64,000 nt of DNA. Origin: Rhizophagus irregularis (taxonomy: Eukaryota > Glomeromycota > Glomeromycetes > Glomerales > Glomeraceae). Below the pieces are notes generated by a model. The model saw only the letters and a program-made list of their open reading frames with translations, did no database searches and had not been told where the DNA came from. The stretch covers positions 3,934,501 through 3,998,500 of the forward strand of contig NC_089442.1 in NCBI RefSeq assembly GCF_026210795.1, in the 5' to 3' direction. This document shows, piece after piece, positions 1-64,000 of the stretch (position 1 is the stretch's first letter; each line of letters opens with the position of its first letter). Both the position numbers and the translations under genes were made by a program.

Positions 1-271
1 GAGCCCAAGCAACTTTTAAAACGGAGCATTCATGTGCCTAAAATATTTATATTTTACATTAATAATATAGTTTAATAAGCTTTAGTACAGGATATAGATT
101 GATAATTACCTTCCAAGAATCAACTTGTTCCCAAGTATTTGTTTCCTGGTTGAATTCCCATACTTTAAGTTTTTGATCAGAAGAACAAGTTACAAAGCGT
201 TTTCCGTAAAAGTCATAGGCAACATCATGTATTAAATCTTCATGTAAACTATCAAAAGGTTGGACAGACAT
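1..271 (-). CDS. SEH1: SEH1-like WD40 nucleoporin, 5' part
   Basis: Seh1 is a WD40 beta-propeller subunit of the nuclear pore Y-complex and of the vacuolar SEA/GATOR2 complex. Exon 1 (271-110) starts at an ATG and encodes a typical Seh1 start: DLIHDVAYDFYGKRF, then CSSDQKLKVWEF, the first WD blade. A 72-nt intron (109-38, gtaatt...ttttag) leads to exon 2 (37-1), which reads AHECSVLKVAWA and runs off the window. Only about 66 residues are visible. The gene is divergent from the TMX2-like gene, with 228 bp between the two start codons. Sec13 is the nearest alternative family, but the N-terminus fits Seh1 better. Confidence 0.85.
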
Positions 272-499
272 TTTATAAATTTTTATCTCTGCATTATTAG
301 AACAAACAATTGTTCACCAGTCGTCATTCATTTATCCTTGTTGCTTACACAAAGAACTCGTGGTCATTTTTATCAAAATATTTTGAGATGCAAATTTCGG
401 AAAACTCCAAGGTTTTGAAACGGACCGATTACCGAACAATCAGGAATGGTTACATAACTTGCATTTAATGTTTTAGATCTTCTCCCAAACTTTAACAGA
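272..499. promoter_or_regulatory. Shared divergent promoter region SEH1/TMX2-like
   Basis: These 228 bp separate the start codons of two divergent housekeeping-type genes, so they must hold both 5' UTRs and probably a bidirectional promoter. I see no clear TATA box or other named motif. The call rests on gene arrangement only. Confidence 0.45.
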
Positions 500-1666
500 A
501 TGACACCAGTATCAGAACTATATCAAAGATTATTTTTTCCTCATTATATTATAAATTTTTTCTTTTGTTTGCCATATTTCATTATTCGTAATGTATCTAT
601 ATTTAAAAACCATCTGGATTTATCTCTTGAGGTATTAACTAAAGCAAATACATTGAATCCTTTAATTAATAAAATATCTTATGAATAATATTTTTAACTT
701 GATTAGCCACCAGAAACAAAAATATATTTAGCGATTGGAGCCCTTATTATATTAAAATTTAGAGCTTCAGCGAGCGCAGAAGAATGGATATCAATATCTT
801 TTTCGTATTTGAAAATATTAAATATAATTATGTTTTATCTCTTTGGTAAAACATTATGGGCTGTTTTATATGCAATAGCGATGAGTGGTGAATATTTTTA
901 TGCTTAAATGCTTTTTTTTTTACTTTTCCTTTCCTATTGTTCTGTAAAATAATCGTTTTGTATTTATAGTCCTCTTTGTAGTTTTGCCACAACCTCGGTA
1001 TCAAGGACCTTCAAAAATAATTGAATTGAGTGATCAAGATTTGTATGATATTAAACATAATAAATTTCACAAGCTTGAAGAAAACATTAAAAGTGAAAAA
1101 GGTAAAGGCAAACAGGTTGATCAATATTGGATAATATTTTTTTACACTACATGGAGTAAAACTTGCGAAGTTTTTGAGTATACTGTAGCAAAAGCTTCTA
1201 TGAAGTAAGTTGTCTCTTTATTACTTAATATTGTATAATGCAGAAACACGAGTAAATATTTTATTTATTTTTTTTTTTAAGATATACAACATCGAATGTT
1301 TATTTTGGTAAAATTGATTTGGATTTATATACAAATGTAGCTGAGGAATATGAGATTTCATTATCAGCCGCAAGTCTAGATTTACCTGCTTTAATTCTTC
1401 TAAAAAATGGCAAAGAAAATGGCAGATTACCCAAAAGAGGTAAGGATAATGAACAATTGGAACAAATAAAGAATCAAAGACTTAGAAATGTTAAAGAAAC
1501 ATGGGATCGGTTAGGATGGGATCGTAGTATGGTTTGTATTATAATTTCTCTTGCAAGAATAATACTTAAAATATACGTACCACAAATTAATTTTACTTTC
1601 AATTTGTTATAATAGAAATCTATTATTGAAACATTTAAGCTTGACACTTTAAACAAAACCGAGTAA
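500..1666 (+). CDS. TMX2: TMX2-like thioredoxin-related transmembrane protein
   Basis: TMX2 proteins are ER-membrane thioredoxin-fold proteins. I rebuilt five exons: 500-631, 707-887, 970-1204, 1282-1531 and 1616-1666. They sum to 849 nt (282 aa), close to the usual TMX2 length. The N-terminal half is hydrophobic (about residues 10-30 and 45-110), ending LFVVLPQPRYQGPSKI. The thioredoxin half has WIIFFYTTWSKTCEVF. As in TMX2, the first Cys of the usual CxxC is a Ser (SKTC), so redox activity is probably weak or atypical. NVYFGKIDLDLYTNVAEEY and LPALILLKNGKE complete the fold. No ER retention signal is seen: the last residues are KTE. Reading past the first donor would give a false longer exon 1. 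Confidence 0.85.
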
Positions 1667-1791
1667 ATCATATATTTAATGAACTATTTAAACTATTTAA
1701 TATATATATATTTTTTTTTTTTTAATAAAGCCTTAAATAGGCGTATATAATAATGACTACGCCAAAAAAAGTATCACGTTACGCACTTTAT

Positions 1792-2457
1792 TTATACAGT
1801 ACCATCATTGTCATTTTCGTTGCTGATTGCGGTTGTAGCAGGATCGTTATTATTAATTTCATGGTTATGATCAAAATTTGTGGCAATTATCTCCCATAAA
1901 CCAGTAGCAGCGTTAACGGAAGCACGAATCAAAAAAGGACAATCACAACGTTGCGAAGGACGATTCCGTATTGGTTTAATACCGGATTTTTTACTACTTG
2001 GAGTACCAGAACGTGAACATACAATTTCTCTCCATCTAACAACTCCTTCCCTATTACGTTTTACAGTGTTTAAACGCATAGTGAAACCATTTCTCGTAGA
2101 ATATTCTTGTACTGCCACTACAAAATCTGTATGAGAGGTGAATGTCGCACCTTGTTTTAAGAATATGTTGTTATCATTTAATGTCGTAGAAGTAGAATTT
2201 GTCGCGTTTGAATATTGAAGAACAAGATCATTATTGTTCAGTTGTTGTGTTGAAGACGAGTTGTTGATTTGAAGCTGTGATATAACTGGTGTTAACGGTA
2301 CAGCAATTGGTTCTAAACAACTATTAAATTCTGTTTTTACTTCTTCTGTCGTTATTGCATCAACTTCTTCTGACATTAGTTCTGTATATTTAGGTACTGC
2401 TACCTGAACTGATGTTAGATGTGTTGGGGTCGTTGGAAGTCTTTTAAGTTTTTTCAT
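1792..2457 (-). CDS. FAR1-type DNA-binding domain protein
   Basis: A single-exon gene of 221 aa from the ATG at 2457. An upstream in-frame extension to 2490 would need a TTG start. Residues 1-90 are Ser/Thr/Asn-rich and probably disordered. Residues about 95-205 form a FAR1/WRKY-GCM1-like zinc domain: FTSHTDFVVAVQEYSTRNGF, a Cys in EIVCSRSG, a second Cys cluster in RCDCPFLIRAS, then WEII and the closing NFDHNHE with two His ligands. FAR1 domains come from Mutator-like transposases, but no transposase core follows, so this looks like a domesticated DNA-binding protein or a remnant of a larger gene. Its targets are unknown. Confidence 0.75.
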   Translation of the reverse strand: MKKLKRLPTTPTHLTSVQVAVPKYTELMSEEVDAITTEEVKTEFNSCLEPIAVPLTPVISQLQINNSSSTQQLNNNDLVLQYSNATNSTSTTLNDNNIFLKQGATFTSHTDFVVAVQEYSTRNGFTMRLNTVKRNREGVVRWREIVCSRSGTPSSKKSGIKPIRNRPSQRCDCPFLIRASVNAATGLWEIIATNFDHNHEINNNDPATTAISNENDNDGTV

Positions 2458-3614
2458 TTTCCAAAGTCCACTCCTTCTGCCTTTAATCAATATTATTATG
2501 ATTTTTCCCTTAAAAAGAAAATTACCAGAATTTGTTCGTGATTTTGATATAATGTTAACTATTTTTCATTTTAAATATATAATAATATTTTCAACGATAA
2601 TCATAAATTTCTTCGTTAGGTCTCTTTACGAAAAAAAAAAATTATACAGGTACAAAATTTTAAATTGATTTTTATTGGATAATCTGGTTTCACGTGATTT
2701 CTTCACAATTAGCAGTACGGCTTAGCTGTATATAAATGAATATAGGAATAAAACTATAATGATACATTTTAAAGAACACACTATATATAACATACAGTAT
2801 ATGTATAAGAATATAATAAACAACATTGTTTAATATGCAATGCATAATCAATATTAATTTACAATAATGTATTATTAAATATATACAAAAAAATTATTTC
2901 AAATCAGATTTCAATATTTACAAAAATATATTTTAATTATAGAACTTTATAATATTTTATATAGCCGGTATGTCGGGTTTTTCCTTATAGATAATATCTT
3001 TTTTGTAATCAAAAGAATGTTTTCAATGAATTATAATAAATAAATTTTTAAACCAGGTAAATGTCCTTTCTAGCTAGCTTTGTTAGTTGAAAACCTTTAT
3101 GATTATAATAAATAAGGTATACACTATACAGATTAAGTAATACAACATCTATCTATTTGTTTTATATGAAAATATTTTCTTATTGTACAGTATAAAAGTT
3201 TTTACCACTAAAAATATGGAAAGAGCTCTTTTTTAAGTAATTCTTTTGAATATTTGAAAATTTACGTGAAGTTTTTCTGTTACTAAATCGTAAGAAAACT
3301 AATATATCAAGCTGTGTATGAATGCTGAAATATAACTGACTGGTTTACTTTTCACATACTTAGGCCTTCAGAACATTTCTCGAGTGACATGTGCATTCCT
3401 CTTCTGCACCGAATAACATAATTATGCTAATTAAAGTTATATACCATATTTTTTCACACGATTATTATTTTGGATAAATTAAACCAGCATTTTTCAAATT
3501 TTCGAGTTAATACATGTACGAGCATCCAGTTGTTAATCATTGCTTAATTAATAATGCAACCAATTTAATATAAATAGCAACTAAGTTTCAAGCAAAATAA
3601 AACACCGTTGGAAA
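2458..3614. other. Intergenic region between divergent FAR1 and DCD1 genes
   Basis: About 1.15 kb of AT-rich DNA between two divergent start codons, with no convincing ORF, RNA gene or repeat. Promoters for both neighbours must lie here, but no motif stands out. Confidence 0.5.
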
Positions 3615-5073
3615 ATGTTCATAGGAATTGCTGGACCAATTTGTTCTGGAAAACATTCTATCGCAAAGTGGCTTGTTACAACTCGCGGTTTTACATTACT
3701 TTCACTTAAAGGCACTGAACATTATGGTTTTAACGCGTTACATTTTAATACTCCAAAAGACTTATTATTTTATGTTACGAAGAATTGGATAGATAACTTT
3801 GTGACTTGTGATATTGATAACCATAAAATTCTCGAATTATATAGGTTTTTATCTTATTCATTATTAAACTGTTTAAGTAACATGTTACCCTTTAAATTAA
3901 ACCCATTTATGTTTATTTCAACTAGGAAACGACCATTCTTCTTATTGTTGGCTGTAGACAGTCCTATAACAATGCGTTATCAACGATGCATTTTTCGGTA
4001 ATCACGAATTTAAATTATAGAATTATTTTGATAAATCCTAAACTAACTATGTTTTAAAGTTGTCGAGAATTCGGACTAACTGAACCAACATTGGATGAAT
4101 TTATTATTGCAAGTGATCAAAATTTATTCAATGCTAACGCCCCAAGTAATGAATTCTCATTATCAATTACACAAGAACGAGAAACATCGATGGCATCAGA
4201 TGAAGATGATGATTATAATACTGCTACATCAATATATGAAATAATGTCACTTGCAGATATATGTATAGCTAATTCGTACTTGTCGTTACCACCTCTTTAT
4301 TCTTACCTTCTTAATATAAATATTACAGATCCAGATCGATTAAGACCAACATGGGACACTTACTTTATGCATCTATCTGATTTAGCAGCTTCTAGATCTA
4401 ACTGTATGAAACGTAAAGTTGGCTGTATATTGGTGAAAAATCGTAGAGTTATAGCAACAGGTTATAATGGAACGGCAAAAGGACTAAAAAATTGTAATGA
4501 AGGTGGATGTGAACGTTGTAATGATGCTTTACCATGTGGAAAAGATTTAGATTATTGTCTTTGTCTTCATGCAGAAGAAAACGCGTTATTAGAAGCGGGA
4601 AAAGAAAGAGTTGGCGAAGGATGCATTTTATATTGTAATACGTAAGTTTTTAATAAAAAATATTATATTTTAACGTTGATTTATATTCTAACGATTATTT
4701 ATTATCCTTTAGATGTCCTTGCATAAGTATGATGAAATTAATTTAATAGTTCTTTTTAAAAAAATGAAAAAAAAAAATAAATTTATGAAGGTTCGTTTAT
4801 TTAGGATGTTCGATTAAACTAATTCAAATTGGAGTTACTGAAGTTGTTTACCATCGGTGAGGAATCATAATTCTTGTTTAAGTTACATTTGTATATATTT
4901 ACGATTTATTTTTTTTTAAAAAAAAATAAAAAAGATCTTATGGTATGGATGAAAAAGCCACAAACATTCTTAAAGAAGCCGGTGTAAAATTACGTCAGCA
5001 TTCACCCCCAAGTAAAATTTCTTCGTTAGAGAAAAAAGATATTATAAACATTGAACCAATGGAACAAGTGTAA
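3615..5073 (+). CDS. DCD1: Deoxycytidylate (dCMP) deaminase
   Basis: The enzyme converts dCMP to dUMP, feeding thymidylate synthesis. Six exons (3615-3844, 3926-3997, 4060-4641, 4713-4726, 4805-4856, 4935-5073) sum to 1089 nt (362 aa). As in fungal Dcd1, an N-terminal P-loop kinase-like segment (GIAGPICSGKHSI) precedes the deaminase. The catalytic domain has TWDTYFMHLSDLAASRSNC, the zinc/catalytic HAEENALL motif and the paired-Cys motif CPCIRC. That last motif is assembled across three exons, and the middle one is only 14 nt (4713-4726), with good gt/ag borders on both sides. C-terminal YHRSYGMDEKA also fits the family. It lies 263 bp upstream of the ELO gene, on the same strand. Confidence 0.9.
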
Positions 5074-5336
5074 TATGACTCATTCAATAAATAGATATGT
5101 TACTGCTAATAGTTAATTTTAATATAATTTCCCTTTTTATGTATAGTAATATAAAATGAACATGCTTCCGTGTTTGGCTTCCTAATTCTAAATAAATTAA
5201 TCTGTGCGATGTAAATTTGTATAACATTATTCAAAGTAACACAAAAGTAACACAAAACTAAAATATAAATTGGGTAAATTTCTCGTTTCATCATTGATTT
5301 TTGAAACTAAATTTTTGAAAATAAAAAAACATAAAT

Positions 5337-6680
5337 ATGAATGACACTAAAAATTCAATTGCTCGAGTTGAAGAAATTTTTTCAATTCCCTATGACACAT
5401 CGCGTTGGGATTATTCTCAATTTACAAATCCTTATGAGTTTCAATGGAAAGTTGGAATTACACCATTTTCTAATTGGCAGGTAAATTCCTTTTAGAATTC
5501 CCTTGATAATTCTTAATTAAATAAAGTGTGATTCAATCGAGTATTAAATTAATTCTAATTATTTATTTATGGTTTTTTTAATTAGTTTGTCGTGGGTGTT
5601 TGGGCAACTTATTTTGTGACTATTGTCTCCTTGAAGGTGTGGATTTTTTCGCGTCTTTCTTTAATTCATTATGAATAATAAAAATAACTTCACGAATTTT
5701 TTTATATTAGTATATTATGTCATTTAGGGCACCATTTTCAATGCGATATATAACAGCAATTCATAATCTATTTCTATGTATTGTATCGGCTGTTATGTGT
5801 GGATATGCTATAATTGACGTTATTCGAAGATATCAGGTAAATTTGTTTAAACAATATCAATAAAATAATTATTTAATCTTCTTTTTTTATATATATATAT
5901 GTATCAGGAACATGGCATAGGAGAATGCTTTTGTACCTCTGATTCTTCTTTAGCCAAAGGAAGAATATCTTACGTTACCTATATTTATTATTTATCAAAA
6001 TTTGATGAATTATTTGATACTGTGATCTTGGTTTTAAAGAAGGTAAAAATCTTTTTCCAAATCTTGATAAATTTTGATTAAAGTCTAAAATTTAGCTTTT
6101 TTTATATTAGAAATCTATTATTTTTCTTCATTGGTATCATCATGCGATTGTCATCCTTATGGTTTGGTCCTGGCTTGAAGATTCAATTATGTATGCTAGG
6201 TAAAAATTATAAATTATTATTAAATTTTGTTTAGATTAAATAGATTAAAGAAAGACAAAATATACTTATAAAACAAAAAAATTTTTCTTTTTAAAATAAG
6301 TATCGGCATGATTGCAAATACTCTTGTTCATGTGTTTATGTACTATTATTACTTTTCTGCTTCATTGGGAAGATCCGTATGGTTTAAGGTATACATTTTC
6401 TACTTCAATTAATTAATAATAATTCATAAATCAACCAGTATTCTTAATTGAATTTTTTTTATTATAGAAATATATTACAACAGGACAAATTGTACAATTT
6501 ACCATATCATTTATATTAGCGATACCATATCTTTATTTTCATTTTACAAATAATTGTCAATTAGGTTTTGTCTCATTTGTATTTTCAATGGTTTGTAATG
6601 GAAGTTTTTTGATATTATTCATTAGATTTTATAAAAAAGCATATAAAAGTGGTGCCGGGACCAAAAGAAAAGAAATGTAA
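5337..6680 (+). CDS. ELO-family very-long-chain fatty acid elongase
   Basis: A 3-ketoacyl-CoA synthase of the ER membrane, which condenses malonyl-CoA with long acyl-CoA. Seven exons (5337-5480, 5586-5636, 5711-5836, 5908-6042, 6111-6199, 6301-6388, 6468-6680) sum to 846 nt (281 aa), normal for ELO. Hallmarks in order: RAPFSMRYITAIHNLFL, YYLSKFDELFDTVILVLKK, the catalytic HWYHH box (HxxHH), then NTLVHVFMYYYYF. Several hydrophobic helices are present. The C-terminus is Lys-rich (KKAYKSGAGTKRKEM), compatible with ER retention. Which chain length it serves cannot be read from the sequence. Elongases matter in arbuscular mycorrhizal fungi because these take fatty acids from the host plant. Confidence 0.92.
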
Positions 6681-6843
6681 ATAAACCATTGAGAAAAAAC
6701 CGAGTAAAAATTTTTAATAAACATCCATTAAATTTTTTCTAAAAAGATAATAGATCTGCTGATGATCTGATAAGTTTATAGGTTGATCAGAATAAGATCC
6801 GCATCATCTTAACATCTTAATAAATTTTATTAAATAATTAGAA

Positions 6844-7622
6844 ATGACTTTTAACTTGAATTGTAGAAGGAGATTGGATCAATTATTTTTGTATAGAAAT
6901 GTAAAAACTTCTCAAGTTTTAGTTACAATAGGAAGACATATACAGGTAAATTGTTTTTCTTATTTAAAAAAAAAGAAGAGAAAAGGTTTTTTTTTTGAGG
7001 CGGAATAAAATATCTATTATAATAACATTTTTTTTTTAAGGGAAAAAATTTAAAACAAATAGATGAAGCATTGCGTCCTTTTAAACTTCGTAAAGATCAT
7101 TGGACTCCATTTATAGCAATTTCTGGATTTACCTCCTATAGTTTGGTAATGGCTACCAACAATATACTTTTAAATAAGATTCAAAATCGTCCAAAATCTC
7201 CCGAGTATTACAAAATGGAAAAACGTTTACGTATTCACAAAGATATGGATTTAGTTGAAACAAGTGTATTAGGGTTATGTCAATCTTTACAACAACTTGT
7301 AGTGCGCAAAATGATATCGGAAGAGGAAAATAATTTATTAAAAATTTATTGGGAAAGAATGGCAATGATGGATTTACCAAAAGAAAAATTAGGATTAGAT
7401 TGGCCAAAATTTGTTCAACATGAAAAGTTAGAATTAAAAAGAGATAGACTGTTTATGAATGATGAATTTAAAAGGATAAAAAAGTCTTTGGCCGAAAGAA
7501 AAGATAGGAAAGATGTTAAATTTAAGAGAAGTATTTACGACAAGAAAAAAGAAGAAAAGGAAAATCGAGTGAATCAAGCGAATCAAGCTGGGAATACAAG
7601 TGATATAAATCAAACCAAATAG
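6844..7622 (+). CDS. MHR1: MHR1/mL67-family mitochondrial protein
   Basis: MHR1 family proteins are fungal mitochondrial large-ribosome proteins (mL67) also linked to mitochondrial DNA recombination. Two exons (6844-6945 and 7041-7622) give 227 aa. The N-terminal part has QLFLYRNVKTSQVLVTIGR and then LRKDHWTPFIAI, which match the family's conserved start and its LR(K/R)D-W segment. The middle is helical, and the C-terminus is a highly charged Lys/Glu/Arg tail. The stop codon lies 82 bp from the stop of the convergent dynamin gene, so the 3' UTRs probably overlap. Confidence in the family is good; whether it acts in the ribosome, in recombination or in both is not visible. Confidence 0.7.
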
Positions 7623-7704
7623 AAATAGTAACTTATAACTTAAGCTACAAAAAACAAATTTTTATTTATAGTGAATATTTTGTATTAAATAAAATCTATA
7701 AAAT

Positions 7705-10535
7705 TCATACTCGATGACCACGAGGTTTACTACTACTACTGCTGCTGCTGCCGCCGCCGCTGCTGCTGCTACCGCTGCTACCGCCGCCGCTACGTTGTTT
7801 TACAGATACTCTTCGAACTTTGTCAATAATAACACTAAGAGCATCAATATATTCTTGCCATTCTTTACGGTTTCTTGCATTTTCTGGGTTTTCACCTAAC
7901 AAATCCTTCAGATTATTGCTATTTGGATCATGTTTGTCCACTTCTGGTCCTACTAGTTTGAAATAACCAAGTAAATCCATCTTTAGACGTATAGAGAACT
8001 GGTGTACCAAATAATATTCAACTATACGTGGAATGACTTCTCGAAATTTTGTATGAGCCATTTTCCAATATGCTAAAGCTCCCTATCAAAAAAAATGAAA
8101 AAATTAATTCAGTTATGTAAAAGCATTACTTGATATGACAATAAATAAGTTACCGTAGCAGCAAGGAAAGCGTGTTCACTTATTGTATTTCTTAAAATTG
8201 ATTGATTTACAGATTCTTCGTTAGATTTAGAAGGAACTACCCCAATTAATTTGTCCAAATATTGATTCTTTATTGACAACATCATAGATAATGTAGCGGT
8301 TGATGGCATTTCTGACATAATTTTAGAACTCTTAATTTCGTCAATCAATTTTCGAGACGAATCACTTTTATTATCCATTTCTGAAAGAATTTCAGTCAGA
8401 TCATTTTTTAATTTCTCAAATTCTTCTTCATCGGCATCATCGTCGTACATCATATCAAATATCTTTGATCCTAAATCAACGATTGATCTTAAATCATTAC
8501 TTTCTTGTTTAGAAGATGCTGATAATATTCGATATTTAATAAAATATTTTGATTGTTTTTTAAGGAGACTGGCTTCATCGGTTACATAAAGGGCCCTGCT
8601 AGCTGACATGTGTTCCATTTTATGAAGGTCCTTTAAGTGTTTCAATGTTTCATCTTTACATTGTTTTAATAAATGACGTAAAATTCTCCTGTTTAATTAT
8701 TATTAAAATTTCTTTTAAGTAAATTGATCTGTCACAGGCTACGTAAGAAAGGATTGTAATACTCACCTAATTTCTTCGACAGCATTTGGAAATTCTCTAA
8801 AGATCGATTCTACCATTTCATCAACGAATTGCCTGACCCAATCGTGATTTTTATCTAACAATTTGGTTGAAATCACCGACCAATCTTTTTGATGTTTCGC
8901 AACAATAGCAACTACGGCTTTATATGGAAAATACCCAACCAATTGACCACCTTGACTTTCTTGTACAGTTTCACATAGTTGATCTAATTCCCAAACATAC
9001 TCACTAGAATAACTATCATCCGTCCCACCCCAGTTATCAGCCATAATTTCATCTTTTAATTTTTGTGTCCATCCACGATACTGTAATGAACCGGGTTTTA
9101 TAGGATCAAACATTTCGTTTATTGACTCTCCGTCAAACGCGAGTTTATATCTTGGACGAGTGTTCAATAATGCTTGGTCAAATTGACCAAAATTCCATTG
9201 TTGACCACGATATAACTTATGATCTACATTTTCAGCATTTGCATGAGAAGTGAACAATTTATCAAATATTCCAATTAATTCTAAGAACCGGTTAGTAGGA
9301 TTTCCATCGGGTGGTAGTGGTAGTGCATTTAATTTTTCTTGAAATTCAGATCTACGATCTTCCAAAAAAGGGTGTATTCTTGGCCATGTCCGTTCATGTG
9401 CCTTTCGTTGTAAATCGCTTAATTTTATAGTCAAATTTTGTAAACCAAATCGATCAGATGGCACCTCTCTCCAAATCCTATTCTGTTTAAGAGCTCTGAC
9501 TGTCGCTTTTTCCAACTCATCTGGATCCTCACGCATTTCTGAATTGGTAGGATTTCTTATAACGTAAGTACCATTTACAAGTTTGTGCTCCCCTTGACCT
9601 TTTACAAGAGTAGAAAGTTCAAGATGTTTTTCGTCATCATTTGGATAATCGACAATACGATCCATTTTCGTTAAGACGCCCACTGTACGTTGACCGGTAG
9701 GATCTGCTTCACGCGCAAGACGATATGCGCATTGTGTAGCTATATCAGAAGTTGCTTGAAATATTGGAACCAAAATTGCCGATTCTTTTTTAATATATTC
9801 TTTTACCAAAGATAATACGAATTGTTCGTGGCTTTCATCGTTTCTTACAACTCCTACATGTAGTTTTAATGAGGCATAAAAAACGTATTAAATTTTTGAA
9901 TTTCATTCCACCATTTACTTTTTCTATTTACCTGGCAAGTCGACCATGGATAAACTGTACATCTGGTCTGGACCGCTGATTGTAACACATACAGCATTTT
10001 TTGTAAAAGCTAACTCATCGGAATCAGGTGGCAATCGTGTATTTTCAACATCTGTAATACTCGGATTCTGTACGTAACGTTGAGCTTCGCGCAATTTTTC
10101 TTCTATTTCATCCTCATCCAAATCTGTTATAATAGCAAACGGGATTTCCCTTGGAGTTATCGGTTTACTATTTTTATCTTCTATGTAACGTAATGAGATT
10201 TTACGTAACGGTTCCTCAGTTTGTAACATACGTATTTCGAAAGGTGTAGCCGTACATTTTGTGGATCCCCTGTTTATGATTACATAAGAATTTTGTTTTT
10301 TTTATTTTAAAAAAATAATTCTTTTTTTTTCTTACCTTGGCATTGGTAAACCACCAGTCAAACGTTGTAGAACAGAACTTTTACCACTTGATTGATCACC
10401 AAATACAACAATAGTTGGAGTGTTCTCTTCAAATTCATTGAAAATGCCAAGTTTCCTTATTTCACACATAACATCAATATAATCCTTAGCATTTGGTGTT
10501 TCTGCTAGTGGAGAATTTAGTCGGTGACCCACCAT
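7705..10535 (-). CDS. Full-length dynamin/Mx-like GTPase (copy A)
   Basis: A membrane-remodelling dynamin-superfamily GTPase. Five exons (10535-10336, 10269-9932, 9853-8767, 8688-8154, 8082-7705) sum to 2538 nt (845 aa). The GTPase domain has G1 GDQSSGKSS at residues 46-54, PRGS with the switch-I Thr (exon 2 start), G3 DLPG at about 176-179 and G4 TKMD at about 240. A middle/stalk region and a GED-like helical region follow (exons 3-5). There is no visible PH or proline-rich domain, so the layout is closer to Mx/Dnm1 than to classical dynamin. The end is a Ser/Gly run (SGGGSSGSSSSGGGSS) and then KPRGHRV. It is the only copy in the array with a complete stalk. Confidence 0.88.
7728..7796. repeat. 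GC-rich trinucleotide repeat in the last exon of copy A
   Basis: Runs of ACT/GCT/GCC triplets stand out in a strongly AT-rich window. On the coding (minus) strand they encode the Ser/Gly run near the C-terminus of the full-length dynamin. Such a run is prone to length change by slippage. Confidence 0.85.
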
Positions 10536-10834
10536 TTTGCTTAATTTTTCTTTGCAAATTCAGTAAAAAAGCAAAATTTTAATAATGTATAGTAGATAAA
10601 AAATAATAGTTTGTTTAAGGAAGGGAAATGAAGTTCAGTTGTATTTTATAATGAAATTTTTTTTTATTCGTACTTAAAAAGATTTTTTAAGTTACAATTT
10701 TCATTATTTATTCCTTAAACGGATTTTATTAAAAAAAAAAATTTTTCAATTGATTTTTTTTTATCCATTATGATAAGGTACCTTTTTGCATAATTTTGCA
10801 TATATTTTTAGCTTTTAATCAGTGCGAAGATCTC

Positions 10835-10856
10835 TTTGTTTCTATAATGAGGTAAG
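10835..10856 (-). promoter_or_regulatory. Conserved upstream motif, copy A
   Basis: On the plus strand this reads TTGTTTCTATAATGAGGTAAG, about 300 bp upstream of the start codon. Nearly the same 20-mer lies upstream of all five dynamin copies. Just beyond it, GAATTTGGAAACTAT (from about 10865) is shared with copy E only. It could be a promoter element or simply retained duplicated flank. Confidence 0.5.
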
Positions 10857-11094
10857 CTTAATCTGAATTTGGAAACTATGGTCTCATTTTAAATTTACCG
10901 GTGGATAAATGATGGATAAAATGATGGTAAGGTCGTAATATAAAGTTTATTAAATATAAATTTAGGACTAGGTGACTAAACATAACATAATGAATAAGAG
11001 GTTGAAGAATCATTTTGTTATAAAAAAAAATTTATTTCTTTTTCAAGCGATAAATCAAAAATATATACGTATATAATATAATATATAATATATA

Positions 11095-12421
11095 TTAATA
11101 TAATTTTTTTTTAAAATACATGCAAACTATCGTCCCTGCTATTGCAGCAAGTAATGGTACTTGAGTATTCATTACTTTATTGGATAAGTAATGTATAATT
11201 GAATTTGTATCTAATGGTAGTGGAAGTGCATTTAATTTTTCTTCAAATTCAGTTCTTCGATCTTCCAAAAAAGAACGAATTTTTGGCAATGACCGTTTAT
11301 GTTCTTTTCTTTGTAAATCACTTAATTTCATCGTTAGATTTTGCAATCCGAATCGATCAAATGGCACATCTTCCCAGATTATATGTTGTTTAAGTTTTCT
11401 AATTGTTTCCTTTTCCAATTCATCTGGATCCTCATGGATTTCTGAAAGAACACTGGAAGGATTTCTTATAACATAAGTACCATTTACAAGTCCTTGACCT
11501 TTTACAAGAGTAGCAAGTTCAAGGTGTTTTTCGTCATCACTTTGATGATCGACGATACGATCCATCTTTGTTAGGACACCTACTGTACGTTGACCGTTTG
11601 GATCTGTTTCACGCGCAAGACGACACGCGCATTGTGTAGCTATATCAGAAGTTGCCTGAAATACAGGAACCAAGATTGTTGATTCTTTTTTAATATACTC
11701 ATTTACCAAAGATAACACAAAAGCTTCATTGTTTTCATCACTTCTTGTAATTCCTAAATAATGCGTAAAAAGAGACGTTAAATAATGAAATTTTTGCATC
11801 TCCCTCCCCTTAATTTTTTCTATTTACCGGGTAAGTCGACCAAAGATAAATTGTACATCTGTTCTGGACCACTGATTGTAACACATACAACATTTTTTGT
11901 ATAAGATAGCTCATCATCAGGTGGCAATCGTTCATTTTTAAAATTAATACTCGGATTCTGTACGTAACGTTGAGCTTCGCGCAATTTTTCTTCTATTTCT
12001 AACTCATCCAAATCTGTTATAACAGCAAAATCAACTTCACTTGGATGTATCGGCTCACGATTTTTGTTTTCTACGTAACGTAAAGATATTTTATGTAATG
12101 GTTCTTCACTTTGTAACATACGAATTTTGAAAGGGGCGACTGTACTTTTTGTGGATCCCCTATTATGAAGAAATTTTTTTTAAAAAAAAATGAAATAAAA
12201 TAAATTATAATTTTTTTTCTTTACCTTGGCAATGGTAAACCACCAGTTAAACGTTGTAAAACGGTACTTTTGCCACTCGATTGATCACCAAAAACAATAA
12301 TTGTTGGATTATTTTCTTCAAATTCATGGTAAAATGCTTCAAGTTTCTTTATTTCGCTCATAATGTCAATATAATCTCTTGCACTTGACGTTTCTGCTAG
12401 TGGAGAATTTAGTCGAACCAT
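11095..12421 (-). CDS. Short tail-anchored dynamin-like GTPase (copy B)
   Basis: Three exons (12421-12225, 12159-11828, 11753-11095) sum to 1188 nt (395 aa). Intron positions match copy A. The GTPase domain looks intact: GDQSSGKST, PRGS, DLPG and TKMD. Compared with A, the protein leaves the dynamin pattern just after EKLNALPLP, so the stalk and GED are absent. It ends instead in a hydrophobic segment, TQVPLLAAIAGTIVCMYF, followed by KKKLY. A single C-terminal hydrophobic segment with a short basic end is the layout of a tail-anchored membrane protein, for example of mitochondrial, peroxisomal or ER membrane; the organelle is inferred only. Without a stalk it cannot assemble like ordinary dynamin, but it could associate with A through the GTPase domain. 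Confidence 0.85.
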
Positions 12422-12783
12422 CTTGATTGAATTATTTCTCTAAATTAATGAAATTAAATTGCATTTTATACTGGTTTTTTTTTATAATTGAATTTTGAGT
12501 ATGAAATTCACGGAATTCTTGCATTTTTTTAGGTTAATTACTTTTTTTTTTTTGGAATAAAAAAAAATTTAAAAAAGGTTAATAAATTTAAGAAAAAATT
12601 TCTTTAATTCATTGTTTCTAGTTTATTCCTAATAAAGCTTTTATTAAAAAATTTTTTCAAGCATGTTTTTTATCTTTGAATGAAATTTTATATTATAATT
12701 TTACTTTTAAAATACGCCATTTTTCACACGATTAATCGATAAGGTCATGTATGCATAGAATAATGCGTAGAATGCAAGAATCC

Positions 12784-12841
12784 CTTATTTCTATAATGAG
12801 TAAGTATTTGTTCCAAAAGTCCCAAAAGTGTTATTAAATGA
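12784..12841 (-). promoter_or_regulatory. Conserved upstream motif, copy B
   Basis: The core on the plus strand, CTTATTTCTATAATGAGTAAG (12784-12804), is followed by CCAAAAGTGTTATTAAATGA, ending at 12841. The second block is shared with copies C and D. It lies about 360 bp 5' of the copy B start codon. Confidence 0.5.
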
Positions 12842-13685
12842 GGCAGATTGCCTCCTAATATTTAATTGTGTTACAATTGTGTACTACCTGAATCATTTAG
12901 ATAAGGGTTTTAAGTAAATTCGGATAAAATGATGGCAATTACTAATATAAACTAATTGGAATACAAAACGTAACCTGCGGGAATATTTCAATATTAAGTA
13001 TTAAATGAAATTTGTTAAAGTCCGAATAAAGTTAATGTTGAAGATATCATCTTATTCAGCATGTTTATAAGTTATCCGGTTTCAAAACTTGTTGATGGTA
13101 ATACAAGCTTCACTAACGTGTACGGAGATATATAGGAAAATTCCGAAGAGGATGAGTCATTTTTCATTTGTAAAGTGGGACAAGAAAAATTTGGAGAAAA
13201 CCTGATCATTTGATCAGCTTGGTGTTTTACATTCACATGATCGTTTGGATATGACAATGATTTTTTTTTAAATTTATATAACAGATATTAAGAACCTTTA
13301 TACCCATCTTGCATTCAGAATATTGTTGTTTTGTTAAGTTTCAAGTTTCTGAACATATCGGGAGAAAATATGATAAATTTGAATTTCGCGTAAATGATAA
13401 TACAATGAAACAATGTGGCCGATTAATATTTAAAAAGTAATTTTACGGCCATGATTTTAATAAAAACCGATAAAAATATTTACTAACATCTTAATTTAAA
13501 TATTGAAAGTTATCGATTATTATTTAACGCAAGAAATCTTATTAACATAAAGAAAAAAAATTTTTGAAAATTTTTTGAAAAGTAGCATTTGTAACTTAAT
13601 ACATAAAATAGATAATGACAAAAAAATTATAAAGCTCGCTCGTTTACAATGATCCGATAAACAGGTTACGAAAGAGAATTAAAAC
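12842..13685. other. Non-coding gap between copies B and C
   Basis: AT-rich DNA holding the far upstream flank of copy B and the downstream flank of copy C. A weak 61-codon open frame on the minus strand (13257-13072) lacks an ATG start and shows no recognisable motif. Confidence 0.4.
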
Positions 13686-14743
13686 TCAGATCAATGACCG
13701 CTCACGTAAATTTCTGTGTAATTCACTTAATTTTATTGTTAGAAATTGTAACCCATATCGATCATGTGGTATATCTCTCCAGATTCTTAGTTGTTTAAGA
13801 GCTCTAATTGTCTCTTTTTCCAACTCATCTGGGTCCACATAATTTTCTGAATTGGTAGGATTTCTTATAACGTAAGTACCATTTACAAGTTTGTGTTCCC
13901 CTTGACCTTTTACAAGAGTAGCAAGTTCAAGATGTTTTTCGTCATCATTTGGATAATCGACAATACGATCCATTTTCGTTAAGACGCCCACTGTACGTTG
14001 ACCAGTAGGATCTGCTTCACGCGCAAGACGATATGCGCATTGTGTATCTATTCCAGAAGTTGCTTGAAATACAGGCATCAAAATTGTCGTTTCTTTTTTA
14101 GTATATTCTTTTATTAAAGACAATGCGAAATTTTCGTAGCTTTCATCATTTCTTACAACTCCTACGTGTAATTTTACCGAGTATTAAATTTTTGAATTTC
14201 ACTCCACCATTTACTTTTTCTATTTACCTGGCAAGTCGATTATGGATAAACTGTATATCTGGTCTGGACCGCTGATTGTAACACATACAGCATTTTTTGT
14301 AAAAGCTAACTCATCAGAATCAGGTGGCAATCGTGTATTTTGAACATCTGAAATACTCGGATTTTTTATATAACGTTGAGCTTCACACAATTTTTCTTCA
14401 ATTTCTTCCTCATCAAATTCAGTTATAATAGCAAACTCGACTTCCCTTGGAGATACCGGTTGATGATTTTCGTCTTCTATATAACTTAAAGAGATTTTAC
14501 GTAACGGCTCCTCAGCTTGTAACAAATGAATTTCAACTATACTAAGTGTGCGTATCCTTTTTATATTGATTGTATAAGGAATAAATTTTTATTTGTAAAA
14601 AAATAAATAAATAATAAAATTTTTTCTTACCCTGTCAATGGTAAACCGCCAGTTAAACGTTTTAAAACAGAACTTTTGCCACTCGATTGATCACCAAACA
14701 TAACGATTGTTGGTATATTTTCTTCAAGTCCCATCTCGCACAT
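13686..14743 (-). pseudogene. Degenerate dynamin-like copy (copy C)
   Basis: Three segments align with the exons of the other copies: about 14743-14633, 14569-14228 and 14153-13686. GTPase motifs survive (FGDQSSGKSS, DLPG, TKMD), but both ends are damaged. The usual N-terminus (LNSPLAET and the following helix) is missing: the frame upstream of MCEMGLEEN runs into a stop. The C-terminus ends at RERSLI, about 30 residues before the point where B and D gain their membrane tail. Splice junctions still look usable, so a short GTPase fragment could be made from the internal ATG at 14743, but decay is more likely. The start of exon 2 resembles copy E rather than A, B or D. Confidence 0.65.
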
Positions 14744-14922
14744 AATGTCAACAATCTTTTGGATTAGATACTCTTGAAAAATTTAGAGGGAGAAAAAAAT
14801 CGCTAATGAAGAAAATTAAGCTATACTTATAGTCAATTCTTTTTTTGCAATGAGCACGGGTTTGATTATTCTAATCCTAATACGGGTTTGATTTATCAAA
14901 TGATTATCTATAAGGCTAAAGG

Positions 14923-14979
14923 CTTGTTTCTATAATGAGTAAACTCAATAATGATTATTCCAAAAGTGTTATTAAATGA
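14923..14979 (-). promoter_or_regulatory. Conserved upstream motif, copy C
   Basis: The core on the plus strand, CTTGTTTCTATAATGAGTAA, is followed by TTCCAAAAGTGTTATTAAAT (from 14958). It lies about 180 bp 5' of the first usable ATG of copy C. It has survived although the gene is damaged. Confidence 0.45.
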
Positions 14980-15955
14980 ACGGATGTCGAAAAGTGATCT
15001 TCGGTTAGGAAGATAACGGAATGGACATATGACTTCGAATTATATTTTAATGAATTAATTAAACATGTAAAAAGAAAATTCGAGAACAAATTTTAAAATT
15101 GAATAAGAACAGAGAAGCATTCTTGAAGTATTTGTGTGGCATTGGCCATTTGTCGTGTATATAAATTGCATTTGATTCCTAACATTTAAGAAATAGGCAA
15201 AAAATAAATATTAATTTATCGTATATACTCCTGTATTGTAGCATGTTAGTGTTTATTTAATCCGATTATGATATTAAATATAGTATGGTAAATTATTAAC
15301 ATTCAAATATTTATTATTTTGATAAAAATTGGATTAAAATAGAATGCAAAATTAGTTGTCCAAAATTAAAATTGCTTGAGAAAAATTAATTGTCTCCAAG
15401 CTTAAAATTACCAGATATTTTACTTACTTATTTTAGAACGTCTAGAAGGACAAATCACTAGGTATGTTGGATATATGATGTTCAGAAGGCGTGTAGCTTA
15501 TAAGTATACTATCATGTGGAGTGATCTAAATTTTTAATCTTACTGAGGGTTGGTAAATTCAAATAATTCTAACAATTTAGATTTTGAAGATAATGATTTA
15601 GGTTTGTTTGCGTTCTGAATGTAATTAACCAAATACACATTGGCCAAATATGAAAGCATATAACTTATTATAAATATGAATTATCGGAAATCATTTTATA
15701 ATCGACTTAAAAAATACAGTTTTTAAAGAAATAGAAATGTGTGAAGAAAAAAAAAATTGTTGAAAAATTATAATTGCCCAATATCATTTATAAGAACTTT
15801 TGAATGTAAAAAATTAGTTCCTGAATCATAGCTACAGAGAATGAAGCTTAGTGGCGCAGCAATTTATAACTAATTATTCTACTCTCGCGTAATATCTCTT
15901 AAACCTATATATAAAAGCTTATAAATAAAGCAAATGAATGACTTTTACATATACT
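14980..15955. other. Non-coding region between copy C and the radical SAM gene
   Basis: About 1 kb of AT-rich DNA. I see no convincing ORF, RNA gene or repeat. Confidence 0.45.
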
Positions 15956-17578
15956 TTAAAGTTCATTAGCGATTCTCATCATTTCTCTCCATTCGCCTTT
16001 TGTAAATGTTGGACTTTCTACTACATGTGGTATACCTTCACTAATTCGTTCTTTAGGCAATTCACTATCCAAATCCACACTACTTAAAGTTTCTTCTTTC
16101 AAACCCAATTCTTCCTTTCTTCTTTCCAACTCAGTACCTCTCAATAACATTAAAGGCCAAGCAACAACTTTTTCAGCACCTAAAGTTTTAGCGAATTCAA
16201 TACTTTCTTTAAAACTCTCAACAGTCTGATGTGGTAATCCATAGATCAAAGAAATTTCAAATTTAATATTATTTTTTCTTAATAATGATGAATTTTCTTT
16301 AACAGAATTTAAATTATTCATTCGTTGAATAACTAATGATTCTTTTTTAATAATACTTTGTACTCCAAATTCTAATTGAATATTTGCATTTAATTCATTA
16401 ACTAGCACTGAACATTTTTCAATAAATTGTGGTTTGATCATTTCAAAACGAGTTTGTAATGATAGTTTTCCTTTATATTTATATTTTATTAAATTATCTA
16501 ACGTTGATAAATAATTTGGACCGGAATTAAACGTGGGATCGAGAACTGCTATGTCGTTTACCGGTGAAGAAGTTATTTCTTGGATTTCAGAAAGAGTTCG
16601 TGGCGGGGAAAGTGCTTGTCTATTTGTATAAGTATCACGATGTTGACAAAATGTGCATTTGAATGGACATCCACGTTGTGTTTCCCATCTAATAAATGAT
16701 CGATTACTTAAGGGAATAATGGGTGAATTCACCAATTTGCTTTGAGAAACATTATTATCTAAACTAGAAGCGTTCTCTAAAGTTTCAACGGGTAAGAAAG
16801 GAGAAGGAAGAGATTCCATATCTACGGCGGCTTGTATTCCCAAATCAGGATGTCCTCGTTGATGTAATCCTTTAATTTTATGCAAAAGCATAGTCGGATT
16901 TGAAATATTTGATGATGTAGTGGATATAGGTCGTAAAAAACATTGTTGATGTGTTGCGAATTGGTATGATGAGGTCATATTGCCCGAACTTGTGACGTGA
17001 GTTGAAAGTGTTTCTACAACCTTAGAAACCGCTTTTTCGGCATATCCACGAATAAACAAGTCAGCGTCTGGATAATGACCTTCTAATGTATTAATTGGCG
17101 CATAGGATATCTATCGTGCATAAAAAAAGATTAATAATTTACATAAAAATAAAAATTAGTTAATATTATTTCTTACCTGAGGACCTCCTAATAAAATTAA
17201 CGGTTTACGAAGATAATCAATCATAATTCGTCCTTCTCCTCTTCCTTTTCCAGAAAATCCAATCGATATGTAATCTCTCTCTTTAATTCTCTTTCTAAGT
17301 TTTTTTAAGATTAATTGAGTATGTAATTCATTCCAAATATATACACCAAAAGCAATTAAATCCGGTTCATCGTATATTAAATTCTTTACAACATTCTCAC
17401 TAAATTCTTCTACGTCCGGACAATATTTAACAGAATATCGATGATCATTTAAAAATGTTAGTTGATTCGAATTATATTTCTGTAAAGTGGCAAGTATAGA
17501 TGCGTGTCCTAAATTTGTTAATGGATCTTTTGGACGTATCCAATCCAATGACACTAATGCTAATCTTATTTTTCGCAT
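15956..17578 (-). CDS. B12-binding-domain radical SAM protein
   Basis: Two exons (17578-17177 and 17110-15956) give 518 aa. Residues 1-165 form a cobalamin-binding-type Rossmann domain: ALVSLDW, then DLIAFGVYIWNE, then PLILLGGPQISYAP and DADLFIRGYAE, the usual pattern for this architecture. A radical SAM domain follows: RWETQRGCPFKCTFCQHR carries the CxxxCxxC motif for the 4Fe-4S cluster, then FEISLIYGLPHQT and EKVVAWPLMLLRGTELE. A Ser-rich insert separates the two domains. The architecture is mainly bacterial and no substrate can be assigned. The gene has an ordinary fungal-type intron, so it is settled in the genome rather than a contaminant. A bacterial origin by transfer is plausible but unproven. 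Confidence 0.82.
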
Positions 17579-19856
17579 TATTAGAAAACTTAATTTTAAC
17601 TTAATTTTAAAAGAGTTTTATGATATGAGTGTAGTTTAAATTATTTAATTAGATTAGATGTTTTGAATGGCGTTAAATGTTTGTGTTTTCGTGTTACTTT
17701 TAAGTTACCTCTTGAACATTCGGTGCAGGAATTCACGTGGAATTGGGAATTAAAAATTTTCGGTAACATGACTTGACTTTATTTATCTCTTTATTTCGTT
17801 AATTTGCTTATCATCTGAAATATCATCTGAAATCTAAAGTTGAATTGGTCCTTATTTGTCGCGATTGTGTGTCAATTTACACGCTAATTTCACGTGCAGG
17901 GATAATTTCATAATAAATCTTCAAATAATTCCACACAATTTTCACACAATTTCCTTCCGCGCCTATTAATTAACTAATAATCTGGGCACAATTAAAACGC
18001 AATTCCCATAATATGCATAATATGCGGGCTGCGGCATTTACTATTTAGTAACGGGAGAAATCATTCTGTAGCTTATCCTAATAAAAGTTAGGTGAAATTA
18101 TCACATGTAATATGCAAAATCGTGACACCGCCACAAAAACATCAATATGTATATATATATTCGTCCCTGTTCACGTGTCATAGCTTAACTTCTGCGTGGG
18201 ACAGGAAAGTCACGTTATCGAAAATTTTGATAAATATCACGTTTCTTATCATTTGCGTTTCTGTAAATATTTCTCTCCTGTTTTTCTTACGCAATACACT
18301 CGATTTTTAACTAACCGACGATTCTTCAGATTTAATATACCCAAGTTTTTCTGATCTTTTAGCATATGCATACCAAGTTTACCAACATAAAATTTCTAGT
18401 TGTTTTTTTTGATATAATTGTGTTAAATCTTGTGATGTGGACTTTCCTCAGCGTCATTCATTACTTTTGATGGATTCTTCCAATAGGCACGGATAGTTCT
18501 AAATAACCTGAAACCATGCTCGCGGATGATACTTGGAGACGATTGGCTTATTGTCTTTATGATCGTCTCTTTATGATCGAGCTTGTGTATTATTATTTGT
18601 AAAGAATCATCATCATCATATCGTTTGTGAAGTCGTTGCTAATATAACTTACCGTGTAATGGGTTCAGCCTCTTATCCGGCAAGTTCCTTTCTGTAAGTG
18701 TTCGTTGCCCATGAGCGCCATCTCTCGCCAATCCTAGTGAATTCATGATAGTTTCCGGAGGAAAGCGCAGATTTTCCTTTTCATTGGGTATGGGAAATAA
18801 GAGCACGAAAGAGGCTAAAGCAAATAGAAATAGTCCGAAATTTATTGGTCGAAGTAATGAGAATCCCGAAATTTAAACAAATTAAGACATACTCTCTTGT
18901 TTTTATCTCTTTTCTACTAATTTCATTAACCACCATATTCGGTTTTGGATTAGAATGGTAAAAAATATCTTGGCAACAATCCGTCACTAACCTGATACAC
19001 TAGATCTCAGATCTTCATTATTATAATATAATGATAATTTGTCGACTACAAATTAAGATTTATCCCTAGATTATCCTGCATCAATGTGAGCACGCGTTCA
19101 TACGATCAAAATATGATCAATGAATGCTTCATTGACTCCTCAATTACCCAATTACCCACATATAAAAATATCTGGCAGAACTAAACTGTTAGAGCATTAA
19201 ATACCCTAAGCTTTATTTAAATGGTCAATAAAAAAATAAATTACATAGTTCAAGGTCTAAGCCCGAGATACATAGTTATGCTTCTATACTAAATATGTTT
19301 TTTAAAAAATTTTGTCCACGCTTCTTGATTGCGCTAACGGGCATACTATCCCTTAATAAAACAGCGGTCTCCTCTTCATGCCTTACGCAATTCGGTTGAG
19401 TCCTTAAGTAGCGAGATGCAGTATTTGGTCTCACTTTGTGTCTCAAATACGAATTCCAGTCTATGATATTTTCACAATAATTGAGTTAATAATTTTTGAA
19501 TTGGCATGAGAAACAAAACATCACATCTAAAATATTCTTTCACTATTGTGACAATACTAAATAGTCCAAATCGACATATCTATCAGATAACCAATAATTT
19601 AGTATATTACGAGAATAATTTTCGTTATGTTATGAAATAAGAGGCGTTACTTACATCACATAAACTTTTACTTTGTACTAAGTTCAGAACAATCCATTCC
19701 CCGGTTTGTTCAATTATTTCTTCAAGGAAGAAATATTGTTTGCTGAAAATTGGTACTTTCGAGAAGACTGACAGCAGTATGTAAGATAGAAGAAATGTAC
19801 TCGCAACACATAGCCTATTACTGCCTACACCATATTTTTATCCTGCGTAGAATATC
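17579..19856. other. Long non-coding stretch with one small open frame
   Basis: About 2.3 kb without a convincing gene. One 35-codon frame on the minus strand (18746-18639) starts with ATG and reads GLARDGAHGQRTLTERN. Its base composition is less AT-rich than its surroundings, but it matches nothing I recognise. A 10-bp direct duplication (TTTATGATCG) lies near 18570. The rest is featureless AT-rich DNA. Confidence 0.35.
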
Positions 19857-20694
19857 GTAGGTACTAAACATGGGGCCCGAAACCGAAACCTCCCGAAACC
19901 CTTTAGGTTTCGGTATATACCGAAACTTAGTTTCGGGATGGGTGTTTTTTTCCCGAAACTCGAAACCCGAAACTGACCCGAAATTCCCGAAACTTTTATA
20001 TACCGAAATATAACCGAAACCTATTAATTTACTTAATTAATTTTTATTAAAATAACTAAAATTATAACAATATTGAATTACTATCTGACATTTTATTAAA
20101 AAGACTTCTCAATTAAGTCCAAACATTTTTATTTTTATTTTTTATTTTTATGTTATAGATAGACTGTCATACAAGAGATTTAAGACATTACATAATAAAA
20201 TATGAATACTAATCAAAATATATAATTGTATGAAACTCCCACTTGAGAAGCCGCCCACCTTTTCAGTTATTCCCAAGACGAGAAGGCATGGCCTGCTAGT
20301 CCATAACATAGTAAGGGGTAGAAACTATACTAGGGAAGTGATATCTATATTAAAAGAAGAATGAAAATTAATAAAATTAAAAGAAAAACTATATCAGGTG
20401 AATTAATGTGAGACAGCCAAAGGCTTGAATGTAAAAAGTAAAGATGGTTATCAAACACGATATATTGAATATCGATCTATTAATTATTTAAATTGCCACG
20501 TGATTATCCAATCAACGAGTTTCTGGATATCGGGATTAGTTTCGAGATAACTGAAATTAGTTTCGGGTTTCGGGATTTATTTAGGGTTTCGGAACTTGTT
20601 TAGGGTTTCGGGTGAGGTTTCGATTCGTATATTCCGAAACCCGAAACTTTCGGAAATCCTCTCAGAGGTTTCGGGCCCCATGTTTAGTAGGTAC
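19857..20694. mobile_element. Non-autonomous hAT-like transposon (MITE-type) with target duplication
   Basis: The element is 19865-20686 (822 bp). Both ends carry the same 20-bp inverted repeat, TAAACATGGGGCCCGAAACC, and both are flanked by the 8-bp direct repeat GTAGGTAC (19857-19864 and 20687-20694). An 8-bp target duplication with short inverted repeats is the signature of the hAT superfamily. The outer roughly 150 bp at each end are full of CCGAAA/TTTCGG repeats in both orientations, probably transposase-binding sites. The AT-rich centre has no transposase ORF, so movement would need a transposase from elsewhere. The intact target duplication and perfect terminal repeats suggest a fairly recent insertion. 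Confidence 0.88.
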
Positions 20695-22077
20695 AGACTA
20701 CAGAGCTTAAATTTCGAAGAACTTTTTACCAGTCTATGTGAGAGTCTGGTACAGAAAAAAAATCAAAAAATTCAGTGTACGCACAGTGAAAAACAATCAT
20801 TAAAAAAAATTAGTGTTACGTTCCTTTTTGGACACATTCAAAAATTATGTTGTAAACTGAATGATCATGTGAAAATTAATTCATAATCTGGGAAATGCCA
20901 TTTGCCGGTCACATTTAATAAATGTTACACAGTAAAAGAAGTGAAATTAAATTAAATTAGCAATATTCGAATAAAAAATTAAATAATAATAATAACACAT
21001 AACTGGGGCTCTTTAAGAAATTTAAGGAATTGAAAATTAAGTTTAGATCCTCAATCATATAAAAATCCTTGCCTGATAACGATCAAAATCCAAAGTGAAA
21101 ACGTAAAATTATTAATACAAATGATTTTGACCGCCTGGTCACACTCGACGTCAAAATTTTTGCATCTTTTCATTACTCTTCATTGTAATTGCCATGAAAC
21201 AATTGAAACATCTTCTACCAAGATTCATTAATTTGTAAGACTTACACTGAGAATTCCAAGCAAATACGGGATTTCATCATATAATAAGTTTTTTAATGTG
21301 ATTATCAATACTCGACTACAAATATATATAGTTTATTTATATTTTCTCCTAACATAAAATTAATCGATATTTCCCCTAGGAAGAGTTTTCTCGTTATATT
21401 AATACAGTATACTATAAACACTCAGATTAACCGATATATGAAGTGGTATATTGTAACTTCATTTATCATTTGTTTAGTATTTCATCATTCTACGACGTAA
21501 TACCTGTAAATATTAAATACGTGTTTTCTACAAAATTCTTTCAATAATCATAATAAGATCTTTATGAATAGATACATTTACTAATATAATAAAAGTAATT
21601 AATTTAAAGAATTCATCTAAAGACATGCTTCAAATTACGGCCGTTTCAACATTGATAAAATTGACATAACAAATCATATCTGATATGGTTTATTAGCTTT
21701 TAACATAGTTTGGCCAAAATAATTTAAATCATATCCTTGCATTAACGAAAATGATTTATATTCAATTCATTAATAAGAACATTATTTCACTTTTTTAGAT
21801 TTAAATGTTGATTGAAGAGTACCTGTTGATAAGGTATTTTGGTAAATTAGTTGAATCATACCGATTCCGGATAATAACTTTCATATTGAAAAAAAAGTGG
21901 AGAGGAAATATCAAAAAAAAAAAATTTAGAACGGAAATTTTTTAAAAATACGAAATATACTAAAAAAAAATATGATTTAATACACATGTACATATAAATA
22001 GTAAAAGTTTTTATAATACTAATAAAAAATAAGATGGTTTTACTCAATAATTAATTCAGCAAATATGCAATTATTTT
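20695..22077. other. Non-coding region downstream of copy D
   Basis: AT-rich DNA with no recognisable gene. A frame at 20596-20886 straddles the transposon border and is not credible. Confidence 0.4.
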
Positions 22078-23426
22078 CTACACAAGGAAAACATTATAAA
22101 AATACATGCAAATCATCGTTCCCATTATTGCAGCAGGTAATGGTATTTGTGTATTCATTATTATACTGGACAAGTAATGTATCATAGGATTTCCATCTGA
22201 TGGTAGTGGAAGTTCATTTAATTTTTCTTGAAATTCAGATCTGCGATCTTCCAAAAACGAACGTACTTTAGGCAATGACCGTTTATGTGCTTTTCTTTGT
22301 AAATAACTTAATTTCATCGTTAGATTTTGTAACCCGAATCGATCAAATGGCACATCTTCCCAGATTATATGTTGTTTAAGTTTTCTGATTGTTTCTTTTT
22401 CCAACTCTTCTGGATCTTCATGAATCTCCGAAACACTAGAAAGATTTCTTATAACATAACTACCATTTACAAGTTGATGTTCACCTTGACCTTTTACAAG
22501 AGTAGCAAGTTCAAGGTGTTTTTCGTCATCACATGGATAATCGACGATACGGTCCATCTTTGTCAGGACGCCTACAGTACGTTGACCGTCCGGATCTGCT
22601 TCACGCGCAAGACGATACGCGCATTGTGTAGCAATATCAGAAGTCGCTTGAAATACTGGGACCAAGATTGTCGTTTCTTTTTTAATATATTCTTTTACCA
22701 AGGATAAAACAAAAACTTCGTTATCTTCATCGCTCCTTGTCACTCCTAAATGAGACGTAAGAAAAAGTTAAATAATGGAATAATAAAAAGTTTTTAATCA
22801 TATTTCACACTCTCCCTCAATTATTTACCTGGTAAGTCGACCATCGATAAATTATATGTCTGACCTGGACCACTGATTGTAACACATACAGCATTTTTTG
22901 TATAAGCTAACTCATCAGAATCAGGTAATCGTGTATTTTCAATATCTGTAATACTTGGATTCTGCACATAACGTTGAGCATCACGCAATTTTAGTTCGAT
23001 ATCTTCCTCATCTAAATCTGTTATAATAGCAAAGTCGACCTCTCTCGGAGTTACCGGTTTACGATTTTTATCTTCTATGTAACGTAAAGAGATTTTATGT
23101 AACGGCTCTTCTCTTTGTAACATACGAATTTTGAAAGGTGCAACTGTACTTTTTGTGGATTCCCTATTATGAAGAATTTTTTTTTTAAAAAAATGAAATA
23201 AAATAAATTATAGTTTTTTTTTTCTTTACCTTGGCAATGATAAACCACCAGTTAACCGTTGTAAAACGGAACTTTTGCCACTTGATTGATCACCAAAAAC
23301 AACAATTGTTGGAGCATTTTCTTCGAATCCATGATAAAATGTTTCGAGTTTCTTTATTTCGCAGAAAATATCGATATATTCTCTTGTTTTAGGAGTTTTT
23401 GTTAATGGAGAGTTTAGTTGAACCAT
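22078..23426 (-). CDS. Short tail-anchored dynamin-like GTPase (copy D)
   Basis: Three exons (23426-23230, 23163-22829, 22745-22078) sum to 1200 nt (399 aa). The layout and intron positions are those of copy B, its closest relative here. G1 is GDQSSGKSS, G3 DLPG, G4 TKMD. The switch-I region reads PRES instead of PRGS, a Gly-to-Glu change at a normally conserved place, though the following Thr is kept. After EKLNELPLPSDGNP the stalk is missing. The protein ends in the hydrophobic tail TQIPLPAAIMGTMICMYFYN and then VFLV. The topology is probably C-terminal tail-anchored with the GTPase domain in the cytosol. Confidence 0.85.
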
Positions 23427-23631
23427 TTCAATTAAATTTTATTAAATTATCTATATTAAAGAAGAAAAAATTCAGTTGTATTTTTGAGCGATGAATTTAT
23501 GGATGATTGGAAAATTTGACTTATCCCTAATACGGGGTTTATTAAAGATTATTTCGATTATTGAATGAAATTACATTTATGTTCATAATTATACTTTAAA
23601 AATGTTTATATACGCGTTCTTTTTCAATCTC

Positions 23632-23686
23632 TTGTTTCCGTAATGAGTAAGTCTATTTCATAAGTTTCAAAACTGTTATTAAATGA
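23632..23686 (-). promoter_or_regulatory. Conserved upstream motif, copy D
   Basis: The core on the plus strand, TTGTTTCCGTAATGAGTAAG, has one TA-to-CG difference from the other copies. It is followed by a block ending AACTGTTATTAAATGA at 23686, matching copies B and C. It lies about 210 bp 5' of the start codon. Confidence 0.5.
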
Positions 23687-24439
23687 ACAGTTAGTGATTT
23701 ACAAAATTTGGTTTAGACTATCTAAAGCGAGAGATTATTAGTAATAAATTATACTGAACTTATGGATAAAATAATTTTTCAACGAATTTTATTTAAAGTA
23801 GACTAAAGAAACGATCAATAACTCATATGATGATAATGGTTAAACAATTATTTTTGTATTCATTGAATTCATTGATAATAATATTAGGCATTGGAATATT
23901 ATCATGATTCATGAATTATTTTTAATAAATTTATTAAATGATCTTTTAATGAACATCTTTTTTACTAATGAAGTTGATAATGCGGAAATATGATATTTGA
24001 ATTGCAAGTACTTGAAATTAATTAATTTTAATTAAGGGCGTCTGCGTCTCCCAAATAATAAAATGAGGTAAATTCATGGGAACTCTATATGATTAAAGTT
24101 TGAATAGGGCGAATGATGCATCGAGCACTAACCTTGAATTAATTGTTTTTATTAATGATATGCATTATGACCGTTATAATATTCTTAAAATATGAGAAAT
24201 TTATAATTCGTAATAAGTGATTTTTATGAACGAGGCCACAACTTTAATGAGATTACTACCGTGTCGACGTAAATTCTATAATTACTGATTAACTAAATTT
24301 TCAACAGAAAAATAATTTTAAAACCTAGTGATAAAATGTGGAGCTTACATTTGTTTTTTAGACATAACAGTTGGCATAAATACATAAAACAAATGATAAT
24401 AAAAAATTATCTGTGCTTCAAATTGTAATATGCCCCGAA
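23687..24439. other. Non-coding gap between copies D and E
   Basis: AT-rich, with no convincing ORF or RNA gene. It holds the downstream flank of copy E. Confidence 0.4.
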
Positions 24440-25594
24440 TCAAAATAATAAATATACAAGGGAAGTTTCATTGCTTTCATAAGAAACCGGTAATTTAGGC
24501 TGATTGTCAATTTGGGACAAACCACAACAAGTTCGTACTCGTTCATATAATTTTATTGTCAGATTATGTAAACCATATCGATCAGATGGTACATCCCTCC
24601 AAATACTAATTTGTTTAAGAGCTTTAATTGTCTCTTTTTCCAACTCATCTGGATCCTCCCGAATTTCTGAATTGGTAGGATTTCTTATAACGTAAGTACC
24701 ATTTACAAGTTTGTGCTCCCCTTGACCTTTTACAAGAGTAGCAAGTTCAAGATGTATTTCGTCATCATTTGGAAAATCGACAATACGATCCATTTTCGTT
24801 AAGACGCCCACTGTACGTTGACCGGTAGGATCTGCTTCACGCGCAAGACGATATGCGCATTGTATAGCTATATCAGAAGTTGCTTGAAATATTGGAACCA
24901 AAATTGCCGATTCTTTTTTAATATATTCTTTTACCAAAGATAATACGAATTGTTCGTGGCTTTCATCGTTTCTTACAACTCCTACATGTAGTTTTAATGA
25001 GGCATAAAAAACGTATTAAATTTTTGAATTTCATTCCACCATTTACTTTTTCTATTTACCTGGCAATTCGACCATGGATAAATTGTACATCTGGTCTGGA
25101 CCACTAATTGTAACACATACTGAATTTTTTGTAAAATATAATTCATCAATATCAGGTGGCAATCGTGTATGTTTAGCATCTTTAATACTCGGATTTCGTA
25201 CATAACGTTGAGCTTCATGCAATTTTTCTTCAATTTCTTCCTCATTTAATTCCGTTATAATAGCAAACGTGATTTCCCATGGAGATATCGGTTGATGATT
25301 TTTGTCTTCTATGTAACGTAAAGAGATTTTACGTAACGGCTCTTCAGCTTGTAACAAACGAATTTCAACTATACTAAGTGTGCGTAACCTTTTTATATTG
25401 ATTGTATAAGGAATAAATTTTTTATTTGTAAAAAAATAAATAAATAAATAAATATTTTTTTCTTACCCTGTCAATAGTAAACCGCCAGTTAAACGTTTTA
25501 AAACAGAACTTTTACCACTAAAAAGATCACCAAACAAAACAATGGTTGGATCTTCTGGTATTTCTGCTAGTGAAGATTTTTGTTGTTGAGCCAT
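24440..25594 (-). CDS. Short dynamin-like GTPase with altered catalytic motifs (copy E)
   Basis: Three exons (25594-25467, 25388-25060, 24981-24440) sum to 999 nt (332 aa), an intact frame. The N-terminus is shortened and starts MAQQQKSSLAEIPEDP. G1 reads GDLFSGKSS: the Gln and Ser that in dynamin stabilise catalysis (Q40/S41 in human dynamin 1) are Leu and Phe. G3 reads ELPG instead of DLPG. G4 TKMD is kept. The protein may bind GTP but is predicted to hydrolyse it poorly. After LTIKL the sequence leaves the family and ends in an unrelated tail, YERVRTCCGLSQ...YLLF, without a clear membrane segment. It may be a regulatory decoy or an early-stage pseudogene. Confidence 0.7.
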
Positions 25595-25732
25595 TTACTT
25601 AATTTTTCTTTGAAAAATTTAGTTAAAAAAAAAATAATAATAATTTGATATATAAAGTAATTTTTGTTTTAAAGGAAGTTCAAATATATTTTACAATGAA
25701 ATTTTTTTTTTATTGCAAACTATGAAATTTTC

Positions 25733-25753
25733 TTTGTTTCTATAATGAGTAAG
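25733..25753 (-). promoter_or_regulatory. Conserved upstream motif, copy E
   Basis: TTGTTTCTATAATGAGTAAG on the plus strand, about 140 bp 5' of the start codon, followed by GAATTTGGAAAACTATT as in copy A. Confidence 0.5.
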
Positions 25754-26602
25754 TTTAATACGAATTTGGAAAACTATTAAAAAACAAAATGTATTTTTAA
25801 TAATTATGATTAAAAATCTAACTTTTTAAATAGCAATCAATCAAATTTTGTTTTGATTGATGCTAATTAAAAAGTAAAATAAAATCATAATCACATGTTT
25901 AACAATATATATAAAATTTATAAAATTTAATTTAATATTACATAATATTTACAACACGTAAATGTGATATTATATCAGGTATCCTCAAATTTAACTTTTG
26001 TGAGATTTCCGGTTATCACGCCAAATCACATCAAGGAGACAAGGACGCTAACTCCGATGCGTGTGTATATGAATTTGCAAATAGATTTGATTTGGTTATA
26101 ATGAAATATTAGGTAAATCTACTGATAATTTACAAAAAAAAAAATAATTCATTGCTTTTTTTCTCAGGTGTAAAATAATTATAAATAATGTATAATGAGT
26201 AATTCTAATTGTAATATAAAAACTTGAAGGCCTTACGCTCTTTTTTGAATAATTTAATTGGATGATTGGATGATTATTACCTTTCTATTCTAATAGTAAA
26301 GTCTTTCGAACAATTAAAAGTCCTGCTCAATTTAATTCATCATCATCATCATATTCACGTTAACAAATAAAAAATTAGGATATTTGATTGTGTTATCAAT
26401 AAGTTCGATAAGATATTTACCAAAGAATTTTTTTTACTATAGGAAACAAATCTTTGTCCAAACCATAGAAGTAATATTTGTTGTGGCAACATAAAATTTG
26501 ATTTTTTTTTTTTTTTGTCGAGATATTTTTATTGAGTTTTTAGATGAAATTGCACAAAATTGAATCATACTGAGTGACCATAATAATGTCAAAAAAATGT
26601 TC
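25754..26602. other. Non-coding region between copy E and NRK1
   Basis: AT-rich DNA with poly-T runs and a short CAT repeat near 26340. No gene is recognised. Confidence 0.4.
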
Positions 26603-28023
26603 TCATTTTTTCTTATTAACAATATGATCTAAAATCATCATTACCACCTTTTCAACATTCTTTGATATCATTGTAGGATGATCAGATTCTAATATAGTTA
26701 AATCATCTATTTTAATAGAATCTGAATTTAAATTTTCTATCTTTTCATTCCCTTTTTCTAATTTATCAAGTATATGTTTATTAGCTTTAGCATAATTTGG
26801 CCAAACTATATCATCAAAATAATTTGGTGGATCAACCCAAAATCCTATTATAATATATAAAATATTAGAATATTAGTAAAAAAATTAAAAGTAAAAAATT
26901 AAAAGTAAAAAAGTAAAAGAAAAAAACCAATGTTAAAATAAACATCTAAAAAAAACATGTAAAAAACATGTAAAAAACATATAAAAGCGTATAAAAAACA
27001 TATAAAAAACATATAAAAAACATGGTTAAATATTTTTACACATTTACCTTCTATAGTAACGTAAACAGATCTATTTTCTCTCCTAGTTTTTAAAGTATCA
27101 TAACTAGCATTAACGAATAATTTAGTATCTAATTCATTAATAACATCTTGATCAACATATAATAAGAATCCATCTACTAATAAAATATTCCATTCATCAT
27201 CATCATTATTATTATTATGATGATTATGATGATTATGATTATTATGATTATGATTATCATCATTATTATCATTATTATCATTATCATCATCTTTTTTTTC
27301 TTTTAATAAATTTTTTACTTTTTTAGATAATTCTTCAGCCAAATCATTTAATTCAATCGTTTCAATATCTTTACGTTCATTCTTACTTTCTTTAGATTGA
27401 AATGTTGATGGTAAAGTACCAGTTGTACGTAATTGATGAAGTACTTTGGTAAATTCATTAAAATCTACTGCTTCAGGACAATCCCAATTGTTTAATTTTG
27501 TTACTGGATCAATTGGAATTTCTTTTTCAGGCTTTTAAAAAGAAAATAATTGTTAGTTTTATAATATGTTAGGGGATATTATAAAAGTTGATTTTCTTTT
27601 TACCTTGAAAAAATCATCTTGATAAACTGTTTGTATATTTGGAAAGATTTTTTCTAACCATCTAACCAATGTCTATTAAATAAAAAAAAAGTGTTATTAA
27701 ATCAACTCAAAAAAAAAACAAATAAATAAATAATAATTTAATTTAATTTAATTTAATAATTTACGTACAGTTTTACCTGAACATGATGCTCCACTATCAA
27801 AAAAGAGAAAAAATACGCATATATATAAATTATAATTATAAAAATATTAATATATATTGATCGATAATAATTTAACATATAAAACATATATTATTCAATA
27901 TCGATATATCGATAATAATATTATCGATAATAATTAACATAATTAACATATATTAAAAACATATCAAAACATATAGAAATCTTTTTACCTAATCCCTACT
28001 GTAACAACTTTTCTATTTGTCAT
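26603..28023 (-). CDS. NRK1: Nicotinamide riboside kinase
   Basis: The enzyme phosphorylates nicotinamide riboside to NMN in NAD salvage. Five exons (28023-27989, 27793-27769, 27672-27604, 27531-27048, 26844-26603) sum to 855 nt (284 aa). The P-loop GISGASCSGKT is split between exon 1 (35 nt) and a 25-nt exon 2. Further family motifs are YQDDFFK, NNWDCPEAVDF, LLVDGFLLY and the lid RRENRSVY, then GFWVDPPNYFDDIVWPNY. An unusual insert of Asp, Asn and His (about 40 residues, exon 4), encoded by repeated AT-rich triplets, interrupts the protein before VDGFLLY; it is probably a disordered loop. Uridine kinase is the nearest alternative, but the WDCP-AVDF and FWVDPPNYF segments favour NRK. Confidence 0.88.
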
Positions 28024-28126
28024 TTTTTTTTTTTTTTACGTAAATATTTAAATATACGACGTAAATAAATGTAAATCAAAAATGAAAAGGAGAAAAAAAA
28101 AGAATTTTTTTTTTCGGTTCAATTAC

Positions 28127-28288
28127 TCAATTTAAAATAAAAAAAAATTTCGAATAAAATTTGTTTGGAAATGGATCACCTAATATGGAATAACCTTGAC
28201 GGGATTCAGTTAATATATTTAAACCTTCAAAAGAAATAAAAGACGTCCCCCCTGCATGCACATAAGATTTAAATAGCATAATTAACAT
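28127..28288 (-). pseudogene. Small open frame, possible gene remnant
   Basis: A 53-codon frame from an ATG at 28288. The middle reads AGGTSFISFEGLNILTESRQ, then GYSILGDPFPNKF. This looks like real protein and loosely recalls the first strands of metallo-beta-lactamase-fold hydrolases (a GH-S-F-I...G-NILTD-P pattern), but the expected metal ligands are not present. It lies between NRK1 and the synthase gene and has no obvious further exons. Probably a remnant. Confidence 0.3.
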
Positions 28289-28736
28289 TTTTCAACAATT
28301 TTTTTTTTTTTAATTTAATTGATAGATATGCTTTTATTAAAATAATAAAGTGTATATGTACAATTTATATAACAACGATAAAAAAAATAAAAAAATAATG
28401 ATATAATATGATGTAACTAATAAAAAAAATATAATGTCGTGATAAATAAAAATCGAAAAATGAAAATTTTGAAAAAAAAAAGCGCTAATTAGTTGTAAAA
28501 TGAAAAAAAAAAATTTTTTTTTTCCGAAGTGTTTTAAAAAGTTCGTAATTTTTTTAAAAAAAAGTTTTTTAAAGATAAATAATGAAATTTTTTTCCGCCG
28601 TGAAATAGAAACCAAAAGATTGTATCGAAATATCAAAAATAGAAAAATAAAAAAATAAAATACAAAAAAATATATATATATATAAAAATAAATGAAATAT
28701 ACAATAATATCGATAATATCGATATTATCATTTTTT

Positions 28737-31700
28737 TTATAAGAAAGTAAAGTTATATAAATACATGCAGATAAACATTCCTATTATTGCAACAGGTAAC
28801 GGTACTTGTGTTTTTAATATTATACTAGTCATATTCTTTTTATCAGAACCTTTGAGTAAAGGAAAACTTTTTCCAGATGATGATGATGATGAATTAGGAC
28901 TTCCACGTTGTGAGGTAGCAACTTTTTCTAACATTAATGGTCTAAGATCCATACTGCCTCTTCTATTTTGTATTGGCATATCAAATTCTCTTGCCAAACG
29001 TCCCGCTGTTTCTTCACGTAATACATTATAATGATGCCCTGATATTGGACGATGAAAAGTTATTTCACCTTGATAATGTTCCCAGCCGAAATTTGATTCA
29101 TGGAATGATGGATGATCAAGTAATAATTTACTTGTCTTTCCTGCATAATCTTTTGCTCTCCAATAATGTATTGGAAATTGTTGTACTGATTCATTAGTTG
29201 TATGATCGGAAGTATAAGAATACATTGAAGCGATTAATTTTCCAATTTGTCTTTTAAATGCTTCAATTTTTGAAGGGTCCTCATTTTCGGCACGAACCAT
29301 CCATTGAGAATCAGCATCATTTAATAATTGTTCAATATCATCTTTCCATATTATATGTGGTTCTTCATCGTTAGTTAGATTACGAACACTTTTTTGAAGT
29401 GGAGCAGGAGCATCAATTAGATAAAGACCACCAACTTTAACTCCATTTTGTTGTAATAATTTTGTCATTTCCCATGCAACTAATCCACCATAAGAATATC
29501 CACATAAATAATAAGGTTGAGTTTGTTGATGTAATAGGATAGCTTTTACATATCTTTTAGCAATAACTTTAATATCATCATCAACATCACTTGGAGCTTG
29601 AATTCCATATACAGGTCTGTTGATTCCAAGATTCTTGGCAAGGAGGACATAACTTGCAACATTACCCAATAAAGGATGTATACAATAAAGTGGTGAATTA
29701 TGTTTATTAACAACATTCTTTGGAGCTAAAGGTATTATTATTGGATCTTCTTTTCCATCATCTTCGAATATTAAATCATTTTCTTGAGTAGTAGTGACGT
29801 GAGATTTTCTTGATTTCTTTTTATTGGTACGTGTTTCTTCAACGAGTAATTTATGAACATGATTACTTAAATCTGCAATGGTATGAACATCATATAATAA
29901 TGCGGGAGCTACTTCAATACCAAAACTTTGTTTCATTGAAGCGGTCAACTGCACAGCAGCTAATGAATCAAAGCCATAATCAGTGATAAGATTTGCATTA
30001 ATGTTTAATTCATTCTTTGGGATTTTTGAGGCTAATTTGGAAATCATATGTACATGACTAGTAATATTTTCTTGAATGTCTTCCAATGATATAGTAGGAT
30101 TCTCATCTTCTCCCTCATCATATACTTCAGAATTTAATGTTGATAATTGTTTTAATATGTGACCGGCTAAATCAGATATTGTAGGTAAGTCTAATAAAAG
30201 AGCAGGGGCTATTTCAATACCAAATTCATCTTTAAGACAGGCTGTTAATTGAACGGCAGCTAATGAATCAAAACCGTAAGTTGTAATTAAATTTACTTTA
30301 AAATCAATTTGATCAATTGATAATTTGGAGGCTAATTTAGAGACTTTATGTACGTTAACGGCAATTTTTTGTTGAATTGTTTCTAAGGTCATTAAAGGTT
30401 TCTTTTTAGGTTTCTTTTCTTTAATATCGACTACATTCATGGGATCTTGTACAATTTCTCCTACACTGGTTATAATCTTTTTATCCATTGAACCATTAAG
30501 TAATAAATCTTTTGCTTTTGCACGTTGAAGTTTTCCACTTGTTGTTTTTGGTATACTATGTTGTTTTAATATAACAATACGTTGACATGAAAGACCATGA
30601 TTTCCTGGTACAACTCTTGCGATACAATCACAAATTTCTTGTAAAAGTTCTTGTTTAATATCTTTTTGTTGACGAATTTCTACGAGGACAATAAGTGAAT
30701 CTGTACCATTTTCAACATCAGTATGATTTATTGCGCAAATACATCCAGGTCGAATTGCATTATGAGATTCTTGAACTGTTAGTTCAATATCTTGAGGATA
30801 ATGATTTTTCCCATTTATAATAATAACATCTTTTTGCTAATAATAATAAAAAAAAAAATTCGATTAATAAAAAAAAATATATAATATAATTTTTATACAC
30901 ATTAAAAAAAATTATATATATACTTACACGTCCTGTGATGAATAATTCACCATTATATAAGAATCCAAGATCACCGGTTCTTAGGAAACTACCATTATCA
31001 GTTATCCAATTACCATGATCATCATTATCCAATTTTGCTCTAAATGTTTCTTCACTATTTTTTTCTTTACCATAATAACCTTTACCTACACTTGGACTTG
31101 ATACCCAAACTTCACCAATAGTATTTGGAGAACAAAGTTTTTTAGTTTCTTGATCTACAACTCTAACTTCAACTTGCATCATTAAATTTGGTACACCAGT
31201 TGAAACTATATTATTTGCAGGAGAATTATCATTATTACTATTAGTTAATGTATTATTTCGTACTTTAACACGACCTTCACGAAGTGGGATAGGATCAATA
31301 TCAATAACTGTTGGTATATCATGAAGATTTCTAAATCCTACAGAATAAGCACAATGTTCTGCTAAACCATAAAGACATTTAAACATTGAAAGTTTAAATC
31401 CTGCAGGACCGAATTTTTTAGCAAAAGATTTTAAAGTTGACCAACGTACAGGTTCAGCACCATTAAAAGCACCTCTTATAGAATTCAAATTCAAATTTTT
31501 TATACTATTATTATCACATTTTCTTGCAGCTAATTCATAAGCAAAATTTGGTGCAGCAGTAAATGTAGCTTGATAATTTGTTATCATTTGTAACCAACTT
31601 TCAGGTTTTTGTAAAAATGTTAAAGGTGACATAACAACAGATTTACAACCTCCACGTATTGTATTTAAGAAACCTCCAATTAAACCTAAATCATGAAATT

Positions 31701-33939
31701 GTGGTACCCAAAAAGCTATAGTATCATCAGGTCCAAGATCTATTTCAGTTTGCATAAGGTCAACGTTATGTAATAAATTTTTATGAGTTAACATAACACC
31801 TTTAGGATCACCAGTACTTCCGGAAGAAAATTGTAAAACTGCAACATTATCACTATCAATTTCATCAATTAATTTTTCATCGAATAGATCATGTGATGAA
31901 ATAATATTTTCCCCTTCTACCCAAATTAAATCTTCAGGCCATTCAATTTTTTTTCCAAAACCGAAATAACTTTTAGCAGCATATAATTTTGTGTAGAGCA
32001 TATAATTTTTATCGGAAAATACTAATTTAGCACCAGTTGTTTGTGCCAAATATTTAAATCTTGCAATATCTTTATCAGCTGTAGCAAGATTTGGTGGAGC
32101 TATAGGAACAGCAATAATTCCTGCCAACATACATCCAAATAATATAGGTAAAAATTTAAGACCTGGAGCATAACAGAGTAAAATAGGATCACCAACTTTA
32201 TGACCTGCGTTATTTCTTAAATAATAAGCAACACATCTTGCTTGTTTATATAATTCAGAATAAGTAATTTTTGCTTCTTCACGTAAATTAACATCTACCC
32301 AAGTGAAGGCTACTTTATCAGGATATCTTTTTGCTGCTAATCGTAAAAGCATACCCCAATTAAGATTTGAAGCGGGTTTAATATCAATATGAGGTAGAAC
32401 AGGTAAATGTAATGATTTTTCATTTTTTCCTGATAAATTAAAGAAACGTCGGACCAAGTCACGTGAGTATGAAATACAATTTTCAGTAAGTTCGAAATCT
32501 AACCAGCCTCCAACATAAAAAGTTCCTTGTTCTCCTTGAACATTTTCAACTTTACTATAAAAACCTCTAGCCATGCTTAAAGATGAAACTAAGAAAAAAA
32601 AAGCAAGTGAGTTAAAAAAAAATATAAATATAACTAATTAATATTACACAAATTTTATATAATTACCATGAGGGAAAAAATCCCAACGTTGATTATAATG
32701 AATTTCTTCTAATTCACCGCCCATAGATATTATATCTTGTTTTAATAATTCAGTAACTTGTTCAGGACCAATATCTTTATTTCCATAAGCGTAAAATATA
32801 TAAGTTGGAACACCTTCATGAGCACAATAATAGGCAGTCGTGTGACCAACATAACGTTTATCAGAACAATATTTCGGTATTGTTGTCATTCCAACTTTTG
32901 TTGATAAATTTTTTACCGTTGCAATAATGGTATAAAAATCAAAAGTAACAACTTGAGAGAAAAGATGGGATTCCAAAGGTGATGGGGTAGTAATGAATTG
33001 TTCAGTTTGCCGAGGGTTTGTGGCAATTATTATGTTATCAAAAGCTAATGTTTGTTCAAAATTATTGAGGGCGTTTTTTGTGGTAACGAGGATAGGACCT
33101 AAATTTTTTTGTTTTAGGGAACGATCAATGGAAATTACTTTGGAATTGTAAATTACATTGAGGTTCTTTTTAATGGGGGGAATTAACGGAAATTTTAATG
33201 GTTAAATAGAGTAAATTAGTAAAAGGTTAAAAAAAAAGTTCAACGTTAAGTAAAAGTTACATAAATTTAAAAAATTTATACATACTTTGGACATTTTTGA
33301 CCAAAAATCTTGGAAACCGTTTTTAAAATATGAAATGGTGTTTTCGGAATTTTCGATGAATTTGAGGAAATAAGCAGCGGGTATATCATCCTGGATATAA
33401 CCATAACCAGCACTAGTATAAGCCAAACTCCAAGCATCTTTTAAATAGGACATATTACGATCTTTTAAAAATTGAGTAATAGGAGCATATAATTCACGTT
33501 CACTTAATTGACCATGACCAGGACAAGAAATATCCAAAAAAGATTGTTTTTCCTCTAAATAATGACTTATATTTGGAAGTAATTTAGAATAAATTCCAAT
33601 TTTATTTGTATCATTAACTAATATATTATTATTTTCAATATCTAATGAACGACCAGTAAATGTTTCAAGAGGACAATCAAGTTCAGAAGCGAGAGATTTA
33701 ACGTTTGTGTAATTATGACCGACCATCAAAGCTCCTACGTCGTAACCTCGATTTTCATGAAAGAAAGTAGCAGATTTTCCTGCTATATGAGAAGAAGATT
33801 CTAATAAAGTTAAATTATTATAACCTTCTTTTCTTAAGAAATGAGCGATTGATATGCCAGCGGGACCGGCACCTATTATTCCTATATGGGAATTTTTTGG
33901 GATCGGTTGTGATGAATGTGATATCGATGTGTAAGACAT
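28737..33939 (-). CDS. FAD oxidoreductase / fatty acyl-AMP ligase / ACP-ACP / thioesterase fusion with hydrophobic tail
   Basis: Four exons (33939-33286, 33165-32667, 32588-30928, 30836-28737) sum to 4914 nt (1637 aa). Residues 1-435 form an amine-oxidase-like FAD domain: GIIGAGPAGIS, NRGYDVGALMVG, FFPHVS, then TFYVGGWLDFEL. Residues about 455-1045 are a fatty acyl-AMP ligase: SSGSTGDPKGVMLTHKNL near 640, the YGLAEHCAYSVGF core, RTGDLGFL, GELFITGR joined to QKDVIIINGKNHYPQDIE (a FAAL hallmark), and TTSGKLQRAKAK with the late Lys. Two acyl carrier domains follow, each with GFDSLAAVQL; the pantetheine Ser are at 1129 and 1229. The thioesterase has CGYSYGG (Ser 1386), a likely Asp near 1413 and GHHYNVL (His about 1540). 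After a Ser-rich linker, TQVPLPVAIIGMFICMYLYN forms a C-terminal membrane segment. It probably activates, modifies and releases an acyl chain; the product is unknown. Confidence 0.85.
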
Positions 33940-35910
33940 ATTTTATAATATATATATATATATTTTAAATTGATCGAAAATTCTTTTTTTTTTGTTTGAG
34001 AGGGAGAATATTTTTTTTTATTAAAATAAAAATTTTTGATTCTTTTTGTCAGGTTATATTTATACGTTTTAAAAAACCGGAATATTTATAATTTGTACAA
34101 GGGATGTGATTTTAGGTTTGGCAAATTCCAAATAATAATGCTTTGGTTATGTTTCGCTGATTTATTTATAATATTATACAAAAGGAGAAAAGTGAAATTT
34201 TTTATACAGTATTTTATAATACAAAAAAATTTAATCTTTCCCTGAAAAATTAAATTTTTGTGTAAAATTTGTAACGTTTTCCAAAGATTTCTCGTTAAAA
34301 AAAAAAATAAAAATAAGGAGGGTTTTAAAAAAAAACTGTTCGTTTTTTTTTGGTTTAAGAGTAATAATGAATTTTTTTTTTTGAAGATCAGGATGTTTGA
34401 GGTCTTTTTATAATGGTTTTACTTCTTTTTCCTTTTTATTAAAAAGTTAATGTAAAATATGGTTCGATTATCAATTATATTATATTAATAATACTATATT
34501 TGAAAATATTTCATCTATAGAATGTATTATACTAATTGATATTGTTATATATTGTTTTACTAAAAGAATGACGATTTAACAATTATTACTGGATTTGGTT
34601 AAAAAGTGAAACCAAACAATAAATGATTGAGATACGTTTTATATCACAATATCATAATTATCACTATAATTTCTTGATCATATATTATTCTCTTATAAAT
34701 CACTATGCCTTAATGGAAAAGGTGAAGCGTAAAAAAAATAAAAATAAAAAAAATATACTATTAAAAGTTAATATATGTGATATAAATATATATAATTATT
34801 ATATACATATATATTGTATTAATGTATTATTAATAGAACGTATTCTATCTGGCAGAATCTTTTTTTTTAAATGTTACTGTGCCACTGTACCATTGTACCA
34901 AGTTCTTTTAAATAATCACAATTTTTTTCTTTTTTTCTATAAAAAAAATATTAGTATATTTTTTATACTATATATTTAATATATATTGATACATATCCAT
35001 TAATGTATATAACTTTCATTTATGTATATGATTACAATACCTTAAAAATTCCAAATAATCTTACGTTATCAAAAAAGGAATAATATTTAAAATAATGTTT
35101 TAGGACAATGCTTTTAATTTTTTTTTTATAATCAAATTTGGTTTACAAAAATATAATGTACGACATAAATTCCCAATGTTTTAATTTTTTTTGTATTACG
35201 GTTTTGAAAATACTTTTATATATATATAATTTAGTATAGACTTAAACTTTAAAGCTCAAACTTTAAATTCTGGTTTGTTTGAGTTACAATAATAATAATT
35301 TAATACTTGCATTTTTCGACATTTTCGAAACATGAACATTGTCATGATGCAGGTACATCATCTTTTTTCTTTTTTATAAAAAAAAAAATATCTCATTTTA
35401 AAAAAAGGAGAGAAACACTTTTTTTTTTTAGGCCGAAATAAAATCTTTAGGCTGTAAATGGTGCGAACGAACAAAGAATTATAAATAATACTACTATAAA
35501 ATCTTTAGCCTCAAGATTTTCTTATTACAATACAGAAAAAAAAAGAAGAAAAAAAAAGAATAATAATAATTTAAAACTTCCGTAGCCGTTCCGTAATACG
35601 GAAAATCTTCCCCCTAATTCCTTCTTTCACTTCATTCTTCTTTTCCCCTTATAAAATGGCTCAAAATGATGGATTTTTTTAGAACCTTACCTATTTTCAC
35701 CTAATTTAAACTTATATACCGGGATGTTGGAATGATAACATGTTTATGACGGAGTTTGATAGTGGTTCGTACATTGTTTAACAACAATTAGTTATAATGT
35801 TATTTACTCACCAATCGATAAAATCAAATTTTATTTCTGTCAAACAATACATATTAAAAATGGACACATGCTACTAACTAACTATTAGTATATATGTTTA
35901 TACATATTAG

Positions 35911-36050
35911 CATATATGTTTATATAAATATGAGTATATAATACATATTATATATATATGTTTATATAAATATGAGTGTATAATACATATTATATATATT
36001 ATATATATATATGTTTATATAAATATGAGTATAATACATATTATATATTT
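35911..36050. repeat. AT-rich tandem repeat, about three units
   Basis: The phrase ATATGTTTATATAAATATGA followed by GTATAATACATATTATAT recurs three times with slightly different AT spacing, giving units of about 45-65 bp. Confidence 0.75.
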
Positions 36051-36714
36051 ATAATTAGATCTATTATTACTTAATATGTGTAAATAAAAATAGCGTTATT
36101 TTTATTATGTATTTTAAACTTTCATTGTAAAAATTATTGTTTAATCAAAATCGGATAAATGACGGGTATGAATAAATCGAGGTTAAATAGGTTAAATAGA
36201 TCTATGATTATTAATCTTTTATGGATTGATAAGACTTTTTAAAAAAAAAGTCCGAGTTGGCTAAAGATATGTAACATATGTAACGTTTGTAACGTTTTAT
36301 CATGAAATAATTGAAATAATAAAAAAAAAAAATCGTAAAAATAATTGTATTAAAAAAATTGTTGGTTTTTTTTAAAAAAAAAATTTTAAAAATAAATTCT
36401 TATAGATTACGTAAAAAAAAAATAGATTTTTTTTTTCTGGTTATTTGAAAATAATAATAAATATTTTTTTTTAATTACGTTAGTGGCTGAAAAAAAAAAA
36501 GTTTTCGACAATGTAATTAATTCTCTTTTAATAAGATCTACTCAATACTCATCTACATAAAATTTAATGTGTGTATTACAAAATACAGGTTAATAAAAAT
36601 ACAATCTTTTTACGATTTTAATTGTAATGATGGATGATTTTCACACTCTATTAAAAAATTCCCTTTTTTACCAATTTTCCAAAATTTAACGAAATACTTT
36701 TTTTTTTTTCCCCA

Positions 36715-36835
36715 AAAAAAGAAATAAAAAAAGAAATAAAAAAAGAAAATAAAAAAAAATAAATAAAAAAATAAAAAAATAAAAATAAAAAAATAAAAAA
36801 AATAAAAATAAAAATAAGAATAAAAATAAAATTTT
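36715..36835. repeat. A-rich low-complexity tract
   Basis: Over 100 bp of almost only A, with single T (AAATAAA-type) and occasional G. A simple repeat. Confidence 0.85.
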
Positions 36836-37910
36836 ATCGTTAATCTTTAGCGAGTTTTTTTTTCAAGTTATTATTTATTTATGTTTTACCAAATTAATTT
36901 TACCAAAAATTTGAAAATTGGGGGAAACCCTTTTTTGGGATAAAAACATAATCTAGACCAAAACCGGATCACAAAACCTTTTCTTCGATCAATAAACACA
37001 CATGTGTTACACATACCAACTTTGCAGAACAAAAAAAATCGCTGTCGGTGCTGTTCGTCCCAAAAAAAAATATCAAAATCCCGAAAATTTAATTTTTCTT
37101 TCTTTAATCATCACTTGGATGAAAAAAAAGAAAAATATTTACTTGTATACAACGTTACTCATTGTGAATTAATTAATTTTCTGATTTTTTTTTTAAATGA
37201 ACAATAGAAAAAAAAAAAACAAATTATTTAAGGGGGATGTTAATGATTACGTAAGTTACTGTAAGGTTACAGGGAAGATACGGTTGAGTTACGGCATAGA
37301 TAAGTTAAGGTTGCTGTACAAAAAAAAAAAAAATTTTTTGAATTTCAAATATTTTTTAACGAGTCATCTTTGAAAAAAAAAAACTATTTGTACTAATTTG
37401 GTAAATTTTTTTAAACTTGAACATAACATGTTTATTATCATTTTTTACAAAGATTATCATTTATTTATTTATTTATTTATTTACTTTTTTTTTCTTTTCT
37501 TTTTTTTTTTTTTAATAATTACATTTAATTATTGCATACAATATTTAAGAAACAATTTATATATATTTAGTACAGTTTGTTATACTTTTTGGGAAAAATA
37601 GTACTTGGTTGCTACTTGCTACGATCATTTCACGTGATTTTTAAAAGAGCGGGAATTTTTAAAAAAGTAAAATTGAATAACAGATTTTCTTTCAAGTTAG
37701 CAAGAAATAGATTTATTTATTGATTGTTCTTTCGCAGAACAATGAAATCTCGCTTTTTTAGGTAGTAATTACCTGATTTTTGTAACGCTTTGTATCGCTT
37801 TAACTTCTTTTTCTTTAAAAAAAAAGAAAAAGGGGTTAAGATGGTTAATATTGTGAAAAAAATATATATTTATCATTGGTCCCATCAATACGCATTCAGT
37901 CTCATCTATC

Positions 37911-37970
37911 CCTAAATCTGTCCTAATCTGTCCTAATCTGTCCCATTCAGTCCTAATCCGTCCAATCTAG
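37911..37970. repeat. 10-bp tandem repeat TCCTAATCTG
   Basis: TCCTAATCTG and close variants (TCCCATTCAG, TCCTAATCCG) run head to tail about five to six times. The phrase is C-rich on this strand, unlike the flanking DNA. Confidence 0.75.
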
Positions 37971-40534
37971 TTCCCATATGTGAAAAAAAAATGATTATCT
38001 CATATTCTCATTATATGTAATGCAGGTACCTGGTCGCGTTCTTAAATGTAAGGCTAAAAAAAGTTGAATCTAACGCGCATTTATCACATATCACTCACAA
38101 TTAACTCACAATCATTTTAAAAATATTTCACAATCACTTCAATAACTCCCAATCACTTCTAAATCACGTAATCAAGAACATTTCAATTCGAATTCTATTC
38201 ATTCATTCCATTTATTTGCATTTATTTTCATTCATTTTTATTTGTTTTCATTTATGCGTACAATTTCATCATATATCCGCGTATTATATGTTACAACTTA
38301 AAAGAGAATAACTAAAAAAGGATATATATAAGATTCCTTAAAAGGATCTTTTATGGATTCAATGGACACCTAATGAATAATGAATATGCGAATTCTGTTA
38401 TACTCATTGTTTTTTCTTAATATTCTTTATTATTATTTACATTATTTACATTATTTAAAATTAACTATTAAATATTTTTTTAATTTTAATTTTTAAATTA
38501 AAACTTATATTTATTATTTTATAATAAAATTAAAGTAATTAATAACAGCATATACAGCATATACGAATAGCATATACAGCATGTATTTGATTCAACAAAG
38601 CCTTTTTTAACAATATCACTAATTGTTCTTTTTTTAAATCATTCCAGAAAAAAAAAATAGGAAAACTGTATTTTAAGCCATCTCTTAATAGTCGATTTAT
38701 ATTATACGTTTACAATAAACATATATATACGTATATATTAATTACATACGTATATAATGAAGAAAGAGTATTTAAACAAAGAACGGCAAATCACGTTTTA
38801 AAACTTAGCCTAAAATTAATTTTTTATTATAAGGTTAAATTAGGATTATAATAAAAATGGATTTAACCGATTTTGTTAAGGATCACACGTGGGTACTATA
38901 ATATGATTAATGCATGATTACGTTGCAACCGTTAAATCCCGTTACATTGTGTGGGCGCAGTCAATATATGTAAATTCTATATTTCGAACTTTTTTCTCCT
39001 ATGTTGGCTTGGTAGTTGGTTTAAAAAAATATGCATATGTTCATTGTTAATAACAATTGTCTTCTTTCTTTATTTACCCATTTTGTACTTAATCAAATCC
39101 ATGTTTGATTACATACAAGGAAAACAAAAAAAACAAACAAAATAATGCAAAAAAATGTATTTTCTATGTGATTGAGGCAAATTAAGGCAAGTAATTATTT
39201 TAAAAAAAATGGCCGAACTCCTAATTTAAATGTCGAAATTTTTCTTTCGGGATGTAACTCCTTAAATGAGATCATTCTTTTGAATCCTGATAAGAGATCA
39301 TAAATATTTATTAATTATTATTAATATTTAATATTAAAAAGATATCAAAGTTTTCCTTATCTGCACATGATATGATATGATTTGCCGTCTTTCGGAATTT
39401 ATGCAACAGTTATTCGGCCCAAATGTAGTTTACTCGGCTTAAATGTTGATACTCGGCCAAAAATGGTTCATCAAATCACATGCTTTAAATATTATTGGAT
39501 ACATATGATTAATTTCATTTTCAAAATGAGAATTTTTTCAAAGTTAAACAATATATAACATAAACAGGTTTATTTGACCATTGTTACTATTATTAAAATT
39601 TTGAAATTTCTATTATTAAAAAGTGAAAAAGAATCCAATCATAATTAAGAAAAGGATACTCCGAATGAGTAAAGAAAAAACAAATTACGTACATGACTCC
39701 TTTTTTATTTAATAGAACAATATTTAAAAAAAAATTTTTTTTTTTTATTATTATTTATAGCCTTTTTTTTTTAAAAAAAAAAAAATAGGAGTATTTATTG
39801 GTTATGTTGCCTGTACATGTGATATTTTAGTCAAAAAACTGAGGATTTTTACAGGCAAAGAAATTCATTATGGATAATTCTGGCGTTAATAAAACTTAAA
39901 GAATTATTGACGATAATTGACAGTTACGCCGCAAAAAAAAAAAAATCATGAAAAACTTTGACATCATAGGCTCATGGTTTTCAAACGGATTAACATATCA
40001 ATAATTAATATAATAATATAGTTTATCATTCCTCTTATTATCATACCTTTTTATGTACTTGTAGGGAAAATTTACTTAAAAATGATTATAAGGAAGAATT
40101 TTCCTTTCTAAGCAAATTTCTTCTATTAAGAACCTTTCTGCAAGAGTAATTAATTGATCGTACATACAATGATTGTTTTAAGCAAAAGAACAATTGTTTA
40201 TTTTAATTTATTTAATTTGTACTACATTGTACGCTTTATCCTCTTTTGCATTTATAGCGCTATTAATCACGTGATTGAATATCTTTAGAAAAATTTGTTT
40301 TGAAAGTTTTGAAAGTATAAGGTTATATTTAACATTTATAATGTAGTACCTCTGTTTAATAAGAATAAAATGTCTTTGTCGGACTCTTTGTAATTACCAA
40401 CCTAAGCGACATATGAAAATTTTAAAACAATCAATCTAATTTTAATAAATTTATTCGTTACTCACTTCTTTAAATTTGTTACTATTCACTATTTTGGTCG
40501 AGAAGTAATTTATTTACCGTAAAGCGTTCTGTAT

Positions 40535-41070
40535 AATTAGCCCCCTACATATAATATAATGTTCTTCCCCATAGTACCCGAGTATTACACTCCTACTATA
40601 CAAAAGAACGCTTGAATGCTTAGCCTCCTACGTATAATGTTCTTCCCTATAGTAATAAGTAAAGCAATTATGACTTCAATAATACAGTGGCTAACTTTCA
40701 CGACAAAATATAAAATATTCATCACAACGTTATAAACTAAGTTACGATATTCAGTGAAAGAACTTAAAGTTTCAACGAACTGCAATATTACTTCTAATAT
40801 TTAATTCACTTAAAAAGAAGCATTTTTAGCCAATTCTGTCATCAAGAATACGTTTATCACACTATTAATCTATTAATCTGCAAAGGAAATTATTTACTTT
40901 GCCTGTACTTTTATTTTGCAAATAGTAATCTACTGTCAACGAAAATATTATTAAATTAATATCTTGCACTCTTACTAAAACGTAAATCTCTTGTAGAATT
41001 GGCAGTTTGGCACTCCTACTAAAACGTAACTAACTTTCCAACCGAATATTTCTCGTAGAATTGTTATTGA
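40535..41070. repeat. Partial short duplications
   Basis: Two local duplications lie close together. CCTACATATAATATAATGTTCTTCCCCATAG (near 40542-40575) recurs as a CCTACGTATAATGTTCTTCC-type copy near 40626-40655. CACTCTTACTAAAACGTAAA plus TCTTGTAGAATTGG (from about 40968) recurs as CACTCCTACTAAAACGTAAC plus TCTCGTAGAATTG (to about 41063). Both look like imperfect duplications of unknown origin. Confidence 0.55.
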
Positions 41071-43856
41071 ATTCACGAAGAACGTTTCATTTCGCTAGAC
41101 TGAATTAGCTTCAAATGTCAAAAGTCAGACTATTTGTATGGTTGCCCTACTAAGATTGTTTCTTTTCACAAGTAATATTTATTGACTCGGGTGGTGAAAA
41201 TCATTGTCAAATTTTTTGATCGAGATCAACCAAAAATCGACTAACGATAAAATTCGATTAAATTTATACAATAATCGAATAATTAACTAAATAATTAATC
41301 GATTTATTTATCATAAATCGTTAAATTTATATAGTTTTGCATTTATTTACTCAGCATTGTTAATTTTATAATTTTATAGAAATCATTTCTGCCAAATTTA
41401 TCAAAGTTGCTAACTACTCATTTATTGATCAGCCGTCCATAAGTGTATTGCTGGAGCCTAGAGGTATTTGTTTATGAAATTTCATACTAATGGGCATAAT
41501 TTTTTTTAGACAAAACTTAAAATTGGGTTAAAAGATGTGCCAATTGTTGAGAAATTACATTATAATTATTTGTTGAAATATTATTTTATTTAAATAACCT
41601 CGCTTTTGCAGCTTTCTTAATGTGCTGAAGGCATAGCTGCACCCTAACACCTTCTCAAACAAAAACATGCTGATGAAATTGAACAAATTCTTTATGTCAT
41701 AGAAAGTGAACCAGTTGATTTAGATGCAGCGATTACTAGGCGAAATTGATAGAATCAGAAATAAAATTACGTTACAAAGTAGGTTCTAATTGTAATAAGA
41801 AATCAATAATGAAGCTAGTTCGTTACCATTTTCACAATTTCTGTCATTTTTCAAAAAAAAGTACACTAATGGAAATCCGACTTCGGCTAATATTGTATTT
41901 TTAGATTTTATGCGCAATAAATTATAATTACAGTATTTTATTTTTAATTAAAATCAAAGTACAATATTTTTTTTAATCACTTCGCATAGCAGTCGTGGCA
42001 TCAATACCAATTTTATGTATTTTTAAATTGAGAGTTTTGTAATACTATCTACGTGATATTATTTAGGGTGCATTCCTTATATTAAGTATTAACAATATTT
42101 CAATATTTTCCAAAATAAAAACATCTTAGGGGCACTTGGACTATGATCTTTTAAATATGATATGAACTTTTTTTTAGATCGTTCTGTGCAGAAAGTTCAT
42201 CCCGTTTGTGCCTATTTTACCCAATTTTCATCTACCAAAAGTGGAACTGTTTTAAGCCTAAAATCATGATCAATAAGTTGTTTCGAATCAATTTTTTCTG
42301 ATGGATTTCAGGTGAAATGGATACATCTGCGTAAAATATGTTTGATTTCTGCTATTTTGGATAATGCAAGATTCCCATTAATAGTGATTGTGATGCAACC
42401 TTTACAAGAAAATGATCTTATCTCGGTACTTATTAATATCAGAATATTTCTTTGGTTTTTTCACCTAAAAATCATTTTGAAGCAATCATACCAATAAGTA
42501 GTCTTTTTTTTTATGAAATAATACAATAATTAACAAAAAATTACGTAAATTAACTAATTAACTTACACCCACACATCAGATATTATTTTTACAGCCAGCC
42601 CATTCCTTAATATTGTTCAATATTGCCATTCAACTAATAATATTATTTATATTTTCAAATTAATCAGGCATAAAATCGTGCCTTATTTTTGAATTCGGCG
42701 CGCATTCCATTTTTTTTTACATCCTTTGCAAATATTGCACATGCTTCATCACATATTTATTTATTAATCTTTATATTCTTATTAATTCTAATGATACTAC
42801 CTTAGAATTATTATGAATATTAGTAATTTAATTGATTTGATATATGATGGAATTTTACTACGAATATTACAGATAACTTGGTCAATAATGTACGCAAATA
42901 AATTATTCAATATCAAACAAAATCTATAGGGAAATTCGATAATATTTTACTACAAGAGATCCCGCATTTTTAATATGATACTAATTTATTATTTTGTATT
43001 TTATAGGTTAAAATATTTAAAATATATTCTAATTTTAATATATTTGGAATATCTCAAAATCCAGATACAAACCTGATTCGTATAATCCTATAATCTTATT
43101 GAGAAAAAGGTAAGTAAAAATTAGAATAAACTTTAAAAAAACAAGGTAAATATTTTTAAAATATATAAATAAGAATTGAAGCATATTACAATTTCCTTTT
43201 CTTCTAATTACTATGGTACTAACAATGTATTATTCTTTCTTTAATAACAACAAAGAACAAGCATTCTATTTGTGGCGAATCACTATAGTTAACAAGGAAC
43301 TACTGTTTGTAATCTAATTGTCTAATTTCATTGAATGTCTATTATAAGGCCGCCTAAAGACAATCGCCCAACCGACCATCGTTACTCCTATAGTCGGATT
43401 CATGTGAGAGATACACGCGCAAATATGATCAGGTTAAAGAAATCCCCCATGAACCGACCTAGAATAGCGATGTAAGGCCCTAGAATATGAAAAAAAAATC
43501 TACAAAAGGAAAAAACAAAAAAAAAAAGAAACAAATGCAAAAAAGAAATTATTCTAACAAAAACAACTAGAAACTACATTATTGTCAATATTTTTAATAA
43601 TATATTTGTTATTGGAAGGGGTTTACTAATCTTGATAGTCTATAATTTCAATACTAAAATCCTGAACAGATCAAAATCCAAACAGTTGTAGAAAACTCAA
43701 CTGTATAAAATCCTGACAGTAATCAAATCCCGAAGTTTTAAAAAAAAAAATTTTTTTTTTTTTAAATTGTATTAGTTAAAAAAAATAAGGTGAATCTTAA
43801 AGTTTTATATTCAGCAATTTGCACATATTTTGTAGAATTTCAATCCCAATTGTATG

Positions 43857-45085
43857 AATTTTGTGACACAAAAAGAATGGAAACAAGTAGAAGTTCAAGC
43901 TGATATATGTTCGCCTTCGACCATGGTCATACACTTGAAAGATTTAACGTTGAAATTTAAAAAAATTTCGAAGTTCCATAATCAGGTTTTGTGCATTTCA
44001 TAGGAATGTCGTGAATGACTAGCTGGAATTTCTCACTGTTTTTCTTTATGGGGGGTCCAACTGGCCGAGAGCCATCGTAACGGGTCATTGTCTAACGTGT
44101 AAGCCAAAAACCTTGGTCAATTCTAGACAATGTGAAAGTCGATATGGTTATCTTAACACGGAGAGAAGGAGAGTGCGCTCATTTAAAGGATTAGTTCGAG
44201 ATCTTGTAAGCGATCTACGGTGATTTTTTATTGATTGCTACTGCGTCTTTGTACTTGATTTTCCCGTTTCACCAGGGTGTTGCACGCTGGAATCTGATAT
44301 AGAAAGTATTTTAACTTTCATAGATCCTAACAAAGAAGCAAAAGTGTCTTCTGGCATCATCTTGTGATAACATTCCTCTAGAAATTCGCCATCGATGTTG
44401 AAATGCATATGCAACCACAGGCTCCAATTTCTGATTATTTTAATGAGGGGCCTTCAGGCTTCAGCAGTTCAGTCATGTCACTTATTACGTAGAGAAGTAA
44501 TTCGAAGTTAGATAGGTCAAGAACGATACATTTACAAATAATTACAAAGTCACGTGGGATGAATTGTACACAACTATTCTGTGCGACAATAGATTTCTCT
44601 ATATCTACAAAAAAAAAATATCATTTTCCAAATTTTTGTCAGACTATTATATTATAAAGTAGACGACTACCTACAAAATTACTTTGCCAGAATTGTGGAA
44701 TCTCGACGATTTTGTTAATTGGTGCGGTTCAAGCGAGAAGCTCAAAAGTGACAAGGCAAAGATTCTTGATCACATAAGTAACTTGAGAAGACTGTTGATA
44801 ACAATTTGATTAAGGAGGATATACGGCAAAAGGCAAAGATTAATTTCAGGTGTATTATATATGGATAGCACATGTCTAGGATAGGATTATATGCATCGTT
44901 AAGCGACTGTTCGTTGTTTTTGTTGCTACAATCTGAAGAGGTAATGTGGACTGAACCGGAAGATCAACTGTTCGTTTGTCCTTTTCTTCAAGCCTCTTAT
45001 GAAACACTGGGACTGTTCGTTACCATGTGTTGGACTGTTCGTTCGTCACGGCCTTATATGCTCTTTAAAGCAATGAGGATTTGAT
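43857..45085 (+). pseudogene. Decayed coding remnant, unknown family
   Basis: Several protein-like stretches appear in different frames, broken by stops: FVTQKEWKQVEVQADICSP from 43857, LESDIESILTFIDPNKEAK near 44290, ITLPELWNLDDFVNWCGSSE near 44675, then KAKILDHISNLRRL. They are less AT-rich than the flanks and read like parts of one old gene, possibly the same one that continues to 47 kb. I do not recognise the family. No intact frame can be assembled with normal splice sites. Confidence 0.4.
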
Positions 45086-45131
45086 TTTTGTTTATGTATT
45101 ATTAGCAAATTAATCATTTCCTTCATGTTCC

Positions 45132-47050
45132 ATGATGGAAGGCATGGAAATCCTCAGAAACAACAACAACGAACAGCTTGAGATTCGTCATCATACCAAA
45201 CAGAAATTGGAATTGATTGAAAGTCAGAAGACTATTGAGCCCGCCGAAATCGAACGTATGAAGGTAGCTTTTTTTTGTTCTTTTAGACATGCAACATACG
45301 ATTTTCTTACTATAATAGTACGTTATTTGTACTAAATAATTTGATATGTAATATGTTACAGGTCACTCAATTACGGAACAATACAGAATCAGTAACAAAG
45401 ATCCATCAGCATGTTTGCTGATGGCTTTGTTGAACTTAGTAAAGAAAATACAAGAATACAAAACGCGTGTTAGAAGTTAGTGAAAGTAGCTCTAAAGCCT
45501 GTGAGTCTTTTTTTCGTATGATTTTTAAAGTATACAAAAATCAATAATCTTTCTTTTATGACAGGATGATGAAAACGCAGGTTATGAATCGGAGGAGTAT
45601 GATTTAAATGCAGATTACGAAATTAGGAGCCTCACACGGGTATTTTGGCTTTTTTTTTCAACTTTATGTATAATATTTTAATATTTTACTCATTCATACT
45701 TAATCTCCTAGAACGGGATATAGTTCCGCAGTAAGCTGCCGAGCATCTTGGCTGAACACCAAAAAAAGATAAAATCCAGCAGAGAATTACATGAGTTAGT
45801 ATGTCTTAATTGCATACTAGATCTCTCTGATGAGGAGGTGTATAAGTCTGTTAAAAAGTCTCTTAATAGAGATCAACTTAATCGAAAAAGTTATAACGAA
45901 GAAAAATTGGAAACCAACCTCCGAACTTGTACAACATGAGCAATTTACTGAGGGCGTGTGTACTCGAGCTATTGTGCGCAAGTCATATGTCTCCGGAAGA
46001 TGATCCTTACTATCATGAAGCTCATTATATCGCCCAACAAATATTAACGCATTTGTAAGTATTTTTTTTTATATTAATGTTGTGTATTTTTCATCCTATT
46101 ACTTATTTACTTATTTCCTATAAATAGTTCTGTTCGACTTGAAGTTCCAATGAGAGTCGAATATAAAGGCCACGAGTTAGAAAGAACTTTTGCCATCGAC
46201 ACCATAGTATATATCTTGAATCGATTATTTAGAATGCATCAAGACGAACTAGATGTTGCATGTAAATATCACTTTTATTAAAATTCGAAAGTTTTTAATT
46301 ATTAATCATACTAATCATTACTGTTTAACTAAGGGCTGAACAAACTACTCCAGACACAAAAGACCACAAATTTGATGGATTATACAAGGTAATCGGAACA
46401 ACCGGTAAAAGCCAGACCATAATTATAGTAGAATTTTCATATAGAAGAAAGGTACCACGTCCAAAAAAAAGACGGCGATCGGTTAAAATTATGTCGAAAT
46501 TCAATGAGAATTCTAAATAAACTATTAAAACTGTACCAAAAGAACGTGCATGAGTTTATATAGTGCAATCGTTTAGTAAGTATCACAATCAGAAGCCAGT
46601 TATGATAAATTCTTATAGACGGGTTTATCGAAGTTAAGTTTTTAGTTCGTCCAATCGCATCAATATATTTACTTTAACGCTTTATGTGTACCAAAATACC
46701 CACCTCCTACCTCCTCCTTGAAGACTTTGAACAATTTGCTAACGATTTAAAAGGCCTATTGAACTAGCAGGTAAAGGATTGAAATTAGATATTTATAGAT
46801 ATCTTGTTAGATACTTATAATAACTACTTTTGTGTGATATTACAGGTTGATGTCTTGTCAACGGTTAGGGCAGTAAATAAAAGCAATAACTTGGAGATAA
46901 AACAAGCGTAGATAATATTCTCCATTTGGCTTCAGTGGACGATATACTATTAAAGAAAAAGAAGGAGGAAAACAAAAATCAACCTTCATATCCTAAATCT
47001 CCATGCCCCTCGAAATTATCACCGTTGCGATTAGAACTAGGTTCTTTTTT
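45132..47050 (+). pseudogene. Frameshifted multi-exon gene, probably lineage-specific
   Basis: Exon-like pieces separated by plausible introns: MEGMEILRNNNNEQLEIRHH (45135), DDENAGYESEEYDLNADYEI (45566), SRELHELVCLNCILDLSDEE (45779), MSNLLRACVLELLCASHMSP (45937), SVRLEVPMRVEYKGHELERT (46131), DGLYKVIGTTGKSQTIIIVE (46376), DGDRLKLCRNSMRILNKLL (46472) and NILHLASVDDILLKK (46914), ending SPCPSKLSPLRLELG near 47043. Stops and frame changes (for example near 45415, 46530 and 46900) prevent an intact product. The order of pieces suggests a former soluble protein of 400-500 aa. The family is unknown to me. Confidence 0.5.
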
Positions 47051-48179
47051 TTTTACATTATAGCTTAGATTTTTGCTCCGTGTAATTATTAATTTACTTT
47101 CAAATATTTTTTCTTATCTGCATGTTGATGCTATAATCAATTGTAAATACATACGTAATATATATACATCAATTTATTCTGCCTCTAAATAAATGTTTTC
47201 TCACTGAGTGTTACAAATGCAATGCGCGTGATTTGTAAGGCTATCGTCAGGTCATGTTTCTGTACTTACAACAGTTATTTAGAAAGGTTTAATTAACATT
47301 ACTGTTCGATCAACCCAATGAGAACAAATTGTAACTACCTCTTCTTCGGAAACTGACACCGTGTTTTCTTTTCTTTCGGACTTTCGTTTCTCCTTTGATT
47401 ATCATCTACCACTTTACCTTTTCTTTTTGATGTGGTATTCGATAGCGATGCTGATTTCGACAACGTTATATTTCTTGACGTTTAACTGATTAAAATAGCA
47501 CGTGACCTAAATTGGTATAATTTATTTTTTTGCTCGTTTAGTAACCACAAATAGTAAATAGATAAACAGCACATGTTAAATTATCTTAATTGCTTATGAT
47601 TTTCATTAATTTAAAAATTTGTGATAGAAGTTCAGTTAAAATTCCTTACGCGGCATTTTATGTGTAATACAGACTTAAAAAGATTGTAACAAATAAAATT
47701 ATATAAATACCAAATGGGAATTACCTAAATGACAATTACGTGGAAGAATTTAATTAAGGCCTGTTTGGTGTTTTCCTGAGAGAAAAATTAGCCTGGAAAT
47801 ACAAGTACAGTACAAAGAGCAGAAAAGGACCAATAGCAGTTGATTAGAAATATGGAAAGGGGAGATATTTCATCTAAGGAAAAAACTAAATTTTTATGGG
47901 AATACATCAACGCGGAATTTATAAAATAATCAATATAAACTGAAGAGAGTGGCAGTAACAATAACAGAAGAAAGAGTATGAAATAGCTCTTTTGATAGAT
48001 TTAGATGAAGAATTATTTACTTCAAAGAATAAGATACAGTAGAATGTGTTTCGACGGAATAGACTCAGATTTAGACAAGAAAACTTTTGTCGAGTATAAG
48101 TTATTTGTATCGTATAGTTATTTAAGAAAATAAAGAAAAAAGTATAGTTATTAAAGAAAATAAGAAAAAAATATTTCAG
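47051..48179. other. Mostly non-coding, weak coding traces
   Basis: No gene. Traces such as a Lys/Ser-rich stretch on the minus strand (about 47460-47340, SNTTSKRKGKVVDDNQRR) and LLIDLDEELFTSKNK near 47990 (plus) suggest old coding DNA. Confidence 0.3.
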
Positions 48180-48800
48180 AAAATAATGAAGATAAGAAGA
48201 TTCAGACTGAAGGGAAAAAGGGAGAATCTGATCATCATGGAAAATGATCCAGCAAAGGATCCAAAGGAAGAAACGAATTCTATCAAGAAGAACGATGAAA
48301 AAAAATGGAAAGAAAGTTATTGAAAAAGTTGAGAAAGATAAAGGACAAAAGATAAGAAAAGAAGAGGAGCTGAAGATTCAATCTCTGAAGTTACCTAACT
48401 TGATCATCGAGAGGAAAGAAGGGAACGATATAGTGATAAAACGGCATATCTCCAAAAATCAATGATATCTTAAAAACAACGCTGTTGGTGAATGAAACAA
48501 AGGAAGAAACAGAAAAAACATTGGAACACAGCAAGCTACAACTTACGCTAGAGGAAGTCGTCGATACTGTGAACAAGTATAGAAAAAGTTAAAAGAAGAG
48601 AAACCTAGACCATATGCATTGTCATCTATTAATAAAAGTACATCATGCGAAATTGTGAAAGTTATTAAAGAATACAGGGAAACAGATAAGCCGGAATGTC
48701 AGACTAACGTAGAAGTTGAACAAAACCGCAAATCATGTGTTAATAATGTGGGAAGTATTTACCGTCATCAGCTATTAATATGAATGAAGATGGGGAAGGA
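48180..48800 (+). pseudogene. Frameshifted Lys/Glu-rich coding remnant
   Basis: Charged, helix-like protein segments continue across at least three frame changes: NDPAKDPKEETNSIKKNDEK (48243), QKIRKEEELKIQSLKLPNL (48349), LVNETKEETEKTLEHSKLQL (48485), PYALSSINKSTSCEIVKVIK (48611). Continuous amino-acid character across changing frames is typical of a decayed gene. The family is not recognised. Confidence 0.42.
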
Positions 48801-49491
48801 AAAAAAAGAAGGTCATGACAATGGGAATAAGAGAAACAATAGAGTCAACGTGTTTGGAGGACAGCATAGAGGATCAAGAGAAGAAGAATGACAAAGATAA
48901 TTATCAATTGCTACTGTAGTCGAAATCATTTCTTTCGATCATCAGCCGTTTCGATCATGTGATTCGATTGGGTTTTAAAATCGTCAGTTGGAAAATGACA
49001 CAGATGATCTAAAGTAGAACCTTATATGTAATAATATAGAAATTTCAAATTTATATAATTTAATAATCATGTAACATTATTTATTTTTTAATAACAATTT
49101 TAATCTAACTTTAACATTGAATCAACGTAGGTGCTCATCAAATAAAATCAAGTAATTTCTATTTAACTAACATGTTATCTGATGAATGTCATGTTCACCT
49201 ATTATTACCTGTTATTATATTATATAATTTTTTTTTTTTGGTTTACAGTTTCCGATATGCGATGTTGAAAAACTCGTTTTTTTGCAATGCATTAAACCTT
49301 ATTCGAAAACACATATGTAATCCTTGTAATCCCCCTAAAAAAATAAATAAATAAATAAATATAGATAAACGATCAAATTCAGAAAAAAAAAAATTTTTTT
49401 TTCTTAAATCATATGGTCTTTCGTCAGATTCACCTATAATTTTACCTATCTAATATTATTAAATGTAATGACAATCACAAATGTCACGGGG
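48801..49491. other. Non-coding AT-rich DNA
   Basis: Includes an AAATA-type run near 49341-49363. No gene is seen. Confidence 0.4.
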
Positions 49492-49547
49492 AACTGTGGA
49501 CAATGATTTTCACGGCACAGCCGTGAAAATCATGATATTCCACAGTT
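49492..49547. repeat. Perfect hairpin with second outer inverted repeat
   Basis: The inner arms ATGATTTTCACGGC (49503-49516) and GCCGTGAAAATCAT (49520-49533) are perfectly complementary around a 3-nt loop. The outer arms AACTGTGGA (49492-49500) and TCCACAGTT (49539-49547) are also perfect. TCACGG lies just outside both. This could be a tiny fold-back transposon remnant or a structured RNA/DNA element. No T-run typical of a bacterial-type terminator follows. Confidence 0.8.
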
Positions 49548-51884
49548 ACTATATCACGGTATCCGTACCATAAAGCCTTTTAGTATACTTATTTTGGCTA
49601 ATAATGATATACTTTTTATTCCATCTTTTTAAATAAACACCACCCGCGAGAATATCAAGAAAAAAAATCACAAATTTTAACTAGGAACCGCGGGATAAAA
49701 ATTCTCATGTCATATAGATATCATTATTTGAAAATTAGTTAAATGACAATTTCACTGGCTCACATAGCTTGATAAAAGTTAAATTTTATAGACTCTCCAT
49801 TTCATTTTAATTTTTATATTCACTCCTTCCTTCCAAAACAAACTACTTTTAAATTTATCGATAAGTACAAAAACATTTTCCCAATGCATCACCCGAACTA
49901 GTTAATGAAGCCTTTCAAATTAGCAGTAAGTTGGTAAGACCTACTATTCTTGTCCGGGTAACTAATTTTGACTTTTTTGGCCTCCTAACCCAATTTACAG
50001 CCTGATGAAGCAAACCATACGTGTAAAGTACCCAGATGTGCGATATATTTCCTATGAGGAGATTAAGTCAAAGTTATTTGGTATTTCTCTAATTCCTTGA
50101 AATTGAAATTGAGACATATAATATCATGAAATTTAATTTGATCGAGATTCAAATTTTTATTAACAAGGCTTATAATGTTAAATACATTTTTTCATACATT
50201 TCGCCTAGATAATTGCATATAAATAATATAATTTACAAAATAGATATGAATGCTAATGCTTAACATAGCACATCGAAAATCTTACGTAAGTAGCAATTCG
50301 CCAATGAAGTAAAGAAATTTTTTATTATTTATATCGAATAATAAAGTATGGAACATCCGTCCGGGCGATAAAGCCATTAAGCCATTGAATGACTGCTCAC
50401 TTGCATAATTCATGGTCAGATAATATAGTTGATTCATAAGTAAATTTTTCTTGGCGGGTTTGTCTTGGGATGACATTAAGTATATATGTACAGTTTAACT
50501 TCAATGTAACGAAACCCGGTTTCATATTATTTAAAAAAAATCTCGATATAACGTATACCGAACTTTTATTGATTTACCGTTTATAATAAAGCATATAAAA
50601 AAATTCTTAATATACAGAATGCTCGCCCTTGGAATTTTTTGATTTGTTATCATTTGTTTCATCCGGACCATATCTTCTGCCGTCATTACATGGAATCCGA
50701 GCTAATTCTACATCGGATCCAATGGGAACCTGGGGCGAAAATTAGCATAGCTCTGGTATTTGTGATAATTAAATCTTATTTCTGGCCAAAATTATTATTC
50801 TTAATCACGTGATATATTTATGTGCCGAACTTGCATATTATATGGGAATATAACTATAAATGATATATTACGCTTTTTTCAATCAATATTTCAATGAGTG
50901 TTTAAACTGAAGACGAATTTAGAGAGATTAACTATCGATAAACTGGTAATAACAAATCTCAAAACTGATCACTTCCAAAAACAGGGGTGGAGCTTGGGCT
51001 ATAAATTCGAAAAAATGTATTCTCAAGTATATCAAGTATATCAGTTCCATTTTTTCCGTATTAATTTTGCATAAATTGTTGATCCATGTAGTGACAGGAA
51101 AAGATAAAGAAAATCACTTAAATGAGAACCACAACCATTTGTATAATGTGGGATTGTGTACGTGTAACCGAAACTTTTTTGTTTTTAAACTTTTATATTA
51201 CTAGTCGGAAATACAGTAATTAGAAGAATCGAATAAATAGATTAAGGTTATTTAAATAATATTTTATTTTAAATTCGATGATTTGGATTACTTTAATTTT
51301 TATAAAACTATCTTAATCGCTGAAATTTACTTATTTTTAAAGTTTTGTTTAGACCATCTCTGATAATATTTTTCGTCATGTATTAAACTGCAGTTTTTTT
51401 TTTGGTAACTTCATTAGGTTAAGGTATAATATGATAAGAATTCTTTGTTATAATAAACTTAAATTTTTTCGCGCATGCTATTGCTTAGAATGTTCAGTTC
51501 ATCTCATTCAAAAAGTTTGAATTATATATATTTCTAATGAGTACTAAATTATCGCCATTGTTCTGCATTTGCATATTATTTGTAATTGTACTTCACCATT
51601 ACACCCATAATACCATAATAAAGGAGAATTGACGTAAAGTTAGTACTACAGAATTACTATTTTTTCAATATTAAAAATCGGATTGAATTGATATTTAATT
51701 AGCTATTTATAAACTTCTATCATACGTAATTTCATGTGCTTCCTTACTAAATATATTATTTAGCAATTGTTATACAGAATGCCTTTAACGAAAACAATTA
51801 AGAGTAGGATCAACAGTTAATGCATTTACATAAATAATGGTTCTTGTTCTGAACGCTATTTATCTTTCTTTTTCAAAACATATT
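49548..51884. other. Non-coding region upstream of the large GTPase-like gene
   Basis: AT-rich DNA without a credible gene. From 50491 (TA then CAGTTTAACTTC, followed by ACGAAACCCGG and CGATATAACG) it resembles the terminal repeat of a Tigger/pogo-type element, but I found no matching other end. A frame at 50476-50282 (minus) has no recognisable motif. Confidence 0.35.
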
Positions 51885-54800
51885 ATGCAAGACTATCAAG
51901 ACTATTCCGACGATGGTAAAAAAAATATATAATATTTAATAATTTCATATAATGTATATACAGCATAAAAATTGTAAACTCGCTCTGTCAAATACGCTTT
52001 AAGGAAAAAACTTTATTAAAATACATGAGTAACGAAAGTGGATAAATTTTTAACGAGAAAAAAGATAGAATCACGTGATAAATTACACGTGATAATGAGG
52101 ATATTCTAATTTACACTTGTACACCATTTTTTTTAGAGGATTCGATGATCGGTTCTGGTGTTTTTGTCTCCAATAATAATTCGGCGCTGAATTCGGTAAA
52201 CCTAGAGGATGACGACTCTAATTCGGATGATTCAGATGAAAGCGAGACTTACGATCAGAGAATTGAGGCTGATCCTCCTTCTTCCCCACCTGATGATTCA
52301 GATTTACTACAGCAAAATTTGAGTCAAATCGTGGATCCTTATCCCAATAATAATCCTTATTCAAACGATAATTTATATGATCCACAAAATTATGAATACG
52401 ATTACAAATCTCAAGCTAGTGAATCATTATCCGAAGAATATCAAGCGACAAGTGAGCTCGTAAATCCGACTCCAATTAATTACGGAGAATTACTAAATGA
52501 TTATCAACCCAATAATGGTTCTGAGAAAAACAACCAAAATTTAATTAATAACAGTTCGAAAATAAGAGCCAGAAAAGATAATAAGAGGACTGAGCCAAAG
52601 AATTATCTCCGTGAAGCCATCAGAAGTCACAAAAATAATTCAATCGATTCGAATGAATTTGGCAAAGATTTGGCCGAATGCATTCCCGGATTATATCGTT
52701 TGTTAGACTTAAGTAAAGTTGATGGTTCAAGTAGTTCTGGTATATTGATTTGCATTTATTTGTAAAATTAAAAATATTTGAAGTTTAAATGTTAGGATAA
52801 TCAAACATTTCTCATTATGTATTTCACTATTTTTTTTTTTAGTGGACAGGATGACTATTTCCAAGGATTCTTTAAAAAAGCTATGCAACAATATAATTCC
52901 ATCAAGTTTCAAGTCTATTTCTGAAATTGATTATGAAAAGTTGAATTCAATCTCATTTCGTCTTATTGGATGTTACGGAAATCATTTTCTCATAGCAAAA
53001 TTCTTATTGAATAAGAAAATTATCGATCAGAAAATGTATGTAATATGAAAATATTATACTTAAATAATTTATTTATATATATTTTATTACATTATTTAGA
53101 TACGACTTGCTTATAACTTCAGACAATAAAAATAAATCTTCTTTACGTCCGGGAATTTACTTATTAGTTGTGGATCAAGGTTTTGATTTAGGCTTAGTTA
53201 TTCATTGGTCTGAACCTGGATGCTATGAGGAAAATGCTTCTTTACAACATAAGAATAATATGATTTATCTTCATAGGTATTATATGAGTTATTAATATAA
53301 TTTTTTTTTCAAAATCGCGTAAAAGTTTTAAATCTATTTAATCGAATAATATAGATGTTTGACAAAACTTACCGATTGTCAGCTTTGCTTTATGAGCGAT
53401 AAAGACTTGGATAGTTTTGATTGGAACTTAAACAGTCTCGACCTCAATTCAGACCACGAAAATGGATCATGTTATGAATTTGAAGTCAAAAGTAGTCAGG
53501 AAGAGAAAGACGACTTCGAAATCAATCTTGGTTTTAAGGTTACTGTTTAGGTTAATTAAATTAAAATATACACTTTATTATTTTATTTTCCTTAACTTAA
53601 ATTTCAATTTTAAAGATGGATTTACCTAATGAAATCAGAACTGAAATAAAAAACACCATTCAATATGACGTACCGTTATATCCGATTGGTAACTTAATTA
53701 TTAAATTGTATTTATATATTATGTCAAGATATCAAGAGATTAACAAAAAGGACTTTTTATAAATCAGTTGTTGAATCGGCTACAAACATATCTTTCATTA
53801 CTAGAAAGATGGCGATTTCATCGGATATTGAATCTTTGTCTTGTTCAACATTCACATTTTCAACCGAACTTCGTAATCGACTTCAAGGACGTAGTTTATC
53901 TATTAACCGTGAATCCATGAACATGAAACAATTAGAAATATTAATTAATAATGGATTTGAAGCGGAAAAAGAACTTTTAAACCCATTTCATGACGCATTA
54001 AATGCGTTAAAATTACGGGAAAAAAAGGAGATCGATCAATTAAAACATACAATTAAAGAAGATGCGGAAATTATTACTCGAATAGGGTGGAAGAAATCTT
54101 ATAGGTATTACACTAAAGTTATACACAAATTATGTTAATATGTGATAAAAAAATAATTTTTTTTCTTTAGTATATTTGAGACATACGTTGATAATGACAA
54201 CGCAGCAAATAATAATATTAGCGAAGAAGGTAAATTCTCAATAATTGATTATTACGGTCATTAAAATTGAATTAAAATATAATATTCTTCATTTCAGAAA
54301 TTAATAGAATTCAATCAAAATATCCCGAGGTCAAAGATATGATAAAAGAAATTAAAATTGATTCCTCTGCTTGGATTAAATTGAAACAAAGATATGCATT
54401 ATCATATATTGTCGTAAGAAATGTTTATAAATTATTAGATAAACCTGGAAAAATTTCAGATGAAAAAAATATCGATAATGCACTTCAAGAACTGTATTGT
54501 ATGTTCGTTGACAAAGAGACTGATACGCATAAATTAGTTGAAAAATATGTGAAGCGATCACAGCAGGCACTCACTGGTGCGAACACTACATTCAATAGAA
54601 TTGAACAACAAGCCAAAATATTTACTCAGACTAAAAATGATTCTGATTTTGTTCAAGAATACCTAACCAAACCATTTTTTGGAAAAAAAAATAATTTCAA
54701 CCAAAAGGTATTAGAAGTTTTCTTAAACGAATACCAAAATTGGAAAAAAGAAAGCTTTCCAAATACTGTTGAAGAAATGGTTCCAGAATTTTCTTTTAAC

Positions 54801-57800
54801 AAAGAGGAAATGGAGAAAATAAGGGAAAAATTTTCTCAAGAGAAAAAAGATATTGAGAATCGTGAATTTGAAAAAATACGTAGTAAGTTAGAAAAAAATT
54901 ATAACAATGGGTAAGTTATATAATTATATATAAATTGTTATTATTTTTAAATTTTATTTAAAAATTATAATTTTGTTTTTAGACCTCTACGTGTAAATGT
55001 ATTAGAAATAATAAATGAAGCAGGTAATTATTAATTATAATTAAGTTATTATTCAATCATTAATAACCTAAATATTTTTGTTAACAACAGATGAAGATAA
55101 CGTTCGTCTAACTTATAAGTTAGAAACAAATCAATTACAAATAACTATTTATGAAACATTATTAAAAGAATCAGACATCTTGAAAATTCAAGATGATGAG
55201 TTTTATATTTCAAGTCCTATTTTGTCTCCTTCTGGTGTTGATTTTCTGATCAATCCTATAGTTTATGATTTCAGGTAATAATCAATAAAATTTATGTTTT
55301 TTTTTTTTGATAAATATTTAATACATATATAATTTCCAAATCAACAGAAAAATATCTCAAATCGGTATTTGTAAATTCCTTCTTGTGCTTTACAATAAAA
55401 AAAAGCAACAAATTGAAATATACTTTGATACCGCTCAAAAGTTAGCACAAGGATTTAAAGAATCTTCAATTAAACCGTTTAAAATATGGAAGTCCGATAA
55501 AAATTTTCTTATGGCAATTAATGAGCCTAAAGAATTAATTGCTATATTTGACACAAGAAATGTAGTGGTAAGTATTTAGAAGCTAAGATTTATAAAAATT
55601 TAGTTCAAACAAACTAATTACAATTTGCATTTTTAATTAGCTAAGTGTGTTTGCTTTTATTGATGATAAAACGAATTTATATGCACGAGATCCAGAAATA
55701 CCGTTATTACAACGTTATAGTGGTACCACTCCGAACATTCAGCATTTCTTGTTCATTAAAGATACTGAAGAAATTTGTTTCGTTGAGAAAGGTGGACAAG
55801 CACGGATTTTCAACCTTGTAAATAAAAAATTTCGACCAACAGTTTGTAATCTTCCACCAAATACATCAAATGTTTTAAGTTCTCCGGACGGCTCCTGCAT
55901 TGTAGCTTTCGCAAAAAAAACTACAATTGATGATGATCGGGAAATATGCCGAGCATATGTTTATTTTTGTACAAATTTTGGAAATTCCTCTATTAATAAA
56001 GGTCTTGTGATTTTATTTAAATTTATTTTACTAAATAAAAAGTGATGAACTATTAAAATTAATATGTTATTTTCTTTTTTTTATAGTCGTCAAATTGCCC
56101 CCAACTATTCAATCATTAGAATTCCTACAATTTATTTGTGTAAACAAGCAACAAACTCATTTAATGTCATTTAATTTAAAAAAAGGATGTTTAGTTTCGG
56201 CAATTGTTAAGATCACTCTCGAAAAAACTCAATATAGATTTCAAGAACGAATGCAAAGAGTAGTACGGGTAAAATTAGCAAATCCTTTTTACAATTATGC
56301 TTTAATTGAAGGAAAATATACCCAATTTGAGAAATATATTCAAAATGGTCAAAAAATTGAGATAATGGGAGAAAAATTCAATATAATCAAAGTAATTTCT
56401 GACACCGAATTAAAAGTTGCTGGGAATTTTAAGTCGACAAGTCGGTTTGATGGATGGATGGAATTTCAAATTGAACCTATTGAACCAAAAACGAAACTTA
56501 ATAATCTTATCGATGTTTATAAATTGATGTTTGAAAAATACCCCATTGAAAATTGGATTGATTCTGAACAAAACAATCCTCTTAATCTAAAAATAGTTCT
56601 TGATATTGATGATGATGATATCGAAGAATACGGCGAGAAATTTGAATATTATATATACGAGAATTTAAGATATTCTACAAAAAAACTTGCGACAATATTA
56701 AAGAAATTTTCCGTATCATTTACTAAGTTCCAAGAACTTGTTGAAAATGTGAAATTTTTGAAAATATGTTCGTCAGATCATTCACCAGAATATAAATTAG
56801 ATGAATGGATGATTAAACTTTGTTGTTTAATCCCTATAAAGATTGCAGTGACAAGAAATAATTTGTTTCAACCTCTTAATGATGAAATGAATGAAGTCGA
56901 TTGGGTTGAATCTGATAATGGATATGGTCATTATGTAAATAGTATAGCAAAGAATATATCTTTTGGATTGTACGAAGGAATTTTAAAGCATTTTAGCGAT
57001 AAAAAAGTAAAAGTTATTTCTAGTGTTGGTGAACAATCATGTGAAAAACTAAATCATCTTGTCGGAACTTCATTTAACGAGTCAGCAATGGTAAAACTTT
57101 ACAATTGATTTTTATTCTTATCTGGTTAATAATTAAAATTAATTTTAATTTACAGCGTTGTACTGAAGGTGTATGGATGTCATTAGGTAAAAAATTATTC
57201 GCATTATTCAATTTTCTTTGCATTTTTTTATCTTAAATGTAAAATGGCTATTTTTTAATTATTTATAGTGAATACGAAGGAGTATATTTATGTCACACTT
57301 AACTTTGAAAATTTTAAACATCAGGAGATAAGTCCACAAGAAGGTAAATTTATACTTTTTTTTAAAAAAAAAAACTAATAAAATATCTAAATCTAAATCA
57401 AAAAGTTTTTTTTAGATTTACTTTTAACGATGTTTAATACAGCCGTATCAAATCTTATTCTCTTTAAGGTTAATAATTTACTTATTTCTTTTTTTTATAT
57501 ATATATTTTACTAAATATTAACTTTCGAAATAGAATCAATCAAGAGATATGTTGTCAATGGCTAAAAAATTTCAAGATGGTGCAAGATTATTTGAGACAG
57601 ATTCAGAAATCCTTCAGGTACTTTCATTTTACAATTTTCGTATAAAATCGGTCAAATATACCATTGAAAAAGAAACTTTATACTTTTAGGCAAAACTTTG
57701 TATTATTTTAAAAGATGTTTCTAAAGCCGACGAGGAAGTTATTGTTAAAGAATTTAGATCAAAAATATCTCAATTAGTTTCGGAGGTAATAATATTTATT

Positions 57801-60466
57801 TTCGAAGATTTTATTTTTTGCACCTATTGATTTGTTAATATTTTTAGGAAGGAAAAGACAACTTTATTTCAAGAATGTACAAAGGAAGAATAGACATCGT
57901 TTCTTGGCCAAAGTTTGATGATGCTGGATGGTCTAAGACCTTATCCAATATTAGTAAAAAGTTAGTTAGACAAGAAGCCATACATGAGGATGCTAATAAT
58001 TTCTTACAAAATATAAAAATAATCATGGCTAAGTTAAAGGTATTATATTTATTTATGACGTAAAATTATTAAAAAAATCAAGTTGATTTTTTATTTTTTA
58101 ATTTTTAGATATGTGACTGGACTTCATTAGAAAAAACGTTCATACAAATTCGTGTTGCAACATTAACAAGGTTACTTCCAACCGCTGTTTCCTATGGTTT
58201 AGAGCAGGAAGATCCTATTATTGAACACCTTGTGGTAAAATACTTTTTACTTATATATACGAAACATTTAAACTTGATGAAATTCTCAATATATTTTATT
58301 TTATTATTTTAATAAGAATCGTGATTCTGGAGAACCAATTGATGATCAAATAGTCATCTTATCTGATATTTTAAGTGGCTACGAAGGATCTACCAAAATA
58401 TTACCAGATTCTGAGATCCAACTATACGACGAACATGAGTCTTTTGAACGACTTTCTAAAGATTTAAGAAAGTATTTTGAATACATTGTACAATCACGAA
58501 AAGAATCATCGAACGATAAAGAATGGTTTGCTAACTTTGATAAATTCTTTAAATATATTATTGAACGTCGTACTTCACGTGTTCAAAATTGGTATATGCA
58601 AAATATTGCTAAATTTCCACAAGATAATAGTGATGTTGTTAATGGAAAGTATGCGATGGAGCAAGAATTAAGCAAGCTCACACTCCTATGGACCTTGTGT
58701 GGATTAATATGTCATCAATGTGGTTTGAAATGTGTCAAAAATCGGGATCACCAAGAAGATCATGACTGTTTAACCGATCACAAATGTCATTTTTTTTGTC
58801 ACTTTACTGAAGCCCATAACGACAATTTAATCCCGAAATGCAGTCACAAAGCTGATCACGAAGGAAAACATGCTTGTGATAAAATAAGCCATTTATGTGG
58901 TAAACCATGTAGTCTTAATGACAAGCGTAATTGTCAAAAAGTTTGTTCAAAGGAAATTGGACATGATGACAGGGAACATTTATGTCAATCAACAATTCAT
59001 TATTGTGGAGAAGATTGTTCATTGTCGACATATACTGAGAAAGGAGATTATAATTGCCCAAATAAATGTGTTAAACCAAGTGAAGAGCCTCATGAATCAC
59101 ACAGTTGCGAAAATAAGACTTGCCCAATTCAATGTCCAATTCCGAATTGCCAGAAAAAATGTAAAAGTAACAAACATTTTCATTCCTATGATGATTTAGA
59201 AGTTAGTCATTTTTGCGGGTACGTATTATGATGACTTTCTGGTTTTTTTTGTATATATGTATATATCGATATATTTTTATTTTAATCTATTATATACTTT
59301 AATAAGAAATGAACATCCGTGCCAAGAAAATTGCGAGGAAGATGGTATATGTAACATAGTAACTGAACCAAAGCGACAAATAGCATTTACAAAAGTACAT
59401 ATAAAAGTTTTGTTTTAAATTGATTCGATAAAAGTATATATGTATATTAACTTTGAATATAATTTATAAATTATTAATAGTGCATTCAGAAGGAAGAAAA
59501 ATTAAGATGCAATAAAAAAATTCCTCCATATGAATTTGAACATACAGGAAAACACACGCATCAAGATAACGGGTTTCATTATTGCGATAAGAAATGTCCA
59601 TTCTGTGAATATTACGTATGTATTTAACAAAATCTTATTATTTAATTTTATTATTATTTATTTTAAACTTTTTTTTAGTGTACATTACCTTATGGTCATA
59701 CACAAAGTCATGACACGAAACATGGAAATATGATCATTGATGATGATAATGAGTTTGAATATACGAGGTATAATATTAGAAGAAAAATTATGAACATACT
59801 GAATATGTTATTCTTTTATTAAAATAAAATATAAATGTATTTAATCACTAGACGTAAATTGAAAGATCAACGATTTATTCTTTGCAATTTGGTAAAGTAT
59901 TATATAAAAAAGAAAATTTTTTATGTTCTTATTAAACATTTGATTATGTTATGACAATAATTCTTTTCTTTATATTAGCGTTGTAAAGATTTAGGCAGAC
60001 ATCGCCATACTGATTATTGTAGGAATGAAGAAAGTAAAAATGAAGAAAGTTGTCAATCAGGAAATCAAAGACATGATATAAAACACGTTGATGGTAAATT
60101 ATAAAATCTCTTCCTTTCCTTTTAAACGAAATTCATTATTTAATAATAATTAGAGCAAATTAACCTTGATAAACCGAAAGATTTCATCTCTCACAAAGCT
60201 TTATGGGAACGAACAGGCTTCAAAGGTAAACGTTAAATTATTTAGTTTATGTACTATGCTTGTATTTAATATAATTAATGTATTATTTAAAATTAGATCC
60301 TTATTCTGTTCAAGAACGAGAAGAGTTTACAAAGTGCTTCTATGTATGCTCCAATGAAATGCATCAAGGAGCAAATAATCCATCATATTGTGAATTGCCA
60401 CTTTTTCACGCTCCTCTTGATCAAAATGACGACGGACATCGGTTTAATTGTGAACATCCAGAATAA
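51885..60466 (+). CDS. VLIG-like large GTPase-family protein with Cys/His-rich C-terminus, Walker A lost
   Basis: I rebuilt 29 exons, from 51885-51915 to 60297-60466; larger ones are 52137-52739, 54298-54910, 56087-57090 and 58317-59218. They sum to 6387 nt (2128 aa) with every junction in frame. Residues 10-210 are acidic and Ser/Asn-rich. A long region without a domain I can name follows. The GTPase-like part begins in exon 14 with ISSVGEQSCEKLNHLVGTSF and then MRCTEGVWMSLV, laid out as in very large inducible GTPases. The P-loop GxxxxGKS/T is destroyed, however: SCEKLNHL stands where GKS-LLN is expected (about residue 1353-1362). Residues about 1715-2128 hold many CxxxC...H...HxC units (HLCGKPCSL, HYCGEDCSL), a likely zinc-binding array. 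The one 40-nt intron (53689-53728) and the first exon are the least certain parts of the model. Confidence 0.75.
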
Positions 60467-60634
60467 TTAAATAGTTTATTCGAATTTTGTCACGTAATAT
60501 TTTTATAGATAGTTGATGATTACATGATTACATGCAGTATATAGTATATATTCTTTTTCTTTTCTTTTTTCTCTTTATCAGTGGACGATTGTTCTAGTGT
60601 CTATATATAAGTTCATAAAAATAGGCATTAAAGA

Positions 60635-60787
60635 ATTATTTAATTTTCTAATAAAGACGTTGGAATTAGTGAAGAATTAATAGCTCACCATTATATTTTG
60701 AAGTTATTAAGACGTCCACGTTTAATTGATTCAGACAACATACCTAAGTTAAAAGAGATAACATTAAAAGATATTCATAAAAAATAA
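60635..60787 (+). pseudogene. 3' fragment of an unknown gene
   Basis: A frame ending at a TAA at 60787 reads KDVGISEELIAHHYILKLLR, then LIDSDNIPKLKEITLKDIHK. It is normal protein-like sequence, but there is no start codon and a stop lies just upstream. It may be a last exon cut off from its gene or a duplicated fragment. It does not splice obviously to the preceding gene, which already ends at 60466. Confidence 0.35.
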
Positions 60788-61757
60788 TGATGTGTATTTA
60801 TTTTAGGCGTGATGTGGAAATCAGAATGTAGGAGTAAGAAAATGTTGAAAATGTTAATAGAAGATGGTTTGAAGAGGTATAAAAGGAAATGCGCATATAT
60901 CTGAAAAAATTTCCAGCAACACGATACATCGGTTCTTTCTAACGAGCTCAATAACATTTAGGCTCGAAAATAATGCGACACCTGAAGTAAGAAAAAAAGT
61001 ATACGTACAACTGACTAGTCAAATACGGTCAATCGTACGCCACTAAAAATTACGTAACATTAATTCACCAAAACCGCATTAATCATTTTTTTTTATTAAT
61101 TTTTGTCGAATTATCTATATTATTTGCTGTACTACGTCCAAAAGTTTATGCAAGAGTCTATCAAGAGTCTATAATCTGAAAGTTATATAAAATATATATT
61201 TATACTACAACATATATATTCAACTAGAAAATGTATACCACAAAAATACACAAGTATTTTAATCAAAAGTATACATTGTTTCAATAAAATCAACACAGGT
61301 TTGCCCTAAATTTTACAATTTCCCCAGTTTGGAATTTAGGCAAATTGAAAAGAAACTGGTGCCCCAGCTTGACCGTTATACTTTTGGCTTTAATCACTTT
61401 TCATACGAGTAAATTATCTAATGGACGGTAAAACCGTCGAGAAATCCAATAATTGAGTACTATTCATAAAACAAGCGGTAAAACAAATAAATAATTAATT
61501 TTGTTCTTAAATAAAATGTATATTTTATAAGTTAGGTCATACAAAAAATGAGGATTAACATTCTAGTAGTTGGCGTTAGGTATATAGTATAGCCAGCACT
61601 TTTAATTGTGAAATATAGTAACGTTGACAACGCCTTTCGTAGAACATCTTACATGCTGTTTGAACAGATTTGTTGAAACATGATATTAATTATTATTAAT
61701 AATTTTCTTTTTTCTGGAGGAAACTTTATTTCTCCTTTCATGTTTGTAGGTATTAAT
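60788..61757. other. Non-coding region
   Basis: AT-rich, with no recognised gene, RNA or repeat. Confidence 0.4.
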
Positions 61758-62580
61758 TTATTTCTTCGGATATCTCCGAGTTTGAAAGGCATTGGTTCTA
61801 TGGTAATATATTTTTAAAACTTGTCGATGCTTGTCATAAATGAGATTTTCTTCAATAGATAGGTACGAGCTTCCAAATAATGGTATGACTAAACATTTAA
61901 GATTTAAGAGTAAATGTAGTTTAGTGTTACGGGTACAGTGCGCAACATGTCTTTTACAAACCTTTTCTGTCTTAATGATATCGAATAAAGTGTCACCTTC
62001 GAATTTTTTTACTTCGAATTTATATCCCGAAACTTTCGTTTCAAGTCTTCCCAATTTCTCCAAACCACAAGTACATTCCTTCATTGAATTCTGATGACAG
62101 ATCGATTATTGTATGTATATAAATGGATAAGATATAAATGGTAAACATCTTCACAAATATAATTACGTTATGACGTTGAGAATCTTTCCATCTATTTTCT
62201 TTGATTGGTTCAATTTTTTGTAAAATGTCACTGACATATGTGTTAGTCCATTCATCAAATGTAACATTATTAAAATTGAGAACCTTTTTCTTCTTAATCT
62301 GAATAATAAACATTTCTTAAAGTTCTGTATTCAAAAAAATGTATTAATTACAACCATAAAGTTGGTGATAAAGTTTAAGATATCGGACCTCAGCTGGTTT
62401 CAGGTTCATATCATATTCTTCTTGTTCCACATCTTTATCTGAGAGACTTTTTCCCCTTTTATGATCAATAGTGGTGAGTTCTTAGCGATATCCTTATGGA
62501 ATTCCGCCACTGTAGCGGTATGTTCTTGCAAATTTTTTGACTGTATCAGAAAACAAGGGTTAGTGAATTTCAAAAAACAT
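61758..62580 (-). pseudogene. Decayed or hypothetical gene, unknown family
   Basis: Protein-like pieces on the minus strand: QSKNLQEHTATVAEFHKDIA (about 62558), TFDEWTNTYVSDILQKIEPI (about 62260), then an ATG-started 108-codon frame from 62084 reading MKECTCGLEKLGRLETKVSG and ending at 61758. The frames differ between pieces and I could not join them all with good splice sites. The last frame could still be a small real protein; its 5' part and family are unknown. Confidence 0.35.
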
Positions 62581-62753
62581 AAATAATTAATAAAAACGGT
62601 ACCTTGATCTTAGCTAGTCGTATAGTCTCTTTGCTTTTTATTTGTGCCAGTTAAAGAGTTTATTTTCTTCAGATTCTTACAAAATTTCACAGCAATTCAA
62701 ATTATAAAAATTATTCCATACATATGAGAAATATTATTTACGCATGGGATCTG

Positions 62754-62892
62754 TAGCGAACTAACAGTTCAACACCGCAGACACTAACAGTCCCGAATTG
62801 TGCTACAGCAGAAAGCTAAAGACATTCTTAAACTACAGCGAACTATCAGTTCAACTTTCAGACGATTAACAGTCCCGTAATGTGCTAATAGT
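62754..62892. repeat. Imperfect direct repeat, two units of about 55 bp
   Basis: GCGAACTAACAGTTCAAC...TAACAGTCCCGAATTGTGCT is repeated as GCGAACTATCAGTTCAAC...TAACAGTCCCGTAATGTGCT about 80 bp further on. Within each unit, CTAACAGT-type words recur. Confidence 0.7.
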
Positions 62893-63213
62893 TTACTTCC
62901 TCTAGTTTCGTGAACATATAATCGGCCTTCATTATTTTTTGTTGTCAATACTGAGGCTGAGCAGGCTGTGCATATTTGTCAGTGACTTTATTATAAGACA
63001 TGAAAAAAATGCGAAACTATTATTTTTGTGCTATGAAAAAATGATTGTTTACATAAGATTACATGATTTTTTTTTAGTAAAAAATAACTTTTAGTTAGGA
63101 GTATTTAGATGAATTAAAACATTCAGTCTTAATATTCTTTATCCTAATACATAAAATGAATTTACTTTCACGCAATTTGATTTTTTTTTGATGCGTTACT
63201 AGTTTTTTATTAA

Positions 63214-64000
63214 ATGGATTTATGTCGAAGAAAGGTACTTTCTTTAACGCCAGAGTTAGAATTAAAACATATAAGATTCACTATTCAACTGGAGGAAGAT
63301 AATGGTGAAAGTAGTTCTAGAAATCAAGTGATTCAACAGAATGTCATTAAAATTACAAGTATATTCAATGAGTTAGAGCAATATCAACATAATGAAAGTT
63401 ATAATAAATTTTATTTCACTAGGCATCATAAAAAGGAGCAGCTCTCACATGAAAAACTTGAGCAACTGGTAAAATCATTAGAATTGTCTATTGAACAGCC
63501 TTGGGCAAGTGATGATAAATGGATGGATTTTATTATTCAAGTATTGAAAATATTAAAAAAGTATATCATTTATTTACGAGAGGTTAATCAAAAAATGAAT
63601 ACAATACATAATAGTGATGTCTCAATAGAAGCATCTAATAGCTTCATTCCAAATATGGAGAACTCTCGGATTTTTTATTTGAAAAAGATTTTTTGATCCT
63701 GATAAATATATGTCACATGAGGTAATACATTACATCAAAAATTTGCAACTTAATGTTCAAGAAGTGACCATCGATCAGAAACAGAAAATGCGCGTGTAAT
63801 AGCAGCAATTAATGAAAATTAACCAAAATATTAGACACATCAGATGCGCAAAAATGCTTTAAAAAAAGTGAGTTTTTTTATACAATGCATCACTAGTACT
63901 AGAATTAAATTTTATAATAGGCGAAACTAATGCAATTTCCTTCAGGTATTCTATTTATAAAAGGTTACACCAGCTGTACTTCGAACTTTATATTTTGACT
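63214..64000 (+). CDS. Hypothetical protein, probably broken or running past the window
   Basis: An ATG-started frame of 160 codons (63214-63696), mostly helical and charged: SLTPELELKHIRFTIQLEED, EKLEQLVKSLELSIEQPWAS, MDFIIQVLKILKKYIIYLRE. The frame stops at 63696, but a neighbouring frame carries on at once with FFDPDKYMSHEVIHYIKNLQ, and a third with ARVIAAINEN. This suggests one or two frameshifts: either a pseudogene, an unrecognised intron, or sequencing slips near the T-run at 63671-63695. No family is recognised, and the end lies near or beyond the window edge. Confidence 0.45.

Follow-up and report, generated by a model that had tools for sequence, protein, structure and literature searches.

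A hydrophobic C-terminal tail common to a lipid synthase and two neighboring dynamins of Rhizophagus irregularis, probably passed to the dynamins by local duplication

Given that two dynamins encoded at one locus of Rhizophagus irregularis end in a hydrophobic stretch similar to that of a nearby lipid synthase, the locus raises the question of how otherwise unrelated proteins came to share a C-terminal tail, and what that tail may do. The window analyzed is the whole 64,000-nucleotide stretch of contig NC_089442.1. Both proposed parents of the chimeric dynamins, copy A and the synthase, are found nearby in the same orientation, and all of the parts fall within a 33-kb stretch. An Rfam search of positions 10000-34500 gave no match at the gathering score. 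The features of the locus are as follows.

7705..10523, minus strand: full-length dynamin copy A, with Dynamin_N, Dynamin_M, and GED present and no tail
11095..12421, minus strand: chimeric dynamin copy B, tail at 11187-11098, assigned by DNA identity to copy D
13686..14761, minus strand: truncated dynamin copy C, no tail
21683..21875, minus strand: decayed NRK1-like remnant in two colinear pieces (21875-21749 and 21721-21683)
22078..23426, minus strand: chimeric dynamin copy D (G domain, first stalk segment, and tail, 399 aa; models P0001/P0002 and exon matches)
22081..22173, minus strand: putatively captured tail of copy D (DNA alignment, blastn, and shuffles)
22167..22185, minus strand: fusion junction in copy D, within a single exon (blastn borders)
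24440..25549, minus strand: truncated dynamin copy E, no tail
26603..28023, minus strand: NRK1-like kinase gene (exons 28023-27989, 27793-27769, 27672-27604, 27531-27048, and 26844-26603; spliced product 284 aa)
28737..33939, minus strand: synthase gene (exons 33939-33286, 33165-32667, 32588-30928, and 30836-28737; spliced product 1637 aa)
28740..28832, minus strand: synthase tail, the probable donor copy (blastn E 2e-15 to the copy D tail)

The C-termini of copy B, copy D, and the synthase are all encoded on the minus strand at the positions given in the original prediction, although the ends quoted there omitted the last residues of each protein; the full ends are ...NTQVPLLAAIAGTIVCMYFKKKLY for copy B (stop 11095), ...NTQIPLPAAIMGTMICMYFYNVFLV for copy D (stop 22078), and ...KTQVPLPVAIIGMFICMYLYNFTFL for the synthase (stop 28737). 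A hydrophobic tail common to the three, with a likeness visible also in the DNA, had been proposed, and both parts of the proposal are borne out. By blastn within the window, the tails of copy D and the synthase are 83.8% identical over 74 bp (22167-22094 and 28826-28753, E 2e-15), and those of copy B and the synthase are 77% identical over 56 bp (E 5e-4). The local scores of 94 for the D-synthase pair and 59 for the B-synthase pair compare with maxima of 48 and 52, respectively, among 1000 dinucleotide shuffles. At the protein level, 14 of 21 residues are identical between the D and synthase tails, a count reached in 0 of 20,000 shuffles of the D-tail residues, which preserve its hydrophobic composition. 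The last exon of copy D also matches the synthase tail in a genome-wide comparison (E 2.9e-4). Single-tail searches of the genome at E <= 10, which were seeded and of limited sensitivity, matched the tails of this locus only. Copy B went undetected with the synthase query, and the synthase with either the B query or the DNA query, so a diverged tail at another site could likewise escape detection. On the sequence evidence, the tails of copies B and D and the synthase are homologous, while their hosts, as had been predicted, are otherwise unrelated.

Homology between copies A and D stops at 22185, and homology between D and the synthase begins at 22167 (blastn). Neither parent has an intron at the fusion point, and in D, B, and the synthase alike the tail follows directly on the rest of its exon. 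Exon shuffling of a dedicated tail exon is ruled out because the junction lies mid-exon and the tail has no bounding intron. Of the terminal module originally envisaged, the shared tail stands, but it is neither free nor an exon of its own. The suggested comparison of coding and flanking DNA, used to see how far the homology extends, uncovered the NRK1-like remnant behind copy D. Its two pieces score 82 and 49 against the neighboring NRK, compared with highest values of 48 and 40 among 2000 shuffles per piece and with 42-43 and 37-38 against the loci of two remote paralogues of NRK, and their order and orientation are those of NRK behind the synthase. This colinearity argues that a segmental, probably tandem, duplication made the chimeric gene. 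The remnant lacks the 5′ NRK exons and lies closer to the D tail than NRK does to the synthase tail, which calls for deletions after the duplication. Farther downstream, the NRK 3′ flank gave no match (z 0.2), and ten downstream-flank comparisons detected no additional duplicated sequence (highest z 1.7). No NRK remnant was detected behind copy B, where the score of 37 was reached in 143 of 300 shuffles.

We assign a probability of roughly 0.6 to the reading that a duplication, most simply tandem, joined the 5′ portion of a dynamin gene with the synthase tail, giving copy D and then copy B. A lipid synthase of the Glomeromycotina would ancestrally have carried the tail as its C-terminal membrane anchor. 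A segment comprising the synthase 3′ end, NRK, and the 5′ portion of a dynamin gene would then have been duplicated in the Rhizophagus lineage, with one breakpoint in the synthase and the other in a dynamin, so that a copy of the synthase tail and 3′ end came to lie in frame behind the dynamin G domain and first stalk segment. Chimera D would have arisen with a second NRK copy behind it, since decayed, and copy B would most simply be a later copy of the chimera. We infer that the duplication was tandem; the tandem order (chimera, second flank copy, full 5′ parent) requires E, C, and B to be later copies, and copy E, which sits between NRK and D, needs a further event. The available text of a study of Drosophila yakuba (PMC5460883) describes duplications that take no account of gene borders and fuse one gene's 5′ end with a neighbor's 3′ end, the same birth at a tandem-duplication junction as is proposed here for D. 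The chimeras in that text are young population variants, whereas the Rhizophagus fusion is old, in frame, and mid-exon, and, unlike them, it moved a probable membrane anchor along with a neighbor gene. The duplication mechanism is already known; the protein variant is new.

Exchange, duplication, and convergence had all been offered as origins of the tail, and of these local duplication is favored. Convergence toward a widespread kind of hydrophobic C-terminus would suit the general frequency of hydrophobic tails and the shuffles for the Acaulospora and Diversispora synthase tails, whose identities to the D tail were reached 470 and 131 times, respectively, when residues were shuffled 20,000 times. 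For the R. irregularis pair the residue shuffles gave the opposite result, the DNA identity and NRK remnant refute convergence of D and the synthase, and its probability is negligible. Ectopic, non-tandem copying, by which the synthase tail and a partial NRK fragment were inserted into or behind an already truncated dynamin, would account for a remnant that is partial and near the tail, for the truncated tailless copies C and E nearby, and for the failure to find a longer duplicated flank. We consider it unlikely, as it requires a truncation plus a separate in-frame insertion, and the placement of all parts in one stretch and one orientation is what a tandem event predicts. Neutral read-through would make the tail a captured open 3′ sequence without function and copies B and D decaying truncated dynamins. 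It agrees with a tail omega of 0.6-0.8, near neutral but from 25 codons only, which are too few sites, with the persistence of C and E without tails, and with public model P0012 of copy B, which terminates ahead of the tail. It is nonetheless unlikely, given that B, D, P0003, P0004, P0005, and P0007 all have an open, hydrophobic tail and that the whole-gene B-D omega of 0.29 (395 codons) suggests that B and D encode working proteins.

The direction of transfer is indicated by the distribution of the tail. Among 13 synthase records from the Glomeromycotina, 11 show the tail or its start, in several genera that include Cetraspora and Dentiscutata; the synthase tails of Acaulospora, Diversispora, and Ambispora are more diverged. 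Six of 18 dynamin records carry it, Rhizophagus being the only named genus among them, and at least three named Rhizophagus species retain the tailed chimeric dynamin. Since the tail is widespread in synthases and tailed dynamins are restricted to Rhizophagus among named genera, the synthase is the probable donor, and the route, from a tail ancestral to the synthase to its transfer to a dynamin by local duplication, can largely be traced. The reverse, acquisition of the tail by the synthase from a dynamin, could draw on the D, R. irregularis synthase, and G. cerebriforme synthase tails being equally close (67% each), so that the tails alone cannot root the transfer. It is very improbable all the same, because synthase tails occur in several genera with no tailed dynamin from another named genus among the records listed, and because an NRK remnant is found at the dynamin rather than a dynamin remnant at the synthase. 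In a tree of 13 dynamin rows (the window's five copies plus 8 hand-picked from the 18 dynamin proteins), a single tail origin was allowed in 82% of 200 bootstrap trees, which shuffled labels equaled in 51 of 500 cases; P0005 groups with the A-type rows and only 4 of 10 inner branches are settled, leaving 6 open, which makes gene conversion or poor resolution a complication for the single-origin reading.

Copies B and D are 83.7% identical in DNA over 1380 columns, tail included. Copy D (P0002) contains Dynamin_N (PF00350, E 4.5e-28), while neither Dynamin_M nor GED is above cut-off in P0002, and the Dynamin_M match in P0004 is below threshold (17.4 vs 28.5). The best solved relative of copy D is Mx1 (4p4s, E 2.3e-21). 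Like Mx1, Vps1, and dynamin-1, copy D has a GTPase domain with P-loop, DLPG, and TKMD motifs; in contrast to these proteins, B and D lack the GED and most of the stalk and have a hydrophobic tail instead. Atlastin and Sey1 are dynamin relatives whose GTPase head is anchored on the membrane through a C-terminal hydrophobic part. Copies B and D would resemble them in having a membrane-held GTPase head, but are of the Mx/Vps1 sequence type with a single short tail of foreign origin. We infer that B and D are stalk-poor, membrane-anchored GTPases that would use G-domain pairing on or near the synthase membrane, not helical collars. An AlphaFold2 model of copy D (P0002, 18-row alignment) was unusable (pLDDT 39, pTM 0.26).

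In all five tailed dynamin records measured, no 19-residue stretch is more hydrophobic than the tail. Hydropathies of 1.3-1.7 put the dynamin tails below most of those of the synthases, and the tail of synthase P0025 (1.88) is exceeded by a stretch within its ligase (2.37), so hydropathy alone is no proof of an anchor. The tail is predicted to be a tail anchor whose insertion would leave the enzymatic domains on the cytosolic side, and it is plausible that copies B and D and the synthase all act at one membrane, where, as had been proposed, acyl chemistry and GTPase-driven remodeling may work jointly. The tails of copy B, R. diaphanus P0004, and P0005 end in basic residues (KKKLY, RKKLV) and the D and synthase ends are uncharged, so sorting of the tailed proteins could differ. 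The KKLY at the end of copy B resembles a dilysine signal, a reading that was set aside because a tail anchor would place KKLY on the far side of the membrane.

The synthase is composed of an FAD domain (fatty-acid-isomerase-like), a fatty-acyl-AMP ligase, two carrier domains, a thioesterase, and the tail, and its spliced length equals that of public record P0025 (1637 aa). Residues 13-434 align to 3-423 of the 424 residues of 2b9w (E 2.9e-37; PDB title 'putative aminooxidase'), which we take to be the polyunsaturated fatty acid isomerase of P. acnes. The N-terminal FAD domain is thus similar to 2b9w over its whole length and is a putative isomerase. The ligase domain, which is below the NCBIfam curated cut-offs, is closer in sequence to fatty-acid--AMP ligases than to CoA ligases, with FadD23 at E 6e-76, FadD32 at about 1e-66, and CoA ligases at about 1e-16 or weaker among the 60 of 121 matches listed. 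Bacterial FAAL-carrier-thioesterase proteins have the same order of ligase, carrier, and thioesterase, and FadD23 and FadD32 are among the solved relatives of the ligase; unlike the bacterial proteins, the synthase has the 2b9w-like N-terminal domain and the tail. A synthase-like tail was found in 0 of 14 relatives hand-picked from 120 listed (best 19-residue mean 1.04), 3 of which end in another domain.

We tentatively propose that a single local duplication made a stalk-bearing, Mx/Vps1-like dynamin tail-anchored with the membrane address of the synthase, and that the two may share an organelle membrane at which plant-derived fatty acids are processed. If true, the adjacency of two genes would directly have brought about the co-localization of their proteins, in lipid-fed mycorrhizal fungi. 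Donor, acceptor, junction, and carried flank are all still legible for a protein gaining a probable membrane address from its chromosomal neighbor, and the locus offers a testable example of a dynamin-family GTPase without most of its assembly stalk and with a predicted anchor. It also highlights a conserved, probably membrane-anchored isomerase-like/FAAL/carrier/thioesterase enzyme in the Glomeromycotina, which the available texts of PMC7732545 and PMC8070225 report to be without type I fatty acid synthase. Titles and abstract openings of the literature on Rhizophagus dynamins, tail anchors, fatty acid isomerases, FAALs, and duplication chimeras included none on this locus.

The identity of the NRK1-like neighbor comes from its spliced protein, which matches PDB nicotinamide riboside kinase 1 (E 2.9e-17); partial NRK pieces in Pfam and PDB searches gave nothing decisive. 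One Funneliformis gene model continues from the synthase into NRK, which indicates that the adjacency of the two genes is old.

All genes discussed here (dynamin copies A to E, the synthase, the kinase and a radical-SAM gene) are carried on the minus strand of the window, C14:3934501-3998500 in a 146.7-Mb, 32-contig genome. The tails of the two chimeric dynamins, B and D, and of the synthase were found where the original prediction had placed them, each a few residues longer than it quoted, and their likeness at the DNA level was borne out, with D and the synthase sharing 83.8% identity over 74 bp (blastn restricted to the 64-kb window, E 2e-15). Local scores for the D-synthase and B-synthase tails are 94 and 59, against maxima of 48 and 52, respectively, in 1000 dinucleotide shuffles. 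In protein, the D tail matches the synthase at 14 of 21 residues, which none of 20,000 residue shuffles of the D tail equalled. A genome search with the last exon of D scored 10 candidates, of which 8 matched: five dynamin exons of the locus, two distant hits at 38-39% identity elsewhere in the genome, on other contigs, and the tail of the synthase (E 2.9e-4). Genome searches run with single tails at E<=10 matched the tails of this locus alone (2 of 2 candidates each), at a sensitivity that missed the B-synthase pair. Most clear tails start with N-x-Q-[VI]-P, and conservation of this start exceeds mere hydrophobicity.

Homology between full-length copy A and D stops at 22185 and that between D and the synthase starts at 22167 (blastn); neither parent has an intron at the D junction point. 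The features on either side of this junction are as follows.

28737-33939, minus strand: synthase, four exons, spliced to 1637 aa
Behind the synthase, minus strand: NRK1-like kinase gene, splicing to 284 aa; nicotinamide riboside kinase 1 is its best solved relative (E 2.9e-17)
21875-21749, minus strand: kinase remnant, piece 1 (score 82; maximum 48 in 2000 shuffles)
21721-21683, minus strand: kinase remnant, piece 2 (score 49; maximum 40 in 2000 shuffles)

The two pieces lie behind the D tail in the order and orientation of the kinase gene, and the remnant lacks the kinase 5' exons. Two distant kinase paralogue loci score 42-43 and 37-38, compared with 82 and 49 for the remnant, and in a scan of 1704 stretches of 150 bases (852 positions, both strands) the remnant scores were reached only by the kinase gene itself and, for piece 2, also by the remnant. 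Behind copy B no kinase remnant was found (score 37, equalled in 143 of 300 shuffles). Because one Funneliformis gene model runs continuously from synthase into NRK1-like kinase, we infer that the two were adjacent before these genera split. The NRK1-like gene contains a long Asn/Asp/His-rich insert (within 27048-27531), and contigs C16 and C30 hold two more NRK-like loci.

The minus-strand order is synthase, kinase, E, D (chimera), kinase remnant, radical-SAM gene, C, B (chimera) and A (full). If one breakpoint of a duplication fell in the synthase, immediately ahead of the tail, and the other in a dynamin, past the first stalk segment, the junction would carry a dynamin 5' part joined to the synthase tail, with a second kinase and then the full dynamin behind it; the observed order fits this provided that E, C and B arose later as copies. 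Non-tandem insertion of a synthase-kinase fragment is a possible alternative route. The tail had been proposed to be an exchanged, duplicated or converged module; duplication is retained, as capture of the tail from a neighbouring gene, while convergence and free exchange are not. Upstream flanks share sequence in 5 of 10 pairs (z 10.3 for A-E, 7.7 for B-D, 7.1 for A-B, 4.9 for B-C and 3.7 for C-D), and none of the 10 downstream pairs exceeds z 1.7. Drosophila tandem duplications that join the 5' end of one gene to the 3' end of another are described in PMC5460883. The capture mechanism is already known; the protein architecture is a new variant. The radical-SAM gene (15956-17617; PF04055, E 2.9e-12) sits within the dynamin cluster between C and D.

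The synthase is composed of an FAD domain, a ligase, two carrier domains, a thioesterase and the tail. It is larger than the acyl-ligase/thioesterase fusion originally predicted, with the FAD domain spliced before the ligase. P0025, a public R. irregularis record, is as long as the spliced synthase and 99% identical to it over residues 900-1637, and other Glomeromycotina also have similar full-length records. The best solved relative of the FAD domain (residues 13-434) over its whole length is 2b9w (E 2.9e-37; PDB title 'putative aminooxidase'), which we take to be the P. acnes polyunsaturated fatty acid isomerase; one paper on 2b9w employs it as an FAD control. The ligase is nearest to fatty-acid--AMP ligases, a type not itself new in Glomeromycotina, since PMC8070225 notes them as unique among the genomes it studied for FAAL-containing candidate clusters. 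The carrier domains (29868-30077 and 30168-30377) are DNA-level duplicates (68% identity over 210 bp); the Glomus cerebriforme model P0020 apparently has just one.

Thirteen Glomeromycotina-type synthase records were counted (12 from one relatives listing plus P0019), with P0019 and P0025 representing the same R. irregularis gene and P0032 and P0033 both from Ambispora. P0019, P0020, P0025, P0026 and P0028 display it plainly. It is truncated in P0029, a partial record, and in P0027, whose model continues into the next gene; in P0030-P0033 the tail is divergent, and P0034 and P0035, whose models continue into other proteins or are rearranged, show none. No shuffle of 20,000 was as good for the R. 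irregularis, P0026, Glomus, Cetraspora and Dentiscutata tails, while 470, 131 and 24 residue shuffles of the D tail matched as well for Acaulospora, Diversispora and Ambispora, so that the apparent likeness of these divergent tails to that of D is weak. P0026 reads through 1639 aa without a break on a contig of 5176 bp; because stops lie in introns 1 and 2 of the synthase gene in the window, P0026 is probably a cDNA assembly, in which case the tail would be transcribed in its fungus.

Among 18 dynamin relatives, the tail is present in six records: two models of copy D (P0001 and P0002), P0003, P0004 from R. diaphanus, P0005, and P0007 from R. clarus; P0012, one model of copy B, ends before it. 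The search admitted lengths of 0.55 to 1.75 times the query, a range that left out full-length dynamins, and the absence of tailed dynamins from other genera is therefore weakly tested. Dynamin_N, Dynamin_M and GED domains are all present in copy A, and copy D has Dynamin_N only. Omega is 0.29 for B-D over 395 codons and, for the tail alone on 25 codons, 0.64 (D-B), 0.79 (D-synthase) and 0.61 (B-synthase). Copy E (24440-25549) has ELPG where other copies have DLPG, and an altered P-loop (GDLFSGKS), changes that could impair its GTPase.

In each of the five tailed dynamin records measured, no other 19-residue stretch is as hydrophobic as the tail (mean 1.3-1.7, against 1.02 or less for the runner-up elsewhere), and the synthase tails, at 1.45-2.59 in eight records, mostly exceed these dynamin tails. 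An internal ligase stretch of P0025 outscores its tail, so hydropathy alone is no proof of an anchor. The tail is most likely a tail anchor, which would place synthase and GTPases on a membrane with their enzymatic parts facing the cytosol. Tails of B, P0004 and P0005 have basic ends, and their predicted sorting may have diverged. The G domain of P0005, a JGI record, groups with A-type rows, which could reflect gene conversion that replaced the 5' part but spared the tail, or a second capture.
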